Below are positions 1 through 64,000 of a stretch of 64,000 nt of DNA, piece after piece. Made by a program: the position numbers and the translations under genes. Origin of the DNA: Citrus sinensis (lineage: Eukaryota; Streptophyta; Magnoliopsida; Sapindales; Rutaceae); the NCBI RefSeq assembly GCF_022201045.2, contig NC_068558.1:48339501-48403500 (forward strand), written 5' to 3'. Each line of letters begins with the position of its first letter. Position 1 is the stretch's first letter. Below the pieces are notes generated by a model. That model was given only the letters and a program-made list of their open reading frames with translations. It made no database searches and was not told where the DNA came from.

Positions 1-351
1 TGGTCAATGAAAACAGACAAATATAAATGATGTCAATACAAAGGTAACAGTTCAATTTACTACTACCTAAGATTCCCTGTCCATGCACAAAAGAAAGACA
101 TTCCACCTTTGAAGGTACTGCCTCAGTCAAGTTTTTGACACAATCAATGCGCATTCAGACAGATATGATGGTTGCTTAAAAAAATAAAAAATAAAAAAAT
201 CCTCCCCGAGGTACCAAAGTTTTTCCTTTTTTCAATTTCATTTTGCCTGTCACAGAACAATTTTTTCTAGTTGTGGGGAATCAAGGGCGGCACAAAATCC
301 TAACAGAAAAGATTAGATCCATGTCAGTGAAGCTTGGTTCTGAGAAACAAC

Positions 352-3300
352 CTCTATTTGATGTCGTGTCCTAGAAACATCCAAGGGACATGTAGCTGCA
401 GCTGCAATGCTCCCTGCGACAAAACCACCAGTGAAGTTTGCCCCCAGGATACTGGTAACCCTGGCATCATCACCCACCAGGGAAAGAATACTTCTCCTGA
501 TCTACACAAATGAAAATAGGAAAATAGCATAAGTTTGACATCTCCCAAAGGGTAACATAAAGATGTCAATGTTTGAAAATTAAGATATATCTTGTAACTT
601 CTCGAGAGAATAAAATCTCACTGGCTCAAGGGTTGACCAACAGATAGCAGAGAAGGGAACATCACGAGCAAGCTGTGCTCCAACACCAGTCCACAAGATC
701 CGGTAGTTTTGTACTGTTAAAAAGGATGTGTTCGCAATGATATCAAAAAGGGCATCTGAGAACTAATGTAGTTAAATTTTTGAGATTATTCATCAAGCTC
801 AATCAGTTCACAATACATTACCAGATAATTGCATATGCTCATTCAACATCAACTGAAAACCAAATTTAAGAGAGCAAGGACAATACTTTCTATTATCCAT
901 TCCAAACATAGCCAACTTACACTTTTGAGAGCTATTTCGGCTCTTGAGCGGGTTGACAACACCAACAAGTGTCTTCCACACTCCTGGAGGCTTCACACCA
1001 GACTGTGTTTCAGTGAATGCCTAAAATGCATAGAAAATCAGAAGAATAACATTTCATTAAAAAATATTAAAAATAAATAATCATATTAAAAGAGATAAAT
1101 GTGCCTTCATGCATAGTCAAGGACGTAACTAATAGAACACACTCATGAAAATGGATAGTGAATGCCTCAGGAGTATTTTATCTAAGGAGTAATGGATGCC
1201 AATTTTTTTCTGTATAGCAATGCCACCAGTCCTTTATAGTAAATACTACTAGTATTCCTACAATTTTGTCCCATAAAATTGAGTGTAAATGGTCAAGTAA
1301 GAAGGCAGAACCACCAGTAGAATCTCACATCAATATCCTACAATTGGATAGAGTATTCAATTTCCGAATACCTATGCTACACTCTACTCCCAATGTGGAT
1401 TTTATGAGATAATTGAACAACCAAGATGGTCCACTGCTATCAATAAGACATCAAAATCAAGCAGACAAATCAGCTACAATCTTGTACTTCATGGTCATAT
1501 TGGGTAAGAAACAAGAAAAATATATAAATATACCTGCATCCGTGTCCTTGCCAATTCGATGGGGTAACAACTAATACATGCTAACGAACGTGCAACAGAC
1601 CCAGCAACTAGGGGGACATATGGTGTCAACATTGGAGCATTGCCAGTGGTGAAATTTTCCATCAAATTGCGAAAACCGTCATAACAAGGAAGGTAAATTC
1701 CCACCTGAAAAAAGTAATTAACAGAAAAAAATAAAAAAGAAAAGATAATCATCAGAATGAAAAACAATTTCAATGCCACACTGATGTATGGGATGAAATA
1801 TTTGAAGAAACACAAGCAATTTATGTACAGGAGAGACTTACTGTTGGCACAGACAATGCTAAACTTGCATAAGTGCCTCTCCATAGTCGGGCAAATCCCT
1901 CCTGCACATGTTTAGCTCTTATGAAACCATTGATATTAATGATCAAAATTTAAGATTCACCAACATTAGCACCAAGCAATCTATTTATTGAAGGCATACA
2001 AAATCTCTTTCCATAATATATGTAATCACACTGCAAGTAAAATGCAGTACATTAAAATGCCATCAGTTGACTTGTTCTAAACAATGTCTATAAGACATTC
2101 TTTACAAATCCCAGTTCTTATGGAGTTATTTTGCCCATGGATCAAATCACTTTAGGACTGGAAAAATGACGTCATCTAAATAGGAAATCAGGAGTATTAA
2201 CATGTAATTCCGATTGAATTTAGTTTTTCTTCTTCATAATTTTCCAGTGAACTATAACAACTGCTTTCTAGGATCTCTTTCTTCTTTGGAGATACAATAC
2301 TTTACAAAGACCCAATATAAAACTCTTTAGGATAAAAATAGTCCTAGGAAAGCTTTTCTCCACAGATGTAAACTATACACTTTTGGAAAACTTCAATTCT
2401 TTTTATCAGATATATGTGCAATTTATTCATAAAGTCCTTGTATCCACCAACCTGGCGTACGACTTTGTAGAAAAGATCCAGTGTTCCTTTATATCGATTA
2501 CATTCTGGAGCTGGTTCTGTGCCTGGAACTGCACATGTGCATGATGGAGAATTTCTCATATCTGAAAGCATCTGCAGAAACAATTTGAAAGACAGTACTC
2601 ATCACAAGATCATATAACATAGAGCAGTAAGAATAGTAATGTCTATGCATAACGATCATAACAGAAAAGAGAATTCATCTATCACATTTGTCATTCCAAC
2701 CCTCTCAAAATACTAACTGAAGGAGAGGAGGAGACAAATTTAACAAAAGCAAACCAAGGGGGAAAACCAGAGGGAAGCAAAACAGATGACATGCATTTTT
2801 AAAACATTTGGATTCATTCTCTCAACAAGTTATCTAACACTTAATACATTTAGTACCTACAGAAGTTAGACGGTGGCCAGAGCTTAGACCACAATAGCAA
2901 TTGATGAAATTTCATAATGTAAAATACCACTCAGTTTTGGTAAGACTGTTATGTGTGCTCAATATAAGTCATTTTGATATCAGGACACGAAGATTTTTTT
3001 CTTGATATGGCTATTCATGTACAGAGAAGATACCCCACTTTCTCTAATATCAATGTTTCAAGCATTTTCTTTCCTCTTAAGATACCATTTCGGATAGTGT
3101 AGAATGCAAAGTAAAGAATCCCAAAAAGGGCAGTTCACATACCATGTTACTTTCAAAAGATGCTGTACGACATAGACCCTCATAAGGGACGCCAGCAGCC
3201 TGGGCTTGCAACCTTGTCTGAAGATGAAGGCAGGACATCTATTAGCTTTTTAGCTTCATCATGAAATCTCAAAAGATGAAGCAATGTGAAGACTAGGATT

Positions 3301-3996
3301 TCTGGAAAAAGTTAAACTGGAGAAGAGATAGAGGATCCATGCAACAAGCATAACTCAAATTTAGAAAATAATTGGGCGACTTTAGCCCACGTTTAAAATA
3401 TTTATAATAATTAGTAAAAGAATCGTGAAAAGTAGCTAAATAAAGAAAATTTAATTTTTCAATCTTTTTGCTTCCTTTTCTTTCATTCTCTGAAAGAATC
3501 ATAGCTTTTCAAGGACTGAGAATAATGACACAACATTTGGATTCTATTCTTGAGATAGAGAGAAACAATAATTAACATCTATCCACAATACGATTCTCAA
3601 AAGTAGTAATAATACTAACAATAATAAAAAATAATGAAAATGACAATTAAAGGGAAGAAAAATTGCGATATAACAGAGCAAAATTAGCAATGAATAAGTT
3701 AAATAAAGAAAAAATGAAATGAAAATTTAGGTGGAGTAGAGTCATTACAAAACCTTAGCGACATCGAGAGGATTAACAATAACGGCAGAAACGATAGCAG
3801 CGCCGGCAGCAGAGAAAGCCCTTTCTGCAAACCCCAAACTGAAATCATTTATGGCTTCTGAATGCCGTAAAGCTTCCTCTTTAGACGAAGTCTCTGATGA
3901 TACTGTCACAGACGAAACGCTTCCCTCCAAATCAACCCTAGTCGCCGCCGCCGCGCTCATCCATGAAGGCACACTCACCCTTGAGCCCACCACCAT
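352..3996 (-). CDS. MTM1: Mitochondrial carrier, MTM1 / SLC25A39-type (3' part outside window)
   Basis: Inner-membrane mitochondrial carrier. Eight exons are readable, all with GT-AG borders and consistent phase: 3996-3754, 3217-3143, 2571-2452, 1901-1842, 1704-1534, 1020-921, 713-622 and 501-352. A good donor at 352/351 shows that the last exon(s) lie left of the window. The Px[DE]xx[KR] carrier signatures appear three times: NPLDVAKTRLQ across exons 1-2, YPIELARTRMQ in exon 5 and CPLDVSRTRHQ in exon 8, one per carrier repeat. The Ser/Thr-rich N-terminus and the Cys-rich insert in exon 3 (SCTC) fit plant MTM1. Family knowledge: yeast Mtm1 and plant MTM1 are needed to activate manganese superoxide dismutase, and the human relatives SLC25A39/40 import glutathione. 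The substrate here is inferred. I start at the ATG at 3996; a longer reading from 4029 would begin with TTG. Confidence 0.9.
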
Positions 3997-5031
3997 TCCC
4001 CTCTTGTTTACTTGTAAAATTCCAAACAATTTGCATATACCAAAACAGCAGAACTCGAAATGCGAATCAAAATAAACAATAAGGTAGTGAGGTTTGTAAT
4101 CCTTTGAACATTAGTTTTTTTTTTTTTTTTTTAAAGTCAAATTTTGGTTGGTTTTAGTATATTCTATCTATCTAGGTCTTTCCAATTAATTTGCATGGGA
4201 AAGAAAGAAAGAAAGAGGAGGGCCTAAAGCGATTGGTGCGGTGCGGTGGCGTGTAAGTGATGGCGCCAAGTAACTGATCGTTGTCTGACGTGTACTTCTC
4301 GAATAAAGACTCATCCCGAGAGAACATGAACTTGACACGCAAATTTTGCACATTCTGTTGTTGTATTGGATAATAAACAAAATAATTTAGTATTTATTTA
4401 TTAAATACGATATATTAGAGGTGATACTTGACCTTTTAATTTATCTTACTAGTCTCCTCTTCTTAATTAATATTACTTATATTATAACTATCTTCATTAA
4501 AAATAAAAATAATTCAATATTAAATATTTTTCTTCACTCCCAATATTTCAATAGATTAATTTCTTATCTTTTTTATTGATTAAAAATTTAAATCAAATAT
4601 AACTCTTACTTGAATCCCGAATGTTGAAATTAAATAAAATTTTAGATTATCATACAAAGTAAAAACAGTATCATTAATAACAACGAAACTCACCATTTAT
4701 TCATAAAATTTAACAAAATCCAATACTAAAACTCATCATATGTTAGTTGATGTGATTTGATTAATGGTAGAGAAGATAGATGGTGGTGGTGATGAACTTG
4801 TTAATAAAGACAAGTAATGAGGTTGATGGTTATGCTAGAGAGAGCGAGGAGGGTTGGGGCAGAGAGAGAATATAATAAAATAAAAACTAATTTTTTTATT
4901 ATAATAAGGTAATTATGAAAAGTAATCAAATAAATTGAAAGTCGATGACTGTGAGATAATTGGAGGGTGTCAAATATCATTAGAGTATAACTTTTAACAC
5001 CAATAAAATACCCCTAAATAATTCTTAGACG

Positions 5032-5448
5032 AGAAATTATCATTCGTATATCTTAAATTTGCGTTTTTATAAAAAAAATACTACAACACTTTAAGGGTGT
5101 ATCAATCGTCCACCTTAAATTGACAAAAGTTATCTGTCGATCACTAAACCGTTAGATGTCGTTTGAAAGTTAACGGAACTATAATGAATTAACGATTTTA
5201 CCCTTGAAAATTATCACTTGTATACCCTTAAAATCTCTTATGATCACTTATATACCTTTAAATTATCACTTGTATCATATGAAAAGACAAAATTACCCTT
5301 ATGACGTCATCATATTTAACTGGCAACTAATGGTTTGGTGGATGACATATACAGTTTGTCAACTTAGGATGGATGACTGATATACCCTAAAAGCGTTGTA
5401 GTAAATTTGATAACGGAATAAACTAAATGTATACGATTGATAATTTCC
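5032..5448. mobile_element. Hairpin MITE with long terminal inverted repeats
   Basis: The first about 130 bases (5032-5165) match the reverse complement of the last about 130 (5320-5448). Both ends begin GAAATTATC, and both arms share TACTACAAC, a GGGTGTATCA-like block and an ACCGTTAG/ACCATTAG block. The loop holds short AT-rich repeats with ATCACTTGTATA. No coding capacity. This is the structure of a fold-back MITE. I could not define a clean target duplication (TTCTTA lies close to both ends at unequal distance), so the superfamily is not assigned. Confidence 0.75.
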
Positions 5449-5599
5449 CTTCTTATAATACCCTTTTTGAATTATATTTTCTTTCCAAAATAGCCCAGGT
5501 TTAATTTATAAAATATCAATCCATTATTAAAATCAAACATTTTGTCATTAAATTTCATGTAGAAAAAGTATTTCTTTTAAGTTTTTAATTTATAACTGC

Positions 5600-5845
5600 A
5601 CGCACATCCTAAAATCTTAAATTATTTTTTTGTTACATAATTTCTAATTTCATAATTCTAAATTCTTCAAAAAAAAATTTTGATTAAAATTTAAATTACA
5701 AATATAAATTATGAAATGGGGCAGGCGTAAAAATATGATTAAAATAATAATTTATTTAAGTGTTTAAAAGAAAAAAAATTAATTTGTTTCTGATCGTCTA
5801 AGTAATTTCAGTTAAAAAATGGTTTTTATAAGGAATTTAAAAGGA
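5600..5845 (+). repeat. Dispersed AT-rich repeat, copy 1
   Basis: This segment resembles 60880-61095 in the same orientation. Both share ATAAATTATGA followed by an ATGGGG core, a run ending GTAAAAA, then AATAATTTATTTAA and TAAGGAATTT-like ends. This is probably two members of a non-autonomous transposon family. I see no terminal repeats. Confidence 0.5.
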
Positions 5846-6434
5846 GTTTCCAAAGGCCTACTCATATCATTGCTGTATACGATGGGCCCTGTATTTCCAA
5901 TAGGGCTCCTATTGAGTTATTTGGGCCTACGATGTGGGCCATAAGAATTAGCAGGTTGATTACGAGCTTCTTGTTCTTATTAATTAGCTTATTGTGTTAT
6001 TTTGATCGCAATCTCAAACGAATTCATCTAGTGTGTGTTTTCTTTGTACTTGATTTGTAAAAGTAATTTTATTTTAGGGTTCAAAATATTTCGGCGGGTC
6101 CAAATTGGACAATTTTTTTCTTTAATGTAATGGAGCTTAGTAAAGACGAGGGCAAAACAGAACGGAAACAGGAGTCCTATACCTATCATTCAAATTGAAC
6201 AACTTTGAATGAGCAAATAGAATACGGGATTTGCAAGAGGATCGACGCGAGTTGAATGGGACACGCACAAATGAAAAATAATGCTTCTATTCAAAGTCCA
6301 AAACCACAAAGGGATGTTGAATTGCTGTAATAGCAAGAGACAACATAGCTACTGAGAATCAAATCTTAATACTGTTCGAGAAAGGGGAAAGGGGGGGGAG
6401 GAGCCCCTCTGCCGCAAAAGACGCGGAACTGTTT

Positions 6435-7612
6435 TTACAGCATTTCTTGATTCAACAGATAAAAGAATTCTTCTCTGCGACTGCGAACAGCAGTAGACTT
6501 GCCTGGATCTGGAATGATAAAGGTGAAGCGTTGATGAAATGCTTGCCGCAACCAATGATCAATTTGGCAACAGATTTTTCTCCGCCTGTACGGGTTAAAA
6601 AAAAAGAAGAAAGAAAAATCTGAATGTGATGCAACTGACAAGAAAACTGAAAATCCTTTGTCTTGTCTTCTAAATCACAACTGAGAGCAGTTTTTTGGTG
6701 TCCAAAACATGCATTCAGCTGTTTCAACTGCTCTTCCTTGAAATGGTGTTAGTTGTTCCATGAGACGTAATCTGGTGTTTTGCAAACAAAGTGAAAAGCC
6801 GCACGCCTATCTGTCAGTTGCCAAGACCGCATCTGCTGCAAGCAATTTCCTGAATATATATATAGAAAGCGTACAAGAACTGATAAGAGTGGCAGAAAAA
6901 ACATTTACCTGAAAATAGACCAGCAACTCTTCAACTTCCTTCAATGAATTTCCTAAAGCAGTCGATCTCTCCCTCTCCCTCTCCGCAACGCTACCGAAGC
7001 GACCAGCATGTTCTGCACGAAATTTACAGAAAAGCTGATACTGCTTTCAGATTCACATTTGCAGAGCATAATTGTGGCTTGTCCCAACTCCATCAATGAA
7101 TTCATCATGATCATTCATAGCCCATCAGCTCTTCAAATATAAATGATCCTGTCCAAATAGTTATTTTGTTTTCTTTTCTAATATGTCTGCACTTGTATTA
7201 TGACATTTCAATCCCTGCGTGTTTCTTTTTCTTTTTTTTCGCAATCTCTCTTTACCATTACGCTTTTTCAGACTTATTTTGTAGCTGGAGCGCCTGAGAC
7301 AATTTGGAATTAAAGCTAGGCCTCTTCTTCTTTTTAGTATGCTCTGCAATTAATATTTCGTACTGCAAATCATTTCGGTCTCTTTCTCTTTCACCTTTAT
7401 TTATGTGGATTCGCTTTAAAGTGACGTTTTGTTAGGGCCTGAGAAGCTTAGCTGTTACACATGTTGCTAGTGCCGCAGTCACAGTCCCACGCTCCTTATG
7501 TTCAGCCAGCCCATCGCATGTATATTGGGTGAATTGGTTCAGGTATGGTATCAACATCTATGCACCATGCACCAGGATACAACCCATCTCTGTCCTTTTT
7601 CTGAAACACTAA
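6435..7612 (-). pseudogene. Unrecognised exon-like fragments, possible broken gene
   Basis: Several short minus-strand open segments look like exons. 7612-7502 reads a peptide containing KKDRDGLYPGAWCIDVDT and ends in a stop. About 7432-7265 reads a basic peptide with YEILIAEHTKKKKRP and a stop. About 7010-6912 reads FGSVAERERERSTALGNS and stops at a CAG|GTAAATG donor. About 6832-6750 reads WQLTDRRAAFHFVCK. 6590-6435 reads FTFIIPDPGKSTAVRSRR and a stop, preceded by a long pyrimidine tract and TACAG acceptor. The pieces do not join into one frame and I recognise no family. This could be a decayed gene, a non-coding transcript, or chance. Confidence 0.25.
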
Positions 7613-8963
7613 AACATTCTTTTTCCTCAATTTTTTTTTTTTTTTGAGTAATGATAATCTAAATTTATATTTTAAATGATATAATATACATGATACGTCA
7701 TTCGTTAAATAATTTATAATTTATAATAATTTATAAAGAGATTTTACGGTATAAATAGTTCATTATTTATAGTTTTTAAATTGAACAATATATTTATTAC
7801 CCATAAGTCATTTTTTTTTTCTTTTTCAAATTAATTTAACAGTTTATTCTTCGTAGAGTCTTTCAATCTATACATAAAAGACTTCCCAGCCTGATGAGTA
7901 ATGAGTTAAAGTTGAAAATATCCTGAAGGGTTTTAAAAGATTTTCGGAAGGTCCAATAATCCAACTTTTTGTTTAACGAATGACCCAAAACAGTGGCTAC
8001 CGACGACGAACTAAATATTCTGCCGAGTGTGAAGTCATGATGTATGTATATAACGGCCAAATCGGATAAGCTAACATTTACATTACTGCTTATATTTTAA
8101 TCCTCGCCTCATGACTTTAAGCTTAAACTTATAAAAACAATATTGATCATGAACATTAATGTCCATATGGATAGCAACATGTTCAAATACAAACAAAGGA
8201 GAAGAAAAAGAGGACCCAATACTTATATTTCAGAAACACACCTCATTCAATTTTTCCTTCAATTATTATCCGAAAAAAAAAATGCTATTAATAAGTAAAA
8301 CCTAGACCCCACGACTGTGATCATCCAAAGTTCTTAGCTAATGGGCCCTAAATGTTTGTATTCATTGAACTGCAATCAATAAGATGACAGGATAAGATTT
8401 GATGTCGATCACGGCATAAATTTTGCTGGAGCTCACTTTCTGATCATTGCCAACACAAAATTAGTTACCATTTGGTGACCCAAAAATATATATATAAATA
8501 AAGAGCTCAAGAAGCCCGGCAAGAGTCTAATATTGAGGGCGATTGGCCGAAGTTTAATTATTCGATAGTTAGTTAAAATTATGCGAAATGATAATTTTTG
8601 CATATTATCATTAACATTGTATTTGTGTTTGAAATATCAAATAAAAAACACAATCATTAGGGGAATGAGTCATAATGTTATGCTTATGCGTATTTGGAAT
8701 ATTTTTTTCATTACTTTTCGTTTCCTTCTTTATCTTTTCGGCTCTCATACGTGATACATGGCCGTCATTTGTCTGTTTAAACAATTGAATTCTTGGGGTT
8801 TCAAGCATGATCCACGTTGTTTGACTTTAATTAATTCATTTGGCTTAACATATTATTTAATTTTATTTTTGAAGCTGGGTTTGTATATTTTTCTTTTTCC
8901 AGAGATTAAAATATTGGAACTCTAATTCTATTCTCGGGCAAAATTAAAGAAATAGAATATTGA

Positions 8964-9079
8964 ATCATTTGTAAATTCAACGCGGGCTTAAGAAACAAAA
9001 ACACATACAGATGCAGTGCAATCATTTGTAAATTCAACGCGGGCTTAAGAAACGAAAACACATACAGATGCAGTGCAGC
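8964..9079. repeat. Tandem duplication, about 57-bp unit
   Basis: Two nearly identical adjacent units each start ATCATTTGTAAATTCAACGC and end ACAGATGCAGTGCA. One A/G difference is seen (AAACAAAAAC against AAACGAAAAC). A recent local duplication. Confidence 0.85.
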
Positions 9080-9389
9080 ACTGCAGCACCGACACTGAAC
9101 GAGGTGTCAGAGGGCTGAGCAGACAAACAAGGGCGGAGCTCACAGGGCTTAGATTATTACATAAAATTTTCAAAACGGGTTATATAGATTAAAAAGGTAC
9201 GTGCACTTTTTTCTGAAAAGTTAAGGGAGAAAAAATTTGATGTTATGAGGAGATTTACAGGATTAAACTGAAGATTTTGCATTTAAATCTCATGATATTA
9301 TCATATTTTATTTAAGAATTTATTGATTCTATGAAAGTTTGTAGGTGTTACGCCACTCTTTAATTTAAACGAAGCTCTCCTCGCAAACA

Positions 9390-9569
9390 AAGACATTTTA
9401 GAATACATCTGAAGTACCATATCAGTCATACAATAAATAAATAATATCATGACATATGTGCATTTATTTTAAAAAACTATCGTGCAAGTGGTGATTGTAT
9501 TTAATTCAACTATACATGTCATTCATGTATTAATTTTGTAATGCATATGAGATATTTTAAAATTTCTCC
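9390..9569 (+). mobile_element. MITE-like element, family copy 1
   Basis: The ends are imperfect inverted repeats (ATTTTAGAATACATCTGA at the left, ATATTTTAAAATTTCTCC at the right). The interior matches, in reverse orientation, the segment at 35864-36047; both share a ATTTATTTTAAA block, a TGATTGTATT block and TATGTATTAATT-like ends. There is no coding capacity. Boundaries are approximate. Confidence 0.55.
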
Positions 9570-10016
9570 AAAACAACAAATGAGGCACTGGCTTTGTCAC
9601 TATTACATGCATTAAATTTGTGCAAATGCTACGGTAGGAAACTATTAAACAAAGGCAAACAAGTGGGTCTGATTCGAACATCTTCCAAGAGATTTAGTAA
9701 CAGTTTCAGAGACTTTGTACAGGAAGTTGGGTATGAATTTTTCCTTTCAAATTTTAAAACGTTATCCAACTGCAGGAAAAAAAGAAAAAAGAAAAGAAAA
9801 GCCAGGCAGCAATAGCCAAATAACGAAAGCTTTTTGTAGATTATTTTTGACCATATGTTCAGAAAAAGATACCGCTCGTGCCCGGAGAATTAAGCGCTCC
9901 GGGAATTCACTTGAAAAGCAGGGCGGCTTGTCTTTGGATTACAGAAAATCCCACCTTAGCCTTGTGCCTATTGCCTATTCCCACCATTTCCAAGATATCG
10001 AGACTTTGACTGTTTG

Positions 10017-10017
<1 letters not shown>

Positions 10018-10054
<37 letters not shown>
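10018..10054. repeat. Compound (CA)n(TA)n microsatellite
   Basis: A run of CA dinucleotides passes directly into a run of TA dinucleotides. Confidence 0.95.
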
Positions 10055-10165
10055 GGGTCTAACTGTGATGCAACAGTTACATGGCACCACACTTATTGTC
10101 ATATTAGACAACCCCGTTGGATGCTTTTCTATTTATCAGCCACCGGTAACCGTTTCATTAATTAT

Positions 10166-10379
10166 AACTAATATGCGTCAACTGGATTAACGGCCAATTA
10201 ACGGTCAATTGTTAGAGATATGATATTAATTCTATGTTTTGGAATCATTAATATCTTTCTCTTTTGAATGGGAGTTATATTTAAGTTCCTCTCATTCGAA
10301 AAAAAGAAAAAAGAGTTCCTCAATCAGCCAATCCTAATGCTAAAGAACTAATGTGCGTCAACTGGATTAACGGCCAATT
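10166..10379 (+). repeat. 34-bp motif repeated twice, 180 bp apart
   Basis: The motif beginning AACTAAT, with GCGTCAACTGGATTAACGGC at its core, occurs at 10166-10199 and 10346-10379 with one mismatch. The intervening sequence is not repeated. It could be the ends of a small element or a local duplication. Confidence 0.7.
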
Positions 10380-10866
10380 TTGCCCAATATCTATATAACA
10401 GTTTCAATTTTATTATTATTATTTTTTTGGTGGATGGAAGCTCAATAATATTCAACTTCTAATTATTTTGATTGAAACTTCACTAACATGTTCGTAATTT
10501 GAGAGATACCCAAAATTTTGCTTCACCATGATATTTCCAACGGTCTAATTATTTGACTTATAAAAAATTTGTATGTGAGAAGATGAGATAATATAGGGAA
10601 AATAGTTCTAAATGTATTGAATTTGGATTAAATATATAAGATTTAAACAATTATTAACTGTTGAATTAGTTTAGGCTAATATTCACATATGAAGCTATCG
10701 AGTGTTGAATCACTTTTATTTATTTCAATCTAATGGTTGCATCCAATAAGACAAAAAAGTAAAATATTAAATATAATACAACCAACTCATATATATATAT
10801 ATATTTAATATAATTATAGCGTGCATTATCATCACGTGCATTTCTCGCTCGCATACGGGACACAGC

Positions 10867-11744
10867 TAGGGATGGCAATGGGCACCGCCCGCAGCGGGTT
10901 TGCCATTACCAAACCCAAACCCGCACAAAATTTAAATTACCAAACCCACCCGCAACCCGCAGCGGGTTTTAATTTTTTTTAAAAAACCCACCCGCAGCGG
11001 GTTTTAACAATTACCAAACCCGCAATGGTATCCGACGGATTTTTTGCGGGTTTCCGTATTTAAAATCACAAATATTTAATATATAAATTTATAATAATAA
11101 CCTCAAGTTCCATATAACATATTCAATTTTATATTTAAACAGTGTAAATGAAAAATTAAAATTTCCACATCAATTCAACACAAATTCTCAAATTTAAGTA
11201 TAAATTATACAAATCTATTTAAAAAACACAAACTAATATCTAAAAATAATAATTACATTTCATATTATCATTTAAAACAAGATCAAAGAGAATATATTTA
11301 TTTTATTCACTACCATAAGCACCCATCTAACACAATGCCTAAAATAATAATTAAGATTAATATTTTCAAATACTAATTCGAAGGGAAATGCCTTTAGTTT
11401 TCTTTAGGTTATGACTTTAGAATAAGAGATGAGCCATATACACACATACACAACTTTGAGCCTTTTGCTATTTGGTAATTTGATTAATTACATTATTTTC
11501 TTTATATATTTTTATATTTAAATTAAATTAAAAATATTTGAAAAAAATTATTGCGGGTTTGGTGGATATCCATGCGGGTATCCACCGGGTATAAGGTTAA
11601 TACCAAACCCACCCGCATCCATATGCGGGTTTTAATTTATAATACTAAACCCGCCCGCAACGGATAAAATTACCCGCAACAGGCGGGTTTTGGCGGGTGG
11701 GTTTGGACGGGTTTGCGAGTTTGCGGGTACAATTGCCATCCCTA
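10867..11744. mobile_element. Non-autonomous hAT transposon, 878 bp
   Basis: The element begins TAGGGATGGCAAT and ends with the exact reverse complement, ATTGCCATCCCTA. It is flanked by a perfect 8-bp target duplication, GACACAGC (10859-10866 and 11745-11752), the size made by hAT transposases. The subterminal 100-250 bases at both ends are packed with CCCGC/GCGGG words, such as AACCCGC and GCGGGTTTT, in inverted orientation, while the middle is AT-rich and non-coding. No transposase is present, so it must have been moved in trans. The perfect duplication suggests a fairly recent insertion. Confidence 0.92.
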
Positions 11745-12881
11745 GACACAGCCTATCCTGTATCCCTCTATTATTAATAAAAATGTATTATATAGGATCC
11801 CACTGGCTCAAACTCCGTGGGACCAACGCAGTTACATTTTTAAGGATTCAAAATTTGATTCTGGTCTCTTTTGTGCTCTTGTAGTTTTGTCTTTTGTCTA
11901 TGATATCTTCTGATAAACAAAGCCCGTTCGGGAGGTTGAACAATTTAATAATCAAAATTTCGTGTAGTCATCACTTATCATGTGACAAATTATGACTTGG
12001 AAAAGTAAGGGAACACAGTCTTACTCTTGGCATAGACAGAAAAGACACCTGCGCATGACATTCATTCTGGCTTGTGGAACATAGATTTAACATAACAATA
12101 GGAAATACCAAACATAAGAACATGGAGTTGTACTGAACTCTCATGGACTTTATGAACAAGGGGCTTAACAGAAACACACATAATTTCTGTGTGTATGTAC
12201 GGCTCTTGAGTAACTACGATGGCCAACCGTTGAACATGGATTGGACTCCACTTTAGCTTAGTTGCTTTCCATGGCAGCCTTATCTTATGCATATGCGGGG
12301 CATGAGCGCAGCGCCAATTGGCAACTGCTGCCTAGTGCCTACAGTAAATAATTTCTCACCCCAGACCCCGTTACTATTGAGTTTGGCCCTGATTCGAGTG
12401 GCAGGGACCATCTCCACATTTAAGTGGGTGGGGAGTGGGATCTCTTTTTTTTTTTACTTTTTATTTAACATGTTCTAACACACTTACATACACACACATT
12501 TACTAGTAATAATTATTATATATTTTTATTATAGAGGCAGAGGATCACAAATGAAACGCATCATTTTGAGTTTAAGCGGATATTATTGACCAAAACGAGA
12601 GTACTTAGTAATTAGTGGCAAAATTAAAATAAATCCTGCAATATCACACTGAATGCTGAACTGAACAAATTTAAAACGATTAAAAAAAGTCGAGGCAGGA
12701 ATTTACAGACGTGCTTGTTTTTCTTTTCAGATACTGATGGGGAGATTGGAGACCGAAGAATGCTGTGACGCCCAAAAATTTTGGCTAATAAATAAAGAGC
12801 ATAGAGAGCAAAATATATGTATATCACACTTGTGGATGGACAAGAGGGAGAGAGCAAAACTGATAACTAACAGTAAGACCG

Positions 12882-13769
12882 TCAATGCGAATCGGGCAAA
12901 GGAGGAGGATCTTGAAAGTAATTATCGACGTCCCACTCCGAAATGCATGAATCGAAATCCCCGCCTAAATCGACAGAAACGTCACCCAAATTTTCTTTCA
13001 AAAGCGGCACACACATCTTATCATCGAAAAAGATTGGAGCCGGAGTTGCAGAATCCAACAGCTCCGAATCATAAATCTGGAAACTATCCTGAGACGGACA
13101 ACAGCGATCACTCTCAAGATTAAACAACTCTGTTTTTGCGAGCTCAATTTCCTCGTTGGAGTGGAACCTGAGAACGGACGTCGGGGAAGGTATTGCGGAC
13201 GTTGGAGTCTGAGACTGAGACTCTTTTTCGGAATCATAGCCGCTCGTTACAAAATCAAATGTTTGATCGGTTTGGGGTGGCCTCAAGAAATTGGTTTGAG
13301 CGTGAGGGCCTTTAAGACGAATAGCAGCTTGATCATAAACAAGAGCAGCTTCTTCTGCCGTTTCAAAAGTCCCCAGCCACACCCTGGTTCGTTGAAACGG
13401 GTCTCTAATCTCGGCAGCCCATTTGCCCCACGGCCGCATTCTCACGCCTCGATATTTGTTGTCGTATGATCTACCGCCCACTCTTTTTTTCAACGGAATG
13501 CTTCTGTCTTTCATTCTCTGTTTCACACTCTCTGAACAACTGATTTCGTTTGATTTTGAACACTCTACAATTCTGATTTCGTTTATCTGCTTCTTCACTC
13601 TCGCTCCCCTCTCTTCATCTTCATCGCTTGATGACTCTGTCGCATCACCGTCCGTCACCGAAACACGTATAACTTTTGTTCCTGAACAAGATGGTTTTAC
13701 AAACGTTGTCGTCGTGCTTCGCTGCTCTCTGTATTTGGCTCCAGATGATGAAGAAACTAACTGATTCAT
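12882..13769 (-). CDS. AP2/ERF transcription factor, cytokinin response factor type
   Basis: Single-exon protein of 295 residues. The AP2/ERF DNA-binding domain spans about residues 105-162 ([19 protein letters not shown], then [14 protein letters not shown] and an AYD-like VYDQAA). It has the Ala and Asp that mark the ERF rather than DREB subfamily, which binds GCC-box sites. An upstream CRF-type motif ([19 protein letters not shown], about 32-50) places it with cytokinin response factors and PTI6-like proteins. The C-terminal half is acidic and Ser/Pro-rich, probably an activation region. The start chosen is the ATG at 13769; the reading frame continues upstream without a better ATG. A TATA box lies at 13911-13917. 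Likely nuclear. Orthology within the CRF group is not resolved. Confidence 0.9.
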
Positions 13770-13910
13770 TTTTAAGGCGAAGAGAGTTGGGAAAGAAAGA
13801 AAGAAATAAATAAATAGATAAAGAAGAGAGCGTGGAGAGAGAGGGAGAGAGAGCAAAGAGAGTTTCAGTTGCAACTTGCAAGGAGGAGTCAAAAGACCAG
13901 GAATCAGTGT

Positions 13911-13917
13911 TTTTATA
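13911..13917 (-). promoter_or_regulatory. TATA box of the ERF gene
   Basis: TATAAAA on the minus strand lies about 145 bases upstream of the ERF start codon. A GA/CT-rich stretch (13790-13860) lies between, which fits a plant pyrimidine-patch leader. Confidence 0.6.
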
Positions 13918-13919
13918 GA

Positions 13920-16395
13920 GAATCATAGTAAATACGTAGCATGGACCCTTTTTTTAATTTTTAATTTTAAAAACAAAGTTTTTTTTTTTTTTTTTTTGAT
14001 TGATTGGAAGAAGAAGTTACGAGTTTAAAATTTAATTAGTGATTTAAATTGTTTTTAAATCAAATACATAAAGGATAACAATAAATAAAATAATAAATCG
14101 TATAAAAAGACCGATAGTTACAGCCGGAGATTCCGGTGCCCACCGGAGATCCCAAACGACTCGCCGCATCAGAGATTATCGCTCTTGATTCTTGACACGT
14201 GGCTACACATCCCAACAAAAACTGGGTTAACCCTCCGATATCAACTCGCCAGTCAAGGAAATGATACTTGGTTACTCCCACCGGCCAATGCAAATCATGC
14301 CTCACAGCTTGAATCGCATTGGATACTTCTTGTGGGTCCCGCGCTTAAATAGTTCCCTGTTCGCCTGTGATTAAAGCTACGCGCGACAGCCGGGGAGACA
14401 TGCATTTCCCTCGATTATACAATATAGGCCACGTCATGGGAGAGAGAGTGCAGTAACCACTTCTGCTGCCAACGTTGGCGATTGTCATTCGGTCACCAAC
14501 GTGTCAGTCCAGCCTTTGACTGTCAGAAAATCTGACTCAAAATATTTTAAATAAAAATATTATTGTAGTGATAATATAAATTTAATCTGTTAATTATACT
14601 TGCTTAGACACCCAGCATTAACCTCTTCATTTTCATTTTCATTTTTCTTTTTGTTTAAGTTTGGAACCAGTCTGACTCACCTTCTTATATTTTTTTAACC
14701 AATTAAAAATTTTCTATAATGATTGTTTCTCCAAGTCAAATTGCTGAATATTCTATAGTTTATAGATCAACTCGGGTTGACTAAGAAAAAATAAATTCTT
14801 GATTGATGATACTTGCACTGCAAACAAAAGGTGAAGTATGATCAGACGTAAGCAACTCCACTGTTTGTTTTGCATTAATTTTTCTTTTGGGTCATTTTCC
14901 TTTGCAAATTTGAAATCAATTGAATTATATATAGGCTTAGTTTTAATAAAATAGCAAAAAAAAGGAAAAAAGAAAAGTTTCAGAGACAATCGTATTCTTC
15001 ATAAATATCTTACCGAGAATTCATTGTCATTTACTCATTTTAAAAAAAGAAAGCCATATTTGTAGTTGAAATGTACACAGGAATTGAATGGAGCCCAGAA
15101 AGTCCATGGCACGCGCTGTACACCGGCTTGGGGACCAAGCAAGCGCAAGACATTGGTTGAAATAAATGGTTGGTAGGCAACTGAAAAAACATTCTCATTT
15201 TGTTCATTTACTTCACGTGACCTTTGCCCAGTTTGCCCTTTTCATTTTTCTACGCGGAATGGAGGAGAGATTTTAAAGTACTACTATTTTATTACATTAA
15301 ATAAGGGTACGGGTTAATAGTTAATACTCTATATTGTTATTGAGTATTATGTTATTTAATACAGTTGTATTATATTATATTATAATAATATTTTACAATA
15401 TTTGATGTTATTCCTTATTATTATAGTAATTTTAAATAAATATTATTTAAATTAATTATTAATATATTAATATTATATTATATAACAATATAATATTATT
15501 AAATAAAATAATATTATCATATAATTTATTTATATAACATTATAATAAAATATATTTGTCTCAATTGATATTTATTGTAAGTTAATTTTATGTTAATAAG
15601 TAAAGCGACGAAAAACAAACATAAGATAACAAATGTACTCGGCTCGGAGATCAACCCATTCGCAATCACGGTTGCCTCTTGCGGATCGAATCATCCATGT
15701 CATATACAAAGAAACTCCTTAAATATTTGTTGTAGCATCATCAAAACGCAACATTTCATGCCGTATATGGCTGTACCGGAAATCGGAGGGGATACTCCAA
15801 CTTTGACTATTCTAAACAGTGAACTTGTATTTGTAGCTTCTACACGTTTCGAAAAAAAGGACGATCCACTTGTCAAATCTCTCATCTTTTCTTACCCTTA
15901 CCTCATTATATGTAAGGTAACAAGAACTGTTTATGTTCCCCTCCCACCAAAAAAAAAAAAAAAAACCAAAAAAAACAAAACTCCTCCTGTGGTCACTTCG
16001 TGCAATGTGACTACAAGAGTTATAGCTAATTGCCAATATATGCTAGTAGCCCTAAATCCTTGTCGGCTCGTAGCTGTAAACACGGATAAAATTGCAATCT
16101 CATAAGCAGCTTAAAGCTAGAGCAAACAGTAATTTAAACAGAACTGTTTGAGATACATGGTAAACAAATGCGTGCACCCAAGAACATTAAGTCATAAACC
16201 ACTGATCTTACAAGATCAATGTCAACACAAGCAAGCTACAATACAACATCAATCTTGTTTTGATGGAAGACAGTGCATGAACACCATCTTCAATTATCAT
16301 TTCCAAAAGGCAAAAACAAAGACGGAAGACGAGCATATCACACTTCATTTTATACATAAATATTATGTGATGAAAGACTATGTCCTAGATGATTT
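13920..16395. other. Intergenic spacer between ERF and UBC genes
   Basis: About 13920-14520 is the likely ERF promoter, with G+C-richer sequence near 14110-14480. 15290-15580 is extremely AT-rich. A 171-codon plus-strand frame (15590-16105) has mixed composition and no family I recognise; it includes a Lys run made by an A-tract, and I do not call it a gene. 16110-16400 is probably the 3' UTR of the UBC gene. Confidence 0.5.
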
Positions 16396-16400
16396 CATAC

Positions 16401-19578
<3,178 letters not shown>

Positions 19579-19712
19579 GAACAAACTACGTTTTCTCGAA
19601 GATCGTCTTTGACCGACGAGACGGAAACGAAGTTCTAGAGAGACGGAGAAAGATATATGATGAACAATTGGAAATTGGAGGAAGCTGTACGAAATATCAA
19701 AATAGAAATAGA

Positions 19713-19719
19713 TTATATA
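19713..19719 (-). promoter_or_regulatory. Possible TATA box of the UBC gene
   Basis: TATATAA on the minus strand, about 135 bases before the ATG. AT-rich surroundings and a TA microsatellite just upstream make this tentative. Confidence 0.35.
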
Positions 19720-19752
19720 ATAAATATTAATAACACTAAAATATATGTATAA

Positions 19753-19759
19753 ACATATC

Positions 19760-19791
<32 letters not shown>

Positions 19792-19800
19792 TATGTATGT
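19753..19800. repeat. (TA)n microsatellite upstream of UBC
   Basis: A run of AT dinucleotides, interrupted by CAC and GTATG, lies about 180-220 bases before the UBC start codon. Confidence 0.85.
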
Positions 19801-20054
19801 AGAAACTATACTGAACCCAGAAGTTACGATTACGAGTCCTGGTCTCGACGCGTATGCAAATTTGGGCCCCATCAAATAGTTTTCTAGATGAATGGCTGTG
19901 GTTCGACTTCGATACGGAAACGGATCCGGTGCTCAGGTGAGCTCGGATCAATAGTCAGTAATTAATTGGATCTTAGCATAAGTTCAGCTGAGCGCCGGAT
20001 TCTGGTCCTTGAATACTAGCAACTTTGATTTCTGATTGGTTCTCAGTATCCGTT

Positions 20055-20173
20055 GACATGACCCCCCAATTCAAAGTTCTAACGGGTCGGGTTTCATTGA
20101 AATAAATTTTTTTAAAAAAACCTGAAATACATGAAACCCGACCCGTTGGAACTTCTAGTTGGAGGGTCATGTC
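20055..20173. mobile_element. Small fold-back element (MITE-like)
   Basis: Two arms of about 42 bases (20055-20096 and 20132-20173) are near-exact inverted copies. Each starts GACATGACC at its outer end and carries AACGGGTCGGGTTTCAT at its inner end, with an AT-rich loop of about 35 bases. There is no coding capacity. It could be a MITE or a small RNA hairpin. Confidence 0.75.
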
Positions 20174-21658
20174 ACTTGTTAATTTTTTTTTGTTTTAATA
20201 ATTTTTCATTGCGAATTCTACCACAGTTCCATTCATAATGACTTTTGGCTGAAGCTAATTAACGGCGGAGCTTTGATTTCGTTCAATGGACGTTATAGTA
20301 AACAAATTACAAACTTGAGAAGGACAGTAAAATCCGTAAATTAAAGGGGTCAAAGTATAAAGTTTTAAAACTTTAATTTTAATTAAAACCCTTATCTCTT
20401 TCTGAAATTTGTTTTCAATCTGAAGGGCGGGCCTGTCCAGCCTTGCTGATGTCATGTGGGCTATGTTATAAACTTGTTTTAAGGTGCAAGTCGACATATA
20501 TTTTTGGTCTGAAATGATTGTGAAAGTGACAATTCGTCAAATAATATATAATTCAGCAATGAAATTTTCTCCTTGACACAAGAATATATGAAGAACAAGA
20601 TTCACAGGGATTATCATCAAGTTTGACATTCGCAACATTCCAATCTAATTAGTAAAAATGTATATGGATAGTGTGGCAACATTCCAATCTAAATAGTAAT
20701 TATTATTATTCCCGCTAAAAATTTGAAAGCCAACAAACTAGAATGGTAAATCTTGACAAGCGAGCCCTATTGAATGCATTACTCAGCTTTTTAATAGAAT
20801 AATAAAAATTGCACCAAAGTAGATATGATTTCCCTTTCCCTTTTCTGCTAGTCTTAGTTAACGAAGCAAACACTCCACTCTTAGCACAACGTGACAGCTT
20901 ATTTTCCAAAGATAAAAATGGATGCAGCACCTTATATTAATTTACATTTGTTCTTTCTACTTTTGTTGGTTTCTTTTGTTGAAAGAAATGGAGGCAGCCT
21001 GTTAGTTCGTTTGATCAGGAATCCGAAAACCACCACTCCTACTGTCCTACAGAGAGAGAACACACCCCCCCCACAACAGCCACCCCCAACAGCCACCACT
21101 GTGACATATGAAAAAAGATTGTTTAATCAATCAAATAATTTCTTTCTTTTTTTTTGGGGGGGAAAAAATATCAAACCCAATCAACCACAATAAATTAAAC
21201 AAACAGCTAATTTACACATACCCATTTCGTCAACTACAAGACATATGTACCCCATGACATCAAAGAGAATCCATAGCTTTCGGACTCGGACACATTCGTT
21301 AGACGACTCTCGTCTCATATACCACCGACCCTGACACCCATACTCCACCGACCACTCTTTCTTTTGCTTGTTTTTTTTTTTTTTTTCCATATATAATAAC
21401 AATATGATTATTATTATTATAAATACAAACAAAACTTTTTTTTTTGTGAAAAAACTGCCTTATCCTACATATATAATACCGATCTTCTATCATCATGCGA
21501 ACTCCGTTTATATGAATCCCTTATCAATGAATGCTGATCCTGCAATGAAGATCGTAATAGTGAGAATTTGCATCAAATTAAACAAGAGAGAAATTGATTA
21601 AGTCATAATTAATTAATTAATTAAATGAGATGATTAATTTTTTTTTTTTTTTTAGTAA

Positions 21659-22402
21659 TTACCATTTGAGGAAATGGATGGTGCATTTAGGCATTTTATC
21701 GAGAGCCTTCAAGCTCTGACCGCCACAAGTCACCTTGACGGCCAACGGCCTTGTCTTCCGGCCTTGGACGATGACGGCCACAGTGGTTTTAACAACCACG
21801 TTCACCACCAAATCCTTGCTCTTGTGATGGCTCATAAGCCTTGGCCCCATCCCATCTTCAACGAGCTCATCAGTCTTCGTTTCAATCTTCAGACTCCTCG
21901 CGTTCTTTGTGCCCTGAGTGAACCCCGGCACGCTCCCCGTCCCCAAGTCAATCTCCTTATCTTTCCCCGCAGTCACCTCCACGTCGGTGTGCCGGTAATA
22001 ATACCTCAACTTCCCGTTGGGGTTCCGTGCTTCCACTCTCGTTAACGTCGCGGCGTGCAGGTATGTTCCGTCGGACTTCACGGAGACGTTAAAGTGCCGG
22101 AATGAGAATGACTGGAGATGGAAAACCGGGAGCTTTGGGTCGAACCACAGGTAGAATAACGCACCAGCGATTACTATGAGGATGATGAGCAATACTATGA
22201 AGAAACAAAAGCAGCAGCAGCAAACACGACAGCAACTCTTTCGTCTCCTCTTTGCGGGAAACGATGGTGGGATGGGTGGTTTACGAGGCGGGCCTATCGG
22301 TCTGGGCCTGGCCTGCGGACCGTTTGGGTCTCTATAACCCGGCGGTTTCTGGAGTATCGGCTTCGCTTGCTGTCCGGCTATTCTTGGAGTTGGAGTCGAC
22401 AT
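21659..22402 (-). CDS. NDR1/HIN1-like (NHL) protein with LEA_2 domain
   Basis: Single-exon protein of 247 residues. The N-terminus is Pro-rich and basic (PIGPPRKPPIPPSFP). A Cys cluster (about 57-66) leads into one membrane helix (about 67-87: FFIVLLIILIVIAGALFYLW). The rest is a LEA_2-type beta domain, including the NPNGKLRYYY stretch typical of NHL proteins. Such proteins sit in the plasma membrane with the C-terminal domain outside, and NDR1 itself is needed for some immune receptor signalling. The specific role of this member is unknown. I chose the ATG at 22402; an upstream in-frame TTG at 22411 is not a likely start. Confidence 0.88.
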   Translation of the reverse strand: MSTPTPRIAGQQAKPILQKPPGYRDPNGPQARPRPIGPPRKPPIPPSFPAKRRRKSCCRVCCCCFCFFIVLLIILIVIAGALFYLWFDPKLPVFHLQSFSFRHFNVSVKSDGTYLHAATLTRVEARNPNGKLRYYYRHTDVEVTAGKDKEIDLGTGSVPGFTQGTKNARSLKIETKTDELVEDGMGPRLMSHHKSKDLVVNVVVKTTVAVIVQGRKTRPLAVKVTCGGQSLKALDKMPKCTIHFLKW

Positions 22403-22404
22403 GG

Positions 22405-25080
22405 AAATCAATCGGCCCCCTGTTTTTCTTTTGGGGTTGGGGGGGGATTAATACGATCGAAAATATAATCTAGCTAATTAATGATGAAATGATCGATAAA
22501 ATTCAAAATAATCGAACACGTAATAAATGAATAAACACATCGATCAATCAAGGTGAAGCGAAATCTTGATTAGCGGGTGAAAACCAAAATTCTGGGAAAT
22601 GAAATAGAGAATTTAAATGAGGAAATCAGAGATCTCGATCGTGAATTATGTATCTGATTAATGATAATAAAAAAAAAAAAAGAAAGAGACGAAACTGATT
22701 AAAGAGATCTGAGATTGTTCATCAAATCGGATCGTGATGACAAAGTCATTATGACTGTGAGAGAGAGAGAGAGAGAGCGCGCTAAATTTAACACACAAGG
22801 ATGAGTGAGAAACCTATAAGATGGCACGACTGAGGATTAAGAAGGTCGGGGTTGGTCTCCTCGCTTCACTCGGAAGCTAGAGTACGGGTGGCACAAATTC
22901 ATCTTGCGCGAGATTCACGCGCGGCGTTTTAGACGCTGACATGGCGGGAAGGTTTGTAATTGCACTCTTTTTTTTTTTTTTGTTTTTTGGTTGGTAGTGT
23001 GTTTGTTTTCAGTTTTGCACTTTGTTTACTGTTGGTTTGGTAAATTCAGAAAATTGCGTGATTTTGTTCAAACGGGCAGGCAAAAGTGGTTTGAGTTTCC
23101 GCGTCTATTTCCTTTACAACATGTGTGAATAAGCGGTGTGATGTCAATTTATGTTTATTAAATAGTAATTAGGTCTGTAAATATAACTCGACAACAAATG
23201 TTATTTTCTAGTCCTGCACATTAAACGAATAATTCTAATTACATGATGTAATAAAACTTATTTTATTATGTCTTTTTTCACCCCCCCCAAAAAAAAAAAA
23301 AAAATACCGACTGTTGCATTTTGATCCACGTGGGATTGAAAGCGCGCTGCCATTATCGGTAATCCTATCCATTGAATTGGCTTTTTACAATTTACATCGA
23401 CGAGCAATTACCAGTTTAATTAGTTACCACTCACAGTTTATGACATCGGTGGTGAATACTGAATAGAGAGTAGCCCCTAACCTAGTAACCTACCCATGAG
23501 TGACGCAGAAAGGACCCATATTTGTTTGGTATTTATGACTCGATCGTGTGATTCGGTGAACTGAATACTACGTGAACCAATCACGAAAAATGACACATCA
23601 CTTAATCTTATAAAATGTAGAATAGGTTATATCTATGTAACGAGATTTTATTTCAAGAATAACAAAAATGAATTTAAGACGTTTTGGCCGAGCATGCCAT
23701 TTTCTTGGTCGGGGATTGATCATTATTGTTATTAGGATCTATCATAGGCATGCATAGCAGGCACCGCAACACATTTATTTGCAAAGATATTATCATATAA
23801 TAATAATAATAATAATGTAAAATTATATATGCTTACCTATGGTCGAAAGCATATACTTTCAAATGTTAATTCGCAAATTTGAAATCTCCTATGCATCTAG
23901 TGTAAAAAAAAAAAATGTTAAACATTGTAATAATTTTGCGGTCGGCATTTCTTCTCTTTATCTATAAATTAAGTAGAGGATTCGAGTATTTTCAGGAGTG
24001 TGAAATTTAAATTTAAGAGAAAACAATAGTTGCAAATAGAGTGCATCAGTGATATTCCAAAGAAGTTACAATTTTTTTCAAAAAAATAAAGAAGAAATAT
24101 CAAGTTCATAGAATTTTACTATGAATATTTAATAAAGGACTGTTAATTGAAGATGGAATCACATTATAACGGTCTAAAAGTTCCACGTCAGCGGAATTTA
24201 TTTGTGGCGGGTAGTGAAGTTTAAAAGCAATCAAGACAAATGTAAAAATCTTGCATGTCAAAACGAATTTGCTAGCTTCAGAAAGCAGAATGTTACTTCA
24301 TTTAAGATTTATTTTTTCCCTTTTTTTTTAATTAATTTTTTTTTTTTTTTTGAGTTGGATTAAATTTTGAGCAATAGAAATTGCTCAGATTTATAAACTC
24401 TAGCAGCGAGAAAGAAAACAAATGTTCATACTTGCATGTTGAGCAGAGATGAGTGATCATCCTATGAAAAATTGTTTGCTCCTCCATCAAGATACTGAAA
24501 TCGAACTAGCTCAAGCTCCTTCAATACGCCATCATCTCCCACCACACATAAGCCAAAATCATGGTCTGCCACCAGTCATCACGACAGTGCACAATGACAT
24601 GAAGAATTTATATGAACAAACCGTTTAAAATAGTCTGAAAACAAATCGATCTACAGACTCAGTTGAAGCGTTCAGACTTTTGACCTTACAGCCTCAGGAA
24701 AACCAACTGATGTAGAACAGCGAAGCAATCATGATTTGAAAGACGAGTGATGACAATTCATCAGGTGGATTATCGGTGAAGAATAATGTTAAGCTTCAAA
24801 ACAACGGGCACGGCAGTGGCACTGAATCAAAATCTGATAAAAGGATCCTGGGAATGATGGTCACGTTTTCTGAACCTTGGCATTTCAATAGAACGCTACT
24901 TCTTTGGTTCAATATCATGCATTCAAAGGCTTGCGCTAAGAAATATTAAAATTCGTGCCTCGTTTCAGTTCAATGCTACTAATACAAAATCAAAGCAACA
25001 TTGAACTACCAACTATTCCTACTACACCAATCATGGCCATTTACAAATTGATATTTTGTTGCACAGCTTGAAGATCTCCT
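22405..25080. other. Spacer between NHL and epimerase genes
   Basis: 22405-22950 is the likely NHL promoter and leader, with a (GA)n tract at 22758-22778. The remainder is AT-rich with short homopolymers. About 24440-25080 is probably the 3' UTR and flank of the epimerase gene. I see no gene or clear transposon ends. Confidence 0.5.
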
Positions 25081-25082
25081 GC

Positions 25083-27687
25083 CTAGAGTTCAAACTGTTC
25101 ACTGCAGAAACTCGAAGGCACAACCAAAAGCTGCAATCGCCCCGTCCACTCCTCGCCTGGTTTCAACGTGATAGGCTTCTCGACTGCTGCTGCGTCAACA
25201 CATAGCATCTGTTTGTATTCTTCATCACCAAAATCTACCATTGACTTTGATCTCTTCTCCCATGGATTCCACACCACTGTAGATTTTCAAAAGAAATATA
25301 AAAAAACATCAAATATCAAAGGCTCAGAGAACAACACCCACGGAGCAAATTGTTATGTCCGTTGATATGTTAACAGGAATTCTCTTGCAACTCGGTAATC
25401 AGATTTCTTGATAATAAAGCATCACAAGCACAGTTATAACTGCAGTCTCACTCGAGATTATTTTAATTAACAAGATGCATATATACAAATTGATGCACTT
25501 GTTTCTTGTTAACAGTAGGTGACGTGCATACTTAAACAAATGGTAACTCACCAACATCTGACAGGCCTTCCTTTCTTAAAACAAATGTTCTCTTCCTTTC
25601 ATGATCAAGCACTGCAATTACATTAGGAGAACGAAGATAAACTCGATCCATCTGGCAAAAAAAAAAAAAAATAAACAAATAAACAAGCCTGAGATCCCAG
25701 AAGCAACATAACCCTCATATTCCAAACTCAATTTTCTCAGCATCAATGGACTCTACTCCACATTGAAAAAGAATAAGAGGCACAACCAAGTAAAACCTGA
25801 AACTAGTTGGAATTTAGAATCTCGGCCAATCCAAGTGAGGCCTTGTTCCCTGATTGTTTAAGTCCAAATCCTTTTAACAGCTGTACTGAAAAACTCAAGA
25901 TTTTACCTCAGATTCAATGGTTACTGCATCTCCTTGTTCTGTAAATCTTTCTCTTTGACGAAGATTGTCAAGGTAGTCAAGTGTCTCCAAGCCTTCTATC
26001 CTCACTTCACTGTGAACACATTTGCAAACATTTTTACTTACAAAAGGTCATACTCATTATTAGATCGTTAAGAAATATCAAAAGGTAAATCCTGTTTTAA
26101 GTTGTGCAAATGATATTGCATACCTAATGTCAGAAACCAACAAGTATGTGTGATATGCAAAGGAGAAATTGAACGGTTTGCCATTAATGTTCCTAACTCT
26201 TGATATTAATGTCAGACCTCCATCTGCTGCAAGCATCACCCTAAGACGATACTCGAAACTGAGAAAAGAAAAGGTCCATTAGCATAGCGTAACCAAAGAT
26301 AGATATTGACAGCTCTGAATTTAACTTGCCATTTTACAAAGGTAAAAACTGATAGTTCTGAATTTTGCAGTGGCACACAAAAATCAATAATCAATAATTA
26401 AACCTCAGTTACATCACATAATGTAATTATATACAATCTAGATTTCAACCTATGACAGAACTGATAAACTAATTTTAAGCGCTCTAAGTGCAACTTTGTA
26501 ATGTTGGTTGTGAATTTATTTAAAAGCTTTGGCAAAGTCTGCAACATCCAAGTCCATACCTATAAGGCCAGCACTTCGGGTCCTCTTCAGATGGTTTAAG
26601 CAGTAGATCAACGCAAGTTTTTCCATCAGAATCATTTGGGGGCATAGGTGGAGGATTATCATCAATTATCCACAATTTGTTCCTTGCAAATCCATGCAGT
26701 TCTGGTGACCCGCAATTTCCAAACTTCACAAGCATTAAAATAGTATGAGCGGGCAGAAAATGTTCAGGACTGGGTGATATCAATGCATTACACCAAAAAC
26801 TGGTTTAAAGTACCTGCGGGAAACAAGTAGAGATCCCTCCACGAATTGCTTTTGGCGGCTTAAATATTGCCTGTTTTTGATGATAAAAGAAAAAAACACA
26901 AGTGAATTTCTCTAATGCCTCTAGCTTGTAGATTTATGCTATCTTCATCAAATTTTGAGTCTAGAGCCAGATTCCAACTGAGAGGCGACTACTAAATGAA
27001 TAGGCTGCTTAAAGTCTTACAGCAATAATATGATTTTAATCAAGTTCTCGCGGTATACACATTATTCCACTAGCAGTCGGATGCAGCATCATATCATGCT
27101 ACACATGCAATTACTCTTGGGACATCAGTTAATCAAACAAAACAACTAATATCTACAAACTCCCAAAATTCTTCAGTAAACTATGCAATTTACCTCAAAA
27201 TATAGCCAGATTGAAGCTGATGAAACCAAATTTATTTTTCAGATAAAATTCCACATCTTAAGAATAATCATTCATACGACGAAGGACAAAAAAAAAATTA
27301 GCACCATTTCCTTTGAATAACAGGACCTTAGAAATGTAATCACTACTGACTCTAGACAGGGTAACCATCATTGAAAGAAAAAGAATGACAAAACATCACC
27401 TTACTACTAGTGAATAAAAGTTCTTCTCCTTTCTCATTCCTCCATGAAGTTATTTGTCCTCCGTACAAGCTAACCTATACACACGTTCAAAATAAAATAA
27501 GAACAATGATATTGATGATAATGATGAGTGATGACAACATACACAACCAGTTATCTGGAACAAGTTCCCTATTCACCTTAGCAGAGGGTCCATGTGGGCT
27601 CCGAAGAACAACCTGATCAATACCATTCCAGTCTTTTGCAATCTCAATTGCAGCCCTGTAATCCCACACTGCTGCCGAATGTCCCAT
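25083..27687 (-). CDS. Glucose-6-phosphate 1-epimerase (aldose 1-epimerase family)
   Basis: Eight exons: 27687-27577, 27474-27400, 26870-26814, 26723-26560, 26258-26124, 26009-25907, 25651-25552 and 25276-25083. Together they encode 312 residues, the usual plant length. The enzyme interconverts the alpha and beta anomers of glucose 6-phosphate, feeding glycolysis and the pentose phosphate pathway; it is probably cytosolic, since no transit peptide is seen. Recognisable blocks are VSLYGGQITSW, GISTCFPQFGNCGSPELHGF, FAYHTYL (with the likely catalytic His) and WNPWEKRSKSM near the end. Plant members are often called apospory-associated protein C. All splice sites are GT-AG and no break is seen. 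Confidence 0.95.
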
Positions 27688-27689
27688 AT

Positions 27690-29935
27690 GTTGCGATACA
27701 GAAAATTATTATAAAAAACAAAAACTGTTCACCTATCTTGAGTTGCCGACAGCAGTAATGACTAATGAACATAAAAAGAGTGACACTTCCAGAATCCAAA
27801 TCCAAAAAATCACCTTTCTCGTGGACTAGAAACAATAGCTTTTTGCAAGTTCTTACTAGATTCTATTTATAAGTTGCTCGGAGTCAGTCAGATCTAGAGA
27901 ACCCCCCCAGAAAGGCTAACGCCATTGAAACATCTGGCAACTGAGTAACCCAACACCTATTTAAATTAGTCAATCTTGTCCTATTTTATATAATAAGACA
28001 AGTGAAATCAAACTTCGAGGAGTTATAAATTCGAACATTAATGATCTCCCACTACTGCACTCTGCAGATAGGACTAGCCCCTCCCAGACCGTACGTACAT
28101 TTAAATTTCAAAACGATGACGAAAAACGACAAACTAACTAAGACCCTTTAGATTTGGAAATGTAAATCTAACGTCTAACGACTTCATCATATTTAATATT
28201 GAAGCAATGTCAGGGCCTATGAGCCTATGACTGTAAGTAAGTAACAAAAAAAACAGAGCACATGCATGGCTGTTGCCTCTTGGCTAATGATAATGAAAGA
28301 AAAAGTGTTTAGACGCAATACTTTTCTCACAAGTTTTGGATTTGCTCTATTTCTTAAACATTTGTAACTAAAATAAGATTGGGTAGGAAACAAGATTGTG
28401 AAAGCATGTGAAGAAAAATAATAATAAATTGAAAATTGAGAATTGAGAATTCGGTTGCATAGATCTAGGACGTGGGAAATCCGAGAAAGTACATGTTAAA
28501 AGCTGTACAAACGGTCAACAATTCAAATAAGAATGAGAATTATTTTTCTCACGTTATGACACTGACTTTACAATGAATCAGAGCCCTCCATTTGACAAAA
28601 TCGCCTTAACCAACAAAAGCGGACCTTTTATTATTATCTTTTTTTCATTTTTAAAATTTTATATGATACAACAAGGTGGACCTTTTTTTTCTTTAGGATG
28701 TGACAGTAAGCCATGGATGATAGATTGAACTATTTTGACAATTACACCCAGAAATTTCTAAGTATCGTTATTTGGAATTTGAAAATTGCATTTGATTTGA
28801 CGGTGCGAATTTTGGTAAATTTGAGACGAATGTTCATTAGATGAGATCCTATGGGGACCATGAACTGGCAACGATAGGAGGGAGTGTGTAGATTTGGTCC
28901 TCTTTTCTGCTACTGCATAAGGGCTTAGTAGATTTTAGTGTTTCAATTACGTGGGCAGCCTTGGGCCACAGCCATGGTGTCTTCGTTTGCACCGCAGGCA
29001 CCGATCGACGATCCTCCTTTCTATCCTCTTCATATATTTGCGCACACGTGTAATTGTATTGTGTGATTAAACATTGTAGAACCAAAATTTATTAAAAAAA
29101 CAAAAAAAAAACAAAACAAAACAAAACGACTGAACTCAGTTCACGATGCTGGATTGCCAGAATTCCACTACTCTATATTTGAAAACGTGGACAAAACTAC
29201 GTTACAGACTCTGTATGTAACAGCTCAATGGAAATTAATCTTGTATCAGCTAAGTTCCAACAACTTTTCCTCTCTCCTGCAACGCGTGGCTGCTCCTCAT
29301 TTGCTGCGTTACATACAGAAACGTATAAGGCCAGATAATTTGTCGTCTTTAACTCTTTAATCTGCATAAAACGAAACCGGTCAAGTCTTTGACCGGCACG
29401 GGGTTGAAATTCGAATTACCCCGGGCATAGTCGTAGATGGATCATGTGGGCCCATCAAACGAGGACGCTTTGAATCCTACGCTACGCTGCCTGGCCCGAC
29501 TCAGAAGGCCACTTGTTATATTTTAATAACAAGAAAGAACTACAAAGAAAGAAAAAAGAATCCAGGAAAGCACGCACGCACGCAGTATCATTTGGGGCTT
29601 TGGCATTGACATAGAACAGTGAGTCTCTCTGTGTTCAATACTAGTTAATAAAATTGCACACCTAATAAATACGACATAACATAGATTCCAAAGTCCTTTC
29701 CCCCCTAAACTGAACAATCACTACTCTCCTCCTTAAATGTACACCCATCTCCCATCCTAGCACTCTGATTTTTACTAAAATACATCAGGTTTGCCATGAG
29801 TTAAAAAGACAACCAACCACATTACACACGACATAGAACAACACTAATTCAGCTATTTAATTCATTCTTTCTGGCTGTTAGCTCTAGTTTCCGAGGCAGA
29901 CAAGCAAAACGGCTTCTACAGAAAGAGTTAAAAGA
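27690..29935. other. Spacer between epimerase and bZIP genes
   Basis: 27690-28500 is the likely epimerase leader and promoter. An A-rich run lies at 29090-29125, and an inverted pair CCGGTCAA/TTGACCGG at 29377-29396. 29520-29935 is probably the bZIP 3' UTR. No open frame looks like a protein. Confidence 0.5.
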
Positions 29936-29940
29936 GTTAA

Positions 29941-32900
29941 TCAGCCTGCAGCCACGGCATCTGTCCTTGGACTTGCATCCAAAAGCTGATGTAGCTTGGC
30001 ACCAGAGTTTGAGTTTTTCTCAAACAGGTGACCTCCTTCCTCCATGTTTCTATCAACAGTACCGGAGTTGTTAACTCTAGATAATAGGTTTTCTGTGCTA
30101 ACAGGTGTAACCCTCTTGTCCTCGTTCAAAACAATCTCTTGCTTGTTTCCCAGTTGTGCACTCTTCAGTTTTTCCTGTATGTTAAACCAATTAATAGATT
30201 ACAACAAAAACATTCGCATACAAAAACACATGACCTGTTGGCTTCATTGGAAAACAAACTAACAGTCCAGAAAATAATAACATTTATTTGGCATACCAGT
30301 AATGCTGCGTTTTCTTGCCTCAGTTTCTCAGAATTCTCTGATAATTGATTTATTTCAGACTTGAGGGAAGCATTCTCATCAATCAAGGAATCAACTTTAC
30401 GAGAAAGTTCTTCAGCCTCAGCCTGGAAGGAAGTTTTAAATAGGGAGAAGCAAGAAAATTAGCTCCTATATTGATGAGAGCTATACAGTGATTCCAACAA
30501 TTGAAACAAAGTTTTTAAGTAAGAGTACTCTCACATCTCTTTTTACTTTACCTGCTTCCTCAACCTAGACCTTCTAGCAGATTCTCGATTAGATTGTTTC
30601 CTCCTTTCCCGTTTCAGCTCCCGTTCATTCTGAGAAAAGGGTACAAAACAATCAAAAATTACTTTCAACCGAAAACTTCTAAAGACACTGCATTTACCAC
30701 CAAAATTCTAAACATAAACTTCTTGGAATACATCAAATCAAAACTTAGAAACAAGCCGCTCCATATCATGTTAAAGCAGAGTGGTAAGAAAGATTAAAAA
30801 TAAAATATAATAAAATAGCATTGGCAAAAAAATACCTGAATCCAGGTTTCAGGAGGTAAAACTGCACAAGGCTGTGGAACACTGGTTGGACTTGCCTTAA
30901 CGTTCATGCCAGGTGCATTCCTGAGCTCCAATTTTGTAGGCATGCCAGGAGAAAGCACAGGACCAACGGGTTTTCCTGAAACAGAAGTGGGAGCAACAGC
31001 TGTAGCTAACACCTTATCAGGAGTAGCATTCACACCAACAGGCACAGGAGTTGACTGGATATCAGTTTTCCCATCTCCTCCTGGCATAGAAGTTAAACAA
31101 ACCTTATAATATTGCAAACGAGACTAATCAATAGTGTCCCATGGCCCAATTATTTATTTTCATTTCCTTGCTTTTCCGTTATCCCCCATAGGTGGCATCA
31201 TATTCACATTGCAAGCTAATTGATAAAATCGGAGCACAGCATGCTATACAGGGCATACAAATTATTCTATAGAGCATTCTACAAATCATGAACATAATAA
31301 TAAATGATTTCTGAATATTATTGGAACAAATCATCACTACTACATTTGCCAATAAGATTCACAAACCCACAGGGCACACAGATAAAGTGCTCAATTAAGC
31401 CACAAAACAAGTATTTACTCAAGCAAACAAGTTATACTCAATTAGTCTATTCTCGAATCACAGGAAAAATTAGAATACCATCATCTCTCATCTACAATGA
31501 CTAACCACAGAGTGCTCAGTTAAGCCACATAAACTATGCTATCAGAAATGCTGTAAAACAGTGAATAGAAAATCCATGCCACTAAAATTAACAATCACAG
31601 GTATCTACTGTTCATCTATGCCACTTAAATTAACAATCACGGGTCAAAATCTACTGTTCATCTTCATGAAAACTTGGAGAAGAAACAGAATCATACCAGC
31701 AATTGGCGTTCCCTCTCGGCTTCTTTTCTTTCTAGATTGACCTGCCTGATAATAGGACAGACAGCGAAGATAGACAAAATTTATAAAATATACCAAAATT
31801 ATAGCATAAAATGCATAAGAACGTATTCATGTTTCGAAAAGGAAAAATAAGTCCTCACCCTAACTGTATTCCCATCACTTCCATCAGTAGAACCGTCGGC
31901 CTCACTGTTCAAATTGTCATTCAATTAGCATTAATAGAAAAGATAAACTAGGAACCACGATATGAAAATGAATATAAACAACCTCTGTGACGGCCTTTGT
32001 TCTGCTCCACCCTCAGCACTCTCAGCACTAGCATTGCCTATTGACATTGCCAGGCCATCTAACCCTTTCAGCTTCTTTGCTAAACCTCGATCTGCATTTC
32101 CTGACGACTTAGTAGGTGCCTCTGTGTTCAATGGGGTTACAGCCTGCATTATCGCATTATAATTACATCCAAAATCAACTTGTGGGAGCTTAAACTAAAA
32201 CTGCAATCACAAATGAATTCTATCTCTTCCCAACAACGCATTTCTTACTCATAATTATTTCACCAAAAATACAACAAAACATAGCTTTAATGGCTCCACT
32301 TACAGCAGGCGAGGTTGGAACACCATGATTGTGTGCATGTGATCCCTAGAATTTTGGGGAAAATCAAAAGGAAAATAGACACATCAGAAACTTTCTGTCA
32401 AACAGGGGGCAACAGCTAAAAGGATTTCCAAACACCACACGAACTCAAATTTTGCACACTACAGATAAATAATTATTTCGTAATATAAAAAGTGAAACTC
32501 CTCAGGTACCTAATGACAGAATAGACTATTCAAAAGATAACGGGGACATCAACTTACCAAAGGAACAGCAGGATGTGCATAAACACCTCCAGTAGAATAG
32601 ATGGCTGCATAAGGCGCTCCATATGGTGGCATCATAGGCTGGAAGAAATAAACAGATGCTAAATTATCCCAATCATGTATTAACTTAATTCACTCCTCAG
32701 AATAAGGAAATGATATATACTGTTGCCCCCAACTTAAATAATAAGGTAAAGCAATCCTCGTGAGCTTTGAGCAATACCTGGGCTGGGCCCCACATGTAGG
32801 GTTGAGGAGCATGACCAGATGCAATGGGTGAGTTGTAATATGGCGGAATAGCAACTCGGGGGCCATAATAAGCCTAAAGATGTAAAGAAAGAACATAATT

Positions 32901-33232
32901 CCCCATTAGCAACTTCACTATAAACAGTGCATTAAAACGAAACTGGGAAACAAAGTGTACAGATAAAGTAAATAACCTGCATAGCTGCCCAATCAGTATA
33001 CATATGAATATTGCCTTGATCCTGCCAATTAAACAATTTCACAAATACTCAGATGCAAACTTCAGCAGTTAAACGCCACAAGATATGGGGGAAATTGTTT
33101 CTTCCAAGCAAATACTCCATCTTTGCTATTGAATTCTATAAAGGAATAATGTATAATTTCTCAGCTCACCGAAGGTGGAGGTGAAGATGGTTTTTCAGAC
33201 TTGAAGGACTTTCCATCTTCATTGTTCCCCAT
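29941..33232 (-). CDS. G-box binding bZIP transcription factor (GBF / CPRF type)
   Basis: Twelve exons: 33232-33170, 33021-32977, 32873-32778, 32638-32558, 32345-32304, 32143-31983, 31904-31859, 31745-31697, 31080-30836, 30629-30552, 30422-30297 and 30174-29941. They give 421 residues. Residues 1-110 form a Pro-rich, aromatic MFMR region (for example YGPRVAIPPYYNSPIASG). The basic region is at 277-302 with the N-x7-R core (N290, R298), followed by a leucine zipper at about 303-344. Group G bZIPs bind CACGTG G-boxes as dimers and act in light and ABA responses. The multi-exon structure is typical of GBF1-like genes. The nearest named relatives are GBF1 and CPRF1; I cannot tell which is the orthologue. 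All splice sites are GT-AG. Confidence 0.95.
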
Positions 33233-33299
33233 GGCCAACCACCAAACTGGAAACCCTCAGTTGATTTTTGATGATGCAAGAAGTTCCAAAGAGCAACCA

Positions 33300-34330
33300 G
33301 CCTAAAAAGACAAGAGAACAGTAATGATACAATTAAACAGAACATAGTTTCGAATACAATCATTCATATACATAACATTTCCATAAATTCTCAATACATA
33401 TGAAACATGAAGAAATCATCCCTTTCTTAACTAGAAAATACAGAGAATAGAAATGCACCACCTTCGGAGTAAATAAATTCATCAATACTTTGAAGGCTAT
33501 CGCAATTAAATTCATCAGCTCCAAAATTCACTTTAAAGTTTAAAAAACTCAACATATCATAAAGAAATAAAATAATAAGAAGAAGAAGAAGAATCAAGAA
33601 AGCCCTCAGAAAAAGTCTGAAAGGGCAGAGGGTACAACTGTCTTTACGGTACCCAACGATTGAAAAAGAAAGTGATCTATGCAAACAAGAAAGGGATTAT
33701 CAAAGACAACACGTCCATCTCACAAGGATGGTATGAGATACAAATACGAAAATACCCTTCAAACTGCGATGGAAAACTCCTGCAGTTTTTTCTTTCATGA
33801 TAACTCGTAACGCTCGGGATTTCGTCCGTCAATTCACGGAAACATAAGCAAACAGTGAGTCACTTTCTTTTTTTAATTTTTTTTTTAATTTTTTACAAAT
33901 ATCTCTCCCTCTCGAGGTAATAAAATTTCAGATGTAAAGAAGCCGTAAACGAGAAATTGTAAGAATCTACAAGTGAAGGAAGAACTGAGGGAACCAGATG
34001 AGTTTAATCAAAAATACTTTTTGTTCGTACAGTCTGTTCATGTGTTCCCCCCCCCCCCACCGAAATAAAAATCATACAAAGTTTAGTTATTTAAACAGGA
34101 GTTATGTTGTTCAAGTGCACAATAATCCGACATTCGTAAAATTCCAATATTGCATCAGTTTCCTGCATGCGCTCACCAACCAAACGACAACTAATCACCG
34201 TAGTTTAACGACCACAACAATTTCATGCACCTCTCTCACCATGTAAGAGAAACAAAGTTATCTTCTAACGCAACACTGAAAATAAAAATTAATAAAATTT
34301 AAAAAGTTCATTATTACCTGAAATTATCGA
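33300..34330 (-). other. Likely 5'-UTR intron of the bZIP gene
   Basis: A TTTTTAG acceptor near 33305 lies about 70 bases upstream of the start codon, and a TTTCAG|GTAATAAT donor lies near 34317. A leader intron of about 1 kb is common in GBF-type genes. The first leader exon would run from about 34318 to 34500, next to a CT-rich (minus-strand) patch at 34500-34560. Inferred from splice signals only. Confidence 0.5.
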
Positions 34331-35863
34331 ACACCAAGTCTCCTTCCTGCCTAAAGTCCAGGAATTTGAATGCTTAAACCGTTAAATTTTGAAACGCCGT
34401 CGGTTTTATGAAAATTTCTATAAGGAAATTGTGAGGCTCGGCATTCTCTCGTTAAGGTTCGCTAAACAGGAGCTGAAGAGTTGTGTTTTTTTACAGAGAA
34501 CAGAAGAGAGGAGAGAGAGAGAGAGAGAAAGAAGAGGTGGGGAAGAAGAAGGAGGAGCGCCAGGGCACCATCCACGTCACCATACGCGTGTCGTATACAA
34601 ATACACCGTTTATACGTGGGCAAAGTTGGTTGTTGAGTTGGCCCATCGATAATCGCGCTGGCCATTTTTATTTATTCCAACGTCACTTCTACCGTAGACG
34701 TGGTCGTTTCTAACTCGATCTACGCGTCCCTTGCCCTGGGTCCAACCTATTCCACCCTCATGTGGCTTACGTGTTCTGTTTTCGTTTTGATTTTTTTTTT
34801 TTGTAATTAAATAATTCAGATTTTTTCAATTGGATTAAACAATTAACTAGAATGAATAGGTCCTTTGGAATCCACGACTGGCTAGCGGCCGCTGGCCTGG
34901 CCAGTCATTGACGAGCAATATGGGGTTCCTTAGCCACGCTTTTAACTCCTTACGATTTTATTTGATATTTTCTTAATTTTCAATCTGTTTCTTCAGATTT
35001 TAATGCAACTTAATTTAATTAGTTAATTAGATTTTTCTACTCTTTTAACTTAATTTGACCTTTTGCAAATGACTTGGCATTGCCAAACAGCTTTTACCTT
35101 CTCGGCATAAATGATAAAGGGTTGCAACAGTGACAATGACGATGAGAATAATAATAAAATCAAATGCTATCATAATGTTATGATATTAATTTTCGACTTA
35201 ACACCATAACATCACAAGAGCGTCAATAAAAAATTCTTTAAATAAAATTTTACCTCTTATATGATGAGTCATATTAATAATAAAAATTTAAAAAAATTCT
35301 TCGTATAAGATATTTTTTTTCTTTCTTAATATTAAAAAGTAATTTTTTCTCTTTAAATAATACTATATTAATTTTAATATCATTATTATTGGACGAGGGG
35401 AAGTACTATAAGTAGGTTAATAAAAAAAAATGGAAGATTGTTAAATTTGATGAGAGGATAATTTAATTAATATAATATGAATTTATTTCTATTTAAATAA
35501 TCTTTTTGAAGAAAACTTATTATTTTACTCATCTATTTACCACATAATTATTGAATAAAATCCCCTTTAATTCCTATAATTTGATATTAATATTTATTAA
35601 GTAGTTATATTTTAAAACATACCTCAAAATACCCATGTTACTAAATTAGTTAAAAATCTTGTCATTGCTTTTTGTTTCTCTTATTCTCTATGCTTACTTT
35701 TACATCAGTACCTTTCGCAATAATTTGTTTTGACATTAACAAAAGAAAAAGTTTAGTGTTTACGAATCAATATCCACCATCCGATGAAACCAATGGCCAC
35801 AGTTACTTTCATTCTTCGTTACCAATGCGCTCATTTATCACTCACCACAACACCTCCTTTCGG

Positions 35864-36047
35864 ATAAATTTTAGAATACTTCAGATGTATTATAATTAAT
35901 TAATACATACATAATATGTATAATTAAATTTAATACAATCATTATTTACATGATAGTAATTTAAAATAAATACACACAAGTCATAATATCATTACTTGTT
36001 ATATAAATGACATGATACCTCAGATGTATTTTAAAATTTCTCCCTCT
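35864..36047 (-). mobile_element. MITE-like element, family copy 2
   Basis: This is the reverse-complement relative of 9390-9569. On the minus strand it starts GGAGAAATTTTAAAATACAT and ends ATACATCTGAAGTATTC. The ends are inverted copies of each other. Non-coding; boundaries approximate. Confidence 0.55.
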
Positions 36048-36276
36048 TTCGTCCATCCGATCAAAGACCCACTGGAACCCTGAACCCTTTTCTTATGGCT
36101 TTTCAAATTCAACTTTCCTTGGTTACACTTTCTATGTAATTAAACTTTCTTTTCTTTTTGTTTTCGTCATGGTTTGCACGAATGAAGTTGATCGTGATAT
36201 GTAGTCTTCTCAGCACAACCTGATTAATACTTTTGTCAATTTTATGGAAATGGATTCATCAAATTGTGCCCTCGTT

Positions 36277-36629
36277 ATTTTTTTTTTTTAAACTAATTAA
36301 GCATCAGGTTACTGTATTACACAAAGATATATACAACTGCTATGACAACATGTCATTACACTGATATTTACAATCAAATATATATACGTGGGACTTATAT
36401 TATTACATTTTTTATTCTATGAAGTACATGTCCATCCAAATACCTCTCACGGAGGATGGATGTCTCTACTCCACTCGCATTTCGCAAGGAAGAAAGACGT
36501 TATAAGAAATTTTTACACAATTATGTTTAATTGAGAGAGGTTGAATCAGTGGGGACTCGAACCATTACCCTCATGTCATACTTAAATTTGAGGGCAATGA
36601 TCCACGACTGGGCTACAAGCCGAAGTGGC
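36277..36629 (-). mobile_element. SINE with RNA polymerase III promoter and 13-bp target duplication
   Basis: On the minus strand there is an A-box-like TAGCCCAGTCGTGG (36602-36615) and a B-box GGTTCGAGTCCCC (36551-36563) near the 5' end, about 40 bases apart, and an A-run at the 3' end (T-run at 36278-36289 on the plus strand). The element is flanked by a perfect 13-bp direct repeat, TTGTGCCCTCGTT (36264-36276 and 36630-36642). These are the features of a tRNA-derived SINE inserted by a LINE machinery. The perfect flank suggests a recent insertion. Confidence 0.88.
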
Positions 36630-37275
36630 TTGTGCCCTCGTTGTTAATCTTGACAAGTTAATGCTTTTGTCATTTGTGCTTACTCCATGGTAGTCCCACA
36701 CTTGAACAGAAGCAAACGAGAGGCTGCAACTGCAAAGCCATTAAATTATCCAGTGAAATCGATACGGTGTTTTGCTTTTTTGTTCAATAGTACAATAAAA
36801 TAATATTATTCATCAGGGTGGATATTGATTGATAATTTTTCCTTCTGATTAATGTCAAAAAATAATAATATAAAGGTTATTATTGTAAAAATAAATAAAA
36901 AGAAATGAATATGACGATAAGAGTGTTACTAATTTAACAACAATAATATTTTGAGATATTTTTTTAATTATTGGAACTATACGAATATTTACTCCATATG
37001 AAAGTAAATAAGAATTTAAAAAATAAAATTGAATGAATATTTTAGTAATGTTATAAGATTTTATAGTTAGTTTTATCATCATTATATGAGATCATTCTGT
37101 TAAAATATCAAGTACTCTTTCATTTTTGCCACAGACACTCTCCCCAAGAGAAATAAAACTTTTATGTATAATACATAAATAACAAAAACTAAGAACATTT
37201 TCGTTATTTGATTCGCATGTAATTTAATCAAAACGATAATGTTTTCACTAAAGAACGACTCTCTCTATCTCTGTA

Positions 37276-37278
<3 letters not shown>

Positions 37279-37312
<34 letters not shown>
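37279..37312. repeat. (TA)n microsatellite
   Basis: An uninterrupted run of about 17 TA dinucleotides. Confidence 0.95.
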
Positions 37313-37313
<1 letters not shown>

Positions 37314-37939
37314 GACATCATCAACGTGATGTTAATCTAAATATAATATACTATATGCAAGAGAGTAGGACCTAAAGAAAATTATGAAAATGTGTATATT
37401 TCTGACATGTAGGCACTATAACCCTACAACAATGCATTAAAACCTTCGTACATATTATGTACAGGAATAGCCTTTTTATGATAATAAAATAATCTTGGTC
37501 CCAATTTAACCTAGTTATAAATAAAAATAAATTGTACATTGTAATAAGTTATAATTCTTTTAAATCTTGTCCTAAGGAAATTACCTTCACATAGTTACAA
37601 TTATATGTATATTACCATAAATTAATCATTCTTAAGCAGAGGTGCTCACATCAGTGTCAACGCTTTTATAATGTTGTAAACCATTGAAAAATCATTTCAC
37701 ACTTGTAAAAGCATTTGACATCGGTATAAAGTCTCAAATTCGCATGAAAATTTGTGGAGACCCTATAAAGAATATTTTGTAATTCTTCAAATTATGTTTT
37801 TCTTTTATCAATATCTATATGTTGGATTTGACATGCTTCTTTAAATGATTATTATTGTCGTACATTTTTTTATATCACTTGTGTTATGGATAATTAAGCC
37901 AAAATAATAATTTTTATAATTATACCTTATTTACAACCT

Positions 37940-37987
37940 GACGATGATGATGATGATGATCATCATCATCATCATTGTCATCGTCAT
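37940..37987. repeat. GAT/ATC inverted microsatellite
   Basis: A run of GAT triplets meets a run of ATC triplets head to head, giving a near-perfect hairpin in the sequence GATGATGATCATCATC and its flanks. Confidence 0.85.
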
Positions 37988-40900
37988 CATTAGTGGTAGT
38001 TGGCGATGACCTGCTGCTGGTTCGATGAGTAGCGAGCGAATATCGCCTAATGATTAGTGATGCAATGTTAACAAGTGCTTATATGCAATAAGATCAAATG
38101 ACGTTGTTATTGGGTTGAATTTGATGAATGTGGAATTTGGAATTTCGGTTTGATTTTTCATTCTTTTTTTTTGTTATGAAATCAAGGAAAAATGGAAATT
38201 AAGGAATTTAGTTGGAGTCAAAAAGTCAGTTTCCAGAATGAAAATTTGATTCCCAATGCCTTATGAGAATCAAGTTCTTATTCGCTCATCCTAAAATTGT
38301 GTAGACCAACATATTTTATTTTCATTTTTCCTTGTAATTTAACAAGTAAACACTTTCTATTATTCTGATTTCGAATTCTAATTTCTCAATTTCATAAGTA
38401 AATGCACCTAAGAAGTAACGAAACATAAAAAACTAATTGAAGAAAATAATTATAATCTACTTTATTCATATAAAAGGACTTGCTCTTTTGGACAAGATGG
38501 ATGCATGAAAGAGATATTAAAAAAATTATAAATAAAAAAAAAAATTTTCTTCATATAGTTTCCCAATATTATTATTATTATTTTACGTTCACTTGTCTTC
38601 TTCGTTTCCCACAAAATTTATTTGTTCTCAAGTAAGTAAAAGAAAATACATTATATCTCTATAATTAATATTGCATGAAATAAGTCTGAAACGTAATTAG
38701 AAGTTAAATTAATCTATTTGATTTTGTATCTAAATTTTAGCTTTGCACGAGCAATATCTAGTACTGTAAATATTTATTTTATCTCAAAAGGTAGGAAAAA
38801 ATTGTTACTTTAGCTACTTAACAAGTTATATCATTCATTCAATTATATAACAAACATCTTATTAAAATTATTAAATTATTCTTATTAAAATTATTAAATT
38901 AATACGAAACTAAAACCCGGAAAGGTTTTGATTATTATTGAATGTAGAGTTCGGATTAACGAAAATTAACGAAATTCGGTTCCGGCATAATGATAGTAGA
39001 GGACGGCTGGATATTCAGGCAACGCCGAAGCTGGCTCCGACGGACGCGGAGAGCGCGCCCCATATCAGACGCATTTCGTTTTGACTTGAAGATCAAGCAA
39101 ATCTCCAATCCTGGCCGTCCATTCACGATGCCTCACTTTTCCACATCAACTCAAGGAGGCCCAAGTGTACGCACAGAATTAACCACCCTAAATTCCAAAC
39201 TAATAAATAGAAAAACTAAAACTAAAACTACGAGGCAATATTAACATAAAATTTTGTGGGACCCATAACTGACGCGAACAATATCTACGGATATAAATGT
39301 CTCAATCCTACGATCTCTAAGGAGCCATGACACTCCCAAAAGAAGAGGGTGTTTTGATTACCGTGGTCCCCACGCATGTCGGTCATACGTGTTGCATGGA
39401 GACTGACGTGTCTCGCACAGACGGATTCAGAACTAGGCGGGTCCTGCAGGCAAGGTGGGTTGCATTGCCAGCTCATATTTTCACGTTCCCTTGAGACTTT
39501 CTAGAGATCTACAGGACCCACTTGTCGCTGCCATTTCTCCACGTGGGAGAGATCCACGTGCCGCCCTATCATTGAAGGAACTGCATGCCCTTCATCGTCT
39601 TAACAGGAAAGGTAAAATAAAATCTAAATTGAGTAGGCAGCACTGCATAAAATTTAATATAAATTAATTTTAGTAAATATTCGATATGTAAATATCAAGA
39701 GTAGTTTTATATAATACAAATTATAATCTGAACAAATCTCATGTAATTTAAAAATAAATAAATTAAATAAAAAGTAATGTTAAAAAATTTATATAAGTAG
39801 TAAAATTGTTAGTTCATACTCCAATCTCATATTTAAAAAAAAAATCATACTTTAATCTTGTACGATGTACACTTATACATTCACCATGAATTCGATTCAA
39901 TATGTATGAAATAATTTTTCTTGATTTGAATCATTAGTTATAAACATTTATCGTAATGTCAGAATATTGTAATATTACTTGCCTTTTATTTTCAAATTGG
40001 AGGTTTAAGTTATTTACTCTTACAAAGCAACTAATTTGTAATATTACTCCAACTGCCATTGTTTTTTCAATACCGGAAACAACTAGTTTGAAAATTCTAC
40101 TATCAATAAATTATGTTGTACTTACAAAAATTTCATATTTAAAAGGAGGACATGTCTATGGTACAGATTCTGTAACAAACATCTCCCGACATCCCACCAT
40201 CCGATCTTCTATTGTTTAGTTTCTCACTCCACATCCAACCACATCCAACGGCTGATGCTGCAGTCTGTAGCTTACAGATGCTGTAAGCTAGTGAAGTCCT
40301 TAAAAGGGTACAATGGCATGCATGTTCAAATCCATTGGCAATAAAAGCGCGCACGTGACAGGGCCTAGTGGGGTGTCACCCAAGCGTCAGAAAGACACGT
40401 CAGGGGAAAATCAGGGCCGTTGATTATCTGGCAATACTAACGGTGATGCGTGTTTCTCGGTGGACTGAAAAAGAGACATGTGATTGGACGCTGGAAGGAT
40501 CTGACGTGGTGACCATCTTCTTTTTTCCGTCCATTTTTTTAATTTATCAGACTAGGCAATAGGCATCCTTCCCGACAAGGTGACGTGTGTGGCAGGCACA
40601 TGGTTTACTACGCAATTTAGATGGGTCCCATGTGACGTGGACGCGAAGAAAACGTTCAGATCGGATCCCATTTTGGTCAAAATAAAAAACTGAATCCTTT
40701 TTTTCACAATATATCCTCAGTGGAATTCTATATTAACAAAAGTGACCCTACCCGCCGTAATTTTGGAAGTCGGTAGCCTTTGATCCATGGCCTTGTTCAC
40801 ACTGAAGGACGAAGGGATTCAGTGGGGTTGAAGAGGGAATTACAATTTCAACCCGGATAGAATTGAAATAAATTTTGGTGTCTCGTGTTTGTTTTAAATT

Positions 40901-42001
40901 CATTAACCATTAATTTTTAGTTTCATAAAAAGAAAGAAATGGAAAAAAAAAAAAAACACTTTTAAATCGTAAAAATCTTCGTACGGGGTAAAACTCACAC
41001 TTGGCAAATCACTGCTCAGTTTAACAATGCCAGTCTGGTTCACACTCTGTAGAGTCCAATTCACAGATTCAAATCACTTTACTTGCCCACATTCTTGGGC
41101 CATTGGAAGGACTGGCATGGACAAGCCATTTTGATGAAAGCGATGGGTTTGTACTTTGTGCTTCGAGTGAAAAAAGAAAAAAATTTGAGAGGCAAGAAGC
41201 TGTTGGGCTTTCACTTGAAGAAAAACAGTGATGGGCTTTGCTCTCTTTTCGAGTCCATTTCCGCACAAAGTTCCTGCGCTTGGGTCAAATTGCTTGCATG
41301 ATTTTATTGATTGGAAAGGGTGATCCAAGCTATCTTTCATCTCTGTCACTCTGCTTTGTAGTGGGCCTAGTGGCTGTGAACTTGGCAGGGCTGGTGCGAC
41401 TTTCGTTAAATTTAACTGTTGATGGATATTGATATTTGAGTATTGAGACAGTGCAATCACAAAACAAAATTGTTTGCCACTACTTCAAATGGGTCATCAG
41501 TTCTCTTGTACTCTTTCTCTTTAAAACAAATTAAACTCTTTTAAGTGTTTATTTCCATCAATATATGGTGAAGGCCAGTTCTTAAAGCATTAAGTATCAC
41601 GTCCCTCTCATAAAATTTTCACCAGCACCTCATCCGGTTGTTGTAATAATGTCACTGGATGCAGCTTAAATTTAGTGACTTTGTTGTGTTGAACTCATAA
41701 ACTCTTCTCCATTATCTTATGAAATCTACTATATAAAATTATTTTTCATTTGAAGTATTAAAAAAAAAAAGATTCCTAGTGAGAAGGGCTCGAGTCTCAG
41801 GTTCTCCTAAATATTATATTTGAGCCTAATTTAATACTGTATTTTCCATTCTTGTGATGGTGTGTTAGTGACTATTTTAACCTTTAATAACATGATGAAG
41901 TGTCATGTCCATTCCATATTGATTGCAAACGACAATCTGCACGATAGCCATTTAACATAGGTGTACAGTGTATACTCCATTTAATTTTCTGTTTTGCTGA
42001 T

Positions 42002-42008
42002 TATATAT
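42002..42008 (+). promoter_or_regulatory. Possible TATA box of the GDSL gene
   Basis: TATATAT about 165 bases before the ATG, in otherwise mixed sequence. Confidence 0.35.
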
Positions 42009-42173
42009 CCTGTTCTGTGTGGGAAATAGGAAAGCAAGTTTAGCTGCATTATGTGGTGCCCACGTCTCAGTCTCATTTCAGCCGGATGGGGATAATGGGA
42101 CATTGACATAATTCAACAGCAAAGCATCACCGAGATAACCTCTTTCAGGAACCATTCATCTCAACTTCAATAA

Positions 42174-44174
42174 ATGACAAGCCCCCAGTTTCAGAAAATC
42201 TTTGTCAGTTTCGGCAAATTTATAACGTTAGGGGTGGTGATGATGGCAATGTTGTGTGGTATCAGTGATTCAAAATGTGAATTTGAGGCCATATTCAACT
42301 TTGGAGACTCGAATTCAGACACTGGTGGGTTTTGGGCAGCGTTTCCGGCACAGTCCGGTCCCTTTGGCATGACCTACTTCAAGAGACCCGCTGGTCGCGC
42401 TTCTGATGGAAGGCTCATTGTTGATTTCTTAGGTAACAGTTAATTTGTAACTTCTCATCAGACGCTTAACTTTATGATCGATGCTCACCTTCCTACACTT
42501 ATGTTCAATTTTAGTCTTTCGATCGTTATCAGCAAAAATAATTTCTTCGCAGCACCTGTCTTGCCTTACCAAAACAACGAAAGTGAATTTTCTTATGGCT
42601 CTCTTTAGAACATTGCAAGAGAAACAAAGTCTTCTATTATTGAACACAGAAATGGGTTTCAGTAATTTGAAGAAAAGGTTCCATCGCCATAAGAAAATTC
42701 ACATGGGCAATTCTGCCTCACTGGGGTGCGGGGTAGGCATAGACTCCAATTATGCTTAGGTGAATCCAAAATACACGACAGGCGGTTCCATGAAAGTTTT
42801 GGCACTACATTGATTATTTAATCATCCAGGCTGGACCACCTGCATTATACTCGAGGCCGAAGAGTGCCACCACAATAATCTCTTTAACTTTCAGTGGTTG
42901 ATGAACCTCTACGAAGTTAATTTTTTATTTATTGGCAGCTCAAGCTCTAGGATTGCCGTTTCTGAGCCCGTATTTGCAATCAATTGGATCAGATTACAGG
43001 CATGGAGCCAACTATGCTACTTTGGCCTCTACTGTGCTTTTGCCCAACACTTCCCTGTTTGTTACCGGGATCAGTCCCTTTTCCCTAGCTATTCAACTCA
43101 ACCAAATGAAGGAATTCAAGGCTAGAGTTGATGAATTTCACTCCTCCTGTACAAGTGGTAAGTAGACACTAAATCAAGCTCTTATTTTAGATGACAAATT
43201 AATACGCTCCTGCAAACTTGATGACTAGAAATAAAAACTCTCTTTCATAGGTTCAACCAAGCTTCCTTCACCAGATATTTTCGGAAAATCTCTCTATACA
43301 TTTTACATTGGTCAGAATGATTTTACTTCCAATTTAGCAGCAATTGGCATAGGTGGAGTCAAGCAGTTTCTTCCTCAGGTGGTTTCACAAATCGCTGGCA
43401 CAGTCAAGGTGATGGCACTAATTGGGCCGGCCACGCCATGTCATGGGGCGGAATTCTAAAATCCACCCCCAATTAATTAAATAATTCCGTGTTTCCTTTC
43501 AACGTTAAATTGGTGACATTTGCTTCATCAAATTTACGCAGGAGCTGTATGCTTTAGGTGGGCGCACATTTTTGGTGTTGAATCTTGCCCCGATTGGCTG
43601 TTACCCTGCATTTTTGGTTCAGCTTCCTCATTCAAGTTCGGACTTGGACGCGTACGGTTGCATGATCTCTTACAACAATGCCGTCTTGGATTACAATAAC
43701 ATGTTGAAGGAAGCTCTAGCACAAACCAGAAGAAATCTTCCCAATGCTTCCCTCATTTGCGTTGACACTCACCCTGTGTTACTAAAACTGTTCCAAAATC
43801 CCACATCACACGGTACGGTGTTTTGCTAAAAAATGGTCAGAGTTTTTCTGATTGACCTTGGGCAAAATAAAAAAAAAAAAAAAAAAAAAAAAAAATTGTG
43901 GGCAGGGCTTAAGTATGGTACCCAGGCTTGTTGTGGGCATGGTGATGGTGCCTATAATTTTGATGCTAAAGTTTTCTGCGGAAATACGAAGGTTATTAAT
44001 GGAAGCACTGTAACAGCCACAGCTTGCAGCGACCCACAAGATTATGTTAGCTGGGATGGAATACATGCTACAGAAGCTGCAAATAAGCTTACTACATGGG
44101 CCATCCTTAATGGCTCTTATTTTGATCCTCCGTTTCCACTTCACCAGCTCTGTGACCTCAACCCCATTGGCTGA
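42174..44174 (+). CDS. GDSL-type esterase/lipase, secreted
   Basis: Five exons: 42174-42432, 42939-43157, 43251-43408, 43542-43812 and 43906-44174, giving 391 residues, a normal length for plant GDSL enzymes. A hydrophobic signal segment (about residues 14-30) points to secretion. Block I is FNFGDSNSDTGG with Ser46 as the likely nucleophile (GDSN in place of GDSL is usual in plants). Block III is GQND (180-183), and block V is DGIHAT with Asp353 and His356. The sequence resembles ENOD8 and alpha-L-fucosidase-like members. Substrate unknown. An unusually long A-run (about 43869-43896) sits in the last intron just before the acceptor. It converges with the DUF1191 gene. Confidence 0.94.
43869..43896. 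repeat. Poly(A) run in GDSL intron 4
   Basis: Nearly 30 uninterrupted A bases end about 10 bases before the TGTGGGCAG splice acceptor. This is an odd place for an A-tract, since plant acceptors are usually preceded by T-rich sequence. Confidence 0.85.
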
Positions 44175-44177
44175 ACT

Positions 44178-44578
44178 AATCATTTTGAATTAGTATTTAA
44201 TCTTACAGTTAATAAAAAATCAAGTGCTTTAAATTAGTAAAAAAGCAAGTGCTTTATTTGTTGTAAAACTTTCTTTCTAATAGCAATTCGGTATTGGTTC
44301 AGTTGAATTAAACGAGTGCATCAGAAGTCTCTGTATTTTTAATAGCAGTTCGGTTTTTGGTTCAGCATAAGAGCCAAGCACCAAAATTTTTCAAGCAAGA
44401 TTAGTAGCGCTTTTTAATCACATAAATCCATCAATTCTTTCAATCATAATACGAGAAAAAACAATGAGAACCGAAAACTTGCAATAACTTTTCAGAGATG
44501 GGCCTAATTCCAAAAAACAATGATTATCTTGGCTTGTGAAAAAAAAGGGGCAAAAATGTACAAAAAGAAGTAACATCA
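44178..44578. other. Convergent 3' region between GDSL and DUF1191 genes
   Basis: About 400 bases with no gene. It contains imperfect repeats of AAGTGCTTTAAATTAG/AAGTGCTTTATTTG and of GCA(A/G)TTCGGT(A/T)TTTGGTTCAG. It probably holds both 3' UTRs. Confidence 0.5.
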
Positions 44579-44581
44579 ATT

Positions 44582-45490
44582 TCAGGGAACATACTCATGC
44601 TCAAGAGCTGGCTGAGTTCGTATCATTGATGCCGAAGGCATTCTACTTCTTCCAATCCATGTTGTATCTAAAGGCTCTGCCTTTTCAGATTCACTCTCCA
44701 TTTTTCTGATCATCTTCCTCCTCACTAGCTTATAAGTAGCCACCCCAACCAAAATCAGCAAAGCTAACCCACCAAATCCAGCCACAAAACCTATCACCCA
44801 CGACTTCCATGACCTCTCGTCCTTGGTCTTAGGCGACGGTGGCAGCGGCCGTGGAGGCTGAGGTTGAAATGGAATAACTACTGAAAAATGTCCTGGACCT
44901 TTTGCCACACATTCATTGGGCGTGGTCATGTTGCTAAATTCGACTGACATACCGGCTCCGAATTTGACACATTTTAGCGTCACGTTTTTATCTTTTAACC
45001 CAATGTCAGGAAACAGAATCGAAACAGGATCTCCCGAGACAATGAGTGTCAGCTCCTCATTGCTTAATGTGCTTGGATTCGAAGCATCAAAAGCACTGAA
45101 GCCAACAACGGGAGCAACCAAAGAATGATTGGGGACTTGATAGTAATGAGAAGACCAATTTCCTAAATTTTCATTGAGTAAAGCAATTCTCTTCACAAAA
45201 GGCAGTGCAATAACTCTTGGTGGGATACGAAGAGAACTGAAATTCACTCCTGTTGCCCAAAATTCCCTGCTTCGTATTCTAATAACAGAAACTTGCATGC
45301 CGGAAGAGTTTGAAGGCAGAGAAAGATTGTAAAAATGACCCGTATGATGCTTTGATAGGGTTTCATTTGCGTAACTATGAAATAGTTCTTGTAAATATAC
45401 AGGATCATAGCTCTTTGTGTCACCGGCCATTGACAATAACAATAAAGAAAAGAATACAGGGATGATTAGCCAACTTTCGTAGAACCCCAT
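44582..45490 (-). CDS. DUF1191 single-pass membrane protein
   Basis: Single-exon protein of 302 residues. An N-terminal signal peptide (about 8-22, IIPVFFSLLLLSMAG) is followed by an extracellular-type domain with several N-glycosylation sites (NLSLPSNSS, NFS, NWSS), a Pro-rich stem (QPQPPRPLPPSP), one membrane helix (about 228-250, containing VIGFVAGFGGLALLILVGV), and a short basic, Ser-rich cytosolic tail. This layout matches the plant DUF1191 family, whose function is not known. The start is the ATG at 45490; the frame continues to a GTG at 45550, which is not a likely start. Confidence 0.85.
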   Translation of the reverse strand: MGFYESWLIIPVFFSLLLLSMAGDTKSYDPVYLQELFHSYANETLSKHHTGHFYNLSLPSNSSGMQVSVIRIRSREFWATGVNFSSLRIPPRVIALPFVKRIALLNENLGNWSSHYYQVPNHSLVAPVVGFSAFDASNPSTLSNEELTLIVSGDPVSILFPDIGLKDKNVTLKCVKFGAGMSVEFSNMTTPNECVAKGPGHFSVVIPFQPQPPRPLPPSPKTKDERSWKSWVIGFVAGFGGLALLILVGVATYKLVRRKMIRKMESESEKAEPLDTTWIGRSRMPSASMIRTQPALEHEYVP

Positions 45491-46489
45491 CAAGGCCTGC
45501 TTGTGTTTTTCATTTTCATGTTGAATGATTTTCAACAAGAAACCAATCACAAAGAAGATTCATCCTTTTATCATTCGAAGAGAAAGTAAATAAAGAAATA
45601 TATACATGTACTATTGTTGACCAAAAACAGATGCTTTCTCCTTGTTGTATAAAACAGGAAAAGGGAGCAAACCCAGGATCTCAAAAATCGACAAGATGCC
45701 TTCTTAATACAAACTTTTTGAGCAAATGGGTGGAATATTGCATGTAAGGTAAACCAAATTCGCAAGACCAAAAGGGAATCTGCTTTGAAAATAATAAGGA
45801 GATCTCAAGTCTGAATTCTTCAAAATGTTTTTAATTCGTCGCGATCTTCTTGGCATTGCCTAAGAATTAGAAGGTGAGTGGCTGAGTTGGAGAGGATAAT
45901 GGAGATTCCAGCAAGATTAATGAATAAAGGTCTGCATGCTTTTAATATACAATATAATGATGAGTAAACAAAGCCAACGTAAGATTTTGTTATCATTATT
46001 ATTATTATTAAGAAGGACAAAAGTAACTAAACCATTTTGAGGGGCTTTCCATTAATTTAATTAGTTGTTAGGTATTTTTGTTATTAATTTTTTTGATTCT
46101 TAGTCACTAGTCAGTTGGGTCAGTTGATTATTGGTTGTGATCGTTGAGACAGAGGGTGCCATCAAAGGCGTACATTTGACACAAGCGTTACAGCTCTAAA
46201 AGTGGATTCCACCCCCACCTTCCTTTTTTGACATTGATTTGGGCAAACTCTGATTTGTCATAGTTCTCTAACCAGATAAAACTATATAATCTTATCATTG
46301 ACTTAACATTATAATTATTTATGATAATTAGTGACCAATTGTAAAATACCCTAAGATGTCGACTCTTTTTTTTTTTCTTTTTTTTCTGGTGATAGTCGAT
46401 TCTCTTCATTAATTTCAATATCTTCTGTAAGTTTCCATGAGAAAAAGCAATAGAGTTCAATTGTTTACGTCACAGGGCTGGCAAATGGC

Positions 46490-46492
<3 letters not shown>

Positions 46493-46529
<37 letters not shown>
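46493..46529. repeat. (TTA)n microsatellite
   Basis: About 12 uninterrupted ATT/TTA triplets. Confidence 0.95.
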
Positions 46530-46531
<2 letters not shown>

Positions 46532-47559
46532 TGTAGTTGCCGTTAATATTGGCTTCCATACAGGTTTCGTGAACGGCCGGCTCTTAATAGCGAGACACGT
46601 GTAAAGTGATGCGATTGTGGATGGAAATTCTGCAAGAGATATTGAACAAGACAAATGGTTAAGAATAATAGAATATTGGACCTCCCAGTCTGGTTGCTTG
46701 ACCGGCCCACGATGTTATTTCACAGCTGTGGCGCACCCACAACCCAGACCACCTCAATTCCCCGCAACTTGCAACCTAATACGACTGTCCCTTCAATTAT
46801 CCTATTACAATTTTAACGAGGTTATGATTATTTGTATTCCAGAAATTATTTTAAATATTTTATTATTCTATATAATTATATTTTAAATTAAAAAATTAAA
46901 TTTTACTTTCTACACTCTTAAAAATATCAACAAACACCTTACTTAAATTATTTAAATTAACTTACTCAACACCAATCAAATTATCTAGCACACCCAAAAT
47001 AAACTAAGAACAATTGTATACTGGAATCAAATTAATTAACATAACAATTGAAAAAAAAAAAAAAGAAAGCCATTTGGCTCCCCCAAAAAAAAAGGTAGAA
47101 GCAAAAAAATAAATAGACGAAGGAAGAGAAGAAGTTTAAGAAAAAGAAGGAAAAAAAAAAAGACAAAGAAGCGGAAAGAGAAGACTACAAAAAAAATATT
47201 TATCTTTTGTTTGGAAAATTAAAAAGAAAATATATGCTCAAAATATATTAAAAGTATTGATTTGCTCATTGTTTTACTAAAATTGTCTAAGAGATTGGAA
47301 ATAAATTTTTTAGAGTCTATAGTAAGAGAATTATCTATTGAATAGTGAATGTGTTATATGAGCGTTCAAAGTAATTATATTATGTTAGTTTATGGGAGAG
47401 AGTCCTCATTACTAATTCATATGATGGGTATTTTTGTAATAAAATATTTTAAAAAATAAGAGTATTCAAAGTAATTTATAAAGTACAAATACCAAAATGA
47501 CCTCAACCTTTTAATAATTTATTATTTTACAAATTAACAACATAAATAAACACAAAAAA

Positions 47560-48829
47560 GAATAATTTGAAATATTATTAATGAAAGGTTTAAAAGGTAT
47601 ATAATAAGCTAAAATAACTGGCATGTTTAAACCAATAGCTATTAAATTATAGTCCTTCTCAAATTAAATAAATAATCTTAAATCCTAATTAAACTAGAAT
47701 TGAAAAAAAAAACTCAAAAAAAAACTTACTAAAATATGATAAATCCTAATAAAAAACTAACGACTAATTTGGCTCAAATATTGTTATTTCTAATATATTT
47801 AACCTAGACACTTCCTACATCAATCTCTTCCTCTCTTTTTTTTTTTTAAAAAAAAACTCTTCATTAAGTTTTGATACAAATAAAATATATATGGAGGATG
47901 AAACTTATACTGAAGGAGAAAGTAATATTGCAATGCAAACATATAGAACTTTGCATAAACTTTTCTTGAAATTTGAAAGAATCTGCACTTCAATTTCTTC
48001 TTACTTTTTGTTCTGATTCTTCTAAAAGATGCAAATTTGCAAAATTAATCGATTAAAAGACCTCTTTTAACATTTCTCATGCTTTGCTCAACGTGCTCCC
48101 GATTGAATTTTTCCTTTTAAGCTAAATCTTATTCAAGTACAGCTTTATTGTCTTCAAAATAAATAGATAGAACCATATCAATTATCTTGGAGAGATTCTC
48201 TTCAAGAATAATTCTTGAATCTTCATCTTCAATCATATCATCCTTGATAACAATTGATGTCTCTTCAACTTAAGTTTCTTAAACATCTTCAATTGTATTA
48301 GGCTCAACACTCAAATCAATATTAAAAGTTGTATCTTTTGTGTAATTTTGGGTATTATTTTCTGATACTTATAGGTTTGTTGTTGGCTAAAATTGAAGCG
48401 GTAGTAGTCATTTTGAATATTCTCTCATCAGAGTTTTCAATGTCTTAATTAAACACTGCATCGATTGCAATGCCTTCATTCGATCTTTTAGTGCCTTTGC
48501 TGATTGTTCAAGATTTTTTATCATACAAACTTCGAAACTTTCTCTAAAAGGTGAATAATTTGAAAGGAAGTAGTTTGAAATATTTTTAATAAAAGTTCTG
48601 AAAGGTGTATAATAAACTAACATAGCAAGCCTATTTATAATAAGTAACTATTATATTTTAGTCCTTCTCAAATTAGACAATAATCTTAAATTCTAACTAA
48701 ATTAAAATAATAAATACAACTTAAATAAGTTTATTAAAGTAAAATAAATCTTAATAAAATACTAAAGACTAATTAACCTGAAATACTATAATTACTAATA
48801 TATTTTACCCATATACTTCCGAAATTAAC
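47560..48829 (-). mobile_element. Small broken LTR retrotransposon relic (TRIM-like)
   Basis: Two diverged direct repeats of about 270 bases (48553-48829 and 47560-47822) flank about 730 bases. On the minus strand each repeat begins TG, the first has a TATAAATAGG promoter-like word and ends in CA, and a purine-rich tract lies just before the second (47823-47845). The interior has only scraps of coding-like sequence. I see no target duplication. The marked divergence of the two repeats indicates an old insertion. The small size fits a non-autonomous TRIM-like element; the Copia-like look of the repeats is only an impression. It is broken. Confidence 0.55.
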
Positions 48830-49018
48830 ATTGAATCAAATTTAAATTTAAAAAGGAATTAAAAAAGTCAAATACGTCGTAGCAGACAAGTCGGTTATTT
48901 TAATTTAAAATGGACGACATATATCTCTAGCAATATGCTTGCTTTTGGATACGTCTTAGAGACCCCTCAAACGTGGATTTCAGATAGAGAATCAACCAAT
49001 CAGAATCTCAACTCTATC

Positions 49019-49024
49019 CACGTG
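49019..49024. promoter_or_regulatory. G-box in the CURT1A promoter
   Basis: CACGTG about 120 bases before the CURT1A ATG, with a CCAAT word about 25 bases upstream. G-boxes are common in promoters of light-regulated chloroplast genes. Confidence 0.5.
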
Positions 49025-49145
49025 TCAGCAAATGAATCTGTGTCCGAAATAGAGCAAAGAAAATCTCATCACCGCACCGGATAAACCAAACCAAGCATTA
49101 CAAATCGAAAAGAAAAAGAAAGAACACCACAAATCAAAAGTATCA

Positions 49146-50754
49146 ATGGCAGCGACGGCGTACGCGGCGGTGTTAACTCCACGTGTCCCCTCAACCACCA
49201 CCGTCAAAGTCAAATCTTCTCACTGCTTTGCTCTTCCCTGCCTCCCTCCTCGTTCGTCAACGCCACCATTCTCTTCTTCCATTAAACAAGTTTCAGGTAT
49301 TGGTTGCTATCCTACTCGCACTTGTTACTCTGAATTTTGTATTGTACCTTTCTTGTATCTACGGGCTTGCAATTTGTACGCTGTCGTGCATATTCTGATT
49401 TTATGGTGAAAAAAATTAACCAGAGACAATAGTTTAGAACTTTAGAAGGGAAAAATACACACACGCGCGCACAGAGACAGATATATATTATGATTTTGGT
49501 AGGGTTGGTTCAGTTTGACTGACATAAGCACGTAGATTAGTTGCTATACAGAAAATGGATTGGTTTTAGTGTTCATACAAATGACCTCACTATCAAGTGG
49601 AAGCGCAGTGGACGGGATGGTTATTGCTTGTGACTAGTAGTCCCTGATATCTATTATTTTTCTGCTCAATGCAAACCATGTTAGTCTATATTTTGCTTGA
49701 CACATTCCGCATTAAACTATGATTTTGAGCTTCTCTAATTGCCGGTTTCCCCTTTGCATGCTCTTGTTTTTCTATATGTTTCCCATTTCATAATTGAGCT
49801 AATTTATCTTTCATTAATTTGTTTGTAAATATTTTTGTTTAGTGTTTCTAAACAATATGCTTATTGATACTTTTCCTTTCAATTAGAGTCGAGAAGGTTT
49901 CCTTTGCTTCAGGTTAGAGCCTCTTCCTCAGAAGAGACATCCACAGTTGATGCAGATGAACTTTTTTCAGACTTGAAGGAAAAGGTAAGAATCAAGATTC
50001 AAGAGGGTACCAATGAGAATAGATTGATGTGGAGATGCTTTTCTAGCTTCTTGTAATTTGATTTCATGATCAGTTAGATTTGGTGATTGATGTTGGTTAC
50101 GTTTATTAGTGGGATGCCATTGAAAACAAGTCCACGGTACTTCTCTATGGAGGTGGGGCAATAGTGGCTGTTTGGTTATCCTCAACTATTGTTGGTGCCA
50201 TCAATTCAGTGCCTTTGGTATGCAATTTCCAGATTAGCTTACCCCTTTCTTTCTTCGTCATGTTTAGGAGATGAACCTTTCAAGTTCTTGACAGTAAATT
50301 AGCATATGCCTTACTTCATATTAATGAACCAGTCTGAAATGTCTTTCTTATGTTGTCAGCTTCCCAAACTCTTGGAGTTGATTGGACTTGGTTATACTGG
50401 ATGGTTTGTCTACAGATACCTTCTCTTCAAGGTAAGATTAAGAGACTGCAAAAGCTCACATGCATTTAGTTAGTTCTTGTTTCCTTTATTGCTAAGCTAT
50501 TAATTCATGACGTTTTGATTACGGAGTAGATTAGATTACTTTCTGGAACCTAACATTTTGATTGCGGAGTAGATTGCTTTCTGGAACCTAACAGATTAAT
50601 TGAATTTGAGAAATTTATGTCATCTGTTTCATTAGAGATTCTGCATCTAAGATGGTTAATATTTTAACAAATTGATTTGTTTTCCCAGTCAAGCAGAAAA
50701 GAACTAGCCACGGATATTGAAGCACTGAAGAAGAAGATTGCTGGAACTGAATAG
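49146..50754 (+). CDS. CURT1A: CURVATURE THYLAKOID 1A, chloroplast
   Basis: Five exons: 49146-49296, 49887-49984, 50110-50217, 50360-50431 and 50689-50754. They give 164 residues, matching Arabidopsis CURT1A in length. Residues 1 to about 60 are a Ser/Thr-rich chloroplast transit peptide (MAATAYAAVLTPRVP). The mature protein has an amphipathic N-terminal helix (ADELFSDLKEKWDAIENK), two membrane helices (about 92-113 and 122-143) and a C-terminal amphipathic helix (ELATDIEALKKKIAG). CURT1 proteins oligomerise at grana margins and bend thylakoid membranes. All splice sites are GT-AG. A G-box lies in the promoter. A MULE transposon inserted 495 bases after the stop. Confidence 0.95.
50513..50592 (+). 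repeat. Tandem duplication in CURT1A intron 4
   Basis: Two adjacent units of about 43 and 37 bases both begin TTTTGATT(A/G)CGGAGTAGAT and end CTTTCTGGAACCTAACA. Confidence 0.85.
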
Positions 50755-50756
50755 AT

Positions 50757-51249
50757 TGTACATTCTGGAGGCAATTCATGTTTGTCCCTGATAGTCATTT
50801 ATTTTGGTCCTCTATCATTGCATATGAGGCACTTGTATCCTGTAGAGTAGGCTGCGTACGGATTCGTTTTATCCCTGTATTTTCCAGTATATCCCTGGAA
50901 TAAGAGATTTGACAAAGTTATGTGTATGTCCAGGCATGATTGCTTCTGTGGTTTAGATCCAGAAGCAGATTCACTTTTTCCAGCAAAATACATGCTTCAT
51001 AAAATCTGTATCAAACTATTCACAAGTAACACAAACGTGCTTGTGATTGTCTCGTCGATGTGCAACTTTTGAGTAGCCTGAGTACTAGTGAAGGCAATCA
51101 ACTACCCAGCTTCGGCAGAAGGATGGGGAGAGGCATTTAACTTGGGCAGAAAAAAGTCCGCTTGGTTTTTTTGAAACAGAAAACCTCATGCCCCAATCCC
51201 AATCCCTTGCTCGAAAGGGGCGAGCCAGCATTGATATCAGAATAAGAGT
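50757..51249. other. CURT1A 3' UTR and flank up to the MULE
   Basis: About 490 bases with no gene. The first part is the probable 3' UTR. The last nine bases (51241-51249, AATAAGAGT) are the left copy of the MULE target duplication. Confidence 0.6.
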
Positions 51250-51330
51250 GGGAAATTTACAAAAATAACCATTAATATTTTATTATTTTCGTAATTAACC
51301 CTCTCAACTTTTTTCTATCAACATTAGCCA
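51250..51330 (+). repeat. Left terminal inverted repeat of the MULE
   Basis: Pairs with 58549-58629. The two agree best in the first 21 bases and at 51315-51330, with looser similarity between and for about 30 bases further inward. Confidence 0.8.
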
Positions 51331-51574
51331 AACACAAGCCTTTCTTCCCAAATTACCCTTCTTTACAGAACAAAACCAACATTGTTTCTCCCATCTCGCC
51401 AAACCAAAAGCAGCTTTTCATTCTTGAATCATAAGCCAACGGCGACCGCAAAAGACAACTGTAAAAGTGATATCCGATCATAATCTATCCAAATTCAACA
51501 CAAATCGACGTCACTTACTGGTATGAATTATTTTCTGAACTTACTGAACTGAGTCGGGTGAATCTGAATCTGGC

Positions 51575-51812
51575 GACAGGCTGCCTGTCGCAGCAAAACT
51601 TGGTGCGACAGGCACCCTGTCGCAACAGCTTTGGTGCGACAGGCAGCCTGTCGCACCAGGTGTGGTGCGACAGGCACCCTGTAGCACCAGGTTGGGTGCG
51701 ACAGGCACGCTGGCGCACCAGGTTTTGTGCGACAGGCACCCTGTCGCACCAGGTTTGGTGCGACAGGCACCCTGTCGCACCAAGCTTCGGGCGACAGGTT
51801 GCCTGTCGCACC
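51575..51812 (+). repeat. Subterminal array of eight 31-bp palindromic repeats, left end
   Basis: Eight units start GACAGG with a spacing of 31-32 bases. Each carries an inverted core such as GCGACAGGCACCCTGTCGC followed by a spacer like ACCAGGTTTGGT, which is itself loosely symmetric. Units differ at a few positions. The array ends 78 bases before the transposase ATG, so it lies in the promoter or leader. Similar units occur at 58034-58140. Overlapping open frames here on both strands are a by-product of the repeat. Confidence 0.93.
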
Positions 51813-51889
51813 CACTCTTGGAGATTTATTAAAATTGTATTATTTTAATTAGGACTGAAATAAAATATTTTTTTTTAATTTCAGGCTTA

Positions 51890-54526
51890 ATGGATTCAGT
51901 TGTACTTGAATTGTGTTACGATGGTTGGTGGGAGACATTAGAGAATGGCTGTATGGAGTACGTGAATGGTAAAAATCGAGCTTTTTTGGTTGGAAAAAAT
52001 TACATGTTTGATCAGTTATTGACAAGAGTATATGAGGTGTTAAAAATAAATCGTAATGACTATAGTATCACAATGAAGACAACTTTGAGGTCTAGTAACA
52101 CATTATATCGTATATGTGCAATGCCCATGGATATATGTGATGATGAAATGGTGAGGGTTGTGTTGCATATGGCATCTGACGTAGCTAATTTTGGATACAT
52201 TCCTATATTCGTGACCACATCACCTCAAGTTCCGAGCGAAGGTATTGAGCCACATGTCGATACAGAAACTTCGTTTAGAGCAAATATGTCTGGCCCCGAT
52301 AATGATGAAGAGGTGTTGCCAAGGACAATATCGCTGCAGCAATATTACTCTCCAATCCACGACAATTATGACAACATTGATGATAATGGCGTTACGTTAC
52401 AGGATGTTGGAGCAACGGTATTTCCAATAACAACGTCGTTGGAGCAACAATATTCTCCGTATCACAACAATGATTTTCGGGACAATGATGATTTTCATAA
52501 TGAGACAGAGGGGGATAATGTTTGTGCAGAACCTTCTAATAATACAAGGCGGGGCACTCGTTTCAATAATGATGGTGATGATGGAGGAGCCGGTCCTTCG
52601 AATGTTCCGTCGTTTCAGGATGAGGATGAGTGTGAAGACAATACTCCTATGAATAACAGAGGCAATAGACCTATTCCTTCTATGGTTCGATCGAGAAGGA
52701 GAATTGACCCCCTTACAAGTCTTGCTCCAACTTTACCTTCGAACATGGTTGCTCCAAGCTTTGTTAGCAGTTGTGACTCAGATGATATCAGCGTGGGTAA
52801 GCTATTTGCTGAGAAGAATGAGCTTATATTACAACTACGCAAGGTGGCCTTTAGAGATAAGTTTGATTTTAAGATTGCACGGTCTACTACGACACGTTTC
52901 GAGGCTCACTGTTGTTCAGAATCATGTAAATGGCGTATTCGAGCAACTAGAAGTTCGAACGAGCAACATGTTCCTTGGGTGGTGAAGAGAATTGATAATG
53001 TACACACTTGTCATAATGAGGTATTGGTTGATGGACGTCATCAACTAAGGAGCCGGGTTGTCGGTCATATTATCGCAGAAAAATATATTCAAGATAAGAG
53101 GATTTATACTCCCAATGACATAAGAGCAGATATGCAACAAGAATACGGTGTTCAGTTAACATACCAGCAGGCATATAGGGCGAGAGAAGTTGGTCTTGAA
53201 ATAGTACGCGGCAACCCTGCAGAGTCATACAACTTGCTCCCTAAATACTCTCACGTACTAACTACAGCGAATGAGGGTACAGTCACTCACCTCGAGCAGG
53301 ATGGAGATGGTAATTTCTTGTACTATTTTGTAGCACTCGGATCTTCCATCAAGGGGTTTATGCAGTACATTCGGCCTGTCATTGCTGTAGATGGTACTCA
53401 TCTGAAGGGATTATATCGTGGAAGCATGTTCGTGGCAACATGTCTTGATGGTAACAATCAATTGTATCCGTTAGCCATTGGGATCATGGATTCAGAAAAT
53501 AATGATGCTTGGGAATGGTTTATGATGAAGTTACATGGAGTGATTGGTGATAGACCTGAGTTGGTAATTATCTCTGATCGATGCACTGCCATAAGGAGAG
53601 CCGTTCTTAAAGTATTTCACAATGCAACTCATGGCGTTTGTTTTTACCACGTCAAAGGTAACATTAAGTCACAATTTAGAATGTCCAAAGCTCTTTGGGA
53701 TGAATTTGAGCCTGCCTTTATTAATGCAGCAAAAGCATATGGCCACGAGGAATTTAAGAGACAACTTGAAGGGTTGTGGATGATCCACTCGGGTGCGGCT
53801 GATTACCTAGAAAATAATGTCGGTACGTGTAATTGGGCAAGGTCTCAGTTTGAAGGTAGGAGGTACAGCATTCTTACCACCAACATCGCGGAGAGTGTTA
53901 ATGCTTTCATGAGGGAACCTCGAAAATTTCCTGTTACTCATCTTGTTGATCACTTCAGGAAAACATTGCAGCAATGGTTTTATGATAGAAAAATTGTGGC
54001 TGAATCCATGACTACTCGGCTAACAACATGGGCGGATGAAATAGTCACTGAGAGGAGAACTATAGCTGAAAGAATGATAGTTCGGCCGGTGTCTCCGCAT
54101 CGCTTTCAAGTTATAGGCGGTGGGCTTAAGGAAGGGTTGGTTGACTTGCAAAAGAGAACTTGCTCCTGCAGAGTGTTTCAGCTTGATCAGCTTGTGTGTG
54201 CTCATGCAATTGCGACGTGTCTAACACACCGGGTGGATTTTATTAACCTTTGCTCGGACTTTTACACTACAGAATCGTTGGCGATGGCTTATGCACAACC
54301 AGTGGAGCCAGTTGGTGATGTGGCTGATTGGGAAGTTCCAGATGAAATTCAGGAGCTGCAGGTATACCCACCAGTTGAGGCACCGCCACCTGGACGTCGT
54401 AAAGAGCGCAGAATACCCTCGGCTGGCGAGGACGTTGACCGGCGAACTGTAAGATGCGGCCGGTGTCATGAACTTGGCCATAATCGTAAGCGATGTAAGA
54501 ATCCTATTGCGTCGACTCGAAGTTAG
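51890..54526 (+). CDS. MuDR-type transposase (mudrA-like) of the MULE
   Basis: One uninterrupted exon of 878 codons. Residues 1-110 resemble the PB1-like N-terminal region of plant MULE proteins. An acidic, Asn-rich linker (about 120-260) follows. The MuDR DNA-binding region is at about 305-385, with a C-C-H-H-like pattern (HCCSESCKWRIRA, then HTCHNE). The MULE catalytic domain contains DGTHLKG (Asp501) and ISDR (Asp563), two of the DDE acids. A SWIM zinc finger (CSC at 758-760, then CAHA) and a CCHC zinc knuckle (CGRCHELGHNRKRC from 856) close the protein. It cuts and pastes the element through its terminal repeats. An acceptor-like TTTCAG at 51879-51884, just before the ATG, hints at a leader intron. 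Confidence 0.95.
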   Translation: MDSVVLELCYDGWWETLENGCMEYVNGKNRAFLVGKNYMFDQLLTRVYEVLKINRNDYSITMKTTLRSSNTLYRICAMPMDICDDEMVRVVLHMASDVANFGYIPIFVTTSPQVPSEGIEPHVDTETSFRANMSGPDNDEEVLPRTISLQQYYSPIHDNYDNIDDNGVTLQDVGATVFPITTSLEQQYSPYHNNDFRDNDDFHNETEGDNVCAEPSNNTRRGTRFNNDGDDGGAGPSNVPSFQDEDECEDNTPMNNRGNRPIPSMVRSRRRIDPLTSLAPTLPSNMVAPSFVSSCDSDDISVGKLFAEKNELILQLRKVAFRDKFDFKIARSTTTRFEAHCCSESCKWRIRATRSSNEQHVPWVVKRIDNVHTCHNEVLVDGRHQLRSRVVGHIIAEKYIQDKRIYTPNDIRADMQQEYGVQLTYQQAYRAREVGLEIVRGNPAESYNLLPKYSHVLTTANEGTVTHLEQDGDGNFLYYFVALGSSIKGFMQYIRPVIAVDGTHLKGLYRGSMFVATCLDGNNQLYPLAIGIMDSENNDAWEWFMMKLHGVIGDRPELVIISDRCTAIRRAVLKVFHNATHGVCFYHVKGNIKSQFRMSKALWDEFEPAFINAAKAYGHEEFKRQLEGLWMIHSGAADYLENNVGTCNWARSQFEGRRYSILTTNIAESVNAFMREPRKFPVTHLVDHFRKTLQQWFYDRKIVAESMTTRLTTWADEIVTERRTIAERMIVRPVSPHRFQVIGGGLKEGLVDLQKRTCSCRVFQLDQLVCAHAIATCLTHRVDFINLCSDFYTTESLAMAYAQPVEPVGDVADWEVPDEIQELQVYPPVEAPPPGRRKERRIPSAGEDVDRRTVRCGRCHELGHNRKRCKNPIASTRS

Positions 54527-54746
54527 TTGTATTTTGTGTGTTATTCGTTGGTTAAAACTATTATTGTTTTTGTGTTACGTTGGTTAAAACTGTTATTGTT
54601 TTTTGTATTTCGTTGGTTAAAATTGTTATTATTCATAAAACTTTATTTTATTTTAAAGTTCAAAATGTGAGGCATTTAAATTATATAAAATTAAGTGCGG
54701 AAATTAAAAAAAATGTAAATTTCAACATTGAAATTACTACATAGGT

Positions 54747-57700
54747 CTACAATATAATATCGTCATTAAATATATCAACCGCAATCTTCTTTCTAAAGTA
54801 CTCGACATGACTAGCGTTAAACTCCAACCTAAGCCCGAACATTAAATACATCGTAACCATCAATACAAAAACACCGCAATCGCCAGTTCCAGGCTCTTGT
54901 TGTGGCGCGCTCTTAACTGCGATAACTTTCCACGGGTCTTCACTCCGCAACTCAGGTCGTATATTGTAGAAGCCAACATATTCCAACCAGCGAGGGAATA
55001 TAACTTCAAGTGGCTTGAATTTCAACTTGTACCTTTTGTCGTCGCGAAATGTGAGTAATGAGTCATAAATCCAGACTTTATTTTTCCGAAAGTCAACTCG
55101 TGCTAGTACCCAATGCGCGCCGTCCAAGTTAACAGGGATGAGTAACTGCATATAAAAATTTAAAAACATGTTCGTTATATATGAAATTGAAATACAACAA
55201 AGAAAAAACAACTCCTCGAATATTTTCATTATAGAACATGTGAAATGTAATAAAATACATACCATATCGACATCCGTCATTAATTTTGACATTGTGTGCT
55301 GTCGCCCACACAGATAACTATTCAAGCGGTCGTCGAATACCATTGAATCGACTGCACAATTCCCGTTATTCCATAACTGATTCAAGAACACCTAGTACAT
55401 AGATAACCAAGAAATGCATAAATTAATTAAACTTAAAGGCAATAATTAAAGAAATTAAATAGTATTTGTAAGTTTTGTCGGCACGTTACCCAAAAAAATG
55501 TGTCCGTATGTGTGACACGTTGGAGTAAGGCATTTGGATACTGCCGTTGTTTCCCGCTAATCAAGCGGAGATACTCGTGAATATGCTGTAGAGAAATAGA
55601 AATATTACGATTTAAAAAAAAAATTATACACAAATACACAACAGTATACACCACGAGGAAAATATAAATACCTCATCGCCTAGCCATCCCATCGAAGCTG
55701 TCCCCAAAATTATTTGAAAGAATGACCGCGGGTGCTGGACGTTCCGGCGGACTCTGATATCACCAGTGAACCATCGATCAAACTCAGCAAACCAACTAGA
55801 GTCCTCCAATCCTCTCAGCGGATTTACATCCACACTCGTACTCATGTCAATCGCATGCTCCATGATTTGGGGTCGAGGTAACCTCCGGACGTTCTGTCCT
55901 CGCCTGACCGGAGGAATCATGTAAGGACTGTTATAAACATACGACGGTATGTACGCGCGGCCGAACTTACTAACGCCCGGAGGCACCTCTGTGAACACCT
56001 GCACGCTCTCCCCACTAACATCCCCGTAGAAACTAACCAATGACGTGGGCGTAGACAAATTTTCATTGCCCACGTCAGTATACACTCCATAGTCATCCGG
56101 GGCCTGTACAATCGCCAAAAAGAACATATTAAATAATTATCAAATTAAAAGTTAAACGAACATAATTATTTAATATAAATTAGCTTACCGCATACGAGCG
56201 TGCAGTGGGAGAATCCTTATTTGGACGTTTAGAAAATGTGTCGATGAAGCCAACAACGGTTTCTTTAAAATCTTTTAATTCTGACTTTATTTCATACACG
56301 TTACGATCAATCTTATCCAGCCGTCGTCGTACGTAATCATTAAACTGCTTTGTCCTCGACTAATACAAAAGAAAAAAATAATAACAACCAAAGTGAAAAA
56401 TATCGTATATTATTTATAACCTCAGAATCCCGTGCGTCATCAGAGTTGTCTGTTTGCTGCTGGTCATCAACAGCCACCTCATCCTCAAAAGCGTCATGAC
56501 GCTGCTCAAAAGCGTCATGACGCTGCTCAAAAGCGTCATGACGCTGCTCAAAAGCGTCATGATGCTGCTCAAAAGTGTCATGACGCTGCTCTGGTATTGG
56601 GTTTGGTATGTCGTCATGATCGTCATGCTCGTCCGATTGTCTTGTAACCGACGGCATCGCGTTGATTGAGGGTTGGTGCTGTATAAAGTATCATTTAAAA
56701 TTACTAAATGAAAAGTCAAAAATTTCGATAAAAAAAATTTTTGTACTTACAGTATACCGACCTTATGAACCCAGTCTGGAATGCTTGGCAAGTAATCCTT
56801 CACAGAGAGCCAATATTTTCTGCTACTCTCCTTTGAATTTGGCTCAAGAGTTTGTAAAACATCCGTCTGCCATAAATTTAATTGAAAAATTTAAGTAAGT
56901 AAACCCAACTTAAATTTAGTAAAGTTAAAAAAATAAGTAATACATATTACTTACAAGACGAGATTCGTCGTTGAAGAACGAATAAACCTCCGCAAAGTTG
57001 ATTCTCGAAGACGCCATAGGCTTCCATTGCAGAATGCGGGGAATCTTACTCTTCGTTTTGACGACCCATGTTGATGGTAACCCTCCGATTGCTTCATAAA
57101 TCCAAGCCTACAACAACCAAAGTGAAAAATCAAATAAAACAACTATCAAATATTTAATACTATAAAACTTATTAATAAACAAAAAAAAGCACCTGCACCC
57201 CAGACGTAAATCCGTAAAGATTGTATTTTTCAATATTATGATCTGGATTTTTCAACCGAGTCTTCTTAAATTTCTCGTCTTTTTCGAACAGTGCATTGTC
57301 AAGACTCTCATAAATCATTTTCCACGACAATAGACCCCATGGACGCTTTCGGAAGTACTGAATATCATCAACTTGGTCAAGCCAATCGAAATTAATTTGA
57401 CAGTGATTTTTTCTTGCATTTAGTACTCTGTCCGCAAAATAAAACATCGCAATCTTTAATGCGTCCATATCGTCTATTTCCTCGAAATTCAACTCCTTAA
57501 ATACGGCATCAAATTGCTTCACATTAATCTTACGATGCACACCACCAAAATACGTATTCCGTAGCCTCTGCTCCATTTCATCATTTTTTTCATTGGTATC
57601 AACACCAAATGAAAGTCCAGTAACCAAGCACCATTCGACAATTGACAAGCGAATCAAATGCTTACCAATTTGAAACCATAACTGATCCTCACGGCTATCT

Positions 57701-57951
57701 TCTTCATGGGCCACTTGACGCAGTAAAAGATTATGCAAAATTACCCCACTAAATGGAAAACTTCGACACTCCAAGAAATGCCCAAATATATCCTTTTTGA
57801 ACATACTCAACTGCCGGTTTGTTAATTTTTCCTCGATAGCTTTTACGACCGAAGATAACATACACATGCTCGAAATTCGACCAGGAAAGTGATCAGCATA
57901 ACGAAAATACATCTTGCCTACTTCAATATCCGGTGATTCTGATTTCGCCAT
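54747..57951 (-). CDS. DUF1985 plus Ulp1-like (C48) cysteine protease gene of the MULE
   Basis: Nine exons, all phase 0 and with GT-AG borders: 57951-57193, 57107-56955, 56866-56762, 56678-56421, 56359-56189, 56103-55672, 55585-55490, 55391-55263 and 55145-54747. They give 833 residues. The N-terminal about 300 residues match the plant transposon-associated DUF1985 style (WCLVTGLSFG, KPWGLLSW-like RPWGLLSWKMIYESLD). Exon 4 holds an in-frame repeat of FEQRHDA. The C-terminal domain has the C48 triad: His712 (GAHW), Asp729 (IYDSL) and Cys791 (GTGDCGVF), with Gln783/784 for the oxyanion hole. Such proteases remove SUMO in host cells; a role in transposition is unproven. The junctions are inferred from frame and splice signals. 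It converges with the transposase, 220 bases between stops. Confidence 0.85.
56485..56591 (-). repeat. In-frame 21-bp tandem repeat in exon 4 of the protease gene
   Basis: About five units of 21 bases encode FEQRHDA-type heptads (some His or Thr variants). Each unit contains the perfect 12-bp palindrome GCGTCATGACGC or a one-base variant. The unit length keeps the frame open. Confidence 0.92.
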
Positions 57952-58033
57952 GTATCTGTAATATTTATAAAATTATTACATTATATTTACAGAAATAAAA
58001 AATTAAATCGTAAAAAAAAAACTCTAATTTTTT

Positions 58034-58140
58034 GGTGCGACAGGCGCCTGTCGCTCCAAAAAACTCGTGCGACAGGCGCGCGCCTGTCGCACCAATCTGG
58101 TGCGTGAGGCTTGCTGTCGCACCAGATTTGGTGCGACCGC
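58034..58140 (-). repeat. Subterminal palindromic repeats, right end of the MULE
   Basis: About three units carry the same GCGACAGG...CCTGTCGC inverted core as the left array, in one case expanded as GCGACAGGCGCGCGCCTGTC. They lie 85-190 bases upstream of the protease ATG. A GC-rich stretch with GCGCGC words follows (58140-58200). Confidence 0.88.
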
Positions 58141-58548
58141 AGGCCGCGCATGGGCGCGCGCTGCTGCCCAGCGATGGGCGCCGGCGCGCGCCCTGCCCCC
58201 CTCCCTCCCCACCCCCAAAATTAAGCGCAATCACTCCAAAATCAAAAACAGTACTCCCAAACACCACCAACCACCACAAACATCATCACCACCATTATCA
58301 ATCTCAAGCTATAACTATTATTATTCTAAAATCTCATTTTAAATTAATGAAAATAAGAAAAATGACTAACCTAGGTTTTGTTGAAGGTTGTGGATCGTAG
58401 ATCGGATGCCGGTGAGAGATGGAGCCGCCGCCGACGGGGTTGATGTCGCCGCCGATGATGGGAGTTGGATCGGTTTGGGAGAGATGAGAGAAAGAGAGTG
58501 TTGGGGAAGAGATGAGGGAGGGGTATTTTGGACTCAAATGTTGTTTAA

Positions 58549-58629
58549 TGGCTAATGTTGATAGAAATATTTTTGGGGGGTTAAGATGAAAAAAAGCAAA
58601 GTTTTTTTGGTTATTAGTGTAAATTTCCC
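58549..58629 (-). repeat. Right terminal inverted repeat of the MULE
   Basis: Inverted partner of 51250-51330, ending GTAAATTTCCC next to the target duplication AATAAGAGT (58630-58638). Confidence 0.8.
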
Positions 58630-58638
58630 AATAAGAGT

Positions 58639-59400
58639 AGGTTGCAGGAATCACGTCATAGTGATACAATCCTTTTCGATAAATCAAAAAAGAGAATAGA
58701 GACAGCATATGCCAGATCAAGGGTTATGAGTAAGCAGTCCATATCTGTCCACCCTGATCACCAGGACATATTCCTCATCCTGAGATCAGTTATTAGCTTA
58801 ATCTATAAGCAGCTTGATTCTACAACCTTCATCACCGTACAAGTTAAACAACTATGGGTGTTATGCATGCATTCGAAACCCGCTCTCTACTGTGCTAGGC
58901 ATGCTTTATGTTACATAATAATTGAACACAGAACATATAACTCATCTTTATCTACATGCTCAGTGCAATTATTTTTCCTAAGGTCTGCTGCAGCACTTAA
59001 GACGCATCCCAACTAGAACATGATACTAGCCAGGAACTTGCCAATAATAGTTAACTAATTAAATACAACATGCACCAAGAGAAGCCTTGAAGAAATCAAA
59101 TTAACAACCAAATAAATTACGTACTCCAACACGTTCTTTAAACAGTAACCTCATAGAAAACAACCATTACACAGTAACCTCAAAGAAAACAACCTTCCAT
59201 CATCATGGTGCCTACTACAATTATCTGATCATCGGTTACACAATTATGAGATCGTCAATATAAAGCTTTTTTTTCCTTTTCTTTTTCCAAAATATAAGTA
59301 ACCCGCTGATATTACATAAAACTAAGCATATCGATTTCATCATAAAATTAACAACAAAGAAAGCATGCATGGCATGCAACAAAAAAATATAAAAAGAGAA
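58639..59400. other. Flank between the MULE and eIF1A
   Basis: About 760 bases, with the probable eIF1A 3' UTR in the right half. A short direct repeat (AACAGTAACCTCATAGAAAA / ACAGTAACCTCAAAGAAAA) lies near 59140-59190. An open frame at 58642-59016 has no protein-like features. Confidence 0.5.
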
Positions 59401-59403
59401 AGA

Positions 59404-59841
59404 TTAGATCCTATCAATATCCTCATCCTCAAACTCAATATAATTATCGGGACCAGCTTCATCGTCGTCATCAATACCGGCAGCAATCCCTTCGTTCAAC
59501 CTAGTAGTCTCAGGCAATTCACCGTAAGCCTTGAGCAAGCGGGCCTCATCAGGCATGTATTTCAAAATAACATCGGCTTTATCGTCTTGATAATCTCTCA
59601 AACCGACAAGAATAATATCACCCGCACCAATCCAAACCTTTTTGTGCATCTTACCACGGATGTGGCAGAGACGCTTGGCGCCGTCGATGCACATGGCCTC
59701 GCATCGACCGTTCCCCAGCATCCGAAGCACCTGCGCGTATTCTTGACCGTCTTCCTTGAATATCAGCTCGCGTTTCTCGTCGTCCGCCTCGTTCTTTCCT
59801 CGCTTCCGATTCTTTCCTCCCTTTCCCTTGTTCTTCGGCAT
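59404..59841 (-). CDS. Eukaryotic translation initiation factor 1A (eIF1A)
   Basis: Single-exon protein of 145 residues, the normal length. It has a Lys/Arg/Gly-rich N-terminal tail ([20 protein letters not shown]), an S1-type OB fold (about 30-100, with [21 protein letters not shown] and [17 protein letters not shown]), and an acidic C-terminal tail ending [14 protein letters not shown]. eIF1A binds the 40S ribosomal subunit in the cytosol and, with eIF1, opens the mRNA channel for scanning and start-codon choice. Lack of introns in the coding part is common for plant copies. No break is visible. Confidence 0.97.
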
Positions 59842-60516
59842 CTTTTTCCTTTACTTTTGTTTTTCGGTCTCTCTTCTCTCTTCTCTCGCTATGTATATTG
59901 CTATGTATATTTTTGCGTTGGCTATACCTCAATATTTTAAATATGAAGCTTGGGCTTGGGAGTTTGCCTTTCAAACTTGTCGTACAAGCAACCACTCGCG
60001 TGCTTGCATTTTTCTCTTTTGTTCTTCTTGAACCGATATCAGCGTGAAGAGTTCTTTACAAGGCTAGGCTACAGATGGATGGATGAATAAAGTGCACGTG
60101 GAACGGTAAAGTATACGTGGCTCCGATTAATTTTATGCTTACTGTTGTAATTCACTTTTTTTAAAATTTACTATTATTATTATCTTTTTTTATGTTTACT
60201 TTTTGCTAATGGCATCTGTTAGTTTATCGCTACCGTTCATTGTGAATGGGTCCTACAAGGGAGCATAGAATCGAACATCAGTGGACTGTGTTGATCGATT
60301 ATACTTGCTATAGTTACAGACAAGGAGTCAGGACCGAGGTCCTATATCATTTTTCTATAAAATGTAAAACGGGCCGGATGCCCCGACTGCCCCAATCTGT
60401 TTCAATATAACCATCTGCCCCTTTTTTTCCTTGAATTGCACAAAAGGAAAGAGACAAACACCGGATATTATGCGATTAGCATATATTCAAAGTATACAAT
60501 TCAAATAGGCTTTTTT

Positions 60517-60666
60517 TATGTTACATAATTACGTAACATATATGATTATGTAGCAGTCGTTGGATTTTTATTAAACAATCGTAGAAATAATATGATTTTA
60601 TTATCTTATATTTTTATAACCGTTGGCTACTATATAATCATGTATGTTATATGATTATGTAACATA
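60517..60666. mobile_element. Fold-back MITE, about 150 bp
   Basis: Outer arms of about 50 bases are inverted copies (left TATGTTACATAATTACGTAA, right ATGATTATGTAACATA), with an inner match TAGCAGTCGTTGG against CCGTTGGCTACTA. The centre is AT-rich. Non-coding. Confidence 0.75.
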
Positions 60667-60879
60667 ACAATCTCCTTCAAATAAATAAGTTCAAGAAGAC
60701 GTAATTTCTTCAAAATAATTTTTTTTATATTTTTATTTCGGTTGGCTTTTAACACCTATCTAAAATCTTTATAACACCACTTTTTTAATATTATTTTTTA
60801 AAATATCCTTAATTTAATTGATAAAATATAAATTCATATATTACAACTAACTATTGTCCCGCAAAATTTTACTCAAAAA

Positions 60880-61095
60880 ATTATTTTTTAAAATTACACA
60901 GAAAAATTTCATATTTAAAAAGTTTTAATTAAAATTTAAGATATAAATATAAATTATGAGATGGGGTGGATGTAAAAAATTTAATTAAAAATAATTTATT
61001 TAAATGTTTAATTAAATTTTTATTTAAGATAAAAAAAATTAATATGTGTTACGTTATTTAAATTATTTAAAAATAAATTTTATAAAGAATTTTGA
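60880..61095 (+). repeat. Dispersed AT-rich repeat, copy 2
   Basis: Relative of 5600-5845 in the same orientation (shared ATAAATTATGAGATGGGG-type core). It directly abuts the hairpin at 61108. Confidence 0.5.
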
Positions 61096-61107
61096 TGGGG
61101 GGTCCTT

Positions 61108-61214
61108 CTATCTTACATGCATGTAAGATACATTCCTCTCACATGAATGATATGTGGGTCCCACACATACACTATTCATGTGAGTGGAATGTATCTTACA
61201 TGCATGTAAGATAG
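61108..61214. mobile_element. Near-perfect hairpin element, about 107 bp
   Basis: Arms of about 45 bases are inverted copies: CTATCTTACATGCATGTAAG at the left and its reverse complement at the right. The arm's own outer end is also a palindrome (CTTACATGCATGTAAG). The centre holds GTGGGTCCCAC, another palindrome. It could be a small MITE or a precursor-like hairpin. Confidence 0.8.
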
Positions 61215-62198
61215 GGTTTACCTTTTGATGGGTGTCAAAAGATTACACTTTTATTTTTGCTTGTGTGCTGTACATGTGCGTTGCTAATTGATGGTCCCAT
61301 CATAAAGTAGGACAAGTCAAGCACCGGAATCATGCCAAACTTTTGGTAGATTTGCACATTAATAAATCCTACAAGACCATTTTAAATTTAGACCCTAAGC
61401 ATGCACGGTCGGTGGATAACCAGCCATCAGGATTTTTTTTTCTAATTTTTTAATTTTATTTATTTATGCAAGAAGTGCCTTACTCACCTTCTACCCAAAC
61501 TTCAACCTTTCTCTCCAAGACCCCAATTTGCCCACAACCTTAAAAGTCTAAGGTCAGATTTCTTCTGCCAAAATTGACACCCTATACCACCAATTGGTCT
61601 ATAGACTTCAAAATCATGTCTTAGATCTCCCCGCTCCATAACACCATTCTAATACCCTCATGGTATTAGCCAAATCTGACCAGGTCCCAACCATAATCCA
61701 AATCTCAAAACAAATTCCCCGTCAAAGCTCGGACAAGACCTGAGTCCAAAAAGCCCGCTCCGGTATTTAAAAATATGGGAAGAGACATTCAGAACGCATG
61801 AGACCAAAATACAGTCTTCTAACGGTCAAATATTGTCATCGAGGCAGAGGTACCTACTAAGCAGTAAGCACACAAATGCAAGTTTGACAAAATAGAGTTC
61901 TAAAAGAGCTGCATTCTTCAGCTGAAACCTGTCAGAATACAAACTCATCGTTCCAGGAACCAACCACATTTTACATATTCTCCCTCTCAGTTTCCATTTC
62001 CCAAACACAACTCATCCCAGTAATAATAACATGACACAAAGCAAATTCTAATTGTATATGAACCTCTGAACACAAGTATCTATAGCGCTGAATGCCTACT
62101 TATTACATTCAACATGAGAGAAACAAAAGAGGTTAGTGCTACCAAAAGTTTTAAATCAATTGGAAGCCTCAACAAGAAAGACTCTAATGATGCAAGAG

Positions 62199-63862
62199 TC
62201 AGTGCCTGATAGTAAGCTCAGCCCTGAGGTGGAGGATACCATTGATGAAGTAAAGACTATCATCCGCCATGAAGGATGTCCATGGTATGGCAAATAAGTT
62301 TCGGTATCCAACTGCCTTGCCTCCAGTGAATGTGTAGTTGCCTTTGTATTTGCTAACAAACTCCTCAGTAGGCTTTGACCTGGCTGCAAACTCGTAATCC
62401 ACAGCAAAACTCACTGACCCCTTTTCCTGCATCCCCAAGAACAACCCAAAACAATGGAAAGAGCTCTGCTGGTCCATGTTGCAGTGTGCAGAGAGGAAGA
62501 ACCCTTGCCCACCCAAGTGAAATGCTTGAGAGTAGACGCGTCCAGATGGGAACAAATTTTCACACTCCTCCCGCTTCAAGTCCAGGTAAACCACACATTG
62601 TTGCCGAGGACGCTCAAATTCTACTACTTTGACGGGCCGATACTTGTATGCACGTTCAACAAAGCGTCGATTCAAGGTGACCGACTCCTCTGCCGCCAAG
62701 GTTCGTTGTCGATGTGGGGCTTCAGCCTTAAAGAACAGAGCTTCAAGCACTAACTTGGACGCAACATCATGATCAAAGTCATTACAGGTTAAAACCTTCT
62801 TTAGCTTCCGGCAGGTCATGTGAGGAAAGCGAATGAAGCGTGCAAGACGTGAGCCCAAAACCTCACGTCGCTCCTCCACTCTCGGGTACTGGGCTCTGGC
62901 CCACTTTAACACAAAATCATATACAGCATCTTCAGAAGCAATTTGAAGATCATCACTAGACAATATTGCCTCAACTCCAGCAAGGGGCAAGGCCATTACC
63001 TCATCTTGGAACCTGGTAAAAATGAAAACCTCATGCATAAGCTTCCCAAATATTAGAAGCGTTAAAGTCTCACAAGCATTTAAACCTTCTAAATAAGGAA
63101 TCCAGTAGAACAGTCAAGAATACAATCCCATACAAGCAAGAACCTACTTGGTCATGTCCTTATATCGAGATGCAAGGTACTGTCTCGCAGCATCGGTCAA
63201 TGGCTGGACTGCTTCACCCATCAGGACACTGGAGGGAAGCTCCAGATAAAGCAATGCAGACTCTGGAGTCATGGGCATATTCCTCAATAGACGGCTGCAG
63301 TATCGCATGCATGAAGCAACCTCAAACTTGTCCGCAGCCATAAGCACATCAAGCAATGCAGGAGCTGCAGTAGTCGATAAAGTATTGCTGTACATAAAAT
63401 TCAGAAGTTCCATGAGGGCAGCTTCCTCTGCTCAAGAAAAGAAAGAACTTATTAAAAGTAGCACTGGTAAATTTAATTATCCAATAATAAGCAAAGGACC
63501 TCAAGCAAGAAATCTTACAAAGATAAAGAATAATTATTTATCAAATAACAGCCAATAAAAATTGACCATACCAGATGCATTGATACGCAGCGCTACATGT
63601 CGTTGTTCTGACTCCTTCATCCCATTTGAGAATAGCTACAACAGATAAACAAAAAAGATTCAGAATCATGTGATAGAAAACATCTATTAGTGATTGCACC
63701 AAAATTTTAAAAACACCACAGAGCAAAATCATAACCCTACTTTGTAGAAAAATGGACTTTTTGCCGCTAAGATTGGAGAGCTTATGTGTAATGTTTTAAC
63801 TCTCACAACTGTAGAACAATCCATGCTCCAGCTTGACTCATTTCCATTTGCAGCTTCATCAC
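62199..63862 (-). CDS. BTB/POZ-BACK protein, LRB/POB1-like (5' part outside window)
   Basis: Four exons are readable: 63862-63741, 63635-63572, 63427-63148 and 63012-62199. A good acceptor at 63863 shows that upstream exons lie beyond the right edge. The BTB domain covers the first exons ([19 protein letters not shown], then [18 protein letters not shown]). The BACK region follows ([20 protein letters not shown]). The C-terminal part ([18 protein letters not shown], ending [11 protein letters not shown]) matches plant LRB1/LRB2/POB1. These proteins are nuclear substrate adaptors for CUL3 ubiquitin ligases; in Arabidopsis they act on phytochrome B and PIF3 in light signalling. Which of the paralogues this is cannot be decided from the part seen. 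Confidence 0.9.
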
Positions 63863-64000
63863 CTGCAAGAGTCACAACATTCAGAGTAGAACGACCATGG
63901 ACAAATCCAAAACAGATAGCCAAAGAGTTATAGAAAGAAACATATTCATTTACTCTAAAGATTACACGAGTTCTTCATCAAACAACCCATTAAACAAAAA

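What the first reader, a model, noticed from the sequence alone, without database searches (positions are those of the whole stretch)
51250..58629. Apparently complete two-gene MULE with intact target duplication
Seen: identical 9-bp flanks, matching terminal repeats, an unbroken 878-codon transposase and a nine-exon second gene whose exons all join in frame. Known: most plant MULE copies are truncated or gene-disrupted. Inference: this copy is young and may still be able to move, which is uncommon to meet in a random window. Insertion between two essential-looking genes (CURT1A and eIF1A) in their shared 3' region would be tolerated.
Basis: partly seen in the sequence, partly recalled or inferred. 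Interest (0 to 1): 0.75.

Follow-up and report, generated by a model that had tools for sequence, protein, structure and literature searches.

The report
Young, complete two-gene plant Mutator transposon
This is a recently inserted, structurally complete plant jumping gene that carries its own transposase plus a second gene that may help it escape silencing; a copy of the same stretch of chromosome without the insert shows that it jumped in, although whether it can still move is not shown.

Summary
A 7,380-bp Mutator-like element (51250-58629) lies between perfect 9-bp duplications (AATAAGAGT), with degenerate terminal inverted repeats (79/113), an open 878-aa transposase and an antisense nine-exon gene (DUF1985 + Ulp1 protease). 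An unfilled copy of the site, with one AATAAGAGT, lies 1.35 Mb away on the same contig. The copy is young: 8 private substitutions in 6,782 columns. It is not rare: 14 full-length transposase copies, this one included, are 99% identical or better, and 4 of 12 full copies examined have both genes open. Substitutions since insertion are mostly C-to-T, densest at CG/CHG sites, the trace of methylation; present mobility is unproven. That link is inference from published Arabidopsis work. Filed as a new member of a known kind (KIU/VANDAL-like MULE), probably in sweet orange (inferred).

The parts
51241..51249 (.). left 9-bp target-site duplication AATAAGAGT
   Evidence: single copy at the junction of the empty site C3:49742339-49742538
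51250..58629 (+). complete MULE, 7,380 bp
51250..51362 (+). degenerate terminal inverted repeat, 5' end
   Evidence: 79/113 with the other end; best elsewhere in window 57/113
51573..51812 (.). 5' subterminal array: 7.7 units of 31 bp, mostly palindromes around GCGACAGG...CCTGTCGC (14 cores, both strands)
51890..54526 (+). transposase gene, 878 aa: MuDR DNA-binding, MULE, SWIM domains, C-terminal CCHC knuckle
57193..57951 (-). gene 2 exon 1 (start codon; DUF1985)
56955..57107 (-). gene 2 exon 2
56762..56866 (-). gene 2 exon 3 (weak donor GTCGGT)
56421..56678 (-). gene 2 exon 4; contains the in-frame 21-bp (7-aa, FEQRHDA) tandem repeat 56484-56591
56189..56359 (-). gene 2 exon 5
55672..56103 (-). 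gene 2 exon 6
55490..55585 (-). gene 2 exon 7
55263..55391 (-). gene 2 exon 8 (part of the Ulp1 domain)
54747..55145 (-). gene 2 exon 9 (Ulp1/SENP-like catalytic part, stop)
58027..58140 (.). 3' subterminal copies of the same palindrome (4 GCGACAGG cores)
58517..58629 (-). degenerate terminal inverted repeat, 3' end
58630..58638 (.). right 9-bp target-site duplication AATAAGAGT

Best explanation
A young, structurally autonomous cut-and-paste Mutator-like element of the KIU/VANDAL-like (degenerate-TIR) sort. Shown: a near-identical copy of the site without the insert exists, with one 9-bp target sequence; both genes are open; the family has many near-identical copies and complete derivatives without the transposase. 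Inferred: the transposase acts on the degenerate ends; the DUF1985-Ulp1 protein works as a sequence-specific anti-silencing factor that binds the palindromic GCGACAGG arrays next to the ends and opens the element's chromatin; the host later re-methylates settled copies. So this copy is probably competent but silenced at least part of the time. The confidence given is for the element's identity, completeness and recent insertion; for the anti-silencing role of gene 2 I would say about 0.5.
For: Insertion: empty site for this copy, 99% over the 200-bp joined flanks, one AATAAGAGT at the junction; junction-spanning empty sites for 6 of 8 copies tested, of 14 whose flanks were prepared. Family: 14 full-length transposase copies at 99% or more, this one included, among 40 scored of 342 candidates; perfect 9-bp duplications in 14 of 16; 878-aa frame open in 12 of 20 loci; gene 2 open in 6 of 12 full copies, both genes in 4 of 12. 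Constraint: pooled dN/dS 0.48 for the transposase and 0.29-0.36 for gene 2 without exon 4. Array: 18 GCGACAGG cores, all in the two arrays, none elsewhere in the element or window; present in 31 of 32 distinct 5' ends, 1 to 17 cores; 366 palindromes in the genome per strand, none in the reversed control; 4 of 4 arrays opened that lay away from the listed DUF1985 hits carry at least one family terminus. Published parallel: VANC proteins (DUF1985, tandem peptide repeats) bind short motifs in fast-changing non-coding tandem repeats and remove methylation (PMC5735166 and PMC10398659, passages); a review says KIU-carrying Vandals do likewise (PMC13317346, passages).
Against: No expression, methylation or excision data. 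Of 96 singleton substitutions in nine young copies, 71 are C-to-T/G-to-A, about 3 times denser per site at CG and CHG than at CHH (CG+CHG to CHH 45 to 26, against 14 to 24 in the duplicated flanks, Fisher p 0.009): copies have been methylated. In this copy 6 of its 8 are of that type. Gene 2 binding to the array was not tested; the array could instead bind the transposase or be mere slippage. The palindrome is not peculiar to this family: 17 of 25 clusters listed lay away from listed DUF1985 hits and family ends, 13 of them not opened. Gene 2 is broken in 6 of 12 full copies. Two of 8 copies gave no empty site and two of 16 no 9-bp duplication. Structure prediction of the DUF1985 part never ran.
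Confidence: 0.85

Rival explanations
1. The element is a complete but dead relic: intact because it is young, permanently methylated, mobilised if at all only in trans by another copy.
For: Methylation-type substitutions in each of the nine young copies; gene 2 broken in 6 of 12 full copies and the 878-aa transposase frame broken in 8 of 20 loci.
Against: Both genes of this copy are open, and dN/dS below 1 suggests constraint in the family.
Confidence: 0.4
2. The palindromic array is a transposase binding site or a replication-slippage by-product, unrelated to gene 2, and the Ulp1 gene is a passenger.
For: Arrays sit near both ends; derivatives without the transposase keep the 5' array, as expected for any cis site needed to move.
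Against: The two complete derivatives seen (L084, L085) keep only the 5' array, not the 3' one, odd for an end-recognition site; gene 2 has the lower dN/dS, though the sets of copies differ.
Confidence: 0.4
3. The empty site is a misplaced haplotype in the assembly rather than a segmental duplicate.
For: The match is long: stretches sampled at window 300-3800, 27000-31000 and 46806-62502 all recur about 1.35 Mb away at 97-100%; the source plant is a heterozygous hybrid if the identification is right.
Against: The sampled stretches are in the same order and orientation on one contig; identity is uneven (100% rounded at the far left; 0.74% different around the insert). Either way it is an allele or paralogue without the insert, so the insertion stays demonstrated.
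Confidence: 0.35

Closest known systems
KAONASHI / KIU MULEs of Arabidopsis; also grapevine, melon and rice MULEs with ULP1 domains (PMC2528002 and PMC13317346, passages)
   Same: mudrA-type transposase, weak or missing terminal repeats, Ulp1 domain in the reverse orientation, high copy number
   Different: different host; array of 31-bp palindromes near both ends; this gene joins DUF1985, a heptapeptide repeat and Ulp1 in one nine-exon frame (not compared letter by letter with KIU, no reference held)
VANDAL elements with the VANC anti-silencing gene (PMC5735166, PMC10398659, passages)
   Same: DUF1985 protein with variable tandem peptide repeats; [quoted passage not shown] 9-bp duplication, SWIM and CCHC in the transposase (PMC6446971, table passage)
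   Different: Ulp1 is not mentioned for VANC21/VANC6 in those two papers (word 'ulp' absent); motifs differ (YAGTATTAY, AGTTGTCC/AGTTGTAC against GCGACAGG)
CitMule of clementine (PMC4334395, passages)
   Same: citrus MULE, 6.9 kb, degenerate terminal repeats, 9-bp duplications
   Different: Jittery-related with FAR1 domain, 795-805 aa protein, five-exon transcript; the word Ulp1 is not in the text
three MULEs inferred to be hyperactive in sweet orange (PMC9832951, passages and section 13)
   Same: MULEs behind 31 of 40 spontaneous structural variants in what is probably the same genome
   Different: cannot be matched: their sequences are in supplements I could not open; the one MULE insertion whose size I saw is 5,086 bp (INS16), and the text does not say whether it is one of the three

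Membership tests
MULE superfamily | MULE transposase domain | tested here: met
   PF10551 E 3.4e-20, PF03108 E 3.4e-9, PF04434 E 2.7e-6
MULE superfamily | 8-11 bp target duplication made on insertion | tested here: met
   14 of 16 copies perfect 9 bp, 0 of 240 controls at 8 or 9; empty site with one copy at the junction
MULE superfamily | terminal inverted repeats, long or degenerate | tested here: met
   79/113, control maximum 57/113
KIU-type MULE | antisense gene with Ulp1/C48 domain | tested here: met
   PF02902 E 3.3e-29 at residues 622-828; SENP1 match E 4.8e-10 for the last exon
KIU-type MULE | transposase groups with the VANDAL/KI clade in a tree | not testable with these tools
   no reference plant transposases held
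VANC-type anti-silencing system | DUF1985 protein with variable tandem peptide repeat | tested here: met
   PF09331 E 2.9e-19 for the exon 1 frame, 1.7e-18 for the whole protein; 7-aa repeat present in 12 of 12 full copies, its number varying
VANC-type anti-silencing system | variable non-coding tandem repeats with a motif concentrated in such elements | tested here: inconclusive
   variable array and motif shown; of 25 listed genomic clusters 8 lie near listed DUF1985 hits or family ends and 4 of the other 17 were opened, all four with a family terminus; 13 clusters and the unlisted places were not examined
VANC-type anti-silencing system | protein binds that motif and lowers methylation in vivo | not testable with these tools
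   needs EMSA, ChIP, bisulfite data
active transposon | new insertions or excisions observed | not testable with these tools
   one haplotype held, no reads

The most novel reading that the evidence does not exclude
A self-contained anti-silencing cassette in a clonally propagated tree crop: a DUF1985-Ulp1 (SUMO-protease-like) protein recognises the palindromic GCGACAGG array, whose copy number is a tunable, fast-changing docking platform, and derivatives without transposase hitch-hike by keeping just the ends and the 5' array. The Ulp1 domain would link de-SUMOylation to loss of DNA methylation on transposons.
Probability: 0.3. Interest if true: 0.7.

Novelty: new member of a known kind. Interest (0 to 1): 0.42.

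Why it matters
Complete young copies, an empty site, riders without transposase and a sharply defined motif make a good test bed for a question that a 2026 review still calls open (PMC13317346, passage): what the Ulp1 domain does in anti-silencing transposons. If the host is sweet orange, the family is also a candidate source of bud-sport variation; PMC9832951 attributes 31 of 40 spontaneous structural variants to three MULEs, which I could not match to this family.

Tried and rejected
Looking at the site in other species was impossible (no plant relatives held). Empty sites were not found for 2 of 8 copies tested (C4:22.01, C3:7.55); six more whose flanks were prepared were not searched. The copy at C8:25.14 has no duplication and C4:22.01 shares only 7 bp; both stay in the count. 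Of 20 three-prime ends fetched, 15 could be paired with a held 5' end; five were not used. That the palindrome marks only this family was rejected: it occurs 366 times per strand and beside DUF1985 genes outside it. The listing shows only the first places, on C1 and C2; of 25 clusters formed from the 50 distinct places listed, 8 lay within 8 kb of a listed DUF1985 hit (150 scored of 332) or a family 5' end, and I opened 4 of the other 17. That settled copies simply escape methylation is contradicted. A note and my first count said gene 2 is open in 7 of 12; one search shows 6 of 12. dN/dS pairs share branches, include broken copies and come from different sets of copies for the two genes, so the values are rough. 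A fold of DUF1985 was wanted; an alignment of 22 proteins was made but no model.

Literature searches: CiMULE2 had no occurrence in the 20 papers listed of 347; 'CiMULE, CitMule, CsMULE' gave four papers, of which I opened only PMC4334395; 'citrus, MULE, Ulp1' gave one paper, on wheat, not opened; 'anti-silencing, citrus, transposon, VANDAL' one review, not opened. Other searches. I found no description of this element in these; the library holds open-licence papers only. The EMBO J 2022 paper on anti-silencing in Mu-like elements is not held and is known here only through citing passages. All papers cited were seen as passages, PMC9832951 also in its section 13.
Full report
What was checked. 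The 9-bp flanks, the ends, the 878-codon frame and the nine-exon gene were all confirmed. The transposase has the MuDR DNA-binding, MULE and SWIM domains; the motifs DGTHLKG (501), SDR (562), CFYHVKGN (584) and ESVN (668) and a C-terminal CCHC knuckle (856) were read and fit the DDE pattern of MULEs (pattern recalled). Gene 2 joins DUF1985 (residues 76-215) to a Ulp1 protease domain (622-828); its last exon matches SENP1 at E 4.8e-10, and the His, Asp and Cys of the catalytic triad (assignment recalled) lie at GAHW, WIYDS and DCG. The insert lies between convergent CAAD-domain (CURT1-like, name recalled) and eIF1A genes.

Where it is. The window is C3:48339501-48403500 of a genome of 299,734,781 bases in 11 contigs. 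The size fits haplotype A of the Valencia sweet orange assembly, 290.3 + 8.7 Mb in nine chromosomes (PMC9832951, passages), with two organelle records added (my guess). This is an inference; no name was given.

The family. The transposase query gave 40 scored matches out of 342 candidates; 14, the window's included, are full length at 99% or more. Twelve full copies, the window's included, were put together from fetched pieces; lengths run from 7,179 to 7,555 bp. The 878-aa frame is open in 12 of 20 loci; gene 2 is open in 6 of 12 full copies and both genes in 4 of 12. Of 16 splice sites in each of 12 copies, one in one copy is changed. Pooled dN/dS is 0.48 for the transposase (18 copies, pairs over 1% apart) and 0.36 (all pairs) or 0.29 (pairs over 1% apart) for gene 2 without exon 4 (12 copies). 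Both look constrained; the pairs are not independent.

Insertion shown. Joined flanks of eight copies were searched in the genome. For the window copy, C3:49742339-49742538 matches the whole 200-bp junction at 99%. The fetched stretch (L107) matches window 46806-51252 at 99.1% and 58630-60402 at 99.2%, with one AATAAGAGT at the junction; further right, two pieces match at 97.8% and 97.5%. Sampled stretches at window 27000-31000 (99%) and 300-3800 (100% rounded) recur at the same distance of about 1.35 Mb. Junction-spanning empty sites were also found for the copies at C3:18.33, C9:27.31 and C3:4.53 and C7:22.78 and C5:22.89, at 84-94% where the whole junction is covered or, for C3:4.53, over 72-80 to 182-191 of the 187-bp block in 26 repeat copies (87-93%). 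None was found for C4:22.01 and C3:7.55. So 6 of 8.

Age. Eight of 6,782 columns are private to this copy among nine young copies; its nearest relative differs from it at 13 of about 6,800 sites. PMC6466647 equates a mean pairwise divergence of 0.26 with about 23 million years (passage), which implies about 5.7e-9 per site per year. On that rate the private branch is about 0.2 million years and the flank divergence (60 of 8,154) about 0.65 million. Both are rough; methylated cytosines mutate faster, so the first is more likely too old than too young, and the uneven identity of the duplicated block makes the second uncertain.

Signs of silencing. Of 96 singletons in the nine young copies, 71 are C-to-T or G-to-A: 25 of 544 CG sites, 20 of 401 CHG, 26 of 1,729 CHH, against 10 changes of any kind at 4,104 A/T sites. 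CG and CHG each exceed CHH (p 8e-5 and 1.5e-4). The duplicated flanks show a weaker version (14 CG+CHG to 24 CHH; p 0.009 against the element). This is the trace of cytosine methylation and speaks against free activity of settled copies. CpG observed/expected is 1.31 in gene 2, 1.31 in the 3' array, 0.82 in the transposase and 0.68 in the 5' array, against 0.70 and 0.68 in the window on either side. The high values in gene 2 suggest that the lineage that kept moving has been little worn down; that is inference, and the 5' array does not share it.

The arrays. Near the 5' end, 7.7 units of 31 bp are built of GGTGCGACAGG...CCTGTCGCACC palindromes; four more cores lie near the 3' end. GCGACAGG occurs 14 and 4 times there and nowhere else in the element or window. 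The array differs between copies that are otherwise at least 99% identical in the transposase: 4 to 14 cores in L001-L009; over all, 1 to 17 in 31 of 32 distinct 5' ends, none in the remaining one, which also lacks the transposase start. In the genome the full palindrome occurs 366 times per strand, the reversed control never. Of 25 clusters among the 50 distinct places listed, 8 lie within 8 kb of a listed DUF1985 hit or family end. I opened 4 of the other 17: all four carry a family terminus, two of them at both ends. These two are complete elements of 1,180 and 1,088 bp with perfect 9-bp duplications, with the 5' array only and no match to the transposase, and with a captured gene fragment that I recognise as the 5' part of a DRT111/SPF45-like gene (name recalled). 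Of 41 matches to that fragment 31 cover it whole; the donor gene may be among them, and only these two copies were checked for ends.

Mechanism. In Arabidopsis, VANC proteins carry DUF1985 and tandem peptide repeats, bind short motifs in fast-changing tandem repeats of non-coding regions, and strip methylation (PMC5735166, PMC10398659, passages); a review states that the Ulp1-bearing versions (KIU) act likewise and that the role of Ulp1 is unknown (PMC13317346, passages). Gene 2 has DUF1985, a heptapeptide repeat whose number varies between copies, and Ulp1; the element has the arrays. I therefore take gene 2 to be the likely anti-silencing factor and the array its target. The likeness is by anatomy; no binding was tested.

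Verdict. An ordinary kind of element in an unusually legible state: complete, young, with its empty site in the same assembly. New member of a known kind.

Noticed in passing
L082:3856-9901 (C3:30279000-30288900): A second DUF1985 MULE family (terminus GGGAAATTTAC at 3856) with a GC-rich palindromic array of about 1.3 kb, including inverted arms 97-99% complementary, before its DUF1985 gene; 7 places in the genome score identically (74.4 bits) with an open 269-aa frame.
   Followed up: partly
C4:19391872-19401900 of G000: Seven DUF1985 matches, each with one stop, at a regular 1,607-bp spacing: a satellite-like array made from such a gene.
   Followed up: no
L084:956-2135 and L085:885-1972: Pack-MULEs with this family's ends and 5' array carrying a DRT111/SPF45-like gene fragment (name recalled); 31 matches in the genome cover the fragment whole.
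   Followed up: partly
window 300-62502 (sampled at 300-3800, 27000-31000, 46806-62502): The sampled parts of the window recur about 1.35 Mb downstream on the same contig (C3:49.69-49.75 Mb) at 97-100%, uneven along the length; segmental duplicate or misplaced haplotype.
   Followed up: partly
window 29189-29320: A 132-bp repeat with about 40 further scored matches, most at 81-99%, across the genome, perhaps a miniature transposon.
   Followed up: no
window 54532-54630: Three 33-bp tandem units just after the transposase stop codon.
   Followed up: no
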